Shown: piece after piece, positions 1 to 64,000 of the stretch
Layout of the letters: every line of letters starts with the position of its first letter
Numbering within the stretch: the stretch's first letter is position 1
Assembly: GCA_903918755.1 (NCBI GenBank)
Contig: CAIXFN010000083.1
Span: forward strand, 1-64,000
Direction of reading: 5' to 3'
DNA from: an uncultured Pedosphaera sp.
GTDB taxonomy: Bacteria; Verrucomicrobiota; Verrucomicrobiia; Limisphaerales; Pedosphaeraceae
DNA length: 64,000 nucleotides
The notes under the pieces: generated by a model
Databases searched by the model: none
The model's input: only the letters and a program-made list of their open reading frames with translations
Told to the model about the DNA's origin: nothing
Program-made: the position numbers and the translations under genes

Positions 1-292
1 GTCGAATGATCCAGCGCGTCGGGTGTTCCTCCACGTGCTCAAACAGGCCGGAATGGTCGATCATGAAGGCGACGACACTGCCGAGCAACAATCCGAAGCT
101 GGTGGCGGAAAAGGCGCGGAGGGAAAATCCCTTGAGCAATTCATCCACGGCCACCAGGGCGGCGCCGAAGGCGAACCCACCCAGGAGCCCCAGCCCGCCA
201 TGCCCCACGAATTCGGGGCGCACCTGGCTGACGGCATAGCCGCCCATGGTGCACATGCCGAGAAAGAGGATGCGGATGTACCAAAGGGCCAT
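1..292 (-). CDS. YacL-like PIN/TRAM domain protein, N-terminal part only
   Basis: The reading frame opens with ATG at 292 and runs off the left edge, so about 97 residues are visible. They are hydrophobic and contain two to three membrane segments separated by short polar turns, including the stretch VDELLKGFSLRAFSATSFG, which I recognise from the membrane region of verrucomicrobial YacL-type proteins. In that family the membrane part is followed by a PIN nuclease-like domain and a TRAM RNA-binding domain, which would lie outside the window. The gene follows the MCE gene on the same strand, 18 nt after its stop. The family call rests on memory of the N-terminus alone; cellular role unknown. 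Confidence 0.5.
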   Translation of the reverse strand, partial: MALWYIRILFLGMCTMGGYAVSQVRPEFVGHGGLGLLGGFAFGAALVAVDELLKGFSLRAFSATSFGLLLGSVVAFMIDHSGLFEHVEEHPTRWIIR

Positions 293-310
293 GGGGGGAT
301 CGGGTTACCC

Positions 311-1276
311 TCAGTGTTTCGCGGGAGCGTTCGTGGCGGGTGGCTTGGGCGTCTTGGGGAAGAACAGCCGCCATAGTCCCAAGTGGTTCAGATTGCTGGA
401 GGTGGTGCTGAAATTACTCGCAATCAAGGTAAAATCGGCCGCCAACTTGGGGTCTTTCAGCAATTCACCGGCGAGGCCGCGTCCGGCCTGAAGGTCGCCG
501 AGAATGTTGGTGAGGGTGGCGGAGGAGGTTTTCAGATTCTCCAAAGCGGCGTTCACCTGGGGTGCGCTATTGGATATGATGGCCTGGGCGGAAAGGCCGA
601 CATTCAGCAGCCGGTCCGAGAATGCCACCACATTGCTGACGGCCAGGTTCGCGCTCCCTTCGTTCGTCTGAACAATCCGGCGGAGATCGTTCACGGTGCC
701 CCGCGCATCCTCGGAAACCTGCCGGAAGTTAAGGATGGCGAGGGAGAGGTTGGTGAGGGTTTTTTCATTGAGCACCAGGCGACGGACGTCATCCACCGCG
801 GCATCAATTTTCTTGGCGGTCCCATCGAGTCCAGCGAGGAAAGCCCTGGCGTCGCGCTCGGCTTCCTGGAGATTGAAGGGATCTTCGGCGCGGGCTTCGC
901 TGCCGGGACCCAGCTTGCCACCGGTGTTCATTTGCGGAACCACGGCGACGTATTGGTCCCCCAGGAAGCCGGACTGTTCGATGGCAAAGCGGGCGTCGCT
1001 GTAAATGGTGTAATCCGTATAGATTTTAAGATAAATGGTTACCGATTTGCCATCCGGGGCCAGTTTGCAGCGGGAAACATTGCCGATCTGGACACCGGAC
1101 ATGAGGACGTTGGCGTGGGGCTTCATGCCGCCGACGTTTTTGGCGTGCAGAATGAGTTCAAACGTGGGGCGGAAGAGGGTGGTGCCGCGGCCGAATTGCA
1201 GGAGCAGGGTGCCGGCCAGCACCAGACAGACGAGGACGAAGAATCCCACTTTTAGTTCCAGACGTGTCTTGCTCAT
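311..1276 (-). CDS. MCE-family lipid-transport substrate-binding protein (MlaD-like)
   Basis: This 321-residue protein has one N-terminal membrane anchor (about residues 8-28) followed by an MCE domain (about 35-115), then a long helical region of the type that forms tunnels in longer MCE proteins. It is the periplasmic lipid-binding subunit of an ABC transporter moving phospholipids between membranes. An upstream ATG at 1318 would add 14 residues that overlap the ATPase gene; I chose the start at 1276 because it gives a standard anchor immediately and sits 1 nt after the ATPase stop. It is the last gene of the permease-ATPase-MCE operon. Confidence 0.88.
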   Translation of the reverse strand: MSKTRLELKVGFFVLVCLVLAGTLLLQFGRGTTLFRPTFELILHAKNVGGMKPHANVLMSGVQIGNVSRCKLAPDGKSVTIYLKIYTDYTIYSDARFAIEQSGFLGDQYVAVVPQMNTGGKLGPGSEARAEDPFNLQEAERDARAFLAGLDGTAKKIDAAVDDVRRLVLNEKTLTNLSLAILNFRQVSEDARGTVNDLRRIVQTNEGSANLAVSNVVAFSDRLLNVGLSAQAIISNSAPQVNAALENLKTSSATLTNILGDLQAGRGLAGELLKDPKLAADFTLIASNFSTTSSNLNHLGLWRLFFPKTPKPPATNAPAKH

Positions 1277-1277
1277 A

Positions 1278-2024
1278 TCAAAAATAATGCTCTTTGGGCA
1301 CCGAGATGCCGTTGACAAAGCGGTGCACCACCGGATCGGTGGAGTTGAAAATCTCGTCCGGAGTACCGCTGACGTAAATGCGCCGGTCGTGCAGCATGAG
1401 GATGCGGTTGCCGACCGTGCGGGCGCTCCGCATATCGTGGGTTACCACCACGGTGGTGACATTCAGCCGGTCCCGGACCCGGTTGATCAATTGGTCGATG
1501 CTGTCCGCCACGACGGGATCAAGTCCCGTGGTAGGTTCATCGTAGAGGACGATTTCGGGTTGGTAAATGATCGCCCGGGCCAGCCCGACGCGCTTGCGCA
1601 TGCCGCCCGAAAGTTCCGAAGGCTTTTTGGACTCGGTGCCGGACAATTCCACCATTTCCAACGCTTCGGCAACCTTGCGGCGAATTTCAGCGGGGGAAAG
1701 TTTGCGTTCCCGATCCAGCATAAAGCCGACATTTTCCGCCACCGTCAGCGAGTCAAAGAGCGCCGCCCCCTGGAAGAGCATGCCAAATTTCCGGCGCACG
1801 GGCAGCAACTGACGCTCGTTCAAACCGCAAAGATTTTCCCCGTCGATGATAACGGAACCGGAATCGGGTTTCAACAACCCCACCAGATGTTTGAGCAGGA
1901 CGCTCTTGCCGCCACCACTGCGGCCGATGATGACCACCGATTCCCCCGATTCGACGCGAAAAGTCACCCCATCCAGAATGGGGTTGGCACCAAACCGCTT
2001 CCGCAAGTCACTTACCTCGATCAT
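1278..2024 (-). CDS. ABC transporter ATPase of MCE/Mla lipid transport system (MlaF-like)
   Basis: The 248-residue protein is a complete ABC ATPase: Walker A GRSGGGKS at residues 34-41, signature LSGGMRKR near 138, Walker B ending in DEPTTGLDP near 160, and the switch histidine in VVVTHD. The GRSGGGKS form and GMRKRVGLARA signature are typical of MlaF/Ttg2A-type ATPases. It powers the permease encoded directly upstream, overlapping it by 4 nt (ATGA), so the two are translationally coupled. The MCE subunit follows immediately. Confidence 0.93.
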   Translation of the reverse strand: MIEVSDLRKRFGANPILDGVTFRVESGESVVIIGRSGGGKSVLLKHLVGLLKPDSGSVIIDGENLCGLNERQLLPVRRKFGMLFQGAALFDSLTVAENVGFMLDRERKLSPAEIRRKVAEALEMVELSGTESKKPSELSGGMRKRVGLARAIIYQPEIVLYDEPTTGLDPVVADSIDQLINRVRDRLNVTTVVVTHDMRSARTVGNRILMLHDRRIYVSGTPDEIFNSTDPVVHRFVNGISVPKEHYF

Positions 2025-2803
2025 GGGAACAGCCGGAGCAACTGATTCTGGGTGAGGGTGAGGAAGAAATTGGAAATCAGAATGCTGATGGACGCATAGA
2101 CCACCGCCTCGGTGGTGGCACGCCCGACGCCTTCGGCTCCCTCGCCACAGGTCATCCCCTTGTAACAGCCAATGACCGCAATAATGCCGCCGAAGACGAA
2201 CGCCTTGCTGGTGCCAATAACGATGTCCACGCCCTTGGTGTAGCTGACCATGTTGTGGTAAAGGTAGGCGGGGTCGATATCGAGCAGGAAGACCCCCACC
2301 AGGTAACCGGAGGTGATGCCCACCGCCATGGCCTCCGTGGTCAGTAACGGCAGGGAAACCAGTGAAGCCATCAACCGCGGGACCACCAGGTAGTCCACGG
2401 GATGGGTGGCCAGCGTGCGCAGCGCATCGATTTGTTCCGTAACTTTCATCGTGCCCAACTCCGCAGCCATCGCAGCACCCACCCGACCCGCCACCATCAG
2501 GGCCGTCAGCACCGGGCCCAGTTCATCGCACATGGAGACACTCACCACTGCCAGCGTGGCCGTGTCCATGGCCACTTTGTGAAATTGAAAATAGGTCTGG
2601 GCCGCCAGTACCATGCCCGTAAAGGCGCCCGTGATGATCACGACAGCCTGGGATTTTACGCCGATGAAATATATCTGGTAGAGGAAATCCCGCCACGACA
2701 CTTTGAAAGTCAGGAGCGAAGCGACGGATTCCTTGGCCAGAAGGGACAAACTTCCCAGACCGGTCAACCAATCCAGCACGAATCTTTTGGCGGCTCCATT
2801 CAT
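2021..2803 (-). CDS. MlaE-family ABC transporter permease
   Basis: The 260-residue integral membrane protein has about five hydrophobic segments and matches the MlaE permease family, including the conserved region around ELGPVLTALMVAGRVGAAMAAELGTM, of which the cytoplasmic coupling helix (EQIDALRTLATHPVDYLVVPR area) is easily seen. It is the first gene of the three-gene lipid-transport operon. With the ATPase and MCE subunits it forms the inner-membrane complex. No outer-membrane lipoprotein (MlaA) or periplasmic shuttle (MlaC) is encoded nearby. Confidence 0.93.
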   Translation of the reverse strand: MNGAAKRFVLDWLTGLGSLSLLAKESVASLLTFKVSWRDFLYQIYFIGVKSQAVVIITGAFTGMVLAAQTYFQFHKVAMDTATLAVVSVSMCDELGPVLTALMVAGRVGAAMAAELGTMKVTEQIDALRTLATHPVDYLVVPRLMASLVSLPLLTTEAMAVGITSGYLVGVFLLDIDPAYLYHNMVSYTKGVDIVIGTSKAFVFGGIIAVIGCYKGMTCGEGAEGVGRATTEAVVYASISILISNFFLTLTQNQLLRLFP

Positions 2804-3179
2804 CGATTACTCTTCATTTAGCAGGGGTGATTTCGGTTGGCGAGTGTATTCCCGGCGGCAGCCAGGTTCAGGATGGGATTGAACAAAAGACTATTAAACA
2901 TGAGGTAACACAGACAACAGAGAAACACAGCACCATTTCTCCGTTACCCAAGGTAGGCGCTCGTGCCTCGCGCCAAGCTTGGGCTAGATGGCACAACACC
3001 TTTGGTGTTGGGGGACGTGTGGAAAATGGATGGCACCACCTCTCCCCAGCCCTCTCCGCCATTGTGAATGGCAGAGAGGGGGAAGACGGCTGGTTGGCCG
3101 TCGTTCGGGCCAGGTAACTTCCACGGAGCCAGGAGTCCAGAGCCTAACCGGAGGCGGGAACGATTCCCGCGACCGGTGA
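2804..3179. repeat. Intergenic region with three stem-loops, one REP-like
   Basis: This 376-nt gap between clpC and the permease gene holds no convincing gene. Three inverted repeats are visible: CAACACC/GGTGTTG at 2994-3010 with a 3-nt loop; a longer imperfect one at 3050-3080 (CCCTCTC-GCCATT against AATGGC-GAGAGGG with one mismatch); and GCGGGAA/TTCCCGC at 3154-3170, just downstream of clpC and possibly its transcription end. The 3050-3080 element looks like a dispersed REP-type sequence, but only one copy is in the window. Confidence 0.5.
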
Positions 3180-5705
3180 TTATTTGGAAAGGGCGCCTTC
3201 GGCGGCGGCGTTTTGAATGAAGACCAGGCGGTCCTTTTCAAAGGTGACCTGAATCGGATCATTCTCGTGCAGGTTACCCTTGAGGATCTCCTCCGCGAGG
3301 GGATCTTCCAAAAACCGTTCCACGGAACGACGCATGGGGCGCGCACCGTAATTCGGATCATAGCCCTTTTCGACCAGGAAGTCGCGGGCCTTCTCATCCA
3401 GGGTGAGCCGGATATTCTTGTTGCGCAGGCGCTCGCAGACCTTGTTGATTTCCAGGTCGAGAATCTCGATCAAATCCGGTTTGGTGAGCGACCGGAAGAC
3501 GATGACGTCGTCCAGACGGTTCAGAAACTCGGGACGGAAGGTGCGCTTCGCTTCTTCCAGAATTTTCTCCCGCATGTTCTCGTAAGTGGATTCGTCCGTG
3601 ATGGGCGAGAATCCCAGCGTGGACTGTTTTTTGATGGTCTCCGAGCCGACGTTGGAGGTCATCAGGATGATGGTGTTCCGGAAGTTGACCACCCGACCGA
3701 TGTTGTCGGTCAGTTTGCCTTCTTCCAGGATTTGCAGCAGCATGTTCCACACGTCCGGATGCGCTTTCTCGATTTCATCGAAAAGCACCACGGAATAAGG
3801 CTTGCGGCGGACTTGTTCGGTCAATTGGCCGCCTTCCTCGTAACCGACATAGCCGGGCGGTGATCCAACCAGCCGGGAGACGTTGAATTTCTCCATGTAC
3901 TCGCTCATGTCGAGCTGGATCAGGGATTTGGCGTCGCCAAACATCTGTTCCGCCAACGTCTTCGCGAGCAGGGTCTTGCCGACCCCGGTGGGTCCCAGCA
4001 GGGCGAATGTGCCCACGGGACGCTTGGGATCCTTCAGATCTGCGCGGGAACGGCGGAGGGCCTTGCACATGGCCGCCACGGCTTCCTTCTGGCCGATGAC
4101 GATCTTGGACATCGTGGCTTCCACCGCCAGGAGCCGTTGGGACTCGCCCTGTTCCATCCGCTTCAGCGGGATGCCGGTCCATTTGGCCACGACGTGGAGG
4201 ATGTCCTCTTCGTCGACGCGGACGCGCTTTTCCTCGCGATTGGCGCGCCAGGCGCTCAGGACGCCTTCAAGCTTTTCCTTGGCCTGCTTTTCCTTGTCGC
4301 GCATGGACGCGGCGCCTTCGAAATCCTGTTCCTTGATCGCGCGCTCCTTGTGGCCCTTGATCACATCGATTTCCGCCTCGATTTCCTTGACCTCGGGCGG
4401 GCGGGTCATCGTGCCAATGCGCGCCCGGGAGCCGGCTTCATCCATCAAGTCGATGGCCTTGTCCGGCAGAAAACGATCAGGGATGTAACGATCCGACAAT
4501 TTCACCGCCGCTTCGATGGCCTGGTCCGTGAATTCGGCTTTGTGATGCTCCTCGTACTTGCCCCGCAATCCCTTCAGGATGAGCACGGCTTCTTCGATGG
4601 AGGGGGCCTCGACTTTCACGCTCTGGAACCGGCGTTCCAAGGCGGCATCCTTCTCGATATACTTGCGGTATTCGTTGAGCGTGGTGGCGCCGATGCACTG
4701 CATTTCGCCGCGGCTCAGGGCGGGTTTGATGATGTTGGAGGCATCCATGGTGCCCTCGGCGGAACCGGCGCCCACAATGGTGTGCAACTCATCGATGAAC
4801 AGAATGATGTTGCGAGCACGGCGGATTTCATCCATGACCGCCTTGATGCGCTCCTCGAACTGGCCGCGGTATTTCGTGCCGGCGACCATCAAGGCCAGAT
4901 CCAGCGTAATCACGCGCTTTTCGCGGAGCAGTTCGGGCACGTTGCCCGAGGCGATTTCCTGGGCCAGACCTTCCACGATCGCGGTCTTACCCACGCCCGC
5001 CTCGCCCAGCAGGACGGGATTGTTCTTGGTGCGACGGCAGAGGATCTGGATAACGCGTTCGATTTCGTTCTTGCGGCCGATGACCGGGTCCATTTCGCCT
5101 TTGCGCGCAATTTCGGTCAGATCCCGTCCGTACGCTTTCAGGGCGGGAGTTTTGACTTCCCCCTTCTTCTCCGGATTGGCGGGCTTCTCGGGGGCGTTGC
5201 CACCCCCACCGCCAGCACCTTCGGCGGGGGGCTGCTCGTCCTGTTCCTTAAAGTTGGGATCGAGTTCCTTCAGAATTTCCTGGCGGGTCTGCTCAATATC
5301 GATGTCCAGGTTTTTGAGGACGCGGGCGGCCACGCCATCACCTTCGCGCAGGAGTCCCAGCAGGATGTGCTCGGTGCCCACATAGGTATGATTGAGCGCG
5401 CGGGCCTCTTTGGCCGCCAAGGCGAGCACCTTCTTGACCCGGGGCGTATAGGGGATGTTGCCGATCATTTTTTGGTCCGGCCCCGTGCCGACCTGTTTCT
5501 CGACTTCCATCCGCACCGTTTCCAGATCCAGCCCGAGTTTCTGGAGGACGTTCACCGCCACGCCCTGGCCCAGCTTGATCAAGCCAAGCAGGAGGTGTTC
5601 AGTGCCCACAAAATTGTGGTTGAAGCGGTCCGCCTCTTTGCGCGCCAGCGCGAGCACTTGCTGGGCGCGGGGCGTGAAATTGTTCATTGCATCTTCGTTT
5701 GCCAT
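3180..5705 (-). CDS. clpC: ClpC, ATP-dependent Clp protease ATP-binding subunit
   Basis: A full-length ClpC (841 residues; an alternative start at 5687, [11 protein letters not shown], gives 835 and is the usual family start). Domains in order: two Clp_N repeats (about 8-150), a Gly/Pro-rich linker, AAA1 with Walker A GEAGVGKT near 235 and ILFIDELHT, a UVR/M domain near 420-470 (the adaptor-binding feature separating ClpC from ClpA), AAA2 with GPTGVGKT and [13 protein letters not shown], and the D2-small domain. STLGFS is a plausible ClpP-docking loop. It unfolds substrates for ClpP. mcsA and mcsB lie upstream on the same strand, so arginine-phosphorylated proteins are the likely substrates. 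No ctsR or clpP is nearby. Confidence 0.97.
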
Positions 5706-5888
5706 AAAATAAACGTGCTGCTAATTGCTTACTTTGTCCAGTGCCGCGCCGCTATTGCTGATGGATTCCGCAATGGCGGTAAATTCGGCGGCCAACTCCC
5801 CACCTGCGCCAGTCGGAGACGCACTCATGGTTCACCCAACAGCGCTGGCGCCATCCTGACTCAGGCCGCCCGTGATCCGGATGGCCGC

Positions 5889-6995
5889 CTATTTGGCTGG
5901 TTTGTCGTGGGTGCCACCACCGCCCAGCGGGGAGATTGGCCGGCTGACCCCGCGCAGGTTTTCGCGCAGCATGTCGGCCCGCAACACATCCCGTTCTTCG
6001 GCCGAGAGCTTTTCGGAATATTGCTTCTGCAAATGGGCCGGTTGGGTACGGATGAATAATTCATCCGTCAACGCGCGGTCACTGCCGGGGAATAAATCCA
6101 AGTCCATGCCCAGACGCATACTGGAGAGATGGTTCATGGTCTCCTTGGACGAAATGCTGTGGGCATTGGCCAAGGTACCGTAGGCCCGACCGATGTTGTT
6201 ATAAACCATTTTCGGTTTCTTTTCCAGCAGCACCCCGCGGGCATTCTCCTCGTGCTCGATGATCTGCGCGAGCACCTTTTCGAGACGCTCGACGATGGCC
6301 GTCTCGGTTTCGCCCAAAGTCATCTGGTTGGAGACCTGGAACACATTCCCCAAGGCCTCCGTGCCTTCGCCGTAAAGACCCCGGACGGCCAGTCCGAGTT
6401 TGTTCACCGAAGTGATGATGGGATTGATCTGCTCGGCCAACACCAGCCCCGGGAGGTGCAGCATCGCACTGACGCGAATCCCGGTGCCGAGGTTGGTGGG
6501 GCAGGCGGTCAAATAGCCAAGATCGGAACTAAAAGCATAATCCAGTTTTCGTTCCAGAGCGGAATCGACCTGGTCGACGGCGGCCCAGGCCTGGCGGAGT
6601 TGCAAGCCCGGACGCAGCGCCTGCATCCGGAGGTGGTCCTCTTCGTTGATCATCACGCACAAGGACTCCTCGCGATTCAGGACCAAGCCGCTGCCGGCAC
6701 CTTTGGCGGCATGCTCCCGACTGATCAAATGGCGTTCGACCAGGATCTGCTTGTCGAGCGGGATCAGATTGTCCATGGATTCGGAAAACGCGCCCCGCAT
6801 CTCCGCCAAACTTTCCACGGCCGGTTTGATCAGTTCGAGGATGCGCACGCGCTCCGGCTTCTTGGCCCAACCGGGAAAAGAGGCGTTGCGGATATTCCGG
6901 GCCAACCGCACCCGGCTGGACATTACAATGCGGTCGTGCGGACCTTTGCGACGGGCGCTCTCCGCCGGGGGAACGAGGAATTCATTAATGTTCAT
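5889..6995 (-). CDS. mcsB: McsB, protein-arginine kinase
   Basis: The 368-residue protein is related to phosphagen kinases and carries the McsB hallmarks: SSRVRLARN near residue 28, the nucleotide-binding CPTNLGTG motif in mid-protein, and VMINEEDHLRMQ. McsB phosphorylates arginines on damaged or regulatory proteins, marking them for ClpC-ClpP. It starts 3 nt after the mcsA stop, and clpC follows 183 nt downstream, so activator, kinase and unfoldase form one unit. Confidence 0.95.
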   Translation of the reverse strand: MNINEFLVPPAESARRKGPHDRIVMSSRVRLARNIRNASFPGWAKKPERVRILELIKPAVESLAEMRGAFSESMDNLIPLDKQILVERHLISREHAAKGAGSGLVLNREESLCVMINEEDHLRMQALRPGLQLRQAWAAVDQVDSALERKLDYAFSSDLGYLTACPTNLGTGIRVSAMLHLPGLVLAEQINPIITSVNKLGLAVRGLYGEGTEALGNVFQVSNQMTLGETETAIVERLEKVLAQIIEHEENARGVLLEKKPKMVYNNIGRAYGTLANAHSISSKETMNHLSSMRLGMDLDLFPGSDRALTDELFIRTQPAHLQKQYSEKLSAEERDVLRADMLRENLRGVSRPISPLGGGGTHDKPAK

Positions 6996-6998
6996 TGG

Positions 6999-7508
6999 TT
7001 ACGGCACCGTCAATCCACCCAACTTCAGATTCATCTGCCGGATTTCGTCCCGCAAGAGGGCGGCCTGCTCGAAATCCTCGCCTTCGATGGCCGTGGTGAG
7101 CTTCTTTTGCAGTGATTTCAGGCGATCAGCCAGATCCCGCCCCTGGACTAGGAATTGCGGCACCTTGCCGATATGGCGGGTCCCTTTGTGCATCGTTTTG
7201 AGCAGGCCCTCCAAACCTTCAGCGAAAGTGAGGTAACAATCCGCGCAACCGAGGCGGCCAGTCTTCTTGAAGTCGGCCTGGGTGAAGCCGCAGCGAGGGC
7301 ATTTCAGTTCGACCCCGCCGGAAGCCTGCTCGACCTCCTGGGCCGCGCCGAGTCCGAGCAACAGATCAGCCAGGGAAAAGCCGGCGGGATCGTTCACCCC
7401 CTTGTGCTTGGCGCAATCCTCGCACAGGTCGACTTTTTGCATCTTGTCCCCAGCGATCTGGGTGAGATGCACCTTGGCTTCCTTCTGTTTGCAAATACAA
7501 CACAGCAT
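6999..7508 (-). CDS. mcsA: McsA, zinc-binding activator of McsB
   Basis: The 169-residue protein has the McsA layout: N-terminal CCICKQKEA and CEDCAKHKG zinc-binding motifs, a second pair CPRCG / CADC in the middle, and a C-terminal UVR domain (EDFEQAALLRDEI). McsA stimulates McsB and links it to ClpC. It lies 4 nt after the ilvE stop and 3 nt before mcsB. Confidence 0.94.
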   Translation of the reverse strand: MLCCICKQKEAKVHLTQIAGDKMQKVDLCEDCAKHKGVNDPAGFSLADLLLGLGAAQEVEQASGGVELKCPRCGFTQADFKKTGRLGCADCYLTFAEGLEGLLKTMHKGTRHIGKVPQFLVQGRDLADRLKSLQKKLTTAIEGEDFEQAALLRDEIRQMNLKLGGLTVP

Positions 7509-7512
7509 ATTC

Positions 7513-8385
7513 TTAATCGTATATCGACTCCCCGACGCTGTTCGTCAAGGTGCGGTACTGAGCCACCAGGGCTTTCGTGATCGGTCCGGGGCTCCCGTCG
7601 CCGATGATCCGGCCATCAATTTTGACCACCGGCACCAATTCGGCGCCCGTCCCCGTCAAGAAGCACTCGTCCGCATTGAATAAATCGTAACGGGTGAGGT
7701 TCGGTTCCGCAACCGACATTCCGGCATCGCGTCCCAAGCCCATCACCACTTCACGGGTGATGCCATAAAGGGCGCCGGCGGACAAGGGAGGCGTCAGCAA
7801 CTGCTTGCCTTTGATGATAAAAAGGTTGTCGCCCGTGCATTCCGCCACAAATCCCTCGGAATTGAGCATGACCGCTTCCTCGCAACCCCCGTTATTGGCC
7901 TCAATCTTGGCCAAGATGTTGTTCAGGTAGTTCAGGGATTTGATGGCCGGGTTCAACGCGCTGTGCAAATTGCGCACGGTCGGCACCGTGATGATATCCA
8001 GGCCTTTTTCGTAATATTCCTCCGGATAGAGCTGGATCTTGCCCGCGATGATCACCACGGAAGGTGCCTTGCAGGACTTCGGGTTCAATCCCAAAGTTCC
8101 GATACCGCGCGTCACGAGGAGTCGGATATACCCATCCTGGACCTTGTTCCGGCGGCAGGTGGCGATGACGGCTTTCATCATTTCCGCGTGGCTCAACGGA
8201 ATGGTCAGCAAAATGGCCTTGGCAGAGGCGAACAGGCGGTCAATATGCTCCCGCAGACGGAATACGCGACCGTTATAGGCGCGAATCCCCTCGAAGATTC
8301 CGTCGCCATACAACAATCCGTGATCAAACACGGAGATCTTGGCATTCCGTTCGTCGTAATATTTGCCGTCGATGTAGATTTTCAT
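7513..8385 (-). CDS. ilvE: Branched-chain amino acid aminotransferase (class IV)
   Basis: The 290-residue fold-type IV PLP enzyme begins MKIYIDGKYYDERNAKISV and shows the GLLYGDGIFEGIRAYNG block typical of IlvE. The PLP lysine lies in IKSLNYLNN near residue 155. It transaminates the 2-oxo acids of leucine, isoleucine and valine with glutamate. D-amino acid and aminodeoxychorismate-lyase relatives share the fold, but the LNYLNNILAKIEA region favours IlvE. It precedes mcsA by 4 nt, so the metabolic gene and the quality-control genes may be co-transcribed. Confidence 0.88.
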   Translation of the reverse strand: MKIYIDGKYYDERNAKISVFDHGLLYGDGIFEGIRAYNGRVFRLREHIDRLFASAKAILLTIPLSHAEMMKAVIATCRRNKVQDGYIRLLVTRGIGTLGLNPKSCKAPSVVIIAGKIQLYPEEYYEKGLDIITVPTVRNLHSALNPAIKSLNYLNNILAKIEANNGGCEEAVMLNSEGFVAECTGDNLFIIKGKQLLTPPLSAGALYGITREVVMGLGRDAGMSVAEPNLTRYDLFNADECFLTGTGAELVPVVKIDGRIIGDGSPGPITKALVAQYRTLTNSVGESIYD

Positions 8386-8560
8386 GCTAATAGCCGTGCT
8401 GCAAACTACGTTAAACCCCGGCGGGAACGCAACTCAGGATTTGGACTGAAAATAATTCGCCACAGACGCGGAGATCTGACCGCTACCGCGTCCCCGACGC
8501 CTGCGTAAGTGTTTGCCGCCGGGGCGGAGGACTTCGGGCGACCGTTGGGAGGCCGAAACA

Positions 8561-8590
8561 ATAAAAAGAGGCACCTCCGCAGGAGGTGAA
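8561..8590 (-). terminator. Intrinsic terminator downstream of the HU-like gene
   Basis: On the minus strand a perfect stem CACCTCC/GGAGGTG (8572-8588, 3-nt loop) is followed after 4 nt by five U residues (8563-8567). It lies about 50 nt past the stop of the HU-like gene. The rest of the 8386-8640 gap shows no gene. Confidence 0.75.
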
Positions 8591-8640
8591 ATCTCCGAAT
8601 TTCGAATTTTTAGTGGGCCGTCAGGCGAAAGACCAGGCGG

Positions 8641-8967
8641 TCAGGCGGGTGGGGGCAATTTGGGTGCGCTCCCCTGGTTTGCCGGCGTCAACTTGATGAC
8701 TTGGACCCGCATTTCCTTCCCCGGTTTAAATTTGACGATTGCCCGCGGGGGGATGGGCACATTGGTGGCCGGAGCGTTGGGATTGCGGCCGACCCGGGCT
8801 TTGCGAATTTTGACCTCGAAGACCCCAAAATTACGCAATTCCACCTTATTCCCCATGGAAACCGCCTCGGCAATGTAATCCAGAGTTTTTTGGACCACCT
8901 CCAAGACCTGGTGTTGCCCCAACCCGGTATCATTGCTGATCCGCATTACTAAATCTCGCTTTGTCAT
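8641..8967 (-). CDS. HU/IHF-family DNA-binding protein
   Basis: A 108-residue histone-like protein. It starts MTKRDLVMRISNDTG and has the IHF/HU core GNKVELRNFGVFEVKIRKARVGRNP with the flexible DNA-binding arm around RNPNAP. A C-terminal tail of about 15 residues rich in P and K extends beyond the usual 90-100 residues. An in-frame ATG at 9018 would add 17 residues, but the start at 8967 matches the family. It bends DNA and organises the nucleoid; whether it is HU or IHF cannot be told from sequence alone. Confidence 0.9.
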   Translation of the reverse strand: MTKRDLVMRISNDTGLGQHQVLEVVQKTLDYIAEAVSMGNKVELRNFGVFEVKIRKARVGRNPNAPATNVPIPPRAIVKFKPGKEMRVQVIKLTPANQGSAPKLPPPA

Positions 8968-9114
8968 AGTTGATCCCTGCTCGGATGTTGTTAAGCCTTG
9001 CAACTGTGAGCCTTGCACATAGTCGTATAGGGCGTGGCTTCTGACTAGTCAAGTAGATATTATCGCCTCTTGCGCGGTCGCTATTAGCGCAGATCATCCA
9101 ATCGTTCTTGGACG

Positions 9115-10233
9115 CTAGGCGCCGCCCACCGCCTCGGAGAGACGCGCGCAACCGTGCGCGGCGAGGCGGGACCGCAGTCCGGCCACCAGTGCACGGGTGA
9201 TACCGGGGCCTTCATAAACCATGCCGGTGTAAACTTGGAGTAGGGACGCGCCGGCGGTGATCTTTTCCCAGGCATCAGCCGCATTGAAAATACCGCCCAC
9301 ACCAATGATGGGGAGCCGGCCACCGGATTGCCGGTACAGGTGCCGGATCACTTCCGTGCTGCGGGCGGCGAGCGGGGCCCCGCTCAATCCGCCGGTCTCT
9401 TCATAGAGCCGGCGTTTGCCGGTCCGGTCCGGTCCCGGGCGGGTGATGGTGGTATTAGTGGCTACCAGGCCGGCGATTTCCCGCGGACCGGTGAGGGTCA
9501 GGATTTCGTCCAGAGCGGGGAAGGAGAGATCAGGGGCAACCTTGACTAAAACCGGTTTGCGGGAGACGCCGCGGCTGGCGCTTTTGGTCATTTCACAATT
9601 AACCTCTTGCAGCGCCGCCAGGATCTCGTCCAGGGCTGATTTGTCCTGCAGGGTTCGCAAATTGGGGGTATTGGGGGAACTGACATTGACTACAAAGAAG
9701 TCGGCCTGGGCCCACAAGGCGCGGAAGGAGGCGGCATAATCCGCGGCGGCGTCCCGTAATTCGGTCACTTTGGACTTGCCGAGGTTGATGCCCACCGGAT
9801 GGCGGGGCCAGCGGCCGGCCTTCCGCCAGCCGGCCAGTTTTTCCGCCAGGGCGGGGGCGCCGCCATTGTTGAACCCCATCCGGTTGATCAAAGCGCGGTC
9901 TTCGGGGACGCGAAACATCCGGGGCTGGGCGTTGCCGGGTTGGGAGTGCCACGTCACGCCGCCCAGCTCGCAAAAGCCAAAACCAAGCGCCTCCCAGACG
10001 GGGACGGCCGCGGCTTGCTTGTCCATGCCGGCGGCGAGTCCAACCGGGTTCGGAAAATGCAACCCCCACAAATCCACCGGCAGTTCCGGAGCGGAAAAAA
10101 AACGACCCGCCGCCCGGCAAGCCCACGGGTGGCATGCCGCCCAGGCCAGGCGATCCAGTGTTCGATTGTGAATTTGCTCCGAATCCTGGGCGAACAACAC
10201 AGGGCGGAGGAGACGCCGATAAACCCAACTCAT
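9115..10233 (-). CDS. pyrD: Dihydroorotate dehydrogenase (quinone), class 2
   Basis: The 372-residue flavoenzyme of pyrimidine biosynthesis oxidises dihydroorotate to orotate. The class 2 N-terminal helix is present (YRRLLRPVLFAQDSEQIHN), which anchors the enzyme to the membrane for quinone reduction. FMN-site motifs include NPVGLAAGMDK and NRMGFNNGG; the catalytic serine lies in NVSSPNTPNLR; phosphate binding is in IIGVGGIFNAADAWEKI. Length and motifs are complete. It stands alone, 54 nt from the M14 peptidase gene upstream. Confidence 0.95.
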   Translation of the reverse strand: MSWVYRRLLRPVLFAQDSEQIHNRTLDRLAWAACHPWACRAAGRFFSAPELPVDLWGLHFPNPVGLAAGMDKQAAAVPVWEALGFGFCELGGVTWHSQPGNAQPRMFRVPEDRALINRMGFNNGGAPALAEKLAGWRKAGRWPRHPVGINLGKSKVTELRDAAADYAASFRALWAQADFFVVNVSSPNTPNLRTLQDKSALDEILAALQEVNCEMTKSASRGVSRKPVLVKVAPDLSFPALDEILTLTGPREIAGLVATNTTITRPGPDRTGKRRLYEETGGLSGAPLAARSTEVIRHLYRQSGGRLPIIGVGGIFNAADAWEKITAGASLLQVYTGMVYEGPGITRALVAGLRSRLAAHGCARLSEAVGGA

Positions 10234-10287
10234 GGGGCAATCCTAGCACGTCAATGCCGGGAAAAGCGAGTCCCGTCTCCGGTCGTC

Positions 10288-12027
10288 TCAGCGAGCCGGT
10301 TGATTCGCCGCCGGTGGGGGGGCGACCACCCGGGTCGGGGCGTTCGCAATGGATTCGACCACTTTCCAGATGGGGTAGTCCTGACCAACCCGGAGTTGCT
10401 CATCCAGAAAATTCCAAGTTACCAAACCATCATCGCTTTCGGGCTCCAGCAAATACGCCACCAACCGGCCCAGGGGCTGGGTGCACCGAACAATGACGGT
10501 GCCCTCCGGAAAGGTTTGGGTTTCGGTTACAAATTTCCCGGTCAACCGCGTGGCTCGATGTCCGGCGAAAGGCCGCGCGGCGTGTTTCACGTCAGTCAGG
10601 TGAAATTTGTCAGCGGGCACCGTGAGCGGTGCGGTCAATTCCTCGACCCGCACGCCGTGTTCTCGCAGATTCGAGAGGACATTGGTCATGCCGGGAGCCG
10701 GGGCAAAGAGGTAGGCGTGCGCGCCAGGCACCGTCCGGGTAGCCGCAAAAGCTCCATAATCGGGCATGCGAGTGGGCACGACCTTGTCCTCCACCATGGC
10801 AATCATGGGAATGCCGGTAACGGGATGTTTTATCTGGGTGACGTCGCCAACCAGGAGGTCCACCTCCTCGGGCAGCGGATGCAGGGAAAACTCCACCCCC
10901 AATGGGGGGCGGGCCGCATTCCCGGGATGGGACTGGTCCACATCGACTTGGTGGGTCAGGGCGCGAATCTCCCCCGCATGCGCGTTGGCATACTGGAGGA
11001 TCTCCTCCACAAACGCGCCCGTGACTTTTACCCGCCCCGGAAAATCCAAGTGGCTGTAGGCTTCCGACAGGATCGTCAGGCGGTTGCGCAAGCCCACGTA
11101 ATTATTCCCAAAGCGGGGACGATGATCGAAAGTGCGCCAGACCTTGGTGACCACAGGTTCGCCGGGTCGCGCTGCAGCAAATCGCTCCAGTTCACTTCCG
11201 AGGGCTTCCCGGGTGGAGAAGTTGCCATAATAATACGTCCGAAAATTGTGGCGCAACCGCATCGCGGAGGTGACTGCCGGGAGCAACTGGTCCCGCTCGA
11301 AGGCAATCAGGCGAGGATCGGCGCAGGGATTCAGGGTGGGGGAGTAGGTAAGGTGATAGGCGTGATAGGAACCATCCGTGGTGTGCAAATCCACGGTCAG
11401 GTGAGGATCCCAACGGTTGAACAAAGCGACCAGGGATTTGCTTTCCGGCGCTTCGAGCTTCATGTAGTCCCGGTTCAAATCGAGTCCCCGGGCATTTTCC
11501 CGGATTCCCACTCCGCCCACCGGCCCATATTGGTCGGTGCGATTATGGACATCGATCCGTTCATTGCCGTCGGCGTTATAGATGGGCGCGAAAAGGATCA
11601 CCAGGTTCTGGAGGAGGGGGTGCAAATCACCCCGGGCAATGCGAAGGGCCAAAGGCTGCAGGGCTTCCTTGCCTTCCACCTCGCCAGCATGAATGTTGGC
11701 CATGACGAAAACGATGGTTTTTCCGGCGGCGACCGCTTCCTGGGGATGGGCGACTGGCGGATCGGCCAAAATCACGAGGGGTAGGGCGCGACCCTCCACG
11801 GAATGGCCGAAGGTCTCCTGGCGGATCAGCGGGCTGGCGGCTGCCAACTCGGTGAAAAACTTCACCACATCGGCATAGCGGCTGGTTTCCTGGAAATTGG
11901 TCGATTCAGCTCGGGATTTCATGGAGGCAACCGGGGCAGAGGAAGGCGTGGGTGTTTGCCCAGTCGCCCCGCAAGCCAGACTGGCGGTCAAACCCAGCGA
12001 GCAGCGGAGCAGATTTAATTTGTTCAT
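10288..12027 (-). CDS. Exported M14-family zinc carboxypeptidase
   Basis: A 579-residue metallopeptidase. The start at 12027 gives a clear signal peptide (MNKLNLLRCSLGLTASLACGATG); an upstream ATG at 12051 would disturb it. Zinc ligands of the M14 fold are visible in NIHAGEVEGKEA (HxxE) and in VDLHTTDGSYH. The N-terminal half is the M14 domain; the C-terminal 250 residues are not recognised and may be a substrate-binding extension. It probably acts in the periplasm on peptides; the substrate is unknown. It is transcribed divergently from the ATP-grasp operon. Confidence 0.83.
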   Translation of the reverse strand: MNKLNLLRCSLGLTASLACGATGQTPTPSSAPVASMKSRAESTNFQETSRYADVVKFFTELAAASPLIRQETFGHSVEGRALPLVILADPPVAHPQEAVAAGKTIVFVMANIHAGEVEGKEALQPLALRIARGDLHPLLQNLVILFAPIYNADGNERIDVHNRTDQYGPVGGVGIRENARGLDLNRDYMKLEAPESKSLVALFNRWDPHLTVDLHTTDGSYHAYHLTYSPTLNPCADPRLIAFERDQLLPAVTSAMRLRHNFRTYYYGNFSTREALGSELERFAAARPGEPVVTKVWRTFDHRPRFGNNYVGLRNRLTILSEAYSHLDFPGRVKVTGAFVEEILQYANAHAGEIRALTHQVDVDQSHPGNAARPPLGVEFSLHPLPEEVDLLVGDVTQIKHPVTGIPMIAMVEDKVVPTRMPDYGAFAATRTVPGAHAYLFAPAPGMTNVLSNLREHGVRVEELTAPLTVPADKFHLTDVKHAARPFAGHRATRLTGKFVTETQTFPEGTVIVRCTQPLGRLVAYLLEPESDDGLVTWNFLDEQLRVGQDYPIWKVVESIANAPTRVVAPPPAANQPAR

Positions 12028-12385
12028 GGCGGGCGGTTCAGCCGCAGGCACTGTGAATTATCCAGGCTGCGGAAGCAAATCGATTCGCGGCCCCAAAGCA
12101 AAGTTATTGGCCCGATGAAGAGAAAAAGCGAGCACTCCGTGGGATCCTCAGCTATGCTGCCTCGGATGTTCAAATTTGCGCATTTCGCCCAAATCAGACC
12201 ATGCATCGTGCGCAGGATTCAAGCCCGCGGTGAGGATATTGCGGCCGGGTTTGCCGGTGAGTCCTTTTTACTGGGAGAGTCGCGAGTTTGCTCGCCGGAA
12301 GCCGGTTGCTGGCACGTCGGGTGCTTACAAGGTAAATATCCTGGATTGTGGAACCATTTTGAGTGGGTAAAGTAAAAACCGGTTG
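12028..12385. other. Divergent intergenic region between peptidase and ATP-grasp operon
   Basis: This 358-nt stretch separates two divergent transcription units and must hold both promoters. The only good promoter match I see is the sigma-54-like element listed separately. No convincing gene is present. Confidence 0.6.
12310..12325 (+). promoter_or_regulatory. Candidate sigma-54 (RpoN) -24/-12 promoter
   Basis: The sequence TGGCACG-TCGG-GTGCT matches the sigma-54 consensus TGGCACG-N4-TTGCW at all but one position, with exactly 12 nt between the invariant GG and GC. It lies about 60 nt upstream of the ATG at 12386. If real, the ATP-grasp/alpha-E operon needs an RpoN activator. No enhancer-binding protein gene is in the window. 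Confidence 0.5.
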
Positions 12386-13891
12386 ATGAAACTAAGCGAA
12401 TACGAAGTCGGCAACTTTTTTGACGAGATGTTCGGCGAGAACGGCCGGCCGCGCGCCGCGGCCCGTCCGCTGGCACGAAAAATCGAATCCCTTCCCCCGG
12501 GTGAGTTGCTTACCCGGCAACTGGCGGCGGATCGGGCGCTCGTCCAGGCAGGCATCACCTTCAATGTCTATGGCGAAAGCGAAGGGGTGGAGAAAACCCT
12601 GCCTTTCGATTTGGTGCCCCGCATTGTGCCCGCCACGGAGTGGGACCGGATTGAGCGTGGGCTCAAGCAGCGGATCCGGGCCTTGAACATGTTCATTGAT
12701 GACCTGTACCACGACCAGAAAATCATCAAAGACAAGGCGGTGCCGGAGCACATCGTGTCCACGTCCAAGGGCCTGCGCTCGGCGTGCCTCGGCGTGAATC
12801 CGCCGCGGGGTATTTGGTGCCACATCACGGGCACCGATCTGGTGCGGCACAGCGATGGCCAGATATATGTTTTGGAGGACAATCTGCGTTGTCCCTCGGG
12901 CGTCTCCTACGTGCTGGAGAATCGTCGCCTGATGAAAAGTCTTTTCCCGGAAGTCTTCGAAGCTTCCCGCATCCGGCCGGTGTCGAACTACCCGATCCGG
13001 TTGCGGGACATGCTGGAATACCTGGCGCCCGAGGGCGAGACCTCGCCGCGCGTGGTGGTGCTGACTCCGGGCGTTTTCAATTCCGCCTATTTCGAACATT
13101 CCTTCCTCGCCCAGCAAATGGGGGTGGAATTGGTGGAAGGCGGCGACTTGGTGGTGTCCGACGGCTACGTCTGGATGAACACGACCAACGGATTTGAACG
13201 GGTGGATGTGATTTACCGCCGGATCGACGACGATTTCCTCGACCCGGAAACCTTCCGGGCCGATTCGATGCTCGGGGTGCCGGGGTTGATGAAGGTTTAT
13301 AAGGCCGGCAATGTCGCCCTGGCGAACGCGCCGGGGAGCGGCGTGGCGGATGACAAAGTGGTTTACGCCTACGTCCCGAAGATCATCAAATACTACCTGG
13401 ATCAGGACATCATCCTCCCCAATGTGCCGACGCATATCTGCGCCGAACCAAACGAGTTGAAATACGTGCTGGAACACCTCGGGGAACTGGTGGTGAAGGC
13501 GGCCAACGAATCCGGTGGCTACGGCATGTTGATCGGGCCGCATTCCACGGCCGAACAACGGGAAGAGTTCGCCCGTCGCATCGCCGCCAATCCCCGGAAT
13601 TACATCGCCCAACCCACCCTTTCCCTCTCGCGCGTGCCCACTTTGATCGATGGTCGCCTGGAGGGCCGGCATGTGGATTTGCGGCCGTATATTTTGTATG
13701 GGAAAGACATTTTCGTGCTTCCGGGCGGGCTTACCCGGGTGGCCTTGAAGAAGGGCTCCCTGGTGGTAAACTCGTCGCAAGGCGGCGGCAGCAAGGACAC
13801 ATGGGTCCTGGCGGACAGTCCCGCCACGCTGCAGGCGGATGAAATGACCCAAAACCAGAGCGCCACGCGCGTGGCAGGAGCGACAATTTAA
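12386..13891 (+). CDS. Circularly permuted ATP-grasp protein (predicted peptide amidoligase)
   Basis: The 501-residue protein belongs to the circularly permuted ATP-grasp family (DUF404/DUF407). Recognisable blocks are the central LEDNLRCPSGVSYVLENR, IYRRIDDDFLDPETF, LVVKAANESGGYG and the C-terminal QGGGSKDTWVL, shared with the fusion protein at 18234. ATP-grasp enzymes form peptide or amide bonds from a carboxylate and an amine using ATP; this subgroup was predicted from gene neighbourhood to modify or tag peptides together with alpha-E and transglutaminase proteins. ATG at 12386 is preferred to the TTG 3 nt earlier. It overlaps the next gene by 1 nt (TAATG). Confidence 0.9.
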   Translation: MKLSEYEVGNFFDEMFGENGRPRAAARPLARKIESLPPGELLTRQLAADRALVQAGITFNVYGESEGVEKTLPFDLVPRIVPATEWDRIERGLKQRIRALNMFIDDLYHDQKIIKDKAVPEHIVSTSKGLRSACLGVNPPRGIWCHITGTDLVRHSDGQIYVLEDNLRCPSGVSYVLENRRLMKSLFPEVFEASRIRPVSNYPIRLRDMLEYLAPEGETSPRVVVLTPGVFNSAYFEHSFLAQQMGVELVEGGDLVVSDGYVWMNTTNGFERVDVIYRRIDDDFLDPETFRADSMLGVPGLMKVYKAGNVALANAPGSGVADDKVVYAYVPKIIKYYLDQDIILPNVPTHICAEPNELKYVLEHLGELVVKAANESGGYGMLIGPHSTAEQREEFARRIAANPRNYIAQPTLSLSRVPTLIDGRLEGRHVDLRPYILYGKDIFVLPGGLTRVALKKGSLVVNSSQGGGSKDTWVLADSPATLQADEMTQNQSATRVAGATI

Positions 13892-14871
13892 TGTTAAGCC
13901 GGGTTGCGGATTCTATTTATTGGATGAGCCGGTACGTCGAGCGGGCGGAGAACGTCGCCCGGATCGTGGATGTGAACCTCAACATCATGCTGGACTCCAC
14001 CAGCGCCGACCAGCAGTGGCAGCCGTTGGTGAACATTACGGGGGATCATGAAGATTTTGCCAAGCGCTACGAGGAGGCGAACCGGCAAACGGTCCTCGAA
14101 TTCCTGACCTTTGACCGCGATAATCCGAATTCGATCCTCTCGTGCCTGCGCTCGGCGCGGGAGAATGCCCGGTCCGTACGGGAAATTATTTCCTCGGAGA
14201 TGTGGCTCCAATTGAACCAGTTTTACCTCACCGTCAAGGCGGCGGCGGAAGGGGGCCAGGGGATGGATTCACCCCATGAGTTCTTCACCAACGTCAAGCT
14301 CTCCAGTCATTTGTTCACGGGTTTGACCGATGCCACCATGACCCATGGGGAAGGCTGGCATTTTTCGCGCCTGGGGCGAAAATTGGAACGCGCCGACAAA
14401 ACTTCGCGCATCCTGGATGTGAAGTATTTCATCCTGCTCCGCTCGGTGGCGGATGTGGGCACCCCGTTTGATGATGTGCAATGGGCCGCCGTCCTGCGTT
14501 CCTCCAGCGCCTTTGAAATGTATCGCAAGCGCCATGGCCGGATCTCCCCCAAACTGATTGTGGAATTCCTACTGCTGGACAGTGAATTTCCGCGCGCCAT
14601 CCGGTATTGCCTCAACGCCGCCCGGGACTCGTTCCATGCCATTTCCGGCACCCCCATCGGAACCTATCGCAAGCCCGCGGAGAAATTGCTGGGCCAGCTT
14701 TGCTCCGAACTGGCGTATGCCACCATCGATGATGTCATGGGCCAGGGGCTCCATGAATATCTGGACACTTTGCAGACCAATATGAACCTCGTCAGCAACG
14801 GTGTGTACGAGCGCTTCTTTGCCAAGCGGATGCCGGAAACCCGGCATGCCTCGATGGAAAAGGTCCAATGA
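13891..14871 (+). CDS. Alpha-E domain protein (DUF403)
   Basis: A 326-residue all-helical alpha-E protein, starting MLSRVADSIYWMSRYVERAENVAR, the signature of the family. Its biochemical role is unproven; it always accompanies circularly permuted ATP-grasp proteins and transglutaminases, and is thought to be a partner subunit of the amidoligase. It overlaps the preceding ATP-grasp gene by 1 nt. The same domain is fused to the second ATP-grasp protein of this operon. Confidence 0.92.
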   Translation: MLSRVADSIYWMSRYVERAENVARIVDVNLNIMLDSTSADQQWQPLVNITGDHEDFAKRYEEANRQTVLEFLTFDRDNPNSILSCLRSARENARSVREIISSEMWLQLNQFYLTVKAAAEGGQGMDSPHEFFTNVKLSSHLFTGLTDATMTHGEGWHFSRLGRKLERADKTSRILDVKYFILLRSVADVGTPFDDVQWAAVLRSSSAFEMYRKRHGRISPKLIVEFLLLDSEFPRAIRYCLNAARDSFHAISGTPIGTYRKPAEKLLGQLCSELAYATIDDVMGQGLHEYLDTLQTNMNLVSNGVYERFFAKRMPETRHASMEKVQ

Positions 14872-14906
14872 ACCGCGGCGCCTCGCAGATATTTGGTATT
14901 TAAATC

Positions 14907-17900
14907 ATGTCCATCCACGTTGCCCTTAATCATAAGACGCATTACCGGTATGACCGGGCGGTCTCCCACTCGCCGCATATCATCCGGCTGCGTCCCGCGC
15001 CCCACTGCCGCACCCCCATCCTCGCGTACTCGCAGACCATCCTGCCCAAGGAGCACTTTCTCAACTGGCAGCAGGATCCGTTCAGCAATTATCTGGCCCG
15101 GCTGGTGATCCCGGAAAAATCCCGCGAATTGCTTGTGGAGGTGGATTTGGTGGCGGAAATGTCGGTTTACAACCCGTTCGATTTCTTCCTGGAGGAGAGC
15201 GCCGAAAAGTGCCCGTTTACCTACGAAGCACACCTGAAAAAAGAATTGGCGCCTTTTCTGGAGGCGCTGCCGGCCGGTCCCCAACTCCGGGAATACCTCG
15301 CCACCATTGACGTCACTCCGGTCCGCACGATTGACTTCCTGGTCTATCTCAATCAGAAAGTCTGCAAGGATATCAGTTACACGATCCGCCTGGAGCCAGG
15401 CGTGCAGACGCCAGATAAGACCCTGCAATTGCGTTCCGGCTCCTGCCGGGATTCGGGCTGGCTGTTGGTCCAGGTGTTGCGCCACCTGGGGCTCGCCGCC
15501 CGGTTTGTTTCGGGCTATTTGATCCAATTGAGTCCGGATGTGAAGTCGCTGGACGGTCCCTCCGGCACCGCCGTCGATTTCACCGATCTGCATGCCTGGA
15601 CGGAAGTTTACCTGCCGGGGGCCGGATGGATTGGCATCGATCCGACCTCGGGCCTTTTTGCCGGCGAGGGCCATATACCGCTGGCTTGTTCCCCGGATCC
15701 CATGGGTGCCGCGCCGGTCACCGGCGGGGTGGACAAGTGCGAAACCCAGTTGGAGCACACGATGACGGTGACCCGGATTTACGAATCGCCCCGCGTCACC
15801 AAGCCCTACACCGAGGAACAATGGCAAACCATTGAAGCGCTCGGTCACCAGGTGGATAAGGAACTGCGCGCGGGTGATGTCCGCCTCACCATGGGCGGAG
15901 AGCCGACGTTTGTTTCCATCGACAACATGGACGGTGAGGAATGGAATTTTACGGCCATGGGGCCGGAAAAGCGGAAGTTGTCGGGCGAACTCATCCGCCG
16001 GCTGAAGGGAAAATTTGGGCCGGGCGGCCTTCTGCATTTCGGGCAGGGGAAATGGTACCCGGGCGAATCCCTGCCGCGCTGGGCGCTTTCCTGTTTCTGG
16101 CGCCGCGATGGACTGCCGATCTGGAAGGACGAATCCCTCGTGGCGCACGATAATGCCGACCTGGGTCATACCCCAAAAGACGCCGAAAAGTTTATCCACC
16201 GCCTCGCCGACGTGCTCACCTTGCCCGCGAAGCATATTATGCCCGCGTACGAGGATGTTTGGTATTACCTGTGGCGCGAGCGGAAACTGCCGGGCAATGT
16301 GGACCCGCTGGACGCCCGCCTGGAAAACAAAGAGGAGCGCGCGCGGTTGGCCAAGATTTTTAATCAAGGCCTGGACAAGGTTATCGGTTACGTGATGCCC
16401 ATCCGGCGACTGCCGACGGGCACAGCCCGCTGGAGCAGCAGTTCCTGGTTCCTGCGGACGGAACATTTGTTCCTGGTACCGGGAGATTCCCCGATCGGGT
16501 TGCGTCTGCCCCTGGATTCCATCCCCTGGGTGGCGGCTGAGGATTATCCGCACATCCTGCCGCCCGATCCGATGACCAAGCAACCGCCCTTGCGGAAAGT
16601 TATCGTTTCCGGCAAGCCCGTGGAACCGGGGTCGAAGAGCGAAGCGACGATGGGAACCCCCGCGCCGGCGCCTTTCGAATCGGCGAAAGGAATCACCCGC
16701 ACGGCGATTTGCGTGGAGCCGCGCGGGGGGCACCTCTACATTTTCATGCCGCCGGTCAGCGACACGGAAGATTATCTGGAATTGATCAGCGCCATCGAAA
16801 CGGTGGCCTCCGAGCTGAAATTACCCGTCATGATCGAAGGCAGTGCGCCGCCCCATGACGACCGCCTGAACCACATCAAGGTCACTCCGGACCCGGGGGT
16901 GATTGAAGTAAACCTCCATCCGGCGGCGAGTTGGGATGAATTGGTCACCAACACGACCACCCTTTATGACGAGGCGCGGCTGTCACGTTTGGGCACAGAG
17001 AAGTTCATGATGGACGGCAAACATGTGGGAACCGGCGGCGGTAACCATGTGGTCATTGGCGGTCCCACCCCCTCCGACAGTCCGATCCTGCGCCGCCCGG
17101 ACCTCCTGGCGAGCATGCTGCGCTTCTGGCAAAATCATCCTTCGCTATCCTTTTTATTCAGCGGTCTCTTCATTGGCCCGACGAGTCAGCATCCGCGCGT
17201 GGACGAAGCGCGGGATGACACGCTGTATGAGTTGGAATTGGCGATGAAGCAATTGCCGGCATCCGGTCCGGTGCCGCCCTGGCTGGTGGACCGCGTCTTT
17301 CGCAACCTGCTGATCGATACCACCGGTAACACCCATCGCACCGAGTTTTGCATCGATAAGCTGTTTTCGCCCGAAGGCGGCACCGGCCGGTTGGGCTTGG
17401 TGGAACTGCGGGCCTTTGAGATGCCGCCGCATGCCCGGATGAGCCTGACGCAACAACTCCTGCTGCGCAGCCTGATTGCGCGGTTTTGGAAGGCCCCGTA
17501 TGCGCAAAAACTCGTGCGCTGGGGCACGGAATTGCACGACCGGTTCATGCTGCCGCATTTTGTGGAGCAGGATTTTGGGGAGGTCATTGCGGATTTGGCC
17601 GAAAATGGTTATCCGCTGCAGCCGGAATGGTTCGCCCCGCACATGGAATTCCGTTTCCCGAAATGCGGCGAGATCACCCACCGGGGGGTGCATCTGGAAA
17701 TCCGGCAGGCGCTGGAGCCCTGGCATGTGCTGGGCGAGGAAGGCTTTGCGGGCAGCACGGTGCGCAATGTCGATTCTTCCGTGGAGCGACTCCAGGTGAA
17801 GGTGTCCGGCATGGTGGACACCCGGCATTTGATCGCTTGTAACGGGGTGGCCGTGCCGCTGCATCCCACCGGGATCCGGGGTGAGTTTGTGGCGGGGGTT

Positions 17901-18215
17901 CGTTATCGGGCCTGGCAGCCGCCGGAGTGTCTCCATCCCACCATCGGCGTGAACACACCGCTGACGTTTGATGTCGTGGACACTTGGAATCGCCGCTCCC
18001 TGGGCGGTTGCAAATATCATGTCTCCCATCCGGGGGGCCTGAGCCACAACAAGCTGCCGGTGAATGCCTACGAGGCGGAAAGCCGGCGCCTGGCCCGTTT
18101 CCTGGCCATTGGACACACCCCGGGCACTCTGCGGGTGCCCCCGGCGGTGCGGAGCGCGGAAGCTCCCTTTACGCTCGATTTGCGTGCGAGTTGGTTGCCG
18201 GGGCGGACCGGTTAG
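14907..18215 (+). CDS. Transglutaminase-like / DUF2126 protein, 1102 residues
   Basis: The N-terminal 280 residues are a bacterial transglutaminase-like domain: the beta-rich N part (HYRYDRAVSHSPHIIRLRP), catalytic Cys in GSCRDSGWLL, His in DLHAWTEVYL, Asp in GIDPTSG. The remaining 800 residues are the DUF2126 region, with TMGGEPTFVSIDNMDGEEWN, FQ-type GKWYPGESLPRWAL and VHLEIRQALEPWHVLGEE blocks. This fusion is normal for the family. It is presumed to be a cysteine peptidase or transferase acting on amidoligase-made peptides. It starts 35 nt after the alpha-E gene; there is no signal peptide, so it is cytoplasmic. Confidence 0.9.
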   Translation: MSIHVALNHKTHYRYDRAVSHSPHIIRLRPAPHCRTPILAYSQTILPKEHFLNWQQDPFSNYLARLVIPEKSRELLVEVDLVAEMSVYNPFDFFLEESAEKCPFTYEAHLKKELAPFLEALPAGPQLREYLATIDVTPVRTIDFLVYLNQKVCKDISYTIRLEPGVQTPDKTLQLRSGSCRDSGWLLVQVLRHLGLAARFVSGYLIQLSPDVKSLDGPSGTAVDFTDLHAWTEVYLPGAGWIGIDPTSGLFAGEGHIPLACSPDPMGAAPVTGGVDKCETQLEHTMTVTRIYESPRVTKPYTEEQWQTIEALGHQVDKELRAGDVRLTMGGEPTFVSIDNMDGEEWNFTAMGPEKRKLSGELIRRLKGKFGPGGLLHFGQGKWYPGESLPRWALSCFWRRDGLPIWKDESLVAHDNADLGHTPKDAEKFIHRLADVLTLPAKHIMPAYEDVWYYLWRERKLPGNVDPLDARLENKEERARLAKIFNQGLDKVIGYVMPIRRLPTGTARWSSSSWFLRTEHLFLVPGDSPIGLRLPLDSIPWVAAEDYPHILPPDPMTKQPPLRKVIVSGKPVEPGSKSEATMGTPAPAPFESAKGITRTAICVEPRGGHLYIFMPPVSDTEDYLELISAIETVASELKLPVMIEGSAPPHDDRLNHIKVTPDPGVIEVNLHPAASWDELVTNTTTLYDEARLSRLGTEKFMMDGKHVGTGGGNHVVIGGPTPSDSPILRRPDLLASMLRFWQNHPSLSFLFSGLFIGPTSQHPRVDEARDDTLYELELAMKQLPASGPVPPWLVDRVFRNLLIDTTGNTHRTEFCIDKLFSPEGGTGRLGLVELRAFEMPPHARMSLTQQLLLRSLIARFWKAPYAQKLVRWGTELHDRFMLPHFVEQDFGEVIADLAENGYPLQPEWFAPHMEFRFPKCGEITHRGVHLEIRQALEPWHVLGEEGFAGSTVRNVDSSVERLQVKVSGMVDTRHLIACNGVAVPLHPTGIRGEFVAGVRYRAWQPPECLHPTIGVNTPLTFDVVDTWNRRSLGGCKYHVSHPGGLSHNKLPVNAYEAESRRLARFLAIGHTPGTLRVPPAVRSAEAPFTLDLRASWLPGRTG

Positions 18216-18233
18216 GCTAGGCTCGCGGCGAGC

Positions 18234-20774
18234 ATGATGAACGCACCAACGCAAACCCAGTCCCAATCGCAATCGGATGAGGCGGGTGACATGCCGGGGA
18301 TTTTCTCCGGCTATGTTCCCCGGGCGGGCGTTTATGACGAGTTGACCACGGCGGGGGGAGAAGTGCGTCCCCATTGGCGCAAGCTCGTCGGGGCGCTCGA
18401 CCGCCTGGGGCGCGAGGAACTCACGCTTCGCTGGGACAATGCCCGGCGCATTATCCGGGAGCATGGTGTCACCTACAACATTTATGGTGATCCCCAGGGA
18501 ATGGACCGTCCCTGGGAATTGGACATGGTGCCACTGGCGATTCCCCCGCTGGAATGGCAGGCCATCGAAGCGGGATTAATCCAGCGGGCCCGGTTGTTGA
18601 ATCTCCTGCTGGCGGATGTATATGGGGAGCAGCGTTTGATCCGGGAAGGCGATCTCCCGGCGCCGCTGGTGCAGGCCAACCCCGGGTTCCTGCGCCCCTG
18701 CCATGGTTTGCCGGTGCGGGGCAACATCCATCTACATCTGCACGCGGCCGATCTGGCGCGGGCGGCCAATGGCCAGTGGTGGGTCATTGCCGACCGCACC
18801 CAGGCGCCTTCCGGGGCGGGCTATGCCCTGGAAAATCGGATCGTGCTTTCCCGCATCCTGCCGGATGAATTCCGGGATTGCCAGGTGCAGCGGCTGGCTT
18901 CGTTTTTCCGGGTGGCGCGCGAAACCTTGCGCGGTCTGGCTCCGCAAAACCCGGAAAATCCCAGCGTGGTCCTGCTGACCCCCGGGCCGCACAACGAGAC
19001 CTATTTCGAACACGATTACCTGGCCCGTTACCTGGGGTTCACGCTTGTGGAGGGCGGCGACCTGACCGTCCGGGACCAGAAAGTTTACATCAAAACCCTG
19101 GAAGGGTTGCGCCGCGTGGATGTCATCCTCCGGCGCGTGGATGATAATTTTTGTGATCCCCTGGAATTGCGGGGCGATTCCTTTCTCGGGGTGGCGGGAC
19201 TCGTCCAGGCGGTGAGGGCGGGCAATGTCACCGTGGCCAATGCGCTGGGAACCGGCCTGATTGAAGGCGCCGCGTTCCTGCCCTTTCTGCCGGGACTGTG
19301 CCGCCGGTTGCTCGGGGAGGAATTGAAGTTGCCCTCCGCCGCCACCTGGTGGTGCGGTCAGCCGAAGGAGCGGGAATATGTCATCAACAACCTGGAGAAG
19401 TTGGTGGTGAAGCCCGCCTTTCGCGCGGGAGGGCAGGAGCCGTTTTTTGGCGCCGCCATGACTCGGGCGAACCGGGCCAAGCTAATCGAGGCGATCCGGG
19501 AACGACCCTATAATTTTGTGGGGCAGGAACGGGTGGCGCTTTCCACCGCCCCGGTCTGGTTGAACAGCAAGGCGGAACTGCGGCCGCTGGTGCTGCGCGC
19601 CTATGCCACTGCCGCCGCGGATTCGTTCGTGGTCATGCCCGGCGGCTTGACCCGGATATCGCCTGCCACCGAGGATCCGATTGTTTCGATGCAAAGCGGG
19701 GGCGGGAGCAAGGATACCTGGGTGCTCTCCGATGGGCCGGTCACCAAGGTTTCCCTCCTCAGTTCTTCCGGCCAGCCGATGAGCTTGGGACCTTCCGCCG
19801 CGGAACTGCCCAGCCGGGTGGCGGACAACCTTTTCTGGCTGGGACGCTACGTCGAGCGCCTGGAGGGCACCTTGCGCCTGCTGCGGTGCATCCTGCTGCG
19901 ACTGGCAGGGGAGGCCGGGGCAGATGGATCGGCCGAGATCAGCGCGCTGGCCCATGCCCTGGTGCGCCGCAGCCTGCTGCCCGACCGCTTCGCCGGCCGG
20001 GTTTCGCTGAAGGATTTGGAGCAGGAACTGCTCTTATTGATTTACAAGCCGGAGCGGTTCGGGAGTGCCCGGCAGATCCTGGGCAGCGTACGGAGCATCG
20101 CGTCGGTCGTCCGCGACCGGTTTTCTTTTGATACCTGGTCGATCCTGAACAAGATGAACATCGATGCCCGGTCCCGTCCCCGCCGGATTCCGGTGGCGGA
20201 TGCGCTGGCCCTGCTCAACACCCTGATTCTCGATCTGGCCGCCTTCAACGGGATGGAGATGGAAAATATGACCCGCGGTTTGGGCTGGCGCTTTCTGGAC
20301 CTCGGCCGGCGACTCGAGCGCGGCATGCAGCAATTGGGCTTATTCCGGGCGACTTTAAGCACCAGCGGCAAAGCGGGGCTGCTGCTTGAACCAGTGCTCG
20401 AAATTTGCGATAGCCTCATGACTTACCGCCGGCGCTATTTTTCCGGGGTGCAACTGACCTCCGTCCTGGAACTCCTCGTTTTGGATGTCGGGAATCCGCG
20501 TGGTTTTGCCTTTCAAGTCGCCGCGCTGGCCGAGCATGCCCGGCATCTTCCCCGGGAAACCGCCGCCGGGGCGGGCAATGACGAGCTACGGCAGGTGGTG
20601 GCCATGCAGAAACTGCTCCAATCGGCGGATATGCCCCGCCTGGCGGGGACCGCCGAGCAGGGACCCGATGATGCGCTGGACACTTTGCTGAGCGATTTGA
20701 TGGTGGAATTGGGTATGTTATCGAACCACCTGACCCACCACTACTTCAGCCATACCGTCGCCACGGTGAGTTGA
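18234..20774 (+). CDS. Fused circularly permuted ATP-grasp / alpha-E protein
   Basis: The 846-residue protein joins a permuted ATP-grasp domain (about 30-510, ending near QSGGGSKDTWVLSDGPV) to an alpha-E domain (about 525-840, beginning ELPSRVADNLFWLGRYVERL). It is thus a one-chain version of the two separate proteins encoded at 12386 and 13891. It may be a second amidoligase with different specificity. A second ATG at 18237 is equally possible as start. It lies 18 nt after the DUF2126 gene and 3 nt before the next transglutaminase. Confidence 0.92.
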   Translation: MMNAPTQTQSQSQSDEAGDMPGIFSGYVPRAGVYDELTTAGGEVRPHWRKLVGALDRLGREELTLRWDNARRIIREHGVTYNIYGDPQGMDRPWELDMVPLAIPPLEWQAIEAGLIQRARLLNLLLADVYGEQRLIREGDLPAPLVQANPGFLRPCHGLPVRGNIHLHLHAADLARAANGQWWVIADRTQAPSGAGYALENRIVLSRILPDEFRDCQVQRLASFFRVARETLRGLAPQNPENPSVVLLTPGPHNETYFEHDYLARYLGFTLVEGGDLTVRDQKVYIKTLEGLRRVDVILRRVDDNFCDPLELRGDSFLGVAGLVQAVRAGNVTVANALGTGLIEGAAFLPFLPGLCRRLLGEELKLPSAATWWCGQPKEREYVINNLEKLVVKPAFRAGGQEPFFGAAMTRANRAKLIEAIRERPYNFVGQERVALSTAPVWLNSKAELRPLVLRAYATAAADSFVVMPGGLTRISPATEDPIVSMQSGGGSKDTWVLSDGPVTKVSLLSSSGQPMSLGPSAAELPSRVADNLFWLGRYVERLEGTLRLLRCILLRLAGEAGADGSAEISALAHALVRRSLLPDRFAGRVSLKDLEQELLLLIYKPERFGSARQILGSVRSIASVVRDRFSFDTWSILNKMNIDARSRPRRIPVADALALLNTLILDLAAFNGMEMENMTRGLGWRFLDLGRRLERGMQQLGLFRATLSTSGKAGLLLEPVLEICDSLMTYRRRYFSGVQLTSVLELLVLDVGNPRGFAFQVAALAEHARHLPRETAAGAGNDELRQVVAMQKLLQSADMPRLAGTAEQGPDDALDTLLSDLMVELGMLSNHLTHHYFSHTVATVS

Positions 20775-20777
20775 CCC

Positions 20778-21671
20778 ATGATTTACGAACTCTCCCACAC
20801 GACGACTTACAATTACAGCGACACGGTGTCGCTGTCGCATCACTTGCTGCGGTTGCAGCCGCGGGAACTGACCAGGCAACATTGCCAGGACGTCGATCTC
20901 AAGGTGGATCCCGCGCCGGGCAGTTTGCGAACCCAGACGGATTATTTCGGCAATCAGCTGACCTTTGTGACCGTGAAAGGGGCGCACAAACGCCTCACGG
21001 TGGCAGCCACCAGCCGGGTGGAAGTCTTGGCCACCCCTCCGCCCTCGGTCGAGGCGAGCCCCGCATGGTCCCTGGTACGGCAGCAGATGCTGGACCAGGA
21101 CCCTGAACTGGCGATGGAAGCGGGTGAGTTTCTCTACGATTCCCCGCAAATCAGTCTCATCCCGGCTTTCCAGGAATATGCCCAGGCCAGTTTTCCGGCG
21201 GGCCGGCCGGTCTTGGCCGCCGCGCTCGACCTAACCAACCGGATTTACCGTGATTTTAAATTCGACCCCAAGGCCACGACCGTGGCCACGCCGCTGACGG
21301 AGGTTTTAAAACATCGGCGGGGCGTCTGCCAGGATTTTGCCCACCTGGAGATCGCCTTCCTGCGTTCGATGGGCATTCCCGCCCGCTATGTGAGCGGATA
21401 CCTGGAAACCGATCCTCCGCCGGGCAAGGCCCGGCTGGCCGGAGCAGATGCCTCGCATGCCTGGCTGGCTTTTTTCTGCCCGGGAACGGGCTGGATCGAC
21501 CTGGATCCCACCAACAACCTGATCCCTACCAACCGGCATATTACGCTGGCCTGGGGGCGGGATTACGGCGACGTGAGCCCGATCCGGGGAGTCATCTTGG
21601 GCAGTGGCGAACATTCGCTCAAAGTTGCTGTCGATGTCATTCCCGCCGATGAACCCAGATTCCGCTTTTAA
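20778..21671 (+). CDS. Transglutaminase family protein
   Basis: A 297-residue cytoplasmic transglutaminase-like cysteine protein. An N-terminal beta domain (YELSHTTTYNYSDTVSLSHH) is followed by the catalytic core with Cys in RRGVCQDFAHLEIAF, His in DASHAWLAFF and Asp in WIDLDPTNN. It is the short, DUF2126-free counterpart of the protein at 14907. Starting 3 nt after the ATP-grasp/alpha-E fusion gene, it completes the standard gene set of the predicted peptide-tagging system. Confidence 0.93.
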   Translation: MIYELSHTTTYNYSDTVSLSHHLLRLQPRELTRQHCQDVDLKVDPAPGSLRTQTDYFGNQLTFVTVKGAHKRLTVAATSRVEVLATPPPSVEASPAWSLVRQQMLDQDPELAMEAGEFLYDSPQISLIPAFQEYAQASFPAGRPVLAAALDLTNRIYRDFKFDPKATTVATPLTEVLKHRRGVCQDFAHLEIAFLRSMGIPARYVSGYLETDPPPGKARLAGADASHAWLAFFCPGTGWIDLDPTNNLIPTNRHITLAWGRDYGDVSPIRGVILGSGEHSLKVAVDVIPADEPRFRF

Positions 21672-21682
21672 CCCAACCTGTT

Positions 21683-24600
21683 ATGGAAACGCAAAAATCC
21701 CATTGCCGCCTGAGTGAAAGTCTGATCGAAGGAATCAACCTGCGGCTCGCCATGGCTGGCTGTCCCACGTTTGGCAAGCCGCAGGCCAGCCAGCTCTCCA
21801 GTCTCACCGCGCCGCTTTTTTCCCGGCAGAAGGAGACCATGCGGCTGCTGGCCAATTACCTGTGTCCCGCCGACTGGCGCATTCACAATTTTCTCCGCGA
21901 CTATTTGTACGAAACCGGATTGGAAATAAAACTCCCTTCCCGCTCCTTCGTGCTGGACAGTCCCGGGTTGGCCCGAATGCTCTCGCTGCCCCCCGACGAG
22001 GACATGTTTGTCTCGGAAATCATGAGTTCGTACCGGGTGCGGCAAGGCGTCCTGCACAATCCCGCGAGTGATCGGCGCACCACCGTGGGGGTCTTCCATG
22101 TGGCGGAGGGCGGTCTGCCCATTCCAGACGACAAGTTGGCAGTGCCCAAGGCGGCGTTTGGCCGTTTGCTGCAGTTGGCATTGCAGCCGCCGACCAAACT
22201 GCTGCGGCTGCCCTTCACGGCCACCCAGGAAAAACAGGCGGAATGCTTCGTTTCTCTCCTTTTGCGCCCCATCATTTGTCCGGCGGTGCCGGGCTTCATC
22301 GCCCAAAAATCCATGGAAGTGCGCTTCCTGGCCCCGGGCAATCTGGTCAGCAACCTGGACTTTGTGGAAACCATTTTCGGCAACGCCGGAGATCCTTTCC
22401 TGCCGGAAAACGATGCCGCCTTGGACACGGAACACTGGTCCGGGCACACCGGCTGCATCATCCTGGCGCCGCACCTCACCAAAGTGACCAAGAAATCCCT
22501 CGGCCTCCCAGCCTGGGATCAGGCCGATGAACGTCGCCGGCGCGACGGCATGTGCTGGAAGCATGAGGACGAACTGTATAACAATGGCTCCGCCTTCAAG
22601 ATTACAGCGCGCGATGCCCGGGGCGTGATCGTCACGATCATCGCGGATAATTATTACGGTTATTGCAAGAAGGAGGTCAAAACCCAGATTAGTTATGCCG
22701 CCAACTTGTTCGGCCTCAGCGAGGAGGAGCACGCCGGTGGGGCGTTGGTCTATCCCAGTTATGATTTGGGCGAGGAATTTCATGCCGACAAACATGTGCG
22801 TGACCTCGGCCACACCTTTGAGGAGGCTGTCCAACTTTGCGGTGAAGCGATGGATGTCCAGCCCGAGGGGTATGCCATCGACCGGCGGTTTCCCGAAATC
22901 TTCTACGTCCCGCAGGACGTGCGTTTCGACCTGCACAAGCAGTTGGTATCCTGGTCCGTGGCGGGCGGGCAGCGGAGTTTGAAGCTGCTGGCGGACAAGA
23001 TCTACGTCCGCCCCTCCGGTTACAAGGTGCAGATGGAAAAGCCGCCGGGCAAGCGGGCCTGGCGCTTGGTGGGAACCGTCGCCGAAGGTACGCTTTGCCA
23101 TAAACCTTGTACCGTTTCCGGCGGCGGCAAGTCGGAAATCTCCAAACCAATCACCGATGCCATCATCCAGGGCCCGGTCTTCGTGGCCGATTTCGCCCGG
23201 GATTTCGACCAGGTGGCGGAATTGCTGAAACGGGATTACAGCGATCGCTTCAAGGACCCCGCCCGCAACGGCACGGACCAACGGACGGTGCTGAGTTCCG
23301 AACGTTCCCTCGGCTCCGTGATCAAGCTTTTTACGCCCTCCGAAGGGGAATATTCCACCGGCTTTAACAACTGGTTGCACTGGGTTCCGCAGTACCTGCT
23401 CGAACTCGTTTTTGTGGTCAAACGCTTCTACAAACCGGAGTGGGGGGCAAACTGGCGGGAGCATTTCAGCGTGGATATCATCAACGGCACGCCGGGCAAT
23501 GAATTGAAGTGCGAGAATCGCAAGCTCGTCTCCAACTTCCTGCGCGTGGGTTATGATCCCGATGGCGCCTGGCGGGTGTTCGGCTTGCGCAAGGATTTCC
23601 ATCCCGCCACGAAATTGCAGATGGAGGACGACATCACCGCCTCGATTGTGGTGCCGGGTTCGGCTTTGGAATACTTGAACGGGGATTATGGTTCCGCCTC
23701 GGTCAAGTTCGTGAAGAATTGCGAATACCGGCTGTTCCAGCGGCCCGACGAAGCGATCCACCGGGGTTACGACGCCCAGACCGAGGCCGACCTGGCGCAA
23801 CCCGACAATTTCCTCTCCAATTTCGCCCCGCTCACCGCCGCAGATGCCCGCGAATTGATCGAGGAGGCCATCGGTTTCGTGAAATACACGCAACCCATGC
23901 AAGACCTCATTCAGGCCGCAGCCAGGGGAACCCCGCCGGACTATTTTGTGTCCTCGGCGCATCCGCGCATCGTGGACGGAAAGCCGTCGAAGAACCCCCG
24001 TTACCTGCAAATCCGGGCGGATCTGGTGAATCCGCGCGACGCCTACCTCGCCGAGATGGCCACCCGGTTGCAACGCCGCATTCCCATGAGCGCGCCGGTG
24101 CACACCCCGGTCAACGCCGTCATGCCCGGCCGCCGCAACAATCCCCCGGAACCAGCCGCCAAGATCCGTTCCCTCGCGGTGTTCAATCCGATCCATTACA
24201 TGGAGTATCCGGAATTGTTCATGGAGTTCATTTGCAGCATGACCGGCAAGTCACCCTCCACCACCGGAGCGGGTTCCGAAGGGGCGCTCACCAAAGGACC
24301 TTTTAATGCCCTCCCGCCCATCGTGGATCTGAACGCCGCGTTTGTCTCCTTCCTCGCCACGGATTATCGCGCTTTCATCTCCGCCGCGGGCTATGTGGGA
24401 CCCGATGTGCGGGTGGACCACGATGTCAGTCTGCTCATCCCCGAGGTCTGGTGCCGCATGACTCCCGCGGAGCGGGATCCGAAATTCCTGATCGCGAATG
24501 GGTATTTTGAACGGTGCGTGGATTTGGAGCATGCCGGCACCAAGGTATTATCCAGCCGGTTGGGCTACCGGATGACGGCCAGTTTTGCCCGTACCTTCTT

Positions 24601-25108
24601 TGGCCGGGTGTTTAACCACCCGCACGTCGTTTTCACCGAGGCAATGCTGCGTCCGGAAAAACAGGATCTGGGGATTTTCGCCGACGGCATGGATAACATC
24701 GTCAGCACCCAGCAACGGGTGGCGGAGAGCTATTTCAAGGACGGTAGCATCCGCCTGGCCTGTCCGCCCCTCGCGGCATTGCTGCACATCATGGCGTATG
24801 GTCACCATGAAGGACGTGATTTGAACCACCCTGATTTCCGCGCCCTGTTTACGCGGGAAAGCGTGCTTTCAAGCAATTGGTACGCCGCCCGCCTGGAAGC
24901 CAAGCAACGGGGGGACATCAAGCTTTGGCATGCGCACGCCACTCACCTCCAGCAGTTTGCCAAGAACGAACACTATTACGAAGAAGCCGAGCGTTTGCAG
25001 ATCAAACCCCGCATCGATGCCGCCTGGGAGGCGTATCACCAGGCCAAGACGGCGGAATATCTGGCCAAGCTCCGCGGCACAATCGGCGTCCAGCCGGTGT
25101 GGGAATGA
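21683..25108 (+). CDS. Large conserved protein, candidate PPi-type PEP carboxykinase
   Basis: An intact 1,141-residue cytoplasmic protein without signal peptide or membrane segments, 11 nt after the transglutaminase gene. I see no P-loop of the GxxxxGK[ST] kind. Two blocks look highly conserved: ADNYYGYCKKEVKTQISYAA (about 310-330) and MTGKSPSTTGAGSEGALTKG (about 850-870), the latter followed by an RVDHDVSLLIPEVWCRM region. Size and these blocks recall the PPi-dependent PEP carboxykinases (EC 4.1.1.38, roughly 1,100-1,200 residues, unrelated in length to the ATP/GTP types), but this is from memory. Otherwise it would be an uncharacterised protein of the peptide-tagging operon. Confidence 0.5.
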   Translation: METQKSHCRLSESLIEGINLRLAMAGCPTFGKPQASQLSSLTAPLFSRQKETMRLLANYLCPADWRIHNFLRDYLYETGLEIKLPSRSFVLDSPGLARMLSLPPDEDMFVSEIMSSYRVRQGVLHNPASDRRTTVGVFHVAEGGLPIPDDKLAVPKAAFGRLLQLALQPPTKLLRLPFTATQEKQAECFVSLLLRPIICPAVPGFIAQKSMEVRFLAPGNLVSNLDFVETIFGNAGDPFLPENDAALDTEHWSGHTGCIILAPHLTKVTKKSLGLPAWDQADERRRRDGMCWKHEDELYNNGSAFKITARDARGVIVTIIADNYYGYCKKEVKTQISYAANLFGLSEEEHAGGALVYPSYDLGEEFHADKHVRDLGHTFEEAVQLCGEAMDVQPEGYAIDRRFPEIFYVPQDVRFDLHKQLVSWSVAGGQRSLKLLADKIYVRPSGYKVQMEKPPGKRAWRLVGTVAEGTLCHKPCTVSGGGKSEISKPITDAIIQGPVFVADFARDFDQVAELLKRDYSDRFKDPARNGTDQRTVLSSERSLGSVIKLFTPSEGEYSTGFNNWLHWVPQYLLELVFVVKRFYKPEWGANWREHFSVDIINGTPGNELKCENRKLVSNFLRVGYDPDGAWRVFGLRKDFHPATKLQMEDDITASIVVPGSALEYLNGDYGSASVKFVKNCEYRLFQRPDEAIHRGYDAQTEADLAQPDNFLSNFAPLTAADARELIEEAIGFVKYTQPMQDLIQAAARGTPPDYFVSSAHPRIVDGKPSKNPRYLQIRADLVNPRDAYLAEMATRLQRRIPMSAPVHTPVNAVMPGRRNNPPEPAAKIRSLAVFNPIHYMEYPELFMEFICSMTGKSPSTTGAGSEGALTKGPFNALPPIVDLNAAFVSFLATDYRAFISAAGYVGPDVRVDHDVSLLIPEVWCRMTPAERDPKFLIANGYFERCVDLEHAGTKVLSSRLGYRMTASFARTFFGRVFNHPHVVFTEAMLRPEKQDLGIFADGMDNIVSTQQRVAESYFKDGSIRLACPPLAALLHIMAYGHHEGRDLNHPDFRALFTRESVLSSNWYAARLEAKQRGDIKLWHAHATHLQQFAKNEHYYEEAERLQIKPRIDAAWEAYHQAKTAEYLAKLRGTIGVQPVWE

Positions 25109-25489
25109 TGGGGAAGGGATTCCCGAGGCGAATCAGGCCACGGGCACGAACCGGCAAAGCCTTCCGGGTTGGCCGGGAGCGGTGACATCAAAATAAGATT
25201 GGGACGAGTTGGTCAGTCGCACCGAATCCAGCTACCCACAACGGTTCCGCAAAAACATCATTTTCCCTGATGAAAAGCTAAGCTCTGAAATTGGTGGCGT
25301 CAAAGAACCCGCCTACGCTTTGACCAACGCTAAATCACTGCTTGAATCTTCGATTTGCCGCCGGAGGCAAAGTGAGCAATCCAGCAGGAATTCCCTCGGT
25401 GTTTACGGCGCTTGAAGCCCATTTTGTCGCTGGTTTGACTCCGGGAAACGTTCGCACCAGGAGCGTGCGGGAAGGACGCTGATTTAATT
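25109..25489. other. Intergenic region, no gene seen
   Basis: This 381-nt stretch lies between convergent transcription units. A short stem TTTGCC/GGCAAA at 25354-25371 is the only structure noticed; it lacks a U-run. No supported gene. Confidence 0.5.
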
Positions 25490-26131
25490 TCAGCCACCCA
25501 CATCCCCAGGCGGTGAGCCGGGGGAGACATCCAGCGGCGCAACATGATTGTCCATGTAGACAACATTTTTACCGGATTTCGGGGGGCGAGAATGGAAGTC
25601 CTCGTAGTCCAGCAGCAGGGGAGTTGTTTGGGGCGGCAACGTCAGTGTCCAGTTGGTGCTCCAGGCCAATTGGCCGGTGTTCCGGTCGAGCAGAAACATG
25701 AAATCGCTTTTTGTTCTTGTTTCGTCGATCCGCTGGCCGTTCAAGCCCGCGTTCCATTCGTAACTGGAGCCTTCGGTGGTGAACAGCCCTGTCCGATCGG
25801 AGGGACATTCGAAGACGGTAACGCGATTGGTAGCGGCGCCAGAGGCCCTGCCGGTGTAGGAAGCCAGCAAGTCGCAGATACGAGGCAGCGGGCTGGCGGG
25901 ACTAATCGGCTCGGTGGGCAGGATCTCAGCGCTGGGGAGTCGACTCATATGATCATCGGAGTAAAGTCGCGTGGCCATGCCGAGTTGCCGGAGGTTATTC
26001 GTGCAGACCGAGTTGTGAGCCTGGGCTTTCGCACGGACGAGCGCAGGTAGTAGCAGGCCGGCGAGAATGCCGATAACCGCAACCACCACCAGCAACTCAG
26101 TCAGTGTGAAACCGGCAGGTTTATTATTCAT
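25490..26131 (-). CDS. Type II pseudopilin-like protein with prepilin N-terminus
   Basis: A 213-residue protein starting MNNKPAGFTLTELLVVVAVI: a short leader, prepilin peptidase site G/F, conserved Glu at mature position 5 and a long hydrophobic helix. The C-terminal part contains the pattern SVCTNNLRQLGMATRLYSDD found in many copies in Verrucomicrobia and Planctomycetes (DUF1559/GspG-like). It probably forms a short surface or periplasmic fibre. Such genome-multiplied pseudopilins have no assigned function. The ECF sigma gene is 21 nt upstream on the same strand, suggesting co-transcription. Confidence 0.85.
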   Translation of the reverse strand: MNNKPAGFTLTELLVVVAVIGILAGLLLPALVRAKAQAHNSVCTNNLRQLGMATRLYSDDHMSRLPSAEILPTEPISPASPLPRICDLLASYTGRASGAATNRVTVFECPSDRTGLFTTEGSSYEWNAGLNGQRIDETRTKSDFMFLLDRNTGQLAWSTNWTLTLPPQTTPLLLDYEDFHSRPPKSGKNVVYMDNHVAPLDVSPGSPPGDVGG

Positions 26132-26152
26132 GGGGAGCAGGGGAATCGCGGC

Positions 26153-27169
26153 CTAGTTTCGCAGATTCCGTAAATCATCAACTGACTCCGGGTAATGCCG
26201 CCGGGCCTGTTGGACCCTTTGCTGGGGGGTTAGATTGGCGAATCGGGCATTCGGGTTGGGGCTGGATAGCGGTCCACGCGGCCCCACACCGTGCGGACCG
26301 GGCCGGCGGTCGGAACCTGCAGTTTCAGGGGGAAGGGGATCCTGAACCGCCAGGGGGTTGACGGAAGCAGGAAGCGGAGGCGAAAGGCTATTGACGACGA
26401 CGGTCGCTGTTCCGGCCACGAGTAACGTGACAAGTCCCGCTACGATTGTCGTTTTTGCCTTTGTCCATGCCATAATTTTCAAAACTCCATTTATGAGGTT
26501 TAAGGTCGGAGGGGAAACTGTCGCACCCTTGGCCAACGCTACCATGGTGGCCGTTTTCGCCAGGGCCGCCGGCGCTGATTGAACCGAGCTCGCGGAGAGC
26601 GCCGCCGTCAAAACCGCAACCGGAACAACCATGCCGCGTTTGGTAAAGAATAGTCGCAGCTTTTCAACCGCCCGATTTACCCGCATTTTGGCCGCGTTTT
26701 CGCTTGCGCCCAGAGCTGCCCCCACTTCTTTCATGCTTTTCCCGTCGAAGAACCGCAGCACCACGGCGTGATAATCGGCTTCATTTAATCCAGCCATGGC
26801 CGCGTCCAGCAGTGGCTCGATTTGTTTCCAGACCGCAGACTCGGTTTCGTCCGAGGAGTTTTGCATATAAGCATCCTGTTCGCGCTGCGCGCGGCGGGTT
26901 TCACTGCGGGTAAAAGTCACTGCCGTCAGCTTCGCAGTTCGACACAGCCAACCAGAGAGGATGACGTGACCGTCCAACTGCCGGGCCTGTCTGGCCAGAA
27001 TCACGAACACAGCTTGGGCGATTTCCTCAGCTTGATGCGGTTTGCGTGTATGACGCAAGGCGATGGAATAAACCTTATTAATGTGCCGTGTGACTAGCCT
27101 TTCGAAGGCTTCCTCGGATTCGTGATCGAGGTATTCACGCAACAATGAGATGTCGTCCAATTCCTGCAT
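26153..27169 (-). CDS. ECF RNA polymerase sigma factor with C-terminal membrane segment
   Basis: The first 185 residues form a sigma-70 family ECF factor: region 2 (FERLVTRHINKVYSIALRH...AEEIAQAVFVILARQ) and region 4 (MKEVGAALGASENAAKMRVNRAVEKLR). The following 150 residues hold one or two hydrophobic segments (about 190-210 and 245-265) and a Pro-rich tail. This layout suggests a membrane-tethered sigma factor with a built-in anti-sigma-like extension; no separate anti-sigma gene is adjacent. It sits directly upstream of the pseudopilin gene. Confidence 0.87.
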   Translation of the reverse strand: MQELDDISLLREYLDHESEEAFERLVTRHINKVYSIALRHTRKPHQAEEIAQAVFVILARQARQLDGHVILSGWLCRTAKLTAVTFTRSETRRAQREQDAYMQNSSDETESAVWKQIEPLLDAAMAGLNEADYHAVVLRFFDGKSMKEVGAALGASENAAKMRVNRAVEKLRLFFTKRGMVVPVAVLTAALSASSVQSAPAALAKTATMVALAKGATVSPPTLNLINGVLKIMAWTKAKTTIVAGLVTLLVAGTATVVVNSLSPPLPASVNPLAVQDPLPPETAGSDRRPGPHGVGPRGPLSSPNPNARFANLTPQQRVQQARRHYPESVDDLRNLRN

Positions 27170-27460
27170 CTATGAATAAATGCCGCTCACGATGCAATGG
27201 TAACAATATTTTTGCGGTCATCGCGAAAAATTGTCACCGGTCTGGCCAAGCCGTCATTTTTCACACCGGGCGGACTGGGGAACAGGAAATCCATGGTCTG
27301 GTGGATTGACTTGCCGGGGGGGATCGGCGGCGTAGCTGAAGATCGGGTCGATGCCCGCGGTAATGGCGGTCAGGGGGACTGATGCTTGGGAGAATTGTTG
27401 CGTTGAGCTGGGAAACCGGATCGTGAAACCGACCTCTCCGTGTCGAAGATCTGGATGACA
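27170..27460. other. Intergenic region at the host-prophage border
   Basis: About 290 nt upstream of the sigma factor gene, holding its promoter and presumably the chromosomal sequence that followed the tRNA-Ala gene before integration. No gene is supported; short frames here read through tRNA-derived sequence. Confidence 0.5.
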
Positions 27461-27505
27461 CCATCCTTCGCTGGGAATCTCCTGCCGATTCCCAGCGAAG
27501 GATGG
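27461..27505 (-). repeat. Perfect 19-bp inverted repeat abutting the tRNA 3' end
   Basis: Arms 27461-27479 and 27487-27505 are perfectly complementary with a 7-nt loop. The right arm includes the complement of the tRNA CCA end. On the minus strand it forms a strong hairpin directly after the tRNA, so it could be the tRNA terminator, although no U-run follows. It could equally be part of the integrase recognition region. Confidence 0.7.
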
Positions 27506-27548
27506 TGGAGCCGAGGGGATTCGAACCCCTGACCCCCACAATGCCATT
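27503..27548 (-). other. attL candidate: 3' half of tRNA-Ala(GGC)
   Basis: On the minus strand this reads anticodon loop ATGGCAT (anticodon GGC), 3' anticodon strand, 5-nt variable loop, a perfect 5-bp T-arm with loop TTCGAAT, acceptor strand CGGCTCC, discriminator A and encoded CCA. U70 agrees with the G3-U70 alanine identity pair. The sequence upstream of the loop does not pair with the anticodon or acceptor strands, so the 5' half is missing. This is what attL looks like when a phage integrates in the anticodon loop; the restored tRNA should lie at the far end of the element. Confidence 0.75.
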
Positions 27549-27616
27549 GGCCCGCTGATGGCCCGATTTGCTGGGGAATTTCACCGTCATTTCCGTGTCG
27601 CCGGTTTGTCGCCATA

Positions 27617-27919
27617 TTAAAGCGAGAGAATCCGCCCACGAGGGGATTCCAACGGGACGATCCGCGGGCTCCCGCACTCGGGGCAGACCTGCCGGGCGGC
27701 GGCGTTCCGCTAACACGTATAAACCAATCCGGGGAGCAAGAAGCATATCCACAAAATGATTTCCAGAATGATGCTGCCGGGGACGTGCCGGACGGCTTTG
27801 GCGACGGTGCCGCAGTTCTCGCAGATTTGCCGGGGTTTCCCCCAACCAAAGGGATGCAGGTCGATCATATTTACAGTCAGCGGCTGCATTTGTTTCAGCG
27901 CAAGATTATTCGCGGCCAT
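27617..27919 (-). pseudogene. Zinc-ribbon/membrane/zinc-ribbon protein interrupted by in-frame TAG
   Basis: The frame from ATG 27919 gives 69 residues: a CENCG half-ribbon near 33, then a hydrophobic segment IILEIILWICFLLPGLVYT. A TAG at 27710-27712 stops it. Continuing in the same frame gives 30 more residues, with CPECGSPRIVPLESPRG, before TAA at 27617. The second CxxC completes the ribbon across the membrane hairpin, the layout of LITAF-like small phage and bacterial proteins, where I would expect Trp (TGG) at the TAG. So either a one-base nonsense mutation or amber readthrough. Confidence 0.6.
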
Positions 27920-28007
27920 GGGGGATTTCCCCTAGCAAACCCCCCGTTCTGCCTTACACTGCCACGAATGAGTCTAACTCCCTGCGTAGTCGAGCAACCC
28001 GCGTTGC

Positions 28008-28316
28008 TCAGGAATTTGTTTTTGAACGAGCTTTTGCGGAGGGGGCTGGCACAGATGGCTGTGGAACCCGTTCCAGAATGGTGGCAGGGGCCATCATTGA
28101 ACGATACTGCTGTTCGGCACTGGCCAGGGCATCGGCAGCCCCGGCTGCCAGCGCCACCCGCAATGCGTGGTTGAGCAGTTTTGTCTTGTAACCGGGGGTA
28201 GCTTCGGCTCCCCCGGCCTCCGCGATGAATTTTTCAATCGCGGTCTTCACGTCGTCGGCGGGTTGAAACGTCCACGTTTCCCGAGCCCGCGCCGTCTTTT
28301 TTACTGGTTTAGCCAT
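28008..28316 (-). CDS. Small DNA-binding regulator candidate, related to the divergent gene
   Basis: A 102-residue basic protein. Its N-terminal segment (KKTARARETWTFQPADDVKTAIEKFI) resembles that of the divergent protein at 28449 (RKKRETWTFTPDRDV), and the helical middle suggests a ribbon-helix-helix-like fold. The C-terminal third is Pro/Ala/Lys-rich. It could repress the shared control region. Function is inferred from size, charge and divergent arrangement only. Confidence 0.6.
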   Translation of the reverse strand: MAKPVKKTARARETWTFQPADDVKTAIEKFIAEAGGAEATPGYKTKLLNHALRVALAAGAADALASAEQQYRSMMAPATILERVPQPSVPAPSAKARSKTNS

Positions 28317-28374
28317 AATATTTTTCAGGGTTAAATTTGTCCGTTTTCCCTTTAAGCTCCCACTAAACTTAGCA

Positions 28375-28433
28375 CGGTGTAAGACACCGCGCCATTACAA
28401 AATACGATTTCCGTTGTAATGTGTAAGACGCGG
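28375..28433. promoter_or_regulatory. Operator-like cluster in the divergent control region
   Basis: Three structures lie in the 132-nt gap between two related divergent genes: CGGTGT-AAG-ACACCG (28375-28389), CATTACAA/TTGTAATG with a 13-nt spacer (28393-28421), and a direct repeat GTGTAAGAC (28377 and 28421). The boxes TAAGACACCG (28380) and TAAGACGCGG (28424) recur in variant form near 46156. These are likely binding sites for one of the flanking small proteins. Confidence 0.6.
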
Positions 28434-28448
28434 TGAGACGGTGTCCGC

Positions 28449-28712
28449 ATGATTCAACGGACATCAACTCTGGAATCGGGCGCAGCGCCCGGGTTCGAAG
28501 CCCGGGCAGCGGGCCGAAAAAAACGGGAGACTTGGACTTTTACCCCGGATCGCGATGTGCGGTCACTGGTGGCAAAGGAAGTCATCCATCGAAGGCGGGC
28601 ATTGCCTCCGGGCAAGAAGAACAAGGAGATCAGTCGCACGGACATCATAAACGACGGGTTGCGGGCATTCTTGGAGAAGCATCGAGGGAAGCGGGAAGGG
28701 GTGGCGTCGTGA
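28449..28712 (+). CDS. Small basic DNA-binding protein candidate (divergent paralogue)
   Basis: An 87-residue protein, very basic (RAAGRKKRETWTFTPDRDV, then EISRTDIINDGLRAFLEKH, which resembles the helices of a ribbon-helix-helix domain). It shares the RETWTF-x-P-x-x-DV pattern with the divergent protein at 28008. It is the first gene of the early operon and overlaps the next one (GTGA). Likely role: early-region regulator. Confidence 0.65.
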   Translation: MIQRTSTLESGAAPGFEARAAGRKKRETWTFTPDRDVRSLVAKEVIHRRRALPPGKKNKEISRTDIINDGLRAFLEKHRGKREGVAS

Positions 28713-28987
28713 ACGTGGAACTTGTTCGGGTGAGTGCCCCGACCCCGGCGCTGGATGCTCTATTGATACGGGAGGACGCGGCGGCATGGATGGGGCTCAC
28801 GCCCCGGGGGTTGACGAAGCTCTCCCAAGGTCCGCGCCCGGCCATCCCGGCATTCCGGATCAATTCGGCGGTGGTGCGGTTTCATCCGAGAACGATCCTG
28901 GCCAAGATGGCCCGGGACGCCGGGGTGCCCATGGAAACCGTCGCGGCCAGTTACGGGATCACGCAAACCCAACAGGAGGCGAAATGA
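28709..28987 (+). CDS. HTH domain protein, excisionase/AlpA-like
   Basis: A 92-residue protein with GTG start at 28709 overlapping the previous stop. The core LIREDAAAWMGLTPRGLTKLS...IPAFRINSAVVRFHPRTILAKMARD has the helix-turn-helix plus wing layout of MerR-like/HTH_17 proteins such as phage excisionases. It could be the excisionase or an early activator. It overlaps the next gene by 4 nt (ATGA). Confidence 0.6.
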   Translation: MNVELVRVSAPTPALDALLIREDAAAWMGLTPRGLTKLSQGPRPAIPAFRINSAVVRFHPRTILAKMARDAGVPMETVAASYGITQTQQEAK

Positions 28988-29403
28988 GCAAAGGCAAAAC
29001 CATGATCGGTTTCGGAACTTTGCTGGTGGCGTTTGTCGGAGTCACGCAAAGCATTCTCAACGTCCATTTGCGGGGGCAATTAGAACAAGCCACGCAAATG
29101 ATCGTGCGCCTCACCGGGGATTTGCATCGGTCCACCGCAGATTTGGAAATGGCGAACGCCAACACGGAGAAGGGGCAAGCCATGGCCCGGGTGGCAATCT
29201 CCGGGTGGGACGAAGCTACTCACCAACGCGATGCGGCCCGGGCGGAACTGCGGGAATGCCGGGCGCACGAGGTCGTCTTTCGCGCCGGGTTCACGAACAC
29301 GAGCCCCAATATCGTATGGGCAACGAATGCTGAACCGGCGGTGTGGTTCGGCGGGACGATCATTACCAACCTGCCGGGGACTTTCATCATTAAGGAGAAC
29401 TGA
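28984..29403 (+). CDS. Membrane-anchored coiled-coil protein of unknown function
   Basis: A 139-residue protein with one N-terminal membrane segment (about 8-26) followed by a predicted coiled coil (about 30-95, with LEQATQMIVRLTGDLHRSTADLEMANANTEKG) and a short C-terminal domain. Family not recognised. The ATG at 28984 overlaps the preceding stop, so translation is coupled. Confidence 0.65.
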   Translation: MSKGKTMIGFGTLLVAFVGVTQSILNVHLRGQLEQATQMIVRLTGDLHRSTADLEMANANTEKGQAMARVAISGWDEATHQRDAARAELRECRAHEVVFRAGFTNTSPNIVWATNAEPAVWFGGTIITNLPGTFIIKEN

Positions 29404-29405
29404 TT

Positions 29406-29756
29406 ATGACCGGCATTTTTTGGACTCTAATTATTGTGGCCATCATCGCCCTTTGCACCTTCGGCATGGGGATTCTGCGGGCGGCTGCCATGGGGGATGC
29501 GGACGCGGAGGCTCGCGCCAAGGAGTTACGCAAGGACGAAGTATTCCGCACGAAGCCGCCCGAGGACAAACCGAAACGCTTCCTGGAGACACCGGTTAAA
29601 TACTGCAACTGCTGCCAACTCTATTGGGGCGCAGGCTCCAAAGTGACGTGGACGCTGCTGCCCGCCGAGTATTATTGCGACAGCGAGAAGCTTTGCGACT
29701 CTTGTTGCCAATCAATCGCCGGGCAAGGGGTGGAGCACAATCGGAAATCTATCTAA
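29406..29756 (+). CDS. Small membrane protein with Cys-rich zinc-binding tail
   Basis: A 116-residue protein: one N-terminal membrane segment (about 5-27), a charged linker, and a C-terminal cysteine cluster CNCC...CDSEKLCDSCC likely to bind zinc. Family not recognised. It follows the previous membrane gene by 2 nt; the two may act together at the membrane. Confidence 0.65.
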   Translation: MTGIFWTLIIVAIIALCTFGMGILRAAAMGDADAEARAKELRKDEVFRTKPPEDKPKRFLETPVKYCNCCQLYWGAGSKVTWTLLPAEYYCDSEKLCDSCCQSIAGQGVEHNRKSI

Positions 29757-29785
29757 CAACCATAAACCAATTCACCAATTACACT

Positions 29786-30937
29786 ATGAGCAAGGAACTT
29801 ACACTAGCAGAGAGTCGGTCGGCGTTGGCCGCAACCGCAAAGGAAATCGACGCAATCAGCGCCGGGGCGATGGAGATTTTCCAGAACACCGACGGCGGGT
29901 TCGCCGGGGAACTGGCGATGGCTACAGCTATCGTCGATCTGCGGAGAATGTTGACCGACGAAGTCATGCGGCCAGTCATGGCGCTGATGAATACCGAACT
30001 GGGATTCGCCACGGACCAGGACCCCAAGCGCCCAAGTCAATCGAATCCCAATCCCCGGCCTTACAGCTTGGACGTGGTCCGGGAGTGCTTCATCCAGTCG
30101 CGAATCTTGGGTTTCCGCCTAGTCGGGAACGAGTTCAACATTATTGCCGGGCGCTTCTACGGGGCCAAAAACGGGTTTGTGAGAAGGGTCCGCGAATTGA
30201 CCAAAGGCACATGCGAAGCCTCCTTTGACGCGCCGGTCATCGCGCCGGATGGGCGCTCGGCCAAAGTTGTTTGCCGGGCTTCGTGGGAATTCGGCGGACG
30301 GAAGCAGGACATGGGCATCCGCCCGGAGGATAAGGCGGAATTTGTAATCCGCATCAATGCCGGTATGGGTGCCGACGGGGCGTTGGGCAAAGCCGAGCGC
30401 AAGTTGTTCAGCCGTATCTTGTCACGTCTTACTGGCCGGGTTGTCGCGGAAGGTGAGGCGACGGAACGGGAAGGGTCCATCGAGGTGCAATCGGAAGTTG
30501 TGGACGGTCCGGGCTCGGGTCCGAAGTTCGGCGCGGCGACGGCGGACACCAAACCGAAGGAACCGGCCAAGGAGGCGAAGCCCAAGGCCAAGGCGCAGGA
30601 CAAGGCTCCGGAGCCCGCGCCCACTCCCGCTCCCGCCGCAACGACTACGCCTGAACCCTCGACGGCCCCCGCGCCCGAAGCGGCAACGCTATTCCCCATC
30701 GACGGCGATCCGGCTCCAGGTTCTCCGCAGGCAAGCCTGATGAACTTCATGATAGACAATGCGGTCAGTTTCGACGCCTTCCGTGGCTGGGCCGGGCAAA
30801 CGGGTCGCCTCGATAATGCGGATTCTGTCGGGTCCTGGGCGGAAGTGCCCGCGGACGTTGCCACTACGCTGGCAAAAGACGGTAAAGCTTTGAGCCGGTG
30901 CGTCGTGTTACACGGCGGCAGTTTGAAACCGGCCTAA
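29786..30937 (+). CDS. Putative phage single-strand annealing protein (RecT-type role)
   Basis: The start at 29786 (MSKELTLAESRSALAATAKE) follows a leader ACCATAAACCAAT and gives 383 residues. The N-terminal 230 residues have the look of RecT/Erf-type annealing proteins (ILGFRLVGNEFNIIAGRFYGAKNGF), while residues 250-310 are a Pro/Ala/Lys linker typical of phage recombinases; a C-terminal domain follows. The exonuclease VIII-like gene lies one gene downstream, as in RecE/RecT pairs. No exact family is recognised, so the call depends partly on context. Confidence 0.5.
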   Translation: MSKELTLAESRSALAATAKEIDAISAGAMEIFQNTDGGFAGELAMATAIVDLRRMLTDEVMRPVMALMNTELGFATDQDPKRPSQSNPNPRPYSLDVVRECFIQSRILGFRLVGNEFNIIAGRFYGAKNGFVRRVRELTKGTCEASFDAPVIAPDGRSAKVVCRASWEFGGRKQDMGIRPEDKAEFVIRINAGMGADGALGKAERKLFSRILSRLTGRVVAEGEATEREGSIEVQSEVVDGPGSGPKFGAATADTKPKEPAKEAKPKAKAQDKAPEPAPTPAPAATTTPEPSTAPAPEAATLFPIDGDPAPGSPQASLMNFMIDNAVSFDAFRGWAGQTGRLDNADSVGSWAEVPADVATTLAKDGKALSRCVVLHGGSLKPA

Positions 30938-31084
30938 ACACATTCCGAAGCCCCCCTCTGTCGCGGAGCCGTTGCAACGGCAGGCCAATCTAGCGACAAG
31001 GAATCGGCCAATGGGGGCATGCAAACGCGGCGTGGAAAAAGAGCGTGGCGGCTGGGGGAGACCAGCACATTTTCACCAAAATAT

Positions 31085-31444
31085 ATGAGCGAGCAACAAA
31101 TTTATCGCACGGTGGCTGAGTTACCGGCCCAGTGGCGGGCAAAGTATAACCGGGAAGATCATGAATATTCCTGGCGGGCGGCCAACCAATGCGCGGGGGA
31201 ACTCGAAGCCGTTTGGCCAGTTTACAAAACTGCTTTGATGCAGGCTTTGGCCGAACTGAAACGAATCCATGACGAACGCGACGGCCTGCGGGAGCAACTG
31301 GACGGCATCGCGGCGGTCCTCCGGGACTACTCTGCGACGTATCCCGCACCATATCGCGGGAGTTTCATTGGGCGAATCGCGGAGATCATTTTCCCCGCAA
31401 CCCCATCCGCCGAGCCCGCGCAATCTGGAGGGCAAGCGCAATGA
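31085..31444 (+). CDS. Hypothetical early protein between annealing protein and exonuclease
   Basis: A 119-residue soluble protein, start MSEQQIYRTVAEL at 31085 (an in-frame ATG at 31019 lies in non-coding-looking sequence). It has a central coiled-coil-like helix (ELKRIHDERDGLREQLDGI). Not recognised. It overlaps the exonuclease gene by 4 nt, so it may assist the recombination proteins. Confidence 0.6.
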   Translation: MSEQQIYRTVAELPAQWRAKYNREDHEYSWRAANQCAGELEAVWPVYKTALMQALAELKRIHDERDGLREQLDGIAAVLRDYSATYPAPYRGSFIGRIAEIIFPATPSAEPAQSGGQAQ

Positions 31445-32358
31445 CTACCGAACTTGCCACAATCCAAGCGCAATGCTCGCTTCCCGGGGTTTATTACGAC
31501 ATCCCCGCTGAGGTTTACCACGGGGCGGCGGGCCTGAGCCATTCGATGCAGAAGCACCTGAACCCGCCCGCCCGGCTGCCGGTCTATCTCGCGGAGAAGG
31601 GCGAGCCCAGCGTTGCAATGATCATGGGCACCCTGGTTCATGCCGCCATCCTGGAGCCTGACCAGCCGATTCCCAAGGTGGCGATCAAACCGGAGGGGAT
31701 GAAGTTCAGCACGAACGAGGGGAAGTTTTGGCGGGCGCAGGCGGAGAAGGCCGGGGCGCTTATCATTCCACATGACGAGTGGCAGGACGTGAAGGGGATG
31801 ATTGAGAGCATAGCCAACCACGCAGGATGCAGGGAGTTGTTTTTGCATGGTCGTTCCGAAGTGTCGTTGTTTGCGCAGGTGTCCGACTCGGTGATTGGCA
31901 AGGCCAGGATTGACTGGTTGCCGGGCGGCGGGCTCTCGGACTCTCTGGCGGACATCAAAACGGTCTCGAACCAGATCGGCCACGAGGGCGGGGCCAGCAT
32001 GGAAGAATTTTCCAAGACGCTTTTTTATCAGAGGTATTACACGCAAGCCGCGTGGTATTTGAGACTGTGGAACCTCCTGAACCCGGAGCAGAAACGGCAG
32101 TATTTCATCTTTGTCGCGGTGGAGAAGACGCCGCCCTACCTGGTCGCGCTTTACCATGTGGATCAGGAGGACCTTGACTTGGGCAGCAAGCAGAATGACC
32201 GGGACTTGCGTGCCTACGCGGAAGGGCTGAAAACAGGGGTGTGGCGGGGATACCCGGAAAAGTGCCGCAAGATCAAAATCCCCCGGCGTGAGGCGATGCG
32301 GCTGAACAACCTGGAGCATAAGGAATGGGAGCGGGCTTTCGCGGGGGGTGCGGCGTGA
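31441..32358 (+). CDS. PD-(D/E)XK exonuclease, RecE/exonuclease VIII-like
   Basis: A 305-residue nuclease of the phage exonuclease VIII-like group (PDDEXK_12). It starts with the typical PGVYYDIPAEVYHGAAGLSHSM block; the active site spans GTLVHAAILEP, KARIDWLPGGGLSDSLADIKT (D...D-x-K) and QAAWYLRLW. It resects duplex ends 5'-3' to give single strands for the annealing protein. The gene overlaps both neighbours, by ATGA and GTGA. Confidence 0.85.
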   Translation: MTTELATIQAQCSLPGVYYDIPAEVYHGAAGLSHSMQKHLNPPARLPVYLAEKGEPSVAMIMGTLVHAAILEPDQPIPKVAIKPEGMKFSTNEGKFWRAQAEKAGALIIPHDEWQDVKGMIESIANHAGCRELFLHGRSEVSLFAQVSDSVIGKARIDWLPGGGLSDSLADIKTVSNQIGHEGGASMEEFSKTLFYQRYYTQAAWYLRLWNLLNPEQKRQYFIFVAVEKTPPYLVALYHVDQEDLDLGSKQNDRDLRAYAEGLKTGVWRGYPEKCRKIKIPRREAMRLNNLEHKEWERAFAGGAA

Positions 32359-32684
32359 AGCTTCCCTCGCGTTTTGAAATGCTGGGCCAACTGGCCGCGC
32401 TCCATCGGCTTGCCGCAATTCATTTGCGAGATCAGGCGGCCCTGATGTTCCCCTCGGGGTCGTTTGTCTATGTCGCGCACGAAATGTTTACCGGCCATGG
32501 TTATGTGCGCCAGCGCGAGCACGGGGACGATCCCACCTTGCTTGCGGTGGTCCTGGAAAATGGCAACACCTGGTTTTACCCGCTGGAGTGCTGCACACCG
32601 GCAAAGAACCTGAAAGAGGTTCCGCGATCGGTCCGCCGGATGAAACTGCGCCGGGCCGGGATGAAGTGCGCGGACTGGAGATAA
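32355..32684 (+). CDS. Hypothetical early protein
   Basis: About 109 residues from a GTG at 32355 overlapping the exonuclease stop, or 101 from ATG 32379. It includes SFVYVAHEMFTGHGYVRQRE and a basic C-terminus (RRMKLRRAGMK). No family recognised; small operon partner of the recombination genes. Confidence 0.55.
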   Translation: MKLPSRFEMLGQLAALHRLAAIHLRDQAALMFPSGSFVYVAHEMFTGHGYVRQREHGDDPTLLAVVLENGNTWFYPLECCTPAKNLKEVPRSVRRMKLRRAGMKCADWR

Positions 32685-32688
32685 CAAT

Positions 32689-33105
32689 ATGGCAACCTTC
32701 CGCTCCAACCAACTCCCCGACAACATCCTAAAACGTATGCCCAGACCGGACCGTCCGAAGGGCAACGCGGGCCTGACCAACTCGGAGGCGAAGGCGAAGC
32801 ATGACGGACGGCTTGAAAAGGAACTGCAAAAGCAGATTGCCAACTGGTTGCGGTTGAACGGGGTTTTCTTCGTGCGGAGCCGCATGGACAAACGAACGAC
32901 GGTAACGCCGGGCACGCCCGATTTTGTGTTGGCCATCGAGGGGAATCCCGTGGCGCTGGAGGCCAAGACGCAATCGGATTTGAGCGAGGACCAAATCAAG
33001 GTGAGAGCGCAGATGTTGGCCAACGGTTGGGCGTGGGCACAGGTCACAACTTTGGCGGAGGCAAAATCAGTCGTGGAGCACATTCGGAACGGAACTTGGA
33101 ATTGA
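32689..33105 (+). CDS. VRR-NUC domain nuclease
   Basis: A 138-residue small PD-(D/E)XK nuclease of the VRR-NUC type: E in SEAKAKHDGRLEKELQKQI, then GTPDFVLAIEGNPVALEAKT (D...E-x-K). Stand-alone VRR-NUC proteins in phages act as Holliday-junction or structure-specific nucleases. It lies between the exonuclease and PolX-like genes. Confidence 0.8.
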   Translation: MATFRSNQLPDNILKRMPRPDRPKGNAGLTNSEAKAKHDGRLEKELQKQIANWLRLNGVFFVRSRMDKRTTVTPGTPDFVLAIEGNPVALEAKTQSDLSEDQIKVRAQMLANGWAWAQVTTLAEAKSVVEHIRNGTWN

Positions 33106-33107
33106 CT

Positions 33108-33695
33108 ATGAGCAAAATCAAATATCCCCGGTATAAGGCGCTGGCGGTGGCGGAGGAACTTGTCGAGGCACTGCGGCCATGCTGCACGCGGGTGGAGATA
33201 GCGGGCTCGATCCGGCGAGGCAGGCCCCAGGTCGGCGACGTGGAAATTGTTTACGTGCCATCCTTCGCGCCGGGTGAGCGGGTGGATATGTTCGCCCCGC
33301 CTGAGCCCGTGAACATGGCGGAAGCGATGATACAGGGCTGGGTTTCCTCGCATGTGATCCGCCAGCGGCTCAACGTGGAGGAACATCCGACATGGGGCCT
33401 GAAAAACAAACTGGCGGTGCACGAGTCCTCGGGCATCCCCGTGGACCTTTTCAGCACTACGGAAGATGCCTGGTTCAACTATTTGGTGTGCCGGACCGGG
33501 GGCGCGGAGAACAATACGGTGATCGCCGCGATGGCGAAAAGCAAAGGCTGGAAGTGGAACCCCTACGCAGAGGGCTTTTCCCGGGTGGATTGGGACGGGA
33601 AAGAGACGGGCGAGAAGTCCCCCCGCATGGACAGCGAGGAAGCTGTTTTCGCGTTCGTCAGCCTGCGCTACTTGACCCCGTCTGAGCGGAGATAA
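33108..33695 (+). CDS. PolX-like nucleotidyltransferase (DNA polymerase beta fold)
   Basis: A 195-residue protein with the family X polymerase motif GSIRRGRPQVGDVEIV (metal-binding D-x-E near residues 42-44) and a C-terminal LRYLTPSERR resembling the end of PolX thumb domains. A third carboxylate probably lies in VDLFSTTEDAWFN. The lyase and PHP domains of full PolX are absent. It may fill short gaps during phage recombination or repair. It starts 2 nt after the VRR-NUC stop (ATG at 33108). Confidence 0.75.
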   Translation: MSKIKYPRYKALAVAEELVEALRPCCTRVEIAGSIRRGRPQVGDVEIVYVPSFAPGERVDMFAPPEPVNMAEAMIQGWVSSHVIRQRLNVEEHPTWGLKNKLAVHESSGIPVDLFSTTEDAWFNYLVCRTGGAENNTVIAAMAKSKGWKWNPYAEGFSRVDWDGKETGEKSPRMDSEEAVFAFVSLRYLTPSERR

Positions 33696-33699
33696 CTTT

Positions 33700-33966
33700 A
33701 TGATGCTACCCCCCAACGTAACAAAGGAAATGCTCGCGCAAACCCTGCTCAACGGCATTGAAGATGGGTTGTTCACGCCGCTTTGGATGCAGGGCGTCCG
33801 ACGGTGCAAGGCCCCTAAACAGATTTATGATTGGATCATGGTCCGTTGGCTGGCCCGCACGCACGGCGTCCCCCCGCATTCCGGGGACGTGCCGGCCCTC
33901 GCGTGGCGGACGGCGCTCCGGATGTGGAATGATTTGCTGGCCATGATGGGAAAAGCAAAGGCATGA
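33700..33966 (+). CDS. Hypothetical small protein
   Basis: An 88-residue Trp-rich protein with paired ATG starts at 33700 and 33703 and no recognised family. It overlaps the next gene by 4 nt. Confidence 0.55.
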   Translation: MMLPPNVTKEMLAQTLLNGIEDGLFTPLWMQGVRRCKAPKQIYDWIMVRWLARTHGVPPHSGDVPALAWRTALRMWNDLLAMMGKAKA

Positions 33967-34184
33967 GAACCCTGGGGCTCCCGTCGTTGGAGTATATCAA
34001 GCAGCACTCGACCCGGCCGGATCCAAATCCGAAGCAGAAGAAACCCGGCCCCGTGCCGCGGTTCACGCCCGAGGAAGTCAAGGCGCGTCACCGGGCCAGC
34101 ACACGCGCCTGCATGGCGCGACTCCGGGCATTGCGGAAGCAGATGATGACCCAGTCATGGGCCACCGAGAACGGGCTTCCCTGA
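33963..34184 (+). CDS. Hypothetical small basic protein
   Basis: A 73-residue basic protein rich in Arg and Pro (PNPKQKKPGPVPRF; RASTRACMARLRALRKQ), probably nucleic-acid binding. The stop overlaps the start of the next gene (TGATG). Confidence 0.55.
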   Translation: MRTLGLPSLEYIKQHSTRPDPNPKQKKPGPVPRFTPEEVKARHRASTRACMARLRALRKQMMTQSWATENGLP

Positions 34185-34849
34185 TGAAGTTGCCCTACAT
34201 GCAGTTTTATACCGGCGACTGGGCCAAAGACAGCGCCGTGAGCATGTGCAGCCCGGCCACCAGGGGCATTTGGATCGACTTGATATGCGCCATGCATGAC
34301 CGGGAGCAGGTCGGCAACATCGCCGCAACAATTCCGCAACTGAGCCGCATCGCACGCTGTACGCCCGCCGAAATGACCGAGGCGCTCGCGGAACTGAAAA
34401 CATCTGGTTGCGCGGATGTTACAGACTGTTGCGGCGTTGTTACGGTGGTAAACCGACGCATGGCGAGGGAGTATAAAGAGCGTAATGGCAGCAGGTTACG
34501 CATGGAACGCAGTCGGGCATCGCGCAACGGTTGCGCCCCCGTTACGCCCTATAGTTCAGAATCAGAATCAGAATCAGAAAGAGGGGAGCAGAAATCAGAA
34601 TCAAAGCCCCCCGTTGGGAATGGTGCGCAGGGAAACGTAACGGGCACGTCACCAGCGATTGAAAGGATCAGCGCAGAGAGGGAAATGGACCGGCGCGGGA
34701 AGGAACTGGATCGGGTGGAAAAGGAGATTGAGCGAATCCGGGGGAACTACGCCAGCCACGAAACGATGGAGACGGCGGACCGGTTGAAGCTGGCCAGCCT
34801 GCGCGAGCGCAAGGCTGAACTGCTGGTGATCTTGGGAATGAAGGTATGA
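34184..34849 (+). CDS. DUF1376/YdaU-like phage replication protein
   Basis: A 221-residue protein. Its N-terminal 90 residues match the YdaU/DUF1376 pattern (MKLPYMQFYTGDWAKDSAVS, RGIWIDLICAMH), the winged-helix DNA-binding part of phage replication initiators. A Ser/Glu-rich linker follows (SSESESESERGEQ) and then a coiled coil (about 170-215). Start at 34184 because it overlaps the previous stop. It probably loads or recruits host replication proteins; no helicase loader is next to it. Confidence 0.7.
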   Translation: MKLPYMQFYTGDWAKDSAVSMCSPATRGIWIDLICAMHDREQVGNIAATIPQLSRIARCTPAEMTEALAELKTSGCADVTDCCGVVTVVNRRMAREYKERNGSRLRMERSRASRNGCAPVTPYSSESESESERGEQKSESKPPVGNGAQGNVTGTSPAIERISAEREMDRRGKELDRVEKEIERIRGNYASHETMETADRLKLASLRERKAELLVILGMKV

Positions 34850-35226
34850 ACGAACCGAGCGAAGAATTTAATTGGGCCGAAGTGTATGAACGCTTTGGGG
34901 AAATGTCCGAGGCGCAAGAACAGGATTTGCACTCCCGCCTGCGGATACTCCTGGCGTGGGGCGTGGTGCCCTCGCACTCGGGCAGGTTGGGCCAATACGA
35001 CAGCGGGCGCGATAAGCGCCTGGGCCGCCGATTCGCGGCCATGGCGTGGGTAGTGTGCCCGGAGTTGTTTGGCGATAAACCGAGCATGACATCGGTTGCC
35101 AAGAGCCTGGGGATGCACAAGGCAGTCTTTTCCGAACTCACCGCGGAGTTTTCCCGGCAGTTCGGCGTCAGAAACAAGGCCCAGCGCGGGCATGGATGGA
35201 ATCACAAAGCAGATAAAACCAAATGA
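34846..35226 (+). CDS. HTH-containing early protein, unknown
   Basis: A 126-residue protein with a helix-turn-helix-like C-terminal part (PSMTSVAKSLGMHKAVFSELTAEFSRQFG). It could be a small regulator of the early or late switch. It overlaps both neighbours by ATGA, so it is translated with the YdaU-like and DUF3102 proteins. Confidence 0.55.
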   Translation: MNEPSEEFNWAEVYERFGEMSEAQEQDLHSRLRILLAWGVVPSHSGRLGQYDSGRDKRLGRRFAAMAWVVCPELFGDKPSMTSVAKSLGMHKAVFSELTAEFSRQFGVRNKAQRGHGWNHKADKTK

Positions 35227-35930
35227 GCACGACCAAACAAGTCACCAAACGGAAACAAGTTTCCACGTTGAATGTCGGCACTGTGGATGCGTTGAAGAAA
35301 CGGGCGCGGACGATCCGCAGCCTTTACGCCAGCGTAGGCGCGTTGGCCGAACAGGCAACCGCCAAATGCAATGCTGCCGTGGCCGAGGCGATCCTTTGCG
35401 GCGAGGAATTGAACGCTGCCAAACAACTCGTTGGGCATGGCGTGTGGGGCGCGTGGTTGCGCGACAACTGCAAAGACGTTCAAGATCGCACGGCGCGGCG
35501 GTATATGGCGCTGGCCAAACGGTCACATGTGGCCAATTTGGATGACTGCGAGACGATCCGGCAGGCATACCTGGCCGTCGGGATCATCCGCGAGACGGAG
35601 TCGCCTATGCTTGCAAGCGCCCCGGCCGCAGCGAGCCAAAAGGTCAGCAAATCCCCTGATAATGAGCCCAAAGAACAGGGCCCGGCCCCTACTCCAGAAC
35701 CAGTTCCCGTGTCATCGGCACCCGTGGGCAAGGGTGTGCTCGTGAGCAAGGAGGGCAATCTCCCCAAGCTGGCCAGCACTGCCAAGCCATCTGTGGACGT
35801 GCTGCCGGTCATTGCGTCCAGCGTGGATGACCTGCTTGCCTTGCTCCAGCGTGTGCCTGCCAGCCGCAAGGCCGAGGCCATGGCGTCATTGGGGCGGCTC
35901 GCTGATTGGATTCGGGGCAGCGTTTTGTAA
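35223..35930 (+). CDS. DUF3102-like phage protein
   Basis: A 235-residue protein. Residues 20-115 match the DUF3102 pattern found in phage and plasmid proteins (AILCGEELNAAKQLVGHGVWGAWL then DRTARRYMALAKR). A Pro/Lys-rich linker and a small C-terminal helix domain follow. DUF3102 proteins often adjoin ParB-like or replication genes; their function is not established. It is the last gene of the early operon. Confidence 0.7.
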   Translation: MSTTKQVTKRKQVSTLNVGTVDALKKRARTIRSLYASVGALAEQATAKCNAAVAEAILCGEELNAAKQLVGHGVWGAWLRDNCKDVQDRTARRYMALAKRSHVANLDDCETIRQAYLAVGIIRETESPMLASAPAAASQKVSKSPDNEPKEQGPAPTPEPVPVSSAPVGKGVLVSKEGNLPKLASTAKPSVDVLPVIASSVDDLLALLQRVPASRKAEAMASLGRLADWIRGSVL

Positions 35931-36068
35931 ACAATCCCCCCCCTGTAAAATTTACATAAGGAATCTTTTTTTCGGGGGGGTGGTAGGCCGGGGGTTTGGT
36001 GTCTAGGCGCGACTCACACGGAGACGGGCGATTTTTGAGAGTCCCACTTTTTCGGGGAAGGGCTGGCA
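35931..36068. other. Intergenic region with palindrome at the end of the early operon
   Basis: TGTAAA-A-TTTACA at 35944-35956 is a perfect palindrome, flanked by C7 and G7 runs that could pair around it. This may be the early-operon transcription end. No gene. Confidence 0.45.
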
Positions 36069-36100
36069 GAAAAAAAGCCCGCCGGATTATTCCGGCGGAC
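36069..36100 (-). terminator. Intrinsic terminator for the reversed fibre gene
   Basis: On the minus strand a 10-bp stem (one G-T pair, loop ATAA, 36077-36100) is followed by seven U residues. It lies about 145 nt past the stop at 36245 and closes the fibre gene as its own transcription unit. The 36101-36244 stretch holds nothing else recognised. Confidence 0.85.
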
Positions 36101-36244
36101 GTGGTGAACTGGTCATCCCGGTGATGTCCGGGCGCAAGAAATCATCCTTCGATTCCGATAAACGGTCCACGCGGGCGATGATGCGGTATAATTATTGATA
36201 GGCGGCAGAGCGCATCTCGCGAGCAATGCATGGGAATTTTCAGC

Positions 36245-39235
36245 CTATTGCGCAGAATTGGAGCTCCTATAATACGTTCCAAATGCTCCTGCGCCAAGCA
36301 GCGCTCCGTTTGTGCCCGCACTTGATGGGACGGCAATCGATACCGCCAGCGAATTGTTCGTGCTCCATATGGGAGCAACCGCGATTGCTGCATAATCCAA
36401 TATTGAGGTTGCCGCTGTGGTTTTCAGAAAGAGTATTCCTCCCGCGAAGTTTGTTCGGACCAGACGGGCATCGATGCCCCAAGCGCTTGATGCGGTTACG
36501 ATTTGATCTGAGATGGTACGCACCACACGACCACCGAGACCAACCTTGATCGTCGTTACCGCCGGAGCATTGCTTGCCCAACCTTGAAAGCTAAATTCGA
36601 TAACGTCTCCGTCGTTAACCATCAAGTTTCCTGGAATTCCAGCAACATTTGTCCACCAAATTGTTTCGGTGCTGCTCACGTTGCTATGAGTGGCATAATC
36701 ACCCCAAATTCGACGGATTGGCGAGTTCGTCAGGGCGGCTCCGTCCAGCCCGCGCAGAGCCCCGCCCGCCACGATATTTGACGCATAAACTGTTCCACTA
36801 GGTTGAGAAGGTGCCCACACCACTGAATTTCCATTGTAAGCAAGGACACTTCCGTTGGATGCTCCGGCTGTTGCAAGAGATGTAATTGGGAGCCCGGTTA
36901 GGCCAGGAGCTGAAACTGGGCCTAAAAGCTGCAGCGTTCCGGCCCTGTTTGTTATTCCATGCTCCAAACTGAGCGAACCGTCATTTCGAATAATAAACGT
37001 GTTATACGGAGCTGACAAGCTTACCGTCATAATGGGCTTGTTACTAATACTGCTGAGCGTCCATCCGTAATCGACGCCAGCTATCGCGTCAAGAACCGAT
37101 TGCATTGCTGAATGTGTTCCATTAGCAAAAATCAATCGGCCACTATTGGCGGAGGTTCCAAAGAATCCGGCAATGACAATTGAGCCATCATTGCCAACCG
37201 ACCCCGCCCAATTAGCCCCCGAATTATCAGGATACCAAATGCTATTTGGGAAGAGCTCGAGTTGCGAATTTGTCACTCCCATTGGACCATCGTAGCCAAC
37301 CATATCAGCAACAATTGCATAAGTTCCATCACTGGCCACATCCACGATCTGATATTGTCCAATTCCCGTATTGTTCGTAATCTCTAAATAATTCCCAATA
37401 TTGGTTTTTGAAAGCAATGGTCCTGATGTCAGATAAATGGCAGAATCTCCATTTGTCGCTGTATAATGCCTTGAGTCCCAAACAACATTAGTAGCCGCGA
37501 AAACTTGCGTATTGTAATTTGTTCCTGGACCCCATGTAATGGGATTCGTTAGCGAACCCCCGCTGCTTCTCACGACATTATTAGCAAAGTCATTTGTGGC
37601 CGACGACGATGAGAGGACTGATCCTGCGTCCACGGGGACAATTAACCCCATGAGTTTGGCTAAAGTTGCGGCCCATAGCGGCGCGCCAATCTCAGGCGTG
37701 GGATGGGGACCATTAACCTGCAGGACACCCGAAGCCTCCATGGCATCATAGCTTGGGAACTGCGCAAACAAATCAAGATAAATATATCCAAGGGCCGCGT
37801 GCTCGAGCGCAATATTTCGCTCAATGGTATTCTGTTGAACCGAAGTATCGGCTGGCCCGGGAAAGGTGTTCGGTGGCGTTCCCACGACAAATACGGCCGT
37901 GTTGGTTCCCCCCGCCAATTGCGAATAGCCCAAAATGGTCACCAATAGATTGGAGAGGGTCACATCGTCCTCCTCGGTGTAATCCTTGGCATGCCAAATC
38001 GCAAAATCGGGATTAATGGCCTTGAATAAGGTTGCCATGCAATTGGTGCCCGGACCGTTTATGGTTGAAACCAGAGAACTTCCTGACCGAGCGTACGGGA
38101 TGGGGAGAAATCCGCGCTTCGTATTGTCGATGAATTCCCCTCCGAGAACGATATTGGTACCGCTGGAACTGGTGATCAAGAAAGCGTTGTTGGTTGACCA
38201 GGCGCAGGGCCAACTCGCGAACGCCACATTGGTTCCGTCGGGATTATTGCCATTAATTACAAATGTTTCGGAGCCGATCACGCTATTCGTATGCAATAAA
38301 GTGATGGTGCCCCCCTTCGGCCATTGCATATAATAGACTCCGACTTGATTGACGGGAACGGAAGACCCGCGCGCCGTCAGGTTCTGGCTGGTTTTAACCG
38401 CATTCGGCCCATCACTGCTATAGACCACCGCGTCTTCATTGCCGCAAAAAAAGTGTGGATCCTCCGGGCGGCTTTGATTCCAGCAATTGGGATTGCCATA
38501 GGAAAAATCAAAAGAATTTAGACTCACCCCAACATCGCCATAGAGGCCGCGTAATTTTTGCCCCAGAAAAAAGCCCGCACTGTAAAGCGCGGCATTATCC
38601 AGATCACTCATTGAATCACCCAGAAACAAGCCCCGCACGGGAGCGTTACCGAAAAGCAGCTTTTGCAGGATCGCTCCTCCGCCGGAAGCGGCCCATTGCG
38701 CTTGCAAGGGCATTCCAGCAATTTGGCTGGCATTGAGGTTGGACAAGGCGTTCCCGTTACCGGCAAAAATCCCACTCAGATTCACTGCGGTGGCCCCGTT
38801 GGTAAGCGTACCCGGCGGAAGCTGGGCCAGAGATATAGGCCCCAGCAAATTCTTGGCACTATTCGCCAAGCCGGAGTATGGCACCGAAGTTAACGACTGC
38901 CTTGGCGCCAAGGTAGTAAAACCATTTCCATTGCTGGTTTGGGTCGCCAACTCAAGCCAACCACCATCGGTTATGAAAAAGCTTCCAAAATCCACTGAGG
39001 TCGTAAAAATCCCGTTCGTCACGGGGACCGTCAAATTTGTCACGGGACCGGCTAGAATCGAACCGGCATTCTCGGCGTTCCATACGGCAAACCTGATGTC
39101 ATAATTCCCATTGGCCCCGAGAGTGCCCACCCGCAACACTCCTTGGTATGTAAAGGCGGTTGGCTGCCCCGGAACTTTATAAGCTAAAAAGCCAATACCA
39201 AATAGCAGCAAGAATTTCAGAACTGATAATCTCAT
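36245..39235 (-). CDS. Exported SGNH-hydrolase / tail-fibre mosaic protein, 996 residues
   Basis: A signal peptide (MRLSVLKFLLLFGIGFLAYK) is followed by an FTYQGVL domain common in verrucomicrobial surface proteins (about 27-120), an SGNH/GDSL esterase domain beginning GLFLGDSMSD (Ser near 208, likely His in NGPHPTPE), then modules also present in the late fibre-like proteins: a WYPDN...VGNDGS segment matching the 55049 protein and a C-terminus (TETIWWTNVAGIPGNL, ending GTYYRSSNSAQ) matching the 53216 protein. A GGAAAG site precedes ATG. With its own terminator and opposite strand it behaves like a moron: a surface esterase or an alternative fibre. Confidence 0.75.
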   Translation of the reverse strand: MRLSVLKFLLLFGIGFLAYKVPGQPTAFTYQGVLRVGTLGANGNYDIRFAVWNAENAGSILAGPVTNLTVPVTNGIFTTSVDFGSFFITDGGWLELATQTSNGNGFTTLAPRQSLTSVPYSGLANSAKNLLGPISLAQLPPGTLTNGATAVNLSGIFAGNGNALSNLNASQIAGMPLQAQWAASGGGAILQKLLFGNAPVRGLFLGDSMSDLDNAALYSAGFFLGQKLRGLYGDVGVSLNSFDFSYGNPNCWNQSRPEDPHFFCGNEDAVVYSSDGPNAVKTSQNLTARGSSVPVNQVGVYYMQWPKGGTITLLHTNSVIGSETFVINGNNPDGTNVAFASWPCAWSTNNAFLITSSSGTNIVLGGEFIDNTKRGFLPIPYARSGSSLVSTINGPGTNCMATLFKAINPDFAIWHAKDYTEEDDVTLSNLLVTILGYSQLAGGTNTAVFVVGTPPNTFPGPADTSVQQNTIERNIALEHAALGYIYLDLFAQFPSYDAMEASGVLQVNGPHPTPEIGAPLWAATLAKLMGLIVPVDAGSVLSSSSATNDFANNVVRSSGGSLTNPITWGPGTNYNTQVFAATNVVWDSRHYTATNGDSAIYLTSGPLLSKTNIGNYLEITNNTGIGQYQIVDVASDGTYAIVADMVGYDGPMGVTNSQLELFPNSIWYPDNSGANWAGSVGNDGSIVIAGFFGTSANSGRLIFANGTHSAMQSVLDAIAGVDYGWTLSSISNKPIMTVSLSAPYNTFIIRNDGSLSLEHGITNRAGTLQLLGPVSAPGLTGLPITSLATAGASNGSVLAYNGNSVVWAPSQPSGTVYASNIVAGGALRGLDGAALTNSPIRRIWGDYATHSNVSSTETIWWTNVAGIPGNLMVNDGDVIEFSFQGWASNAPAVTTIKVGLGGRVVRTISDQIVTASSAWGIDARLVRTNFAGGILFLKTTAATSILDYAAIAVAPIWSTNNSLAVSIAVPSSAGTNGALLGAGAFGTYYRSSNSAQ

Positions 39236-39544
39236 AATTCACTTTCCAAACGCACTATTTACGGTGAGATCAGAAAGATTGAAGCACCCGATCACGTTCG
39301 GGAGCATAGTCGCTCTTGTGTTTAATGATGGAGATCGTTTCATCACCAAACTTTGCTGAATTGTGGCTTACGCGTCAAGTGCAAGCCAGACCCAAAGCCC
39401 ACACGGTGCTCGACCCATGTTCGCGGGGTGCGAACCGGTGTTTGATGTTGGCCGGTGGGGATGGCGGCCATGAACCGGCACCGGTCGATCAAAGCCATCG
39501 ACGGCACGGGCGGCTTGTGCGCCCGTGCCCGCGGCATGGTTCGG
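39236..39544 (-). other. Intergenic region with a 10-bp hairpin after the AAA gene
   Basis: About 310 nt between the AAA gene end and the fibre gene start. GGCACGGGCG/CGCCCGTGCC (39503-39529, 7-nt loop) lies just downstream of the AAA stop and may end the reversed cassette, though without a U-run. The part near 39236 should carry the fibre promoter. No gene seen. Confidence 0.55.
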
Positions 39545-40180
39545 TTAGGCTAGGCTGGCGTCCATGACGGACTGGACATCCAGGAGGGCGGCGCGGACAT
39601 TGCCGCCGCAGCCGACTGCGATTTCGTTGGGGAGGTTGCGGGCGACTTTCCAGCGGGAGAGGAAGCGGGCCAGGTCCTCCGTGACCGGGGCATCCACCTT
39701 GAACTGCTGCAAACGTGTTTGGAAGCGTTCGGCGAGCGCCCGGAGGTCAAGGTTGCTGGTCCCGATGAATGCCGTGAAGCTGGGCATCTGGTCCAGGTAG
39801 GTTAGTAGCAGGTCCTGGGCGGCGGGCGGGGTGGCGTCCAACTCGTTCACGATCTTGACTGACCAGCGGGAGAGCAGGGGGATATACCGCTCGGATTCCT
39901 GCCATTGGCGAATCACTTCCAGGTTCACATTGCGCCCGTTCGTGGATTCGATCTGGACGGCTTGTTCCGTCAGGGACCGGGCGAAGAATTCCGCCAGCCG
40001 GGTCTTGCCCACACCGGGCGGGCCGTAGAGCAGAAGCTTGGCGGGGTTGCCGTCCGGTTTGATCCGGGCGGATTTGACGGCGAGGATGCGGGCGACGGTA
40101 TTGGCCGGGCCGATGAATTCATCTGGACTTTTGGGGATGTAAAGTTCAGGATGCTGCTGCGTTTCTGTTTTGCGTTTCAT
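39545..40180 (-). CDS. AAA+ ATPase, clamp-loader/RuvB-like, last gene of reversed cassette
   Basis: A 211-residue AAA ATPase from ATG 40180 (an ATG at 40237 would add 19 unlikely residues). It has PDEFIGPANTVARIL, Walker A YGPPGVGKTR, a Walker B-like VKIVNELDAT in which the usual DE is NE, and GTSN as sensor 1. The small lid domain follows. The altered Walker B suggests slow or absent hydrolysis. Its partner may be the Ycf46-like ATPase of the same cassette or the replication proteins. Confidence 0.7.
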   Translation of the reverse strand: MKRKTETQQHPELYIPKSPDEFIGPANTVARILAVKSARIKPDGNPAKLLLYGPPGVGKTRLAEFFARSLTEQAVQIESTNGRNVNLEVIRQWQESERYIPLLSRWSVKIVNELDATPPAAQDLLLTYLDQMPSFTAFIGTSNLDLRALAERFQTRLQQFKVDAPVTEDLARFLSRWKVARNLPNEIAVGCGGNVRAALLDVQSVMDASLA

Positions 40181-40208
40181 AGGAATTGGTTCATATTCGT
40201 GAGGCGCG

Positions 40209-40235
40209 GCCCCCGCCGTTACTGGCGGCGGGGGC
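40209..40235 (-). repeat. Intergenic hairpin, TTACTGG-loop type
   Basis: GCCCCCGCC/GGCGGGGGC arms with loop GTTACTGGC, in the 68-nt gap between the AAA gene and the 104-residue gene. One of four hairpins in this cassette with TTACTGG (CCAGTAA in the transcript) in or near the loop. Confidence 0.7.
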
Positions 40236-40248
40236 AACGCGCAGGGGG

Positions 40249-40563
40249 TTACTTCTTGGCGACCGGGGCAGGGGTTTTGGGGGCCGAACCGACAACGTCA
40301 ATCCGTCCGGATGCGGGCTTGCCTTCCAGCGAGCGTTGCAGTTCAAGGACGCGGGTTAGCAGGGTCTTGACCTGTGCTTCCAGCGCGGCGATCCGGCCCG
40401 TGAGTTTCCCTTCGACGCACTCATCAGGGATTTCGTACTCGCCCCCGGCGAACAGGGCGTCCAGGGCGGCGACCAACTCGGCGCTTTTGGCGTTGACCGT
40501 TGCGGGGGTAACGGGGGTTGCGGTTTCGGTCTTGGGGGCTGCGGTATTTTTGTTTTTGGCCAT
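40249..40563 (-). CDS. Hypothetical coiled-coil protein
   Basis: A 104-residue protein with Lys/Ala/Pro-rich ends and a central coiled coil (GKLTGRIAALEAQVKTLLTR). The flexible ends resemble those of the 73-residue protein at 45087. Not recognised; position suggests an accessory of the AAA proteins. Confidence 0.6.
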   Translation of the reverse strand: MAKNKNTAAPKTETATPVTPATVNAKSAELVAALDALFAGGEYEIPDECVEGKLTGRIAALEAQVKTLLTRVLELQRSLEGKPASGRIDVVGSAPKTPAPVAKK

Positions 40564-40572
40564 AGTCTCTTT

Positions 40573-40605
40573 CTGCCGTCAACCCTTACTGGGGGCGGGC
40601 GGCAG
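40573..40605 (-). repeat. Intergenic hairpin containing CCCTTACTGGG
   Basis: Outer arms CTGCCG/CGGCAG enclose an inner CCC-TTACT-GGG stem. It lies between the 104-residue gene and the 50-residue gene and shares the TTACTGG element with the hairpins at 40209, 45345 and 45797. Confidence 0.55.
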
Positions 40606-40667
40606 ATTGGAAACCACGGGCACCGCCCGGGGGGATGGGACCACCGGGCGGGCGGGTGTGGGGATTT

Positions 40668-40820
40668 TCAGTCTCTCCCGATAAAGATGCCGTGCGAACG
40701 GAGCAAGGCATCCACGGAAACGGCGAGGGCCTCGATTGCGTCGCGCTCCTTCTGGTCAATGGTCGCGATCTTGGCGGCTTCCAACTGTTCGAGCGCCAGC
40801 ATTAGGTGATGGTTATTCAT
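40668..40820 (-). CDS. Small ORF of 50 residues downstream of the Ycf46-like gene
   Basis: Reading from ATG 40820 to TGA 40668 gives MNNHHLMLALEQLEAAKIAT and then a helical, moderately acidic chain with DQKERDAIEALAVSVDALL. It starts 3 nt after the AAA stop, keeps the cassette's tight spacing and has no overlapping alternative. No family recognised. Confidence 0.55.
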   Translation of the reverse strand: MNNHHLMLALEQLEAAKIATIDQKERDAIEALAVSVDALLRSHGIFIGRD

Positions 40821-40823
40821 GGC

Positions 40824-42320
40824 TCACTTCACGATCTTTCGGCTCGTTTCCTTTTTGGCCTCGGGGGCGCTGGCGGGCATCGCCCGGTTCTCCAGCCGCT
40901 TCCGGCGTCGTTCGATTGCCTCCGCCATCGTCTTACTCGTGGGAACGAATTTAGTGGCGGCGGTGAGGATGTCGCTGTCGCGGGGCTCCCGGACCTTGTC
41001 GTTAAATGCCAGGGTCATCGCCTTGGCCCATACCTGCTCAATCTGGCGACCACTGAAACCGTCCAGGAGCGCGGCCAGCTTGGTGGTGTCGAATTGCTTG
41101 GGCTTGCGGCCCCGCTTGGCAATGTGGATTTTCAGGATGGCTTCCCGCTCGGTCTGGTTGGGCAGGTCCACGCTCCAGACATCCAGCCGGTCAATCAGCG
41201 GGTCGGGCAGGCCATCAATGTCGTTGCACGTGAATATGTAGTAGATGCCTTCCGAGTTGAATTGCATGTCCTGCAAGATCGCCTTAATGACGCGATTGGT
41301 AACTCCGCTGTCGGTTTCGCCGGATGACTTACCCCCGCAGAACAGCCCTTCCACTTCGTCAATCCAGAGGATGCAGGGGGCCACCGCTTTGACCGTAGCG
41401 AACGCGGACCGCCAGTTCCCTTCCGACTGACCGACAAGGGACCCGAACAGCTTGCCCGCTTCTAACCGGATCAGGGGCAGCTTGAATATGTTTGCCGTTG
41501 CGGCGGCCGTCAGACTCTTGCCGGTGCCGGGCTGGCCGACTACCAGAGCGCCCCGGGGGGCGGCGAGGCCATACTCGCGGGCGGCGGCTGTAAACAGATT
41601 CCGCTTTTCGGCGAGGTCGGCTTTCAGGGTTTCGAGCCCGCCGATGTCATCCAGAGTGGTTTTGGATTCCACGATTTCGAGCAGCCCGTTTTTGCGGATC
41701 ACGTTGGCTTTCTCCCGGGCCACGATAGAGGCGACGATTTCCTTCGTTTCAACGATGGAGAGGGCGAAGGCGTTTTCCGCCTCGCTGCATGTGAGCCCGC
41801 GGGCGGCATCAATGAACGTGTCGGCGATGTCCTCCATGATCGGGACCTTGGCACTGGCGGCGATGCCGTCCATGACCTCCCGCAGTTCGTCCCGGCCCGG
41901 CAAGGCGAACTCAATCACGGTGATTTCTTTTTCCAGTTCCGGCGGGAGTTGCAGGCGGCAGCCCACCACGACCAGGACCCGGTTTGCCCCACGGGCAAGT
42001 TGCAATGACTCTTTGACCTTGCGAAAGGTAATCGGGTTGCGGTCCTCCAATATCTGATGGAAGTCCCGAGCAATGAGGATTGAACGCTCGGGCATCTTAT
42101 CGAATGCGGAGAGCATTGCGAACGGTTCTTGCGTGTCGGCAATCTGCCGGGGTTCGTCCTCGACGCTCACGATACCCTGGCAGATGGACCAGGCATGCAG
42201 GCCGAACTTGGTAGAGGCGGCGACGGCGGCGATTTCCTTTTCGACGCGGTTTTCTTCATGGGACACAATGAACAGACCGGCATAACCGGCGCGGACGTAA
42301 TGGGTGATTTGATTTCTCAT
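40824..42320 (-). CDS. Ycf46-like AAA+ ATPase
   Basis: A 498-residue protein. The N-terminal 200 residues form a degenerate ATPase-like domain without Walker A (GYAGLFIVSHEENRVEKEI), the C-terminal half a complete AAA domain: GQPGTGKSLTAAA, CILWIDEVEGLF, TCND as sensor 1 and DPLIDRLDV. This is the layout of Ycf46, an AAA family of cyanobacteria, plastids and phages, distinct from FtsH. The gene set with DUF1257 (Ycf35) and DUF2997 supports the call. It probably remodels a protein or nucleoprotein target; that target is unknown. Confidence 0.85.
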   Translation of the reverse strand: MRNQITHYVRAGYAGLFIVSHEENRVEKEIAAVAASTKFGLHAWSICQGIVSVEDEPRQIADTQEPFAMLSAFDKMPERSILIARDFHQILEDRNPITFRKVKESLQLARGANRVLVVVGCRLQLPPELEKEITVIEFALPGRDELREVMDGIAASAKVPIMEDIADTFIDAARGLTCSEAENAFALSIVETKEIVASIVAREKANVIRKNGLLEIVESKTTLDDIGGLETLKADLAEKRNLFTAAAREYGLAAPRGALVVGQPGTGKSLTAAATANIFKLPLIRLEAGKLFGSLVGQSEGNWRSAFATVKAVAPCILWIDEVEGLFCGGKSSGETDSGVTNRVIKAILQDMQFNSEGIYYIFTCNDIDGLPDPLIDRLDVWSVDLPNQTEREAILKIHIAKRGRKPKQFDTTKLAALLDGFSGRQIEQVWAKAMTLAFNDKVREPRDSDILTAATKFVPTSKTMAEAIERRRKRLENRAMPASAPEAKKETSRKIVK

Positions 42321-42361
42321 AAGTTTACAGAACTGGTTAAAGGACGTTAAGGGGACAAGGT

Positions 42362-42383
42362 GGCCGGGGTTGCCCGCCCGGCC
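42362..42383 (-). repeat. Intergenic hairpin upstream of the Ycf46-like gene
   Basis: GGCCGGG/CCCGGCC with an 8-nt loop in the 78-nt gap between the 100-residue gene and the AAA gene. It continues the pattern of a stable stem in most gaps of this cassette; this one lacks TTACTGG. Confidence 0.6.
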
Positions 42384-42398
42384 AGCGGGGTTGATTGG

Positions 42399-42701
42399 TT
42401 AGTTGAGTGAGGGTGAATCGCCATCCCCGCCGACAAAGGAGAGGCGTTGGTTGGTTGGTTTGGTGCCCTTGCGAATGGTATCAAAGAACGCAAAGGCAGC
42501 GGATTTGTCGGCACCCTCCAGCATGTAAAGGGTGTAGTGGCCGCGAATGTTGGAGCCGACAATCCAAACGCTGTCATTGTCCATCCCCATGATCATGTCA
42601 CACGATTGCAAGGGGGGCAGTGGTTTGAATAACTCTCCGATGCCCAGCGCGGCAATCGCTGTCCGGCATTCTTCTTGATCGGTGCAAATGTGAATGTTCA
42701 T
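42399..42701 (-). CDS. Hypothetical protein of AAA/DUF cassette
   Basis: A 100-residue soluble protein beginning MNIHICTDQEECRTAIAALG, with GDGDSPSLN at its end. Family not recognised. Start at 42701 overlaps the preceding stop (ATGA). Confidence 0.6.
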   Translation of the reverse strand: MNIHICTDQEECRTAIAALGIGELFKPLPPLQSCDMIMGMDNDSVWIVGSNIRGHYTLYMLEGADKSAAFAFFDTIRKGTKPTNQRLSFVGGDGDSPSLN

Positions 42702-42889
42702 TGCGGCTCCGTGATTGGTGCGTTTGACCACCAGGTGCTAGTCCAGTTGCGGAGCGGCACTTGGTCGGCAAACAGTTCGTTGAATTCGTCATTGGCGATC
42801 ATGCGGACTTGCACGATGCCCTTGAGGCTCCCGCTCCGCCACCAGTACCACCCGGGGGCGGTGGGGGCTTTGGTTGTCCATTTAATCAT
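42698..42889 (-). CDS. Hypothetical Trp-rich small protein
   Basis: A 63-residue protein with seven tryptophans (PTAPGWYWWRSGS; LRNWTSTWWSNAP), similar in style to small phage proteins of the DUF551 kind (PGWYW motif). It overlaps both neighbours by ATGA. Confidence 0.6.
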   Translation of the reverse strand: MIKWTTKAPTAPGWYWWRSGSLKGIVQVRMIANDEFNELFADQVPLRNWTSTWWSNAPITEPQ

Positions 42890-43134
42890 ACTTTGCCATT
42901 CAGTTGCTCGATCTCCCATTCAATGCACGCCGTCCGGGACCGATTCCAGTAACGAGGCATGTTTTCCGAACCAAGGGTGACTTCCCATAATTGGGACGTG
43001 TTGTTGAACTCGATTGTGCTGGCCCGCTTGATGGTGAGTTGCCCGAGGGATTCAAGGGGCAGGGCGTCCGTGTGCAGCGCCGTGATGGTGCCGTCCTCGT
43101 GGACTGTGAAAACGTGTGTGTGGTTGGTAACCAT
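42886..43134 (-). CDS. Hypothetical small protein
   Basis: An 82-residue protein starting MVTNHTHVFTVHEDGTITAL, a short beta-hairpin-like start reminiscent of its DUF2997 neighbour, ending with a conserved-looking CIEWEIEQL. Not recognised. It lies directly after the DUF2997 gene (1 nt). Confidence 0.6.
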   Translation of the reverse strand: MVTNHTHVFTVHEDGTITALHTDALPLESLGQLTIKRASTIEFNNTSQLWEVTLGSENMPRYWNRSRTACIEWEIEQLNGKV

Positions 43135-43135
43135 G

Positions 43136-43321
43136 TTAGTTTCCGGTTGAGAGGCGCGGTTTTTCTTCGGCGCGATACTCGGGTTTTTTCTTGGAGTTGG
43201 TTTTGACGCCCATCGCTTTTTCCAGCGCGGCGGTTGCGGCCTCGCAGGCTTTACCCTTAAAGCCCGTGGTTTCAATTTCGACTTCGCCGTTTTCGGCGAC
43301 GGTAACAATGATGGTTTTCAT
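43136..43321 (-). CDS. DUF2997 domain protein
   Basis: A 61-residue protein starting MKTIIVTVAENGEVEIETTG followed by FKGKACEAATAALEKAMG, the DUF2997 pattern (beta hairpin, then a helix after FKGKxC). In other genomes this family sits beside DUF1257/Ycf35, as here: the DUF1257 gene ends 4 nt upstream. Function unknown. The C-terminal 20 residues are an extra basic tail. Confidence 0.85.
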   Translation of the reverse strand: MKTIIVTVAENGEVEIETTGFKGKACEAATAALEKAMGVKTNSKKKPEYRAEEKPRLSTGN

Positions 43322-43325
43322 AAGC

Positions 43326-43745
43326 TTACATTCCGGTGACGTGAACCTGCATTTTGGCACCCTGGGCGACCCGCTTGCACATCCAGCCTTTTTTCCTGGC
43401 CTCGATCTCGGTTTTGCAAACGGCGTACCGTTGCATGAATCCTCCCATGCTGTTGGCGAGCGGATTGGTGGCGCAGCCGAACCGGGTGCGGTTGTATGGC
43501 TGGTTGCCTTCGTAAAGAAGCATGTCGTCGGCAACGACGGTATAGGTGCCGTCGGGCTGGAGGACCAAACCGACTTCCATCTTCGTGCCGTTCACGGTGA
43601 ACGTGTGGGTGCTGGGGACCGTTTGGTTACTGTAGTAATGGCACACGGTTTTGTTTTCGTTGAACACCATGCCAAACTCGGCCCCGGCGGCTTTAATGGC
43701 GGCGATGTCTTTCAGTGCGGTTTTAATAGTTGCGATGTGGGACAT
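43326..43745 (-). CDS. DUF1257 (Ycf35) family protein
   Basis: A 139-residue protein beginning MSHIATIKTALKDIAAIKAA, the typical start of DUF1257/Ycf35, followed by the beta-rich core (TKMEVGLVLQPDGTYTVVAD). The family is conserved in cyanobacteria and plastids and in some phages, next to DUF2997 and often near Ycf46-type AAA proteins. Biochemical role unknown. Start at 43745 fits the family; an ATG at 43784 lies in a non-conserved extension. Confidence 0.85.
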   Translation of the reverse strand: MSHIATIKTALKDIAAIKAAGAEFGMVFNENKTVCHYYSNQTVPSTHTFTVNGTKMEVGLVLQPDGTYTVVADDMLLYEGNQPYNRTRFGCATNPLANSMGGFMQRYAVCKTEIEARKKGWMCKRVAQGAKMQVHVTGM

Positions 43746-43788
43746 ATGTTTACGTTCTGCGGATTTGTTTACGGTTGGGGACAAAGGA

Positions 43789-44649
43789 TCAGGCGAAGCG
43801 GCGTTTGCCCACTTGGCCGAATTTGGCGATCAGGTCTTTGGCTTCCGCAGCAACTTGCTTGCGGACGTTCACGTCAGAGCGGAGGGTTTGCGGGTCCAGG
43901 TTGGCGAATCGCTCTTTGATCTGGTCGGCGGCGCGTTGCAGGTCGGCGGAGTTCGTCAGGTTTAGCTGGGGGACCAGGTCCAGGATTTCCGTCACGTTGC
44001 CAATGAGGCTATCGCGGAAAATGCCGTCCTTGCTGGATAGCTTTTCCGAGAGGGCTTGCACCGGGGTCATTAGCCGGTTCCAGATGTCCCGGACAGCGGC
44101 GTCGATCCGGGTGCGGTTGAGGGATTCGAGTTGCGCCCGCATTTCCTCGACGGCCTCCGAGGCCATGTCTTTCGTTAAGAAGTGCGAAGCCTTGGGGACC
44201 GGGGTGTATTCGATTGCAAAACCGAAGTTGCCCCGCATGATTTCCCAGTCGGGATAGAGGGAAGCGTCAAACGTCTTAGCGTGCATCAATTCCGCTTGGG
44301 CAACCCATTGGGGGTATTGATCCCCAAAGGCTTTGACGTGTTGGTTAAAAACCTGCGTGTGAGCGAACATGGAGTCCTTGTAAGAATCATGCCCCTTGAC
44401 TGGCAGCATACGGGAGCCGTCCTCCCATGGTAGCGTGAGGTCGTAATGACGGCGGCGCGCCTCGCCGCCCGCTTCCCGGATGGCCTTGAATGCTTCATCC
44501 GGAAATAAGTGTTTAACCCACTTGCCCGCGCCGACGCCCAGGGCTTTCTTGAGCCGGACTTCATCGGTGATGGCTTTGTCCTGCCGTGTGTTGGGGAATA
44601 TCCGCACGTTGAGGCGGACGAGTACTGCTTTGACTTCGGGTTCTGGCAT
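43789..44649 (-). CDS. DUF3150-like phage protein
   Basis: A 286-residue mostly helical protein that I recognise as DUF3150-like (VLVRLNVRIFPNTRQDKAITDE at the start; LPVKGHDSYKDSMFAHTQVF mid-chain; long helices to the end). In phages such proteins commonly accompany MoxR-type or related AAA ATPases, which fits the two ATPases of this cassette. It may be an adaptor or substrate. No membrane segment. Confidence 0.7.
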   Translation of the reverse strand: MPEPEVKAVLVRLNVRIFPNTRQDKAITDEVRLKKALGVGAGKWVKHLFPDEAFKAIREAGGEARRRHYDLTLPWEDGSRMLPVKGHDSYKDSMFAHTQVFNQHVKAFGDQYPQWVAQAELMHAKTFDASLYPDWEIMRGNFGFAIEYTPVPKASHFLTKDMASEAVEEMRAQLESLNRTRIDAAVRDIWNRLMTPVQALSEKLSSKDGIFRDSLIGNVTEILDLVPQLNLTNSADLQRAADQIKERFANLDPQTLRSDVNVRKQVAAEAKDLIAKFGQVGKRRFA

Positions 44650-44680
44650 ATTGGTTTATGGTTAATTGTTTACAGATTGT

Positions 44681-44703
44681 GCCCGGGGCGAACCGCCCCG
44701 GGC
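44681..44703 (-). repeat. Intergenic 9-bp perfect hairpin
   Basis: GCCCGGGGC/GCCCCGGGC with loop GAACC, in the 63-nt gap between the 114-residue gene and the DUF3150 gene. Very stable; no U-run, so more likely mRNA processing or protection than termination. Confidence 0.7.
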
Positions 44704-44712
44704 GGGGGATGG

Positions 44713-45057
44713 TTAAATGAGCCCGGGGTCCGGGCGTTCGCCTTTCGCTTGGGCTATGGCCTTGCGCCCTCTTTCAATGGCAGCCGATACCGCCGCCCCA
44801 ACCGGGTCCGGTCCGTGGTTATCCAGCATTTCGGCGGAGCGGTTCATGAGCCACTGGAGGGCGTCGAGTAGTTCTTGGGCGTTTGCGCACAACCGGGCAT
44901 CTACCCCCAGCAAGTGCATTTCGCTCGGGTGGGGCTTGATCGTGACGTTTACACGATCCTCCCGCCCCAGCCCGTTTTCAGCGAATACGCCGTCCCTGAC
45001 GTATCGGCTCGCTTCTTCAAAGTTTACAGTTACGTCCAAAATTGTCTTAATTTCCAT
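44713..45057 (-). CDS. Hypothetical protein of AAA/DUF cassette
   Basis: A 114-residue protein starting MEIKTILDVTVNFEEASRYV, with a beta-rich first half and helical second half (NAQELLDALQWLMNRSAEML). Not recognised. Confidence 0.6.
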   Translation of the reverse strand: MEIKTILDVTVNFEEASRYVRDGVFAENGLGREDRVNVTIKPHPSEMHLLGVDARLCANAQELLDALQWLMNRSAEMLDNHGPDPVGAAVSAAIERGRKAIAQAKGERPDPGLI

Positions 45058-45086
45058 AGTGTGCTTTTCGTTGGGTTGCGGTTTGT

Positions 45087-45308
45087 TTACTCGGCGCTGT
45101 CGGCGACGAATTGTTGAATGTCAGCGATGTGGGCCAGCATCAGGCGGGCCTTGGCGAGTCCAAAAGTGAATGGCCATTTGTCGCCCTCGCCCTTGGTCAG
45201 GCAGAGAGTGGGTTTGCCCTGGTATTCCCCCCGGACGGCTTTCGTGGCGGGTTTGACGGAGGCGGCGGTTTTGGTGGACTTGGGAGCGGTAGCTTTTGCG
45301 TTTTTCAT
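45087..45308 (-). CDS. Hypothetical small protein with basic N-terminus
   Basis: A 73-residue protein: a Lys/Ala/Thr-rich N-terminal 25 residues, then a compact part (GKPTLCLTKGEGDKWPFTFG, AKARLMLAHIADIQ). Similar small proteins occur in phage AAA cassettes, but I cannot name the family. Confidence 0.6.
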   Translation of the reverse strand: MKNAKATAPKSTKTAASVKPATKAVRGEYQGKPTLCLTKGEGDKWPFTFGLAKARLMLAHIADIQQFVADSAE

Positions 45309-45344
45309 AATGGAATTGGTTTAGGGACGTTGCGTGTTGCCTTG

Positions 45345-45407
45345 CTCGCCCTCCGTTGGTTACTGGCCGCGGGGGGGCGAGAGGGGAACACGCGCCTTGC
45401 GGCGCGT
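45345..45407 (-). repeat. Two intergenic hairpins, first with TTACTGG loop
   Basis: CTCGCCC/GGGCGAG (45345-45381) encloses GGTTACTGG; ACGCGCC-TTGC-GGCGCGT (45390-45407) is a second, perfect 7-bp stem. Both are in the 103-nt gap between the 48-residue and 73-residue genes. Confidence 0.65.
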
Positions 45408-45411
45408 GGGG

Positions 45412-45558
45412 TTACGACTTCTTGACGACTTCCTCAAAGACGGCCTTCTGGCGGCGGCATTCACTCCGCCAGTGTTTGATCGCTGCTTTCTTGCTGGGGG
45501 CGGTTATGATCGAGCCCCATGTGTGGCCCTTCTTGTAACAGGTTGCGTAGAATTTCAT
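45412..45558 (-). CDS. Small basic ORF of 48 residues
   Basis: ATG 45558 to TAA 45412 gives MKFYATCYKKGHTWGSIITA and a very basic C-terminal helix (KKAAIKHWRSECRRQKAVF). It occupies a slot between hairpins like the other cassette genes. No family recognised; probably nucleic-acid binding. Confidence 0.55.
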   Translation of the reverse strand: MKFYATCYKKGHTWGSIITAPSKKAAIKHWRSECRRQKAVFEEVVKKS

Positions 45559-45571
45559 ATTCGGGTAGCTG

Positions 45572-45787
45572 TTAGATTGTCGTGATGCTTACCGTGAACG
45601 TGTTCCCGACCTGCTTGATTGTTGTCCCGATGCCGTGATCCGCCAGTGCCATGGCAACTCCCCGAGCCTGGCCATTATCACTAGTGCGGTGCTTCCATTT
45701 TTTGGTGATGGGGCGGTCCGCGATGATGTCTTGCGCCCATTCAAAGAAATAAGCTGCCCGGATGTCGCGAGTGAGAATTGATTTCAT
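45572..45787 (-). CDS. Hypothetical small protein
   Basis: A 71-residue protein starting MKSILTRDIRAAYFFEWAQD and ending in a beta strand (IKQVGNTFTVSI). Not recognised. Confidence 0.6.
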   Translation of the reverse strand: MKSILTRDIRAAYFFEWAQDIIADRPITKKWKHRTSDNGQARGVAMALADHGIGTTIKQVGNTFTVSITTI

Positions 45788-45796
45788 GTTTCATTA

Positions 45797-45833
45797 CTCA
45801 CCCCCCGCTGGTTACTGGCCCTCGGGAGGTGAG
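45797..45833 (-). repeat. Intergenic hairpin with TTACTGG loop
   Basis: CTCACC/GGTGAG enclosing GGTTACTGGCC, upstream of the 71-residue gene. It closely resembles the hairpin at 45345 in arms, loop and the GAG-GGGAACACG-type sequence that follows. Confidence 0.65.
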
Positions 45834-45871
45834 AGGGAAACACGACCCGGACGCGACGGCCCGCGCTGGCG

Positions 45872-46060
45872 TCATTTGAACTTGCTTAGCCGGCCTCTGC
45901 ACTTCCGGGGGTTTTCCTCTCCCACGCACCAGGTTCCTACTTCCCGGAGGATCGCCCGCATGGGCCTCAGTCGCTGGTGGTGGGTGCCGGGGTTTATCGC
46001 TTTCGCTTTCTGCCCGGCGGTTGTTTTCGCTTTGGTGAGTGTCGGTTGCTGCGTTCGCAT
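45872..46060 (-). CDS. Possible small basic protein, first gene of reversed cassette
   Basis: A frame of 62 residues from ATG 46060: MRTQQPTLTKAKTTAGQKAK, then RAILREVGTWCVGEENPRKC and a basic end. It competes with another frame on the same strand (ATG 46076) of lower protein-like quality. The hairpin at 45797 follows it, as after other cassette genes. Weakly supported. Confidence 0.35.
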   Translation of the reverse strand: MRTQQPTLTKAKTTAGQKAKAINPGTHHQRLRPMRAILREVGTWCVGEENPRKCRGRLSKFK

Positions 46061-46154
46061 TATTCGCTTTCGCCATGCTCGGCTCCCGGACTCTCGCGGG
46101 CCATTTTTCAGACTTGCCTTGTCTCCAGGTTTTTTCTTCGGTCCCGTCCAACCG

Positions 46155-46178
46155 GTAAGACAATGTAAGACACTGTGC
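46155..46178. promoter_or_regulatory. Operator-like repeat copy 1 (TAAGACA boxes)
   Basis: A 24-nt unit starting GTAAGACAATG holds two boxes 10 nt apart, TAAGACAATG and TAAGACACTG. It matches a second copy at 46453-46476 at 22 of 24 positions. TGTAAGACAC-Y-G also occurs at 28378. Located upstream of the reversed cassette. Confidence 0.6.
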
Positions 46179-46448
46179 GAACAATGGCAAACAAATTCAG
46201 GGTTAAAATGACGATATTTCGTGTCCCGTAACCCACTCCGTACCAACGACTTACGACACTCTCGACCAAAAACACCATGAAAATGGGGGTATTTTGGGGG
46301 TATGGCAGGCGGGAAATGCCCGTTTGGGACGGGGGGCGGGTCCGGCGGGGGGGAACGACGGGGAAAGGGTGGCGCAATAAATCGCCTTGGAATTGGTGTC
46401 CGGTCCATTTAGCTGGTCGGCGGTGGGGGAGGCGCTTAAGGTGACGTT
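46179..46448. other. Divergent control region between reversed cassette and late operon
   Basis: About 270 nt lying between two copies of the 24-nt operator-like repeat and separating divergent transcription units. No supported gene. Ends with TGACGTT immediately before the GTG at 46449. Confidence 0.5.
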
Positions 46449-47198
46449 GTGAGTAAGACAATGAATGACACTGTGCAGACGTTTCCCCGGATTGTGTTTC
46501 CGGGGGTTGACAACTCCGAGCGGGTTTGCGAACGGATCGCAGAGACGACGGACACGGTGATCCTTTCCTTTTCCGCAGGGAAGGATTCGATTGCCGCGTG
46601 GCTGGCCATGCGGCCCTACTTCAAGCGCATCATCCCTTATTTCCTCTACATCGTCCCGGACCTGGAGTTTGTGGACACGGCGCTGGAGTACTACGAAGAT
46701 TTTTTCGAGACGCGCATATACCGGTTTCCCCATGCCTCATGGTTTCGCATGTTGCGCAACCTGACCTTTCAACCGCCGGAGCGGGTCAACATTATTGACT
46801 CATTCAACCTGGGCGAGCCCGACTATCAGGAAATCCGGGACCTCGTGTGCGGTACGGCAAAGGTCCCACTCGGGACATTTGACGCCAAGGGGACGCGGGC
46901 CGCGGACTCGATCATGAGGCGGACAAACTTTAAGCAACGGGGCGGCATCAACTGGAATCAGAAGTTTTTCTTCCCGGTGTGGGACTGGCGCAAGGCGGAA
47001 CTGGTTCACCGGTTGAAATCGTCCGGGGTCAAGATGCCCATCGACTATGAATTATTCGGGCGCTCGTTTGACGGAATCGACTTCCGGTTTTTGTATCCGA
47101 TCAAGCAGCACTTCCCGGATGACTATCAGAGAATTTTAGAATGGTTCCCCCTCGCGGAACTGGAAATCAAACGCTACGAATATGCCAAAGAAAACTAA
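46449..47198 (+). CDS. PAPS reductase-like PP-loop protein
   Basis: A 249-residue protein of the phosphoadenosine phosphosulfate reductase family. The PP-loop is SFSAGKDSIAAW near residue 38; the following LEFVDTALEYYEDFF and later KQRGGINWNQ, FPVWDWRKAELVHRL agree. Phage members are common but their reaction is unproven; sulfur transfer to nucleic acid or base modification has been proposed. It lacks the C-terminal ECGLH Cys of true reductases. Start GTG 46449 or ATG 46461; both lie in repeat copy 2, so binding there would affect its expression. It overlaps the next gene by 17 nt. Confidence 0.75.
   Translation: MSKTMNDTVQTFPRIVFPGVDNSERVCERIAETTDTVILSFSAGKDSIAAWLAMRPYFKRIIPYFLYIVPDLEFVDTALEYYEDFFETRIYRFPHASWFRMLRNLTFQPPERVNIIDSFNLGEPDYQEIRDLVCGTAKVPLGTFDAKGTRAADSIMRRTNFKQRGGINWNQKFFFPVWDWRKAELVHRLKSSGVKMPIDYELFGRSFDGIDFRFLYPIKQHFPDDYQRILEWFPLAELEIKRYEYAKEN
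46453..46476. promoter_or_regulatory. Operator-like repeat copy 2, over the PAPS reductase start
   Basis: 24 nt starting GTAAGACAATG, differing from copy 1 (46155) at two positions. It overlaps the first codons of the PAPS reductase-like gene. Direct orientation, 298 nt from copy 1. Confidence 0.55.
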
Positions 47199-47664
47199 AC
47201 GCCCCGAGCCGATCAGCGCGGAGCAATCGGAAATGGATGCCGCCATCGCTTCCCTGGGGAGCGGCGAAATGGAAATGCCGGACATGGACGCGGAACTCGC
47301 CCGCATGGACCGGGAAAACCCGTTGGATGCGGTGCCCGAGACGGATGATTCCGAACACGACACCAAACAGGTCGTGAGTGCCGCGCTGGCGGCGTTCAAG
47401 AATCAGGCGGCAAACGAGGCAAAGATTTTCCAGGACAACACCGATACGGAATATTGGTTCGCGGTGTGCTTCCAGAACCGGGACCAGAAGGAAGCTTTCC
47501 TTAAGGCGGTAAAGTGGGGAGCAGACGATAAATATCTCGACGGTCAGAAGGTGGCCAAGGCAATGGGCATTGCCCTTCCGGATGGGAAACGCAAGTTCAA
47601 CACGGGGGAGAAAAACAGGAGCATGACCGAAATCGGGATCATTCCGACGAAACCCAAGAAGTGA
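47182..47664 (+). CDS. Acidic phage protein, partner of the PAPS reductase-like gene
   Basis: A 160-residue protein: a basic start (MPKKTKRPE), an acidic disordered first half (MEMPDMDAELARMDRENPL), then a folded part with EYWFAVCFQNRDQKEAFLKA and GKRKFNTGEK. Not named, but the YWFAVCFQ..QKEAFL block is familiar from phage proteins next to PAPS reductase and ParB-like genes. Overlap of 17 nt suggests coupled translation. Confidence 0.6.
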   Translation: MPKKTKRPEPISAEQSEMDAAIASLGSGEMEMPDMDAELARMDRENPLDAVPETDDSEHDTKQVVSAALAAFKNQAANEAKIFQDNTDTEYWFAVCFQNRDQKEAFLKAVKWGADDKYLDGQKVAKAMGIALPDGKRKFNTGEKNRSMTEIGIIPTKPKK

Positions 47665-47675
47665 TCGGCCCGGGC

Positions 47676-47695
47676 TGACGTTCCCGCATGGGTGA
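47676..47695 (+). repeat. TGACGTT-N7-GGGTGAA junction motif, copy 1
   Basis: TGACGTT at 47676-47682 and GGGTGAA after exactly 7 nt. The ATG at 47688 of the small basic protein overlaps the motif end. Confidence 0.6.
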
Positions 47696-47807
47696 ACCGC
47701 GGATAATCCGCACAACAACAGGAATGCCCCATATGGCCAAGATCAAGCCGAAAGCGAAAAAGGTCAGCAAGAAAGCCTCGAAAAAGTCGGGTAGCTCCGG
47801 GAGCTAA
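47688..47807 (+). CDS. Very small Lys/Ser-rich basic protein
   Basis: A 39-residue frame from ATG 47688 (or 24 residues from ATG 47733). The C-terminal part is dominated by Lys and Ser (KPKAKKVSKKASKK). It is followed by a strong terminator. It could be a packaged or DNA-condensing peptide; composition alone supports it. Confidence 0.45.
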   Translation: MGEPRIIRTTTGMPHMAKIKPKAKKVSKKASKKSGSSGS

Positions 47808-47828
47808 TTCTGGCGTGACCTTTCACTA

Positions 47829-47863
47829 AGCGCGGTGCTGGGGTAACCCACGCCGCGCTTTTT
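47829..47863 (+). terminator. Intrinsic terminator before the terminase genes
   Basis: Outer stem AGCGCGG/CCGCGCT with an inner TGGG/CCCA stem, followed by five U (47859-47863). It lies between the small basic gene and the terminase small subunit, so the PAPS reductase-like unit ends here or an antitermination step controls late expression. Confidence 0.8.
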
Positions 47864-47871
47864 CATTGCCC

Positions 47872-48534
47872 ATGCCCGAGGATAAACCAACGCCGCCAAA
47901 GCCGGTTGGCATCACCGCCGAACAGGCGGGCAAGGTGCTCGCCGGTGACCTGGCCAACATGGTCAAGAAGGTGGCCAATGGTCAGACCCTAAACAATTCC
48001 GAGCGGGGCATCCTAGAGGGGTTGTCGAGAAAGAAGGGGGCGGCGGGAGAGGGCGCGGGGGGCACTCCCGCGTTCGCCAAGAATCAAAGCCAACTGGCGG
48101 TGATCCTGGACGTGGCCCGCAAGACGATCCAGCGTTACAGCAAGCGCCCCGACGCCCCCGCCCCCCGCCCCAATGGAAGCCTCTCGGTGGCAGAGTGGAA
48201 AACCTACCTGCAAGCCCATGAGGTCCTGGATGCCGATGATGACATTGACGCAGGCCGCGAGAAGGCAAAGCAAATCCTGCTCCAGAACCAAAAGCTGGAA
48301 TTTCAACTGGCGGTGATGCGGGATGAATACGTTCCCGTGGAGCAAGTGCAGGCGGATGTTGCGGAAATGATCGCGACGGCCAAGATGGCGCTTTTGTCCG
48401 GCCCGGCCTCGCTGGCTCCGCAGGTCGTGGGGGAAACGGTGGTTGCGGCGGAAAAGATTTTGCGGGATTGGATTTATGGCGTGCTCTCGCGGCTGCACGC
48501 AGACCCGCTCAACCGAGGGGAGTCCCATGAGTAA
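47872..48534 (+). CDS. Terminase small subunit (Nu1-like)
   Basis: A 220-residue protein from ATG 47872, 8 nt after the terminator (TTG 47866 is less likely). A helix-turn-helix lies in KNQSQLAVILDVARKTIQRYSKR, followed by an acidic linker and a helical C-terminal region that would contact the large subunit. It recognises the packaging site. Overlaps the large-subunit gene by 8 nt. Confidence 0.75.
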   Translation: MPEDKPTPPKPVGITAEQAGKVLAGDLANMVKKVANGQTLNNSERGILEGLSRKKGAAGEGAGGTPAFAKNQSQLAVILDVARKTIQRYSKRPDAPAPRPNGSLSVAEWKTYLQAHEVLDADDDIDAGREKAKQILLQNQKLEFQLAVMRDEYVPVEQVQADVAEMIATAKMALLSGPASLAPQVVGETVVAAEKILRDWIYGVLSRLHADPLNRGESHE

Positions 48535-50353
48535 ACCTATTTCTGGAAGGATGGCGGCGTCCCCGGTGGCGGCGGCGGCTAGGGCGGCATGGCGTCCGCA
48601 GGATTTGCGGACCTCTTGGGAGTGGTGCGAGGGGCATATCGTGGTGGATAAAATGTCGCCGATGCCCGGGCCTTGGCGCGTGGCGAATTCGCCTTGGGTC
48701 AAGGAGTTGATGGAGTGCAAGGCGGACCGGGGCGTCACGTTCCTAGCGGTGCGGTGCAGTGCCCAATCTTCCAAAACGCAAACGGTGTTGAACCTCGTTT
48801 GCTATGACATCGCGGAGGACCCCGGCCCCTCGATGTACGTGCTGGCCAACAATGACGACGCGGCGGATTTTGTGCGGGACCGGTTCGAGCCCACGATGCG
48901 GTTTTGTAAACCCGTGGCGGACATGCTGGTCCGGCACGCCAAAAATGCGTTCAAGTTCCGGACCATGCCGCTCTACTTCGTGGGGGCGGGCTCCATGGGG
49001 AAATTGCAGGGCAAGCCGATGCGGCGGCTATACCTGGACGAGGCCCGCAACTACCCGGACGGCGCGTTGGAAACCGTCCTGAAACGTGTTCGGGCGTGGG
49101 GCGACATGGCGCAGGTCTTTTTGATCAGCACCCCCGGGATGAAGGATGATGCGATTGACCGGGCGTTCATGCAGGGGGACCAGCGGACGTACCACCTCGA
49201 TTGCCCTTGCTGCGGGCGGGTCCAGCGGCTGCACTGGGACCAACTGAAATGGGACACGAACGAAACGACGCGGCCCAATGGAGTTTACAATTTTGATGCG
49301 CTCGCGGAGACGATCCGCTACGAGTGCGAAAACCGGGAGTGCGGGCAGAAGTGGCGGGATGTGCCGATAGATCGGAAATGGATTTGCCGCAACGGGAAGT
49401 TTATCCGGCTGAATCCGGGAGCCCCCAAGCATCATGTTTCGTTCACCTGGTCGGCCCTCCTGCCGTGGTGGGTGAAGTGGCGCTCGCTCGTGGAGGAATT
49501 CATTTATGCGCGGGCGGCGGTGCGGGCCGGGGATGTGGCCCCGATGAAAACTTTCATCACGGAGTCGCTCGGGGAACCGTTTGAAGATCGGTTGGGCGTC
49601 ATTGAGGATTTCAAGTTTCTGGAGTTGCGAAAATCGCCTTACGAGTACGGGGAAGTCTGGCCCGAAGCGAAGCGCCGATTCATGGCGGCGGACAAGCAGG
49701 AGAAGGGGGGCGAGCATTACCCGTGGGTGATCCGGGAATTTGCTTTGGCCGGCAAGTCGCGCCTCGTGGCGCACGGCATCGCGATGACCCTGGAGGAATT
49801 GGAGCAAATCCGGAAGGACAACAATGTCGCGCCCGGCAATGCGATGATTGATTCCGGGTACGAGGCGCAGAAGGTTTATCGCTTCGCGGCGACGATGAAA
49901 TGGCGCGTGTTCAAGGGGGATAGCCAGCAGTTTTATTTGGTGAGCCGGATTGACCCGGCAAACCCGAACCTGACGGTGACGGTGCGGCAACTGTGGCGGA
50001 TAACCAAGGCCGTCGTTTACAATGAGCAGACCCGGCGGCGGGTGGGGGAGATTCCGCTGTACACGTTTTGCGATGACGCGACGAAGGACTTTTTGTTCGA
50101 GTTTCTCAACGGGCTGGTGGGGCAATGGACGGTGCCGGACCTCGTGGCCGCGGACTATCTCCGGCAGATCGCCAGCGAGCGGCGAGAGATGGAGGAGGAC
50201 AAGACGGGGCACGTTCATTACTTCTGGCGGCGGACTGGCCCGAACCACTTTCTGGACTGCGAAAAAATGATTCTGGTCGCGGCCATTATCACCAAGCTGA
50301 TCGCCTCCCCGGCGCAAGTGGTGAAGCGGGAACCCCGGAACTTGACGGGCTGA
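48527..50353 (+). CDS. Terminase large subunit, GpA (lambda) family
   Basis: A 608-residue packaging motor starting MSKPISGRMAASPVAAAARA. The ATPase part has the atypical GpA-type P-loop CSAQSSKTQT, then MRRLYLDEARNYPD (Walker B) and LISTPGMKDD. A zinc site (CPCCG ... CENRECGQ) follows, and the nuclease half includes MIDSGYEAQKVYRF. Together with the small subunit it cuts and packages DNA, probably at cos sites given lambda-type organisation. ATG at 48527 overlaps the small subunit. Confidence 0.92.
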   Translation: MSKPISGRMAASPVAAAARAAWRPQDLRTSWEWCEGHIVVDKMSPMPGPWRVANSPWVKELMECKADRGVTFLAVRCSAQSSKTQTVLNLVCYDIAEDPGPSMYVLANNDDAADFVRDRFEPTMRFCKPVADMLVRHAKNAFKFRTMPLYFVGAGSMGKLQGKPMRRLYLDEARNYPDGALETVLKRVRAWGDMAQVFLISTPGMKDDAIDRAFMQGDQRTYHLDCPCCGRVQRLHWDQLKWDTNETTRPNGVYNFDALAETIRYECENRECGQKWRDVPIDRKWICRNGKFIRLNPGAPKHHVSFTWSALLPWWVKWRSLVEEFIYARAAVRAGDVAPMKTFITESLGEPFEDRLGVIEDFKFLELRKSPYEYGEVWPEAKRRFMAADKQEKGGEHYPWVIREFALAGKSRLVAHGIAMTLEELEQIRKDNNVAPGNAMIDSGYEAQKVYRFAATMKWRVFKGDSQQFYLVSRIDPANPNLTVTVRQLWRITKAVVYNEQTRRRVGEIPLYTFCDDATKDFLFEFLNGLVGQWTVPDLVAADYLRQIASERREMEEDKTGHVHYFWRRTGPNHFLDCEKMILVAAIITKLIASPAQVVKREPRNLTG

Positions 50354-50383
50354 CGTTCTCTGACGTTCGCCCGAGGGTGAATG
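50351..50383 (+). repeat. TGACGTT-N7-GGGTGAA junction motif, copy 2
   Basis: TGACGTT occurs twice 10 nt apart (50351, 50361); the first TGA is the terminase stop. GGGTGAATG follows the second after 7 nt and gives the ATG of the next gene (50381). Confidence 0.65.
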
Positions 50384-50755
50384 GCGAACCATGAAAACTT
50401 GATCCGGGCGATGGGGCGGGCGGCGATAGCGGGAAGCCCCACCGATCCCGTCGCGGCATTGACCCTGATTATCACGGGGCATTACACGTCCACAGTGACA
50501 CAGGGGGGGACGCTCGTGAACTGCAATGAGGCCGGGGGCAACATTTCCTTCCAGGTGCCCAGCGGGATGGATGCGGGGGAGATCATGGCGCTCTGCGAGG
50601 AAGCCATCCAGTTTCTCACAACGGAGTGCAACCAGGGAGCGGATGGCAACTGGCGGATCAAACCGACGCGGCGGATCAAACGCCTGCGGGTGAGCTTCCG
50701 CAAGAAGAATTTCGGTGGATCGGCAAGGTCAGTCTTTCCGGGGGTGATGCAATGA
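50381..50755 (+). CDS. Small protein in the gpW (head-tail joining) position
   Basis: A 124-residue protein between large terminase and portal, where lambda has gpW. It contains ALTLIITGHYTSTVTQGG, a helix ALCEEAIQFLTTECN and a basic C-terminal region (RRIKRLRVSFRKKN). Clear similarity to gpW is not visible, so the role is from position. Overlaps the portal gene by 4 nt. Confidence 0.55.
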   Translation: MANHENLIRAMGRAAIAGSPTDPVAALTLIITGHYTSTVTQGGTLVNCNEAGGNISFQVPSGMDAGEIMALCEEAIQFLTTECNQGADGNWRIKPTRRIKRLRVSFRKKNFGGSARSVFPGVMQ

Positions 50756-52395
50756 AATTGTGGGAACGTTTTTTTGGCGGCGGCGAACAAAAGGCCAAGG
50801 TGCGGACGGTCGTTCACGAGGTCCACCATTGGCACAGCAAGCAGGACCCGCAACCACAAGGAAACTCGTTTGGGGGAAGTCCCTTCACGCAACCTTTCGA
50901 GACGTTCGAGGCCCTTTCGCAGTCGGATGACCGGACGCCCATAACGACGGCGGGGCTGGGGCCAATGTTGCTGATGGCGGGCCGGTGGTTGCCGCAACCC
51001 TTGGTGAACTACAACCGGCTGTTGCTGGCGAGCATTGCGGAATACCTTTACGACAACCACGGGCAAGTCAGCTACGGGGTGGATTCGATTGCGAACTACT
51101 CGGTGCCCGTGATTCCCCGGGCGGCGGGGGCGGACCCAGCGGTGAACGAAGTTTACAATGCCTATTTCTCGGACTGGGCGTTGGTGGCCGACTACTCGGG
51201 CCGGTTCAATTATTGGGAACTCCAGGACCTCGCGTGCAAGGCGATAGATAAGCAGGGGGACCAGGGGTTGCTGATGACCACGGACCACGGGTTTCCGCAA
51301 CTGCAAACGATTGAGGGGTGGCAGATCGGGGCGTTGAAAGTGACAGTGCCGCAGTCCATGCGGGTCATTGACGGAGTGGTGCTGGATGCTAACGGGACGG
51401 TGGCCGGTTACGTGGTCCAGACATTGAACGGGCCGGTGACCGTTCCGTCGGGCCAAATGAAACTCCTTTATGACGCTGAACGGTTTCACAAGTACCGCGG
51501 GATGAGCGCCGTTCGGCGCGGGGCGAATGATTCGCGTGATAGCAAGGACCTCCAGGGATTCGAGAAAAAGGCCGCCAAGCTCAAAGCCGCAATGGCGGCG
51601 GTGATCGAGGGCGGACCGATAGAGGATGACCCGTGGGGCGAGCCGAAGGGCGCGGGCGACGGGTTTGCCGACGGAGACGGGACCGAAGGCGGCGAGGGAG
51701 CGACGGCGCACAGTCCCAAGGAACCTGGAATCTCCATCGCTGATTTGCTGGGCGGCGATATTCCAGTTTTACCGGCGGGGCGCAAATTGAATTTCTTGGC
51801 GAACAATTCCCCCGGAAGCAATTTTGGGGAGTTTATCGAAATCCTGGCGGGGTTCTTTGCTGCGGGACTCGGGATTCCCCCGGCCTTTTTGTCGGACGAA
51901 AAGTTGACGGGTCCGAATGTGCGGGCGGTGCTCGGGAAGGCGCAAAAGAAGTTTGACCGTCGAGCGACGAAGTTTGCCGACCTGAGCCGGTGGGTGTTCA
52001 CGCGGGTTATTGCGGATGGCATCCAAAAGAAAAAGATTCCGGCCCGGCCTGATTTTGATCGCGTCACGTTCCAGTTCCCGAGCCGCCTTTCGATTGATTT
52101 GGGCGATCAGGCGGGGAATGACCGGAGCGATGTGCAGGCGGGACAGATGACGCGGCAGGAGCGTTACGGCAACCGGGCGCGGGACTGGCAACTGGAGACG
52201 GACCAGATAAACCGCGAGTCGGACTACATTTTCGCCCTGGCCGAGAAGCAGGCGAAGAAATACTCCGTGCCCATCGACATCGTTTTATCTTCGTACGGGA
52301 TCGGCATCAACTCCAAGGTGGCCGCGCAGCCCCCGGCACCGGAGCCCGCACAGCAACAAGAGCCGGGGCAGGATCAGGGAGGAAAGAAGCAATGA
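50752..52395 (+). CDS. Portal protein, lambda gpB type
   Basis: A 547-residue portal of the lambda family. Characteristic stretches are AYFSDWALVADYSGRFNYWE, AIDKQGDQGLLM, PGSNFGEFIEILAGFFAAGLG and LTGPNVRAVLGKAQKKF. It contains an unusual Gly/Glu-rich insert (about 300-330) and a Gln/Pro-rich C-terminus. Twelve copies should form the DNA entry ring. Overlaps by 4 nt at both ends. Confidence 0.88.
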   Translation: MKLWERFFGGGEQKAKVRTVVHEVHHWHSKQDPQPQGNSFGGSPFTQPFETFEALSQSDDRTPITTAGLGPMLLMAGRWLPQPLVNYNRLLLASIAEYLYDNHGQVSYGVDSIANYSVPVIPRAAGADPAVNEVYNAYFSDWALVADYSGRFNYWELQDLACKAIDKQGDQGLLMTTDHGFPQLQTIEGWQIGALKVTVPQSMRVIDGVVLDANGTVAGYVVQTLNGPVTVPSGQMKLLYDAERFHKYRGMSAVRRGANDSRDSKDLQGFEKKAAKLKAAMAAVIEGGPIEDDPWGEPKGAGDGFADGDGTEGGEGATAHSPKEPGISIADLLGGDIPVLPAGRKLNFLANNSPGSNFGEFIEILAGFFAAGLGIPPAFLSDEKLTGPNVRAVLGKAQKKFDRRATKFADLSRWVFTRVIADGIQKKKIPARPDFDRVTFQFPSRLSIDLGDQAGNDRSDVQAGQMTRQERYGNRARDWQLETDQINRESDYIFALAEKQAKKYSVPIDIVLSSYGIGINSKVAAQPPAPEPAQQQEPGQDQGGKKQ

Positions 52396-53219
52396 ACGCC
52401 AAATTGTTAAACAGGTTTCTGGATGACACCGCATTCATGCTCGGGAGCATGGGTGATATTTTGATGTACCGAGTTTTCGGCGATGGGCCGATGGCAGCCG
52501 AGCCACCTTGGAGGCAGGAGGCCCGGGAGCAGTTGAAACCCAAGATGGCGATTGAAAACGGAGTGGCGCATATCCCCGTGGAGGGCGTGCTTGCCTTCGC
52601 GCCGGATGTGATGGAAATGGCTTACGAGGGCGTGGAGGATACCCGGAATATCGTGCAGATGTTGCAGGATGCGCGATTGAACACGGCGGTTAAAGGCGTG
52701 CAACTCAACATCAATTCGCCGGGGGGCTTTTTTATGGGCGGGATGGAAGTGGGCGATGCGGTGGCCGCGCTTAACAGGGTCAAGCCCGTGGAGGCGTACA
52801 TCGGCGGGCTGGGGGCGAGCATGGCCTACTTGATCGCTTCGCAGGCGGGGCACATCACGGCAAGCCGGGCTTCGCGGGTGGGCAGCATTGGCGCATACCA
52901 GGTCGTGACGGATATGTCGCGGCGGGCCGAGCAAGCAGGGATCAAGGTCCAGGTATTCACGAACAAGGAAGCGACGTTCAAGGCGGCGGGGATGCCGGGG
53001 ACCAGCCTACGAGACGCGCAGGCCGCCCACATCCAGGAACAAACTCAGGCGGCGTTTGACGAATTCAAAGGGCAGATTTTGCAGGCCCGCCCGGGCATTC
53101 CGGCGGACGCGATGCGCGGTCAGGTTTTCACAGGCAAGGAAGCAACCAGATGCGGGCTGGTTGACATGGTGGGGGATCGGGCGGCGGCAACGATGTATTT
53201 GAAAGGGCGGATGGGATGA
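52392..53219 (+). CDS. S49-family head maturation protease
   Basis: A 275-residue serine peptidase of the SppA/gpC group. The core includes VQLNINSPGGFFMGGMEVGD, the nucleophile Ser in GLGASMAYLIAS (near 140), and ASRASRVGSIGAYQVVTDMS. It trims the scaffold and capsid in the procapsid. The lambda-style C-terminal scaffold domain (Nu3) is absent; the separate coiled-coil protein at 57263 may supply it. Confidence 0.87.
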   Translation: MNAKLLNRFLDDTAFMLGSMGDILMYRVFGDGPMAAEPPWRQEAREQLKPKMAIENGVAHIPVEGVLAFAPDVMEMAYEGVEDTRNIVQMLQDARLNTAVKGVQLNINSPGGFFMGGMEVGDAVAALNRVKPVEAYIGGLGASMAYLIASQAGHITASRASRVGSIGAYQVVTDMSRRAEQAGIKVQVFTNKEATFKAAGMPGTSLRDAQAAHIQEQTQAAFDEFKGQILQARPGIPADAMRGQVFTGKEATRCGLVDMVGDRAAATMYLKGRMG

Positions 53220-55003
53220 ACACACGGAAACTTGTTTTGATGTTGTGGCTGGCATTGCTGGCCTTGGGCGCGGGCGCGGCGACAGTGACCGGCATCCTGC
53301 TCGATCCGGCGGGGCAGACAAACCGGGTCGGAGTTTCGTTTCGCCTAATCCGTCCGGGAAGCGTGGCCCCGAACTTCATTTACACGCAGACCAAAACGAC
53401 ATGGACAACGAACGCCTTTTTCTCGATCGCTTTGCAGCCGGGGAATTATTCGCTGCAAATTGGCCCCACGCCGGACACGGTGACGCTCTCGGTGCCGAAC
53501 GACAACGGGACGTATAATCTCAACGATTTGCTGGGGACAAACTTCGTTTACAATTACTCGTTCTCGCCGCTCTACGTGCAGAGGATCGGGGGCGGGGGCG
53601 GAGTGATGAGCGGCAACCTTTCCTTTGCGACAACGAACCAGGCGGGGTTGATCGCCAATGGGTTGACCACGGCGCAACGGCTGGCGCTCACACCAACGAA
53701 CGGCATGATCGTTTACGACTCGACGATTGACCAACTCATGCGCGTGGAGGCCGGGGCATGGATGAACTTTATTGCGACGGCGGGCGGCTCGACGGGGGCG
53801 GCGTTGTTGCTCGCGGATACGAACTTGTTCGCCTTCGGGTCGTCGTTGCGCTCCCTGGCCGTCGCGGACACAAACGCCTTTGCCTCCGGGGTTGCCGGGA
53901 GGTCGTTTGCATTGACGGATACGAATGCCTTTGCGGGGGCCTTCTTTCGGCTCGCGGACACGAACAATTTCGCGGCGGGATTCTTCCGGTATGCGGACAC
54001 GAACGCCTTTGCCGCCGGGGTTGCCGGGCGCTCGCTGGCCACGGGCGACACGAACACGTTTGCGGGGGCATTCTTCCGGATCGCGGACACGAACGCCTTT
54101 GCCGCCGGAGTTGCCGGGCGCTCGTTGGCCACGGGCGACACGAACGCCTTTGCGGCATCCTTGTTCCGGCGGGCCGATACAAATGCCTTCGCGAACTCGC
54201 TTTTCCGGAATTCCGACACGAACGCTTTCGCGATTTCATTGGGTCAGTTGAACGCCAACAACGACTGGTACGGCACGAACACATTCCACGCCGTGGCAGA
54301 TTTTACCGGTGCTTACGTCCTGTTTTCCGACAACATCGACCTCTCCAGCGGCAACGGCATCTTGATGACGAATGCGGCTTACCAATCCTATGGCACAGGC
54401 GGGTTCACGGTGGCAGGCTCCGGATCGTTCACGGGCAACGGAGCCAACCTCACGAACATCCCGGCGGTCGGTCTGGCGGCCAGTGGGACGCTGCCAGGGT
54501 GGGACGGTTCCGCCCTTACGAATATGCCCATCCGGCGCATATACACCGATGTCGGGACCTACAGCAATTTTAGCACCATTGAAACCATGTGGTGGACCAA
54601 CGCCACGGGGATTCCCGCGAATTTATTGGCCAACAACGGAGACACCTTGGAATTTGTGTTCCGCGGGGGGAACACAAACCTAGCGGCAAGCGTAGTCTTT
54701 AAAATTGGCATGGGAGGCACTCTTGTTTACAACCCGGGAAGCCAAACGCTTCTGACATTGTCGGCATGGCAGTTGGATGCCGTTTTAACGCGAACCAACA
54801 CCACAGGCGGCACACTGGCCGTAAAACTAGTCTCCGGGACCAGCCCTCGCGATTTCCGCATTGTCCCAGTGGGATTGACATGGTCGGCCAACAATAATTT
54901 TGGACTCTCCGCAGCCGTCACCACCTCCCTGGGCACGAACGGCATGGTGGTGGCCAACGGAGGTTTCGGCACCTATTACCGGGCATCCAACTCCCCGCAA
55001 TAG
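53216..55003 (+). CDS. Exported repeat-containing fibre-like protein 1
   Basis: A 595-residue protein with a signal peptide (MNTRKLVLMLWLALLALGAG), a beta domain (ILLDPAGQTNRVGVSFRL), the TTAQRLALTPTNGMIVYD block used in fibre proteins, then about twelve DTN-x-F units (residues 200-340); two units are a 90-bp near-perfect DNA tandem at 53993 and 54083. The C-terminal 150 residues recur in the reversed gene at 36245. Signal peptides are unusual in virion proteins, so surface display on the lysogen is possible. Its place between head protease and capsid gene is atypical. Confidence 0.75.
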   Translation: MNTRKLVLMLWLALLALGAGAATVTGILLDPAGQTNRVGVSFRLIRPGSVAPNFIYTQTKTTWTTNAFFSIALQPGNYSLQIGPTPDTVTLSVPNDNGTYNLNDLLGTNFVYNYSFSPLYVQRIGGGGGVMSGNLSFATTNQAGLIANGLTTAQRLALTPTNGMIVYDSTIDQLMRVEAGAWMNFIATAGGSTGAALLLADTNLFAFGSSLRSLAVADTNAFASGVAGRSFALTDTNAFAGAFFRLADTNNFAAGFFRYADTNAFAAGVAGRSLATGDTNTFAGAFFRIADTNAFAAGVAGRSLATGDTNAFAASLFRRADTNAFANSLFRNSDTNAFAISLGQLNANNDWYGTNTFHAVADFTGAYVLFSDNIDLSSGNGILMTNAAYQSYGTGGFTVAGSGSFTGNGANLTNIPAVGLAASGTLPGWDGSALTNMPIRRIYTDVGTYSNFSTIETMWWTNATGIPANLLANNGDTLEFVFRGGNTNLAASVVFKIGMGGTLVYNPGSQTLLTLSAWQLDAVLTRTNTTGGTLAVKLVSGTSPRDFRIVPVGLTWSANNNFGLSAAVTTSLGTNGMVVANGGFGTYYRASNSPQ

Positions 55004-55028
55004 GGCGAGTGGGGGGCGGCGGCAAAGC

Positions 55029-55051
55029 TGACGTTTCCAGCAGGGTGAATG
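55029..55051 (+). repeat. TGACGTT-N7-GGGTGAA junction motif, copy 3
   Basis: TGACGTT 55029-55035, then GGGTGAATG after 7 nt; the ATG (55049) starts the second fibre-like gene. Confidence 0.65.
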
Positions 55052-57211
55052 AAACGAATTGGCGCAACACTCTTTTTTCTCATCGCGGCGGTTACTTCCG
55101 CCCTTCCGGCTACGATCACCAGTCAGCTTTTGGACCCGTGGGGCCGAAGCAACACCACCACGCTGACCTGGAAACTGAAAGGGGCCTATGCGATCCCCCC
55201 GAATGTCACCTATACCGATGTCCGGGCATTTGTGGCCACCAACGGCACGTTTTCCGCCGCCATCGGGGCGGGCAATTATGATCTCCAGGTGGGGCCGCGA
55301 AATGACCTTTACGCTGTCACGGTGCCCGGCGGAGCGGGGACCTACGATCTCTCAACGCTGATCACGAACGCGATCACGTTTCCCTATGTCGCCTCCCCGC
55401 AGTACGTGCAGAAGGCGGGCGATGTCATGGCCGGGAATCTCTCCTTTGCATCGTCCAGTTATGGCGGGTTCATCCTTAACAGCCTGACCACGGCGCAACG
55501 ACTGGCGCTCACGCCGACGAACGGCATGATCGTTTACGACGCCACGATTTCCACGCCATTTATTTACACGTCCGGCGGCTGGAGCAATGCGTTGACGGCC
55601 TATGCCCCCTCGCTTTGGTTGAGCGACACGAACGCGATGGCAACCGGCATTGCGTCGAGGTCCATCGCGACGTTCAACGGGAAGGGGTCCAACAATGTGT
55701 TTTTCGCTTCCACGAACTACGGGATCGTCGTGGCCAACACGAACTATTTTTGGCACCCGACGGACACGGTGACGGGGGCAAACGGCGCGAATGTCGTCTC
55801 GATCAGCGGCGGCACATTCGCGACCAACCACGTTGGCGATTATATAATCGTCACCAACTCGACCGACACGACCCAGCTTCAAATTGTCGGCTTTGTGGAC
55901 ACCACGCACGCAATCGTTTACCCGAAAGTCGGGCAATACAACCCGCCCTCGTTCACCAGCAGTGGGTGGGAATGCTTCCCGAACGCCGTCTATTATCCGG
56001 ACAACACCGGGGGGAATCCGGCGGGATTTGTGGGGAATGACGGCTCCGTCGGCATTTCCGGCCAGTACGGGAGCCACAACACCGGCCAGTTGTTATTCAT
56101 CAACAATTTCAACACCGTGGCGCAATCTGTTTACAAAGGGATCGGGCCGCAAACGGGGACGAATTTTCAGGCCAATTTCGCGTGGGGGATAACCGGAATC
56201 GGGAACTGGACGCCGTCGTTTTATGTCAGCACGGTGGCAACCTACGGGGTCGGCGGCATTCGCGACGACAGCCATGTAGATTGGACGCAGCCCTTTACCA
56301 ACAGCACGGGGAATGCGTTTCAGATTGATACTGCGTTGAAGCTGGGCGGGTCCACGGTGGCCACGCCCACATTGACGCTAACCTCAACCAATGTCGTGTT
56401 GAGCGGCGTTGCCACCGTCTCCGGCACAAACGGGTTCTCGATTCTCGTTGGCTCGGCGGGGGCTTTTAGCGCGGTGACTCCGGGGTGCAAGATTGGAATC
56501 TCCAGCGGGGGCTACAATGAATATACGGTGTTGAGCAATAGCACGACGGTGGCGTACGTGCTGGAGCAATTGCAGGCCAATTATTCCAGCGCGACATTTC
56601 AAGTGGGCTATCCCAATGCGGCTTGGAATAACGCCACCCCGGCGCTCGCGGGCGGAATCACCCAGGACGGCAGCCTCATGCTAAAAAGCCCGACGGTGGG
56701 GGGCACGCCCAAGCTGATCCTGAATAACGGCGGATGGACCAGCAATTCCGTTTACATGCGGGTGAACCAGGAAGCGGGCAGCCTGTCGTTTCTGGAGTTC
56801 CAATCGGCGGGTGGCAACGGTCCGCTGGCACTTTTCTCGGTGAATGCGCCCAGCACGGCGATCCGCCTGGACCCGACGGGTTCGCTCAATCTGCGGTATG
56901 CGTTGACCAACGACCTCGGCAATGTGGCGATCTCGACGAATCTCTCCTTCATCTATCCGGGCTCGACCATCATTTTGAAAACCGGGACGAACGCCAAGAT
57001 TGGCACGGCGACGGCAACCGGCGCTTCGGCGGTCACCGTGAGCACAACGGCAGTCACGGCGAACTCACTGATCTTCTTGACGATCCAGACGCCCGGGGGC
57101 ACGCCCGGAGCGCCCTACATCAGCGCGGTGACGCCGGGCACGTCGTTCTCTTTCAAGAGCGTTGCGGGGGATACGAGTACGGTGGGCTGGGTCATCATGG
57201 AGAAAAACTGA
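55049..57211 (+). CDS. Exported fibre-like protein 2
   Basis: A 720-residue paralogue of the preceding protein: signal peptide (MKRIGATLFFLIAAVTSALP), ITSQLLDPWGRSNTTTLTW beta domain and the identical TTAQRLALTPTNGMIVYD block. The middle (YYPDN..AGFVGNDGS) matches a segment of the reversed fibre gene at 36245. The chain is Thr/Asn/Gly-rich beta structure throughout. It ends in a small domain (GVITVSTT region, then GTSFSFKSVAGDTSTVGWVI). TGACGTT motifs flank the gene on both sides. Confidence 0.75.
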   Translation: MKRIGATLFFLIAAVTSALPATITSQLLDPWGRSNTTTLTWKLKGAYAIPPNVTYTDVRAFVATNGTFSAAIGAGNYDLQVGPRNDLYAVTVPGGAGTYDLSTLITNAITFPYVASPQYVQKAGDVMAGNLSFASSSYGGFILNSLTTAQRLALTPTNGMIVYDATISTPFIYTSGGWSNALTAYAPSLWLSDTNAMATGIASRSIATFNGKGSNNVFFASTNYGIVVANTNYFWHPTDTVTGANGANVVSISGGTFATNHVGDYIIVTNSTDTTQLQIVGFVDTTHAIVYPKVGQYNPPSFTSSGWECFPNAVYYPDNTGGNPAGFVGNDGSVGISGQYGSHNTGQLLFINNFNTVAQSVYKGIGPQTGTNFQANFAWGITGIGNWTPSFYVSTVATYGVGGIRDDSHVDWTQPFTNSTGNAFQIDTALKLGGSTVATPTLTLTSTNVVLSGVATVSGTNGFSILVGSAGAFSAVTPGCKIGISSGGYNEYTVLSNSTTVAYVLEQLQANYSSATFQVGYPNAAWNNATPALAGGITQDGSLMLKSPTVGGTPKLILNNGGWTSNSVYMRVNQEAGSLSFLEFQSAGGNGPLALFSVNAPSTAIRLDPTGSLNLRYALTNDLGNVAISTNLSFIYPGSTIILKTGTNAKIGTATATGASAVTVSTTAVTANSLIFLTIQTPGGTPGAPYISAVTPGTSFSFKSVAGDTSTVGWVIMEKN

Positions 57212-57226
57212 CGTTCCTCAAGGGTA
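57209..57226 (+). repeat. TGACGTT junction motif, copy 4 (degenerate)
   Basis: TGACGTT starts in the stop codon of the second fibre-like gene, followed after 6 nt by GGGTAG. One base shorter and less conserved than the other copies. Confidence 0.5.
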
Positions 57227-57262
57227 GCGGACAATCATAACTCAATAACCTAAAACGAATTT

Positions 57263-57739
57263 ATGGCGGACGATGTCATTGGACAGTTGGAAACAGCCCG
57301 GGGGCAGGTAACAGCCTTAACCGCGGAGCGGGATGGGGCGCGAACTCAACTTGCCACTTTGCAGGGGCAAGTCACGGCACTGACCGGGGAGCGCGATGCG
57401 GCCCGGACCCAGTTGGCGGCGGCACAAGGGAATGTCACGGCGGCACAAGGGGTGTTGGCGACGGCCCAGGCGCAAGTCACGGCACTGACCGGGGAACGCG
57501 ATGCGGCCCGGACCCAGTTGGCCACCGCGCAGGCGGACGTAAGCCGGTTGACGGCCTCGCAGGCGGATTTTGACGGGCGGTTGCGGGCGGACTTGGTGCG
57601 GCATGGCATCAGTGCCTCGGCCTTGGCGTTGCCGAAGGCGGACGAGACGGGCAAAGGCGCGGCGGGCGCGGAGGAAACAATCACGGACAAATGCCTCCGC
57701 ATCAATCGCGAGAAGGCGGCGGCGGCGGGCAAGAAGTAA
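57263..57739 (+). CDS. Coiled-coil protein, scaffold candidate
   Basis: A 158-residue protein whose first 105 residues are near-perfect coiled-coil repeats (VTALTGERDAARTQLA); DNA units of 105 nt recur at 57368 and 57473. The C-terminal part has a short helix (DLVRHGISASALALP). Location directly before the major capsid gene and after the protease suggests the procapsid scaffold, but no family is recognised. Confidence 0.6.
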   Translation: MADDVIGQLETARGQVTALTAERDGARTQLATLQGQVTALTGERDAARTQLAAAQGNVTAAQGVLATAQAQVTALTGERDAARTQLATAQADVSRLTASQADFDGRLRADLVRHGISASALALPKADETGKGAAGAEETITDKCLRINREKAAAAGKK

Positions 57740-57780
57740 CTCACCTGACAGAAAATTGACGGTCAACAAAATACAAAAAT

Positions 57781-58824
57781 ATGGTTTCGATTGCAGACTT
57801 GTGGGTGCCGGATGTTTGGGTGAGTGCGTTGCGCGAACCGCAGGCGACTTACCCGGTGTTGTTCCAATCGGGCGTGGTGACACGGTCCCCGATCATGGAC
57901 AACCTCGCCAGCGGCGAGGGGCAGAGCGTGAATGTGCCGTATTTCAAGGACATCACTGATCAGAGCGACGAAATCCAGATTGAGAATACCGCGCCGTCCG
58001 ACCAGGGGCAGACGGGTTCCAAAATGGTGGGGGTGCCGCTCAACCGGGTGAGCAAGAATACGAGCGGGGCGCTCGCGGCGGCTGTGACCGGGACCAACCC
58101 GCTCGCGCAGATCATTTCGGCGATCTACATGCGCCGGATGAAGCAACGCCAGAGCACGACCCTGGCGATGCTGCGCGGCCTGTTTGGGAGCGCGGGGGCG
58201 GCGAATGTCGCGGCCTGCATGTCGGCGAATCGTTACGGTGGAACCACGGCGGAGCCTTTCACCGAAAACGGCCTCGGGGCGCAGTCCAACAACTTGTTTA
58301 GCCCGGACTTGTTCATCTATGCCAAGGCCCTCCTGGGCGAACTGGCGGACCAGTTGGCAGCGGGCGCGATGTGGGTTCATCCGAACGTGCTCGCCCGGTT
58401 GGAGCAACTCGATTCGCTAAACTTCAAGAGCATCGTTGTTCCGTCCGCATTGCCCTTCACGGTCACCACGTATCGCGGGGTGCCCATTTACACGTCCTCG
58501 GCGCTCTATCGAGCCGGTACCGGCAATGGGTTTGTTTACGAAACCTATTTGATGGCGCAAGGGGTCATTGGTTACGGGGAGCGGGCGCAAAAGGGCGACG
58601 TGATCGACGTTGCGGCGTTGACCTACTTCCCGGATCGCGACAAGAACAATGAAATCGTCTGGGACCGCACCCGGCATGTGCAGCACGTCCTGGGCACGAA
58701 GTGGATCGGCAATCCCGCCGGTCAGTCCGCGACGAACGCGGAATTGCAGACCACCACCAATTGGCAGTACGTGTTCCAAACCGCGAACCGGACTCCCATT
58801 GTCTGCATTCGCACGAACGGTTAA
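57781..58824 (+). CDS. Major capsid protein
   Basis: A 347-residue HK97-fold-type major capsid protein: VPYFKDITDQSDEIQIEN, the helix DPLAQIISAIYMRRMKQRQ-like region, WVHPNVLARLEQLDSLNF, and YRGVPIYTSSALYR near the P-domain. There is no N-terminal delta domain, consistent with a separate scaffold. It sits at the expected place after protease and scaffold. Confidence 0.82.
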   Translation: MVSIADLWVPDVWVSALREPQATYPVLFQSGVVTRSPIMDNLASGEGQSVNVPYFKDITDQSDEIQIENTAPSDQGQTGSKMVGVPLNRVSKNTSGALAAAVTGTNPLAQIISAIYMRRMKQRQSTTLAMLRGLFGSAGAANVAACMSANRYGGTTAEPFTENGLGAQSNNLFSPDLFIYAKALLGELADQLAAGAMWVHPNVLARLEQLDSLNFKSIVVPSALPFTVTTYRGVPIYTSSALYRAGTGNGFVYETYLMAQGVIGYGERAQKGDVIDVAALTYFPDRDKNNEIVWDRTRHVQHVLGTKWIGNPAGQSATNAELQTTTNWQYVFQTANRTPIVCIRTNG

Positions 58825-58856
58825 TCCACGACGGGCAAGCTAAATCCGGAATTCTT

Positions 58857-59528
58857 ATGGCGAACACTGATCGACAGGCGGAGGGCTGGGGGGACGAAAC
58901 CCCCCAGCCAGTTCTGAACATGGAGCCGGAAGGCGGCCTAGCAAGGATTGTTCCGCCCGTGGCGGATCGGGCGGCTGTGGGGCCGGTGCCGACGCAGTTA
59001 CATCCTCCGACGCCTCCCCCGAGCGACGAACCGGGAGAGCAAGAGGACCAGCCCGCGCCGGTGCCTGATGCGGTTGACGGAGACTTGCCGGACGATTTCG
59101 CGGGCGCGTTGCGGCTGGTGAAGCTGTGCGAAGCGTTGCCTGCGGATACGGCTGGCAATGAGGCCCGGAAAGCCCGTTGCCTCCATCGGGCGCAGCAGAA
59201 CCTTCACCGGGTCCAGCAGGGGCCGAAGCCCCCGGCAATCACGGCGGATCACATGGCCTCGCATGTGGCGAAACAGGGCGTCAGCTTGCGGGAGGAACGG
59301 TGGGACTATTTCGCCCGGCAGCATGGACCAGCGCGGGAAATGCTCGATGAGATCACGAAGCTTCGCGAGAGCAACGTCAGCACATCGGACATGCGGGCGG
59401 CGGTGGATGAAGTCGAACGGTTACAGGGGATTGCCGCTGGCCGGGCGATGGAGATTCAGCAACTCCGGGGGGCTTTGGACCTCGCCCGGGCGGAGATCGA
59501 AAAACTCAAAAAGAAGAATCAGAAGTAA
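58857..59528 (+). CDS. Hypothetical virion-region protein with C-terminal coiled coil
   Basis: A 223-residue protein starting MANTDRQAEGWGDETPQPVL. The N-terminal 90 residues are Pro/Glu-rich and disordered; the middle (QGVSLREERWDYFARQHGPA) is helical, and the C-terminal part is a coiled coil (GAL-DLARAEIEKLKKKNQK). It could be a head-completion or decoration protein; not recognised. Confidence 0.6.
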   Translation: MANTDRQAEGWGDETPQPVLNMEPEGGLARIVPPVADRAAVGPVPTQLHPPTPPPSDEPGEQEDQPAPVPDAVDGDLPDDFAGALRLVKLCEALPADTAGNEARKARCLHRAQQNLHRVQQGPKPPAITADHMASHVAKQGVSLREERWDYFARQHGPAREMLDEITKLRESNVSTSDMRAAVDEVERLQGIAAGRAMEIQQLRGALDLARAEIEKLKKKNQK

Positions 59529-59553
59529 GAGCAGAACAATCAGCAATCAGTTT

Positions 59554-60135
59554 ATGAATACGAACAACATTTTGCGGCGTGGTGTGGCACTGGTGGGGGC
59601 TCTTGGCATTGGCTTGATGGCGCTCCGGGATACCCCGGCGCTCGCGCAGGCGGCCCCCGTCCCGGCTCCGTCGGGCGTTTACAGCTACATCCCTTGGGCC
59701 TTGAACGGCGGCAGTAATTCGGTCCCGGGCAATGCGTCAATCTCCGCCTTCACGAATTCGGCGGGCTCGACCAATGCCGTCATTTCGCAAGCGGTGGGGG
59801 ATTATGAGTGGGTCGGCGTATGGGCGGGGTTTAACTTCATCACGAACGGCGCTCCGCCCTACAACATCAGCGCAACCAACCTGGTGACGCTTTATTTCGT
59901 CAATTCGGGCGACGGGGCGCAGTTTGAAACGACCAACACTCCCGCTTACCGAATGACGGGGATCGGCCAGGGCACAAACTTCGTTTGGACGCACACGAAC
60001 TTTTTCGTGCCAAGCGAAGGGAGTCTCCAGCTTGTCAACGTGACGTGCTCGGGCACGAATACCGGCGTAACCCTGAGCAATTTGTCCGGGGCTTGGTCGT
60101 TCAAGGCGAGCCGGAAAACGACCCGGCCCAACTAA
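59554..60135 (+). CDS. Exported hypothetical protein in the virion gene cluster
   Basis: A 193-residue protein with a typical signal peptide (LRRGVALVGALGIGLMALRD, cleavage likely after ALA) and a Thr/Asn/Ser-rich beta domain, in style like the two fibre-like proteins. This is the fourth signal-peptide protein of the prophage. Family not recognised; possibly a host-surface or decoration protein. Confidence 0.65.
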   Translation: MNTNNILRRGVALVGALGIGLMALRDTPALAQAAPVPAPSGVYSYIPWALNGGSNSVPGNASISAFTNSAGSTNAVISQAVGDYEWVGVWAGFNFITNGAPPYNISATNLVTLYFVNSGDGAQFETTNTPAYRMTGIGQGTNFVWTHTNFFVPSEGSLQLVNVTCSGTNTGVTLSNLSGAWSFKASRKTTRPN

Positions 60136-60137
60136 GC

Positions 60138-60476
60138 GTGACACTGGCACAGCAACTCCAGGTGCAACGGTTCAACGCCTCGGCTCTCCGCCGGGGCGTT
60201 TCCGTTCGACTGCATCCCGCCGGGCCTCTCTTTACGGCATTGGTGCAGTCGGTGCCGCAAGAGGAAGCGGCATATTCCGTGAGTAAGGAAACCCGGAATT
60301 TCTCGCGGGTGTTTATTCTTCGCTCCGCGATCAACGCGGACGGAGTGCCCGACATTTTGATCGGGGCCACCTTTATCAACCAGGAGACGCAGGAGAGTTA
60401 CCGGGTGGCGTCTTACGATGACAATGCGGCGGATGTGCGGGTGATTTACCACTGCGAAACTTCCTCGGCAAACTGA
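60138..60476 (+). CDS. Head-tail connector candidate
   Basis: A 112-residue protein from GTG 60138, 2 nt after the previous stop. Beta-rich (ETRNFSRVFILRSAINADG; YDDNAADVRVIYHCETSS). Position between capsid and tail genes suggests a head-closure protein. No family seen. Confidence 0.5.
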   Translation: MTLAQQLQVQRFNASALRRGVSVRLHPAGPLFTALVQSVPQEEAAYSVSKETRNFSRVFILRSAINADGVPDILIGATFINQETQESYRVASYDDNAADVRVIYHCETSSAN

Positions 60477-60478
60477 CC

Positions 60479-61255
60479 ATGGCCCACGGATTACAACTTT
60501 CGACGGCGACGAACGCGCACGCCTACAAGGATGCGCTCCTTGAGTGGATGGCCAAGTTTGGCGTGGGGGCTCGCCAGGCGCTCCGCTGGCAGGGGCGATT
60601 GATGGGCGAGCGCCTGATTTCGTTCACGCCGCCCCGGACCCTCAAACAGGGCAAAGAGCGGGTATCGAAGGACATCCGCAAGATCGTTTTGGGGCTCCAG
60701 CAAATCGACACTCCCCCGCACAAGGTCGTGACGGGGCAGGATTTCGTCCGCGTGTTTGTAAACAAGGGAGTGGTTTACGGGGTCACGGGGCAGAATTACC
60801 AACCGCAGGCGGGGGATGATGTCATCGCCCGGCTACACCAGAGCAAGCGGAATAAGCGGGGGCGCGTCCCGGGGAAAGACGAAACGAAGGCAGTCGATCA
60901 AGGCGGCTGGTCGTTGCTCAACATGCTGGCGGTGAAAGAGCAAACGCTGGACTCGTACATCCGCAAGGTCCAGGGCCGCGTGGGCCGGGCTCGCGGCGGA
61001 TGGGCGGAGGGCACAATCCAGCTTGGAGGGCGGGTGGCGCAGTGGGTTTCCAAACACCGCAACACTGGGACTTTCGAGGACGGGACCCATGGGAGCATTG
61101 GGAATGTTTTCGTGCAGTTCGACAACAAAAGCGAGTGGGCTTCGGGCGGGGATGATGACCGCATTATTGCCAACGCGATCAAGTCGCGGACGGCGGCCAT
61201 TCGTAAATCAATTCTGGATGCCGCGCACGGCGCGGGGGGAGCTTTCAAAACATGA
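60479..61255 (+). CDS. Minor tail / HK97 gp10-like connector candidate
   Basis: A 258-residue basic protein. The N-terminal half (WQGRLMGERLISFTPPRTLKQGKE) is reminiscent of gp10-like and minor-tail protein Z-type proteins, while the C-terminal part has GDDDRIIANAIKSRTAAIRKS. It overlaps the tail-terminator candidate by 4 nt. Role from position and faint similarity. Confidence 0.55.
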   Translation: MAHGLQLSTATNAHAYKDALLEWMAKFGVGARQALRWQGRLMGERLISFTPPRTLKQGKERVSKDIRKIVLGLQQIDTPPHKVVTGQDFVRVFVNKGVVYGVTGQNYQPQAGDDVIARLHQSKRNKRGRVPGKDETKAVDQGGWSLLNMLAVKEQTLDSYIRKVQGRVGRARGGWAEGTIQLGGRVAQWVSKHRNTGTFEDGTHGSIGNVFVQFDNKSEWASGGDDDRIIANAIKSRTAAIRKSILDAAHGAGGAFKT

Positions 61256-61737
61256 GTGCGATGGCAATGTCAGCGGTGCAAGGGTACGTCAAAGACTTGA
61301 TCGACAAGCATCCCAAATTTGTCGAGGCGGGCGTGCAGTGCATTTTGGATGACGGGACGTACCCGAAGATTCCGGGGCTGGAATCGCAACTCCGCAATGT
61401 GGGGCTGGCCGTCATTGTCTGGCGGGTAACGTCGCTGGGGCTAATCGACGTAAACCGAACGGGGCTCAGCAACCAGCTTTTGCATATCGCTGTCGTGATC
61501 CAGGAGAACACGACGGTGAACCGGGGAGCCGCGGCGGAGGGCGTAACGCCTTCCGGCATTCTGCCCTTGGACGCTTATCAGTTCGTCACGGAAGCCATTT
61601 CCGGGTATCCCCGGAACACCCCGCCGGGAACGCCGATTTTGCCGCACCATGAACCGTTTGATGACCTGGGCAAGGTCAACGGGAATTGGACGATTGCCGC
61701 CAGCTTCACCAAAGAACATCGGATAACTCCTTTATGA
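61252..61737 (+). CDS. Tail terminator candidate (gpU-type position)
   Basis: A 161-residue alpha/beta protein (VGLAVIVWRVTSLGLIDVNR; LLHIAVVIQENTTVNRG; YQFVTEAISGYP) with the length and pattern of tail-terminator proteins that fix tail length. Overlaps both neighbours by 4 nt. Confidence 0.55.
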   Translation: MSAMAMSAVQGYVKDLIDKHPKFVEAGVQCILDDGTYPKIPGLESQLRNVGLAVIVWRVTSLGLIDVNRTGLSNQLLHIAVVIQENTTVNRGAAAEGVTPSGILPLDAYQFVTEAISGYPRNTPPGTPILPHHEPFDDLGKVNGNWTIAASFTKEHRITPL

Positions 61738-62069
61738 TCCACCGCAAAGAGCGCCCGGAATTTGATTTTGAGCCGGATGTCCCGGAATCGTTGCTGGAGG
61801 GGAAAACCGCCGAGCAACGGTATCTGTACGAGCAGGCATCTATTCACCGGCAGCAAAACAATATGATCCTTTCACGACTGGCCGACGGTGACGAGCGTTT
61901 TGCTACAATGCAGAAAGGCCGGGAGACTCAGCAGGAAGAAATCGACGCCCTTAAAAAGCGGGTAACGGTGCTGGAAAATGCCCGCATTTGGATACTCGGC
62001 GCGGCGGCGGCCCTGGGTCTGGTGCTGCGTCTACTGTGGGACCTGACAAAAGATAAATTGAAGCACTGA
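61734..62069 (+). CDS. Small membrane protein with coiled coil, XhlA-like
   Basis: A 111-residue protein: a coiled coil (about 45-82, ETQQEEIDALKKRVTVLEN) ending in one C-terminal membrane segment (about 84-102). The topology resembles XhlA-type haemolysin/holin-associated proteins. Start overlaps the previous stop (ATGA). First of the putative lysis genes. Confidence 0.55.
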   Translation: MIHRKERPEFDFEPDVPESLLEGKTAEQRYLYEQASIHRQQNNMILSRLADGDERFATMQKGRETQQEEIDALKKRVTVLENARIWILGAAAALGLVLRLLWDLTKDKLKH

Positions 62070-62085
62070 CGTTTTGCGAGAGGTG
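62067..62085 (+). repeat. TGACGTT junction motif, copy 5
   Basis: TGACGTT begins in the stop codon of the XhlA-like gene; AGGTGAA follows after 7 nt. The next CDS starts only at 62123, so the motif is not simply a ribosome binding site. Confidence 0.55.
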
Positions 62086-62122
62086 AACGCAGTAAACCAA
62101 ATAGCAAAAACCAGATAGCACT

Positions 62123-62572
62123 ATGAGCGATACAACCAATCCTGTGGCCCCGGCTCCCGCCCCGGCCCCGACTCCTACTCCCGCCCCGGCTCCCGCCGGG
62201 ATCGTAATTACTTTGACGCCTGACCAGTTGCGGACGGCGTTGCAACCGCTCGCGGCGGACCTCGGCGCGGCGGTGCCCGTGATCAAGAATGTGATCGCCG
62301 ATGTGAAGGCGGGCGGAATTGCCGGCGCTTTGAAGGATGTGCCCGACGTTGAAAAGGTGGGGCTCGCTCTGTTCAACGACGGCAAGGCCGCGTTGCCGAC
62401 GATCAAGGCCGGGGTCAAGTCCACGGAATTCTGGATTGTGGCCGGAGTGCTGATCGTCATGACGACATTTGCGGCGGTGGGACACCCCTTGCCCGTGGAT
62501 GTGGATGCCGTCCTGGGCGTGGTGGCGGGCATCTACACGGCGGCCCGGTCCCTGGTCAAAAAGTCGGCATAA
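62123..62572 (+). CDS. Holin candidate
   Basis: A 149-residue protein with a Pro/Ala-rich N-terminus, a helical middle and two hydrophobic segments near the C-terminus (STEFWIVAGVLIVMTTFAAV; AVLGVVAGIYTAARSL) and a basic end. The hairpin of two membrane helices with a charged tail fits a class II holin. Family not recognised. Confidence 0.55.
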   Translation: MSDTTNPVAPAPAPAPTPTPAPAPAGIVITLTPDQLRTALQPLAADLGAAVPVIKNVIADVKAGGIAGALKDVPDVEKVGLALFNDGKAALPTIKAGVKSTEFWIVAGVLIVMTTFAAVGHPLPVDVDAVLGVVAGIYTAARSLVKKSA

Positions 62573-62581
62573 GGCCCGGCC

Positions 62582-62821
62582 ATGGTTTCCGGAGCCTTAA
62601 CGGTGCTGGGGACAATCCTTTCGCTCCTGTTCTGGCTGTTACAACGCCAGCAGGCGCGAAAGGCGGACCCGGCGGAAGCAAATGCAAAGCGATATGAAAC
62701 GATTGATGCAGACCTTAAAAAAGGCGATGGCGTGCAAGCTGGCGTTAATGGGTCTAACGATCTTGACGATCTCGACAGGTTGCAGCACGCCCAAGGTTAT
62801 CAGCGCGGATCAGACGCTTGA
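62582..62821 (+). CDS. Inner-membrane spanin subunit candidate (Rz-like)
   Basis: A 79-residue protein with an N-terminal membrane helix (about 4-21, GALTVLGTILSLLFWLL), then a charged periplasmic part (RQQARKADPAEANAKRYETI). A lipoprotein gene starts inside it in another frame, the classical Rz/Rz1 arrangement. It is shorter than lambda Rz. Confidence 0.55.
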   Translation: MVSGALTVLGTILSLLFWLLQRQQARKADPAEANAKRYETIDADLKKGDGVQAGVNGSNDLDDLDRLQHAQGYQRGSDA

Positions 62822-62972
62822 GCGGATGCCAGCGGGCCAGTCGCTGACCGCCCCCGTGGACGGGTGGTTTATGACGGACGCCCTTTATCAACGCTATCGC
62901 CGGGCGGTAGCGGATCGAATTTTGGAAGTGGAAACGAAGGGCACCGGCACCAATGCCCCCGCGTCCAAATAA
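62694..62972 (+). CDS. Outer-membrane spanin lipoprotein candidate (Rz1-like)
   Basis: About 92 residues from ATG 62694 (an ATG at 62682 adds four). A lipoprotein signal is clear: KRLMQT, a hydrophobic core LALMGLTILTI and lipobox STGC. The mature part is about 65 residues. The gene overlaps the Rz-like gene by 128 nt in the +1 frame. With that protein it would bridge the periplasm in lysis. Unrelated small lipoprotein is the alternative. Confidence 0.6.
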   Translation: MKRLMQTLKKAMACKLALMGLTILTISTGCSTPKVISADQTLERMPAGQSLTAPVDGWFMTDALYQRYRRAVADRILEVETKGTGTNAPASK

Positions 62973-62977
62973 GTTTT

Positions 62978-63058
62978 GGGTTGCCGTCCTCTCATGCGTG
63001 GTTTGGTTGGTCCGGCGTGGTGAACCGGATTTTGCAGGCGGCCACGGGACGGCAACCC
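62978..63058 (+). other. Structured intergenic RNA element before the tail tube gene
   Basis: Perfect 11-bp arms GGGTTGCCGTC (62978-62988) and GACGGCAACCC (63048-63058) enclose 59 nt that contain a second stem TCCGG/CCGGA. It begins 5 nt after the lipoprotein stop and ends 28 nt before the next ATG. With only TTTAATT after the stem it could be a weak terminator or a translation-control hairpin. Confidence 0.55.
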
Positions 63059-63086
63059 TTTAATTGTTCAACGAAAGCAAAATAAT

Positions 63087-63626
63087 ATGAATCAAGGCTC
63101 CAAAATTCTCGGCAGTCATTTCTACTTTGTCTTGGACGGCACGGCGTATACGCAGCCGGGCGCGGGCACAGTGGACCGCAACAACAAACCCGCGCAGGCG
63201 GACACAAGCTGGAACGACCTCGGCATTGGCCAGTGCGGCGTGACTCGCGGACAAGAGGAACGGGAAGTTTGGGCACCTACTCCGGGCCGCCTGCGCCGTT
63301 ACGACATCATCCACACGAAGCACAAGATGGATTGGAAGTTGGATTGCGAGGAATTGTCCCCCACCGTATGGGTCGTGCTGATGGGTTCTGGCGCACTGGC
63401 CACCGGCGGGACCACCGGCCAGTATAACCCGCTTTCGGCTCCGCGCTTCCGTGGTTGGCTCCATGTGCAGCAGTACGACCAAGGCGATGCCCTTTTCAAC
63501 ACTGTGGATCAATACGGGGTTTTGACGCCTTCGGGCGAGGTCAAGTTTGATGACAACGTGATCAAGGTCGCCTTCGACTTCAAGGGGCTACACAGTGTTT
63601 TCAACACGGGCAATATCGCGCAATAA
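63087..63626 (+). CDS. Major tail (tube) protein candidate
   Basis: A 179-residue beta-rich protein (ILGSHFYFVLDGTAYTQPG; DIIHTKHKMDWKLDCEELSP; FDDNVIKVAFDFKGLHSVF). Length, all-beta pattern and position after the connector genes fit a tail-tube monomer. Family not named from sequence. Confidence 0.6.
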   Translation: MNQGSKILGSHFYFVLDGTAYTQPGAGTVDRNNKPAQADTSWNDLGIGQCGVTRGQEEREVWAPTPGRLRRYDIIHTKHKMDWKLDCEELSPTVWVVLMGSGALATGGTTGQYNPLSAPRFRGWLHVQQYDQGDALFNTVDQYGVLTPSGEVKFDDNVIKVAFDFKGLHSVFNTGNIAQ

Positions 63627-63632
63627 ACCGCC

Positions 63633-63932
63633 ATGCCCTCCCTCCTTGATCCCTTTGACCCGACGCCGCCGGATACGGCAATGCTGGCCAACAATACGCC
63701 ACCAGACCCGACGGCTCCGGGGACCCACGCGATGCCCTCGGGCGCGGCCTTTGACGCGGGCGCTCCGGGCACGCACGCCAACACCTGGGCAGCCTTTGAC
63801 GGGACGGCTCCGGGGGCGGCGGCGGTGCCGCTGGGCTCGGGTTTCGACGCGGGCAGCCCGGGCACGCATATCATTCCTTTAGGGGCGGCGTTTGACGGTA
63901 CGCCCCCCGGCTCGCAGCTTCTTGCGAATTAA
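63633..63932 (+). CDS. Short tandem-repeat protein in the tail region
   Basis: A 99-residue protein made of four to five imperfect 16-residue units (PLGAAFDGTAPG, PSGAAFDAGAPGTHA and variants). There is no charge cluster, Cys or membrane segment. It looks like a beta-solenoid or flexible spacer. No family recognised. Confidence 0.55.
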   Translation: MPSLLDPFDPTPPDTAMLANNTPPDPTAPGTHAMPSGAAFDAGAPGTHANTWAAFDGTAPGAAAVPLGSGFDAGSPGTHIIPLGAAFDGTPPGSQLLAN

Positions 63933-63965
63933 CCAACCGTTGTTTACACCAAAACACACACGAAC

Positions 63966-64000
63966 ATGAGCGAAGTTATTGAATTGAAAAGCGGGCCGAC
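63966..64000 (+). CDS. Start of next tail gene, partial
   Basis: An ATG at 63966 opens MSEVIELKSGP before the window ends. From its position after the tail tube it may be a tail-assembly chaperone; too short to tell. Confidence 0.4.
   Translation, partial: MSEVIELKSGP

Follow-up and report, generated by a model that had tools for sequence, protein, structure and literature searches.

Fifteen packed minus-strand open reading frames (ORFs) filled positions 39545-46060 of a Verrucomicrobiota prophage, running from 46060 to 39545 within the analysed stretch of 64,000 nucleotides (the window). Neighbouring ORFs either overlapped or stood 1 to about 104 bases apart. An initial interpretation of the DNA from its letters (the sequence-only reading) had described a reversed block of about 14 packed genes on a phage. 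The block was real, with 15 ORFs counted, and the phage setting was confirmed by terminase, portal, protease and capsid genes at 48443-58824. Host-type genes (ClpC, dihydroorotate dehydrogenase and ATP-grasp) were located at 3-21 kb of the window. Promoter and terminator scans gave shuffle-level counts (1 versus a shuffle mean of 2.8, and 13 versus 12.4, respectively).

Five of the encoded proteins formed the conserved cassette: DUF3150, DUF1257 (Ycf35), DUF2997, an unnamed 82-aa family labelled g82, which was built here from the comparison loci, and a Ycf46-like AAA+ ATPase. The family names proposed by the sequence-only reading held for DUF2997 above the Pfam cut-off, and for DUF1257 and DUF3150 as divergent homologues. 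The DUF3150 homologue (43789..44649, 286 aa), the first of the five, had no match to Pfam DUF3150 (PF11348) on its own and was filed as a divergent homologue only, based on its alignment with a group containing L083 (hhalign 98.2%, E 6.3e-14), a protein that itself scored 91.7 bits in Pfam. Likewise, the DUF1257 homologue (43326..43745, 139 aa from ATG 43745) alone fell under the PF06868 cut-off (15.3 versus 22.2 bits) and was filed as a divergent homologue only, aligning with a group containing L087 (hhalign 99.8%, E 1.8e-28), which passed Pfam with 37.0 bits. It kept an N-terminal Met-Ser-His and Asp73 (Ser2 in 63/64, His3 in 61/64 and Asp73 in 64/64 sequences). DUF2997 (43136..43321, 61 aa; PF11211, E 9.8e-15) exceeded the curated cut-off with 54.6 versus 24.1 bits; Cys26, its single invariant cysteine, and Gly23 were each present in 71/71 sequences. 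The g82 protein (42886..43134, 82 aa; phrog_38408, 2e-7) had four invariant residues, Gly15, Gly31, Arg37 and Trp50 (55/55 sequences).

The Ycf46-like ATPase (40824..42320, 498 aa) carried a classic PF00004-type AAA domain in its C-terminal half (Pfam AAA, 4e-23), with Walker A (GQPGTGKS) at 262 and Walker B (ILWIDE) at 317; residues 1-240 had no Pfam match. It matched the phage family phrog_8638 over residues 2-494 (3.1e-111) and was similar over its full length to AAA proteins encoded on plasmids of cyanobacteria (34% over 98%), which is the basis for calling it Ycf46-like. The AlphaFold2 model of DUF3150 (pLDDT 87.1, pTM 0.80) predicted an alpha/beta fold with a C-terminal helical bundle. 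Foldseek against the PDB returned nothing at E ≤ 0.001 for this model or that of DUF1257 (pLDDT 82.2). With VIA-align, residues 184-284 of DUF3150 matched helical bundles (best Z 8.7, rmsd 3.0, 99 aligned), a size common for helical models, and DUF1257 reached at most Z 4.9 (rmsd 4.7, 64 aligned); no fold was assigned to either protein from these matches.

The block ended with a second ATPase, a short clamp-loader-like domain termed NE-AAA (39545..40237; the start may be ATG 40180). Its Walker B motif, KIVNELD, has NE where DE is expected, as the sequence-only reading had pointed out, and this NE was kept in 14/14 aligned sequences, the window's included and with a few near-identical pairs among them. 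NE-AAA matched phrog_5846 clamp loaders (8.8e-16) and the archaeal RFC small subunit (9e-7); NCBIfam clamp-loader scores were under their cut-offs. It also had an SRC-like TR-x-Q motif and a sensor-2-like GNVR motif, as in clamp loaders. NE-AAA has the ATPase core in common with phage clamp loaders (phrog_5846, phrog_168) and the RFC small subunit, but differs in the NE of Walker B, in being too short for a collar domain, and in that no clamp was found in the window. A search of the window with a sliding-clamp profile was negative at E 1; a host clamp might be used instead. NE-AAA accompanied the cassette in the window as well as in two sister phages (L050 and L051), and occurred without it in the available stretches of 11 other viral contigs, several of them short. 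It is a phage gene separate from the cassette.

Two of the remaining small ORFs were conserved in the sister phages, a 104-aa ORF at 40249..40563 (E 2e-10) and one of about 100-110 aa at 42399..42731, starting at GTG 42731 or ATG 42701 (E 6e-17). For the rest, no relatives turned up in the comparison loci searched: 50 aa at 40668..40820, 73 aa at 42698..42919, 114 aa at 44713..45057 (matching phrog_1273, of unknown function, 1.2e-6), 73 aa at 45087..45308, 48 aa at 45412..45558, 71 aa at 45572..45787, and 62 aa at 45872..46060, whose ATG at 46060 starts the block. The recurring cassette comprised five genes, a part of the set of about 14 that the sequence-only reading had grouped together.

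Around DUF2997 in 40 genome-contig loci anchored on that gene, the partners were present, where there was room, in 33/34 (DUF1257), 27/29 (g82), 23/28 (DUF3150) and 17/19 (AAA) cases, all on one strand and in the window's order. Leaving aside the window's own copy, another 15 sites in 13 genomes of the same phylum gave counts of 12/15 for AAA, 10/15 for DUF1257, 10/15 for g82 and 9/15 for DUF3150, with at least two contigs of this sample also among the 40 loci. The same families were thus found together in many genomes, so their grouping is not chance; the proposed recurrence of the neighbourhood was borne out, and its uniqueness to this genome was rejected. A phage-only module was rejected as well; the set also occurred on plasmids and bacterial chromosomes. 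Prophages and conjugative elements were considered as carriers of the Verrucomicrobiota copies: a GpA-type terminase, the only terminase family searched, was found in one of eight other Verrucomicrobiota genomes, there on a different contig from the cassette, and the two conjugation ATPase families searched on the Verrucomicrobiota cassette contigs gave no match. No paper title describing the five-gene set in mobile elements was found among open-licence PMC articles.

The gene order of the window was also present in viral loci L003, L005, L050 and L051; g82 preceded DUF1257 in L001, L002 and L004, and the Manganitrophus plasmid L039 and cultured phages had AAA at the start. In viral locus L006, DUF1257 and DUF2997 were fused as one ORF. 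In L079, L086 and L091-L093, the ORF that separates AAA from DUF2997 was unrecognisable as DUF1257 (hhalign 0.3%), and these five loci were scored as lacking it. The co-occurrence count in phages that had been proposed as a check showed that the AAA is present in all 17 cultured-phage records in which a single query detected DUF1257, two phages being represented by two records each. Viewed in reverse, only 17/142 phage records with the AAA had a DUF1257 findable by one query. None of the AAA's partners was found in mycobacteriophage Firecracker, and 9/24 AAA-anchored viral loci, some of them near-duplicates, showed no partner. DUF3150 was not found in the four cultured-phage regions searched; in the phage collection, the L083 DUF3150 query returned no record and another DUF3150 query one. 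In a midpoint-rooted AAA tree, with branching read without support values, AAAs with the full five-gene set formed one cluster with the window, and cultured-phage AAAs with DUF1257, DUF2997 and g82 formed a separate deep branch; from this separation, the linkage looks old.

In Rhizobium phage L338C the order was AAA-x-DUF1257-DUF2997-g82-O-like initiator-x-DnaB-PolA-primase, with the initiator assigned to phrog_678 (4.6e-7), and the layout of RHph_I4 was the same. In Pseudomonas phage SM1, DnaB, PolA and primase followed a few genes downstream of the set. Among 25 Verrucomicrobiota loci chosen for context, the cassette strand carried a PD-(D/E)XK exonuclease in 13, a WGR-bearing ATP-dependent DNA ligase in 10, a sliding-clamp homologue (phrog_947, 9.5e-30) in nine and RadC in nine. 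Some Verrucomicrobiota AAA-DUF2997 loci adjoined TPR and T2SSE genes instead, and a Treponema plasmid had a related AAA within a tail/baseplate locus. The exonuclease, endonuclease and primosome-like genes of the window are encoded on the other strand, about 5-7 kb away from the block's nearer end. On IncC plasmid p1643_10, DUF3150 followed ssb-bet-exo with a VWA gene adjoining, and on pCAR1 it was flanked by genes for a MoxR-type AAA and a VWA protein. Replication genes are common in any phage.

We tentatively interpret the cassette as an AAA+ protein-remodelling machine serving replication or recombination of mobile DNA, with client and mechanism as we infer them here. Counted in its favour were the five linked genes, an AAA+ ATPase that has both Walker motifs, recurrent partners of small or medium size, frequent replication or recombination neighbours across unrelated elements, the DUF1257-DUF2997 fusion and the seemingly old linkage. 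The Ycf46-like ATPase would form a ring, and DUF1257 and DUF2997, usually together and in one viral ORF fused, could act as a paired adaptor bringing the client to it. DUF3150, with its predicted helical bundle and its place elsewhere beside other AAA and VWA genes, may be a scaffold or client-side subunit, and g82 may be an additional adaptor. The client would most likely be a protein of a replication or recombination complex: an initiator or DnaB, a clamp, or an annealing/exonuclease complex. ClpX, which remodels MuA or lambda O, provides a model for such client remodelling. In the window phage, NE-AAA might add an ATP-binding, perhaps weakly hydrolysing partner. Counted against this interpretation were that neighbourhood is not mechanism; that the window has its exonuclease, endonuclease and primosome-like genes on the opposite strand and that the profile found no clamp there; the partnerless AAA loci; the failure to find DUF3150 in cultured phages; the Treponema tail-locus AAA and the TPR/T2SSE loci; and the occurrence of cyanobacterial DUF1257 and DUF2997 with a ferredoxin and no mobile element.

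Alternatively, the set could serve thiol or Fe-S maturation: in cyanobacteria as well as mobile elements, the AAA, DUF1257 and the cysteine-bearing DUF2997 could insert, repair or protect a partner enzyme's Fe-S cluster or redox thiol. The invariant cysteine of DUF2997 is consistent with this, as is Fed7, which adjoins in cyanobacteria according to the excerpted text of PMC4284462. Proteins annotated as 4Fe-4S single cluster were near the set on Paenarthrobacter and Paenibacillus plasmids, a 4Fe-4S protein preceded the related AAA (without small partners) in Treponema, and YfaE was a few kb from DUF3150-VWA on the IncC plasmid. The Verrucomicrobiota exonuclease had four invariant cysteines (14/14) in the pattern C...CxxC..C, Fe-S-like as in Cas4/AddB-type nucleases. 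PolA of SM1 carries an annotated UDG domain, and some UDG families are Fe-S proteins. However, ten proteins of the window's cassette block had no Fe-S-like cysteine cluster, and in the Rhizobium and Aeromonas phages no protein annotated as Fe-S adjoined the set in the regions viewed, although most genes there are hypothetical. We consider this explanation unlikely.

Of the three roles suggested by the sequence-only reading (takeover, anti-defence and replication), the last, widened to replication/recombination, is favoured by the gene neighbourhoods, leaving the first two as a lesser-rated explanation. An anti-defence or host-takeover device, or a chromosomal defence-island component, would fit the accessory position and small partners of the set. 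In two genomes viewed (G066 and G254), a chromosomal set was within about 10 kb of NERD-protein-kinase, or HATPase and DNA methylase genes, of the sort found in defence islands. The PADLOC and NCBIfam matches (IetA, TRIP13, DolB, PDC-S01) were at AAA level only, though, with 85 bits against a cut-off of 510 for the NCBIfam 'anti-phage ATPase IteA'; no protease was present among the ten proteins scanned with Pfam, and in cultured phages the set stands just ahead of replication genes, making such a role improbable. Least probable of all is a virion-assembly chaperone, as proposed for jumbo-phage MoxR-VWA pairs in the part of PMC7824862 consulted: tail genes flank a related AAA in Treponema and DUF3150 adjoins AAA and VWA genes on plasmids, but the set is outside the window's structural block at 48-59 kb, adjoins replication genes in cultured phages, and is found on plasmids and in genomes without a match to the GpA-type terminase, the one terminase family searched (7/8 others).

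More broadly, though we think it improbable, the set could represent a third kind of bacterial AAA+ remodelling beside Clp/Hsp100 and MoxR-VWA, in which a Ycf46-type ring receives clients marked or delivered by DUF1257-DUF2997, with the invariant cysteine of DUF2997 as the working handle. In mobile elements it would work at the replisome or the recombination complex, and a reduced form would have been retained by cyanobacteria and plastids, where its role has been regarded as photosynthetic. Cyanobacteria carry both Ycf35 and DUF2997; Ycf35 is also present in algal plastids, and DUF2997 occurs sporadically in other organisms. We know of no function for either. The presence of these families outside photosynthetic organisms, which the sequence-only reading had pointed out, was upheld. 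That Ycf35 and DUF2997 are linked with an AAA+ ATPase in culturable phages suggests that their role is not confined to photosynthesis, and gene removal in such a simple system could put the function to the test. The pCAR1 DUF3150 protein matched 1118 plasmid records, mostly at <60% identity and with partial coverage of the protein; judged by these matches, IncC and related conjugative plasmids commonly carry a distant DUF3150 relative. With recombination genes adjoining in the one IncC record viewed, a mechanism found here may bear on DNA handling by widespread plasmids.

Among known systems, the AAA-DUF3150-VWA module of pCAR1 and IncC plasmids resembles the window in placing DUF3150 beside an AAA+ gene on mobile elements, in IncC by ssb-bet-exo. 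In the text of PMC2642839 consulted, the pCAR1 MoxR and VWA genes are ORF101 and ORF103, and ORF100-103 are conserved in R478, Rts1, SXT and R391. The module differs in its AAA (MoxR type in pCAR1), its VWA gene and the regions viewed, where no DUF1257 or DUF2997 was annotated. Membership of the window in a MoxR-DUF3150-VWA system was rejected, as its AAA is PF00004-type and no VWA match was present among the ten proteins scanned. IetAS-type systems (AAA and a subtilisin-like protease) gave a weak, partial AAA-level PADLOC match to the window AAA; membership was rejected on this partial match and the lack of a protease partner among the ten proteins scanned. The AAA antitoxin of SGI1 belongs to the SpoVK/Ycf46/Vps4 group, as stated in the excerpt of PMC10954446. 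Rhizobium phages L338C and RHph_I4, Pseudomonas phage SM1 and Aeromonas phage HJ05 carry AAA, DUF1257, DUF2997 and g82 in one block, the same families as in the window; unlike the window, these blocks have AAA first, an AAA of a distant branch and no DUF3150 found. A Geminocystis plasmid encodes a homologue of the window AAA near DUF1257 and DUF2997 genes. The linked cyanobacterial set described in the available part of PMC4284462 is DUF2997-ycf35-fed7; ycf46, which the sequence-only reading had included, is not in that set. The two homologous small proteins occur together there as in the window; compared with that set as described, the window lacks the ferredoxin and adds DUF3150, g82 and a linked AAA, in a mobile, non-photosynthetic setting.

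The five-gene cassette is genuine and apparently old, and its distribution extends beyond phages. Fifteen open reading frames (ORFs) were counted on the minus strand from 46060 to 39545, and the recurring cassette comprises five of them, all on that strand: DUF3150 (43789–44649), DUF1257 (Ycf35; 43326–43745), DUF2997 (43136–43321), g82, an unnamed 82-amino-acid family (42886–43134), and a Ycf46-like AAA+ ATPase (40824–42320; hereafter the AAA). DUF2997 passed Pfam directly, and g82 and the AAA are recurring families. DUF1257 and DUF3150 are divergent, and as single window sequences they were below the Pfam cut-off or unmatched. Their assignment, made in the sequence-only reading, was recovered when phage and Verrucomicrobiota proteins were compared as separate alignments, which matched at 99.8% for DUF1257 and 98.2% for DUF3150; one member of each Verrucomicrobiota group passed Pfam.

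The contig (G000:C83) is 113 kb long, and the window spans its initial 64 kb. Host-type genes occupy the left part of the window (ClpC-like, guanido kinase-like, dihydroorotate dehydrogenase, ATP-grasp), recognisable phage genes (exonuclease VIII, endonuclease, primosome-like genes) appear from approximately 31 kb onward, and terminase, portal, head protease and major capsid genes lie at 48–59 kb. Together with a weak integrase match, below the cut-off, at contig position 73.3 kb, this arrangement makes it likely that the element carrying the cassette is a prophage. Divergent from the cassette are a PAPS-reductase-like gene (46449–47198, plus strand) and a small partner (47182–47664, plus strand), 79% and 56% identical, respectively, in the sister phage L051. 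Directly downstream (36245–39235, minus strand) is a 996-aa protein containing SGNH/GDSL-like stretches; it had no match at E 0.001 in a PHROG search and is possibly a tail or surface protein.

Linkage of the five genes was assessed in genomes, phages and plasmids. A DUF2997-anchored search of genome contigs returned 40 loci, a sample biased to near relatives because the query was a close alignment; two records were titled Proteobacteria and 38 Verrucomicrobia, Lentisphaerae or subgroups of these. Among loci with enough contig on the relevant side, 33 of 34 had DUF1257 immediately upstream of DUF2997, and 23 of 28 had DUF3150 no more than approximately 4 kb upstream. On the downstream side, g82 lay no further than 2.2 kb away in 27 of 29 and the AAA no further than 4.5 kb away in 17 of 19. 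Of 288 genomes from the window's phylum, 14 were positive with the Pfam DUF2997 model, at 16 places, and among 14 control genomes in Synechococcus elongatus alone. Fifteen of these places lay outside the window, at least two of them also being among the 40 loci; neighbours there were the AAA (12), DUF1257 (10), g82 (10) and DUF3150 (9), and five places were arranged otherwise (AAA, an unrelated-looking ORF, DUF2997), four of them near TPR and T2SSE genes. In AAA-anchored viral contigs, some of them near-duplicates, at least one partner was found in 15 of 24 loci and none in nine. The AAA occurred in 142 records of the phage collection, including all 17 with DUF1257, and in all five plasmid records with DUF1257, the same single DUF1257 query being used for both. 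The Verrucomicrobia MAG UWPOB_VERRUCO3 contained four cassette copies on four contigs (L107, L108, L109 and L120), some clipped at contig ends.

The gene order of the window was common to Verrucomicrobiota loci and four viral loci (L003, L005, L050 and L051). In the viral loci L001, L002 and L004, g82 precedes DUF1257; in the Manganitrophus plasmid and the cultured phages, the AAA is the first gene. DUF1257 and DUF2997 are fused into one ORF in the viral locus L006 (7143–7745). In an AAA tree, rooted at the midpoint and read irrespective of branch support, sequences from full five-gene sets clustered with that of the window, and cultured-phage AAAs accompanied by DUF1257, DUF2997 and g82 formed a separate deep branch. 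The host genome encodes a second Ycf46-like AAA (L094; G000:C60:23197–24690), 39% identical to that of the window. It is close to a Verrucomicrobiota group in which the AAA is paired with DUF2997 and an unnamed protein of approximately 160 aa; TPR and T2SSE genes lie in the vicinity in four of five cases.

A second ATPase, the NE-AAA (39545–40237, minus strand), looks like an add-on outside the core cassette. The sister phages L050 and L051 (IMG/VR) retain the block including this gene and two small ORFs, and examined stretches of 11 other viral contigs contained it without the cassette. It is a clamp-loader-like ATPase domain of 230 aa; all 14 aligned sequences have KIVNELD as Walker B, and the alignment contains a TR motif that is SRC-like and a further, sensor-2-like motif. 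Single members of the NE-AAA-only group had nearby matches to N6-methylase, amidoligase, DNA ligase and another AAA, and to ParB and amidotransferase just under the cut-off. Several phages carrying this ATPase (L054, L058–L062) share neighbours matching amidoligase, DNA ligase and another AAA, plus a GATase-like neighbour just under the cut-off, possibly a peptide-modification system.

Invariant residues were Cys26 and Gly23 in DUF2997 (71/71) and Trp50 and Arg37 in g82 (55/55); DUF1257 conserved Asp73 (64/64), Ser2 (63/64) and His3 (61/64). A Fe-S or thiol theme behind the cassette is a serious rival explanation, because the DUF2997 cysteine and four cysteines of the Verrucomicrobiota exonuclease (14/14) are invariant, 4Fe-4S proteins are annotated on several plasmids, and Fed7 adjoins the cyanobacterial DUF2997-ycf35 cluster, as PMC4284462 describes. 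The window cassette, however, is without a Fe-S-like cysteine cluster. Structure prediction gave good models for DUF3150 and DUF1257, and their comparison with the PDB returned no informative match.

The leading reading of the cassette, given somewhat short of an even chance, is an AAA+ remodeller for replication or recombination of mobile DNA, with client, complex and chemistry that we infer. In 25 Verrucomicrobiota loci hand-picked from a larger set, neighbours and members included the AAA (23), DUF3150 (23), a PD-(D/E)XK exonuclease (13), an ATP-dependent ligase with WGR (10), RadC (9) and a sliding-clamp homologue (9), the last under the Pfam cut-off yet matching phrog_947 at 9.5e-30. A family of approximately 195 aa with an N-terminal YSKRLGLPGYSSHQF-like motif, upstream of the exonuclease (L110, L130, L080) and present in 13 of the 25, had no match at E 0.01 in Pfam and PHROG searches and may function in annealing or ssDNA binding. 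Some chromosomal sets (L145–L150; G254, G066) are close to RCC1-repeat and very large proteins, with NERD-kinase or HATPase/methylase genes nearby.

Replication genes also lie close to the set in cultured phages. In L338C and RHph_I4 (Rhizobium) and SM1 (Pseudomonas), one or two other genes separate the AAA from the DUF1257, DUF2997 and g82 genes that follow it, and DnaB, PolA and primase come within a few genes after g82. An O-like initiator directly follows g82 in L338C (phrog_678, 4.6e-7); the SM1 gene tested for this match gave none. In Aeromonas phage HJ05, the same AAA-to-g82 run precedes a weak O-like match (5.8e-4), and the remaining genes carry no annotation. On plasmids, DUF3150 is flanked by a AAA gene and a VWA-type gene in pCAR1; in an IncC plasmid, ssb, bet and exo come before it and a VWA gene comes after it. 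According to PMC2642839, pCAR1 ORF100–103, in which ORF101 is MoxR and ORF103 is VWA, are conserved in R478, Rts1, SXT and R391.
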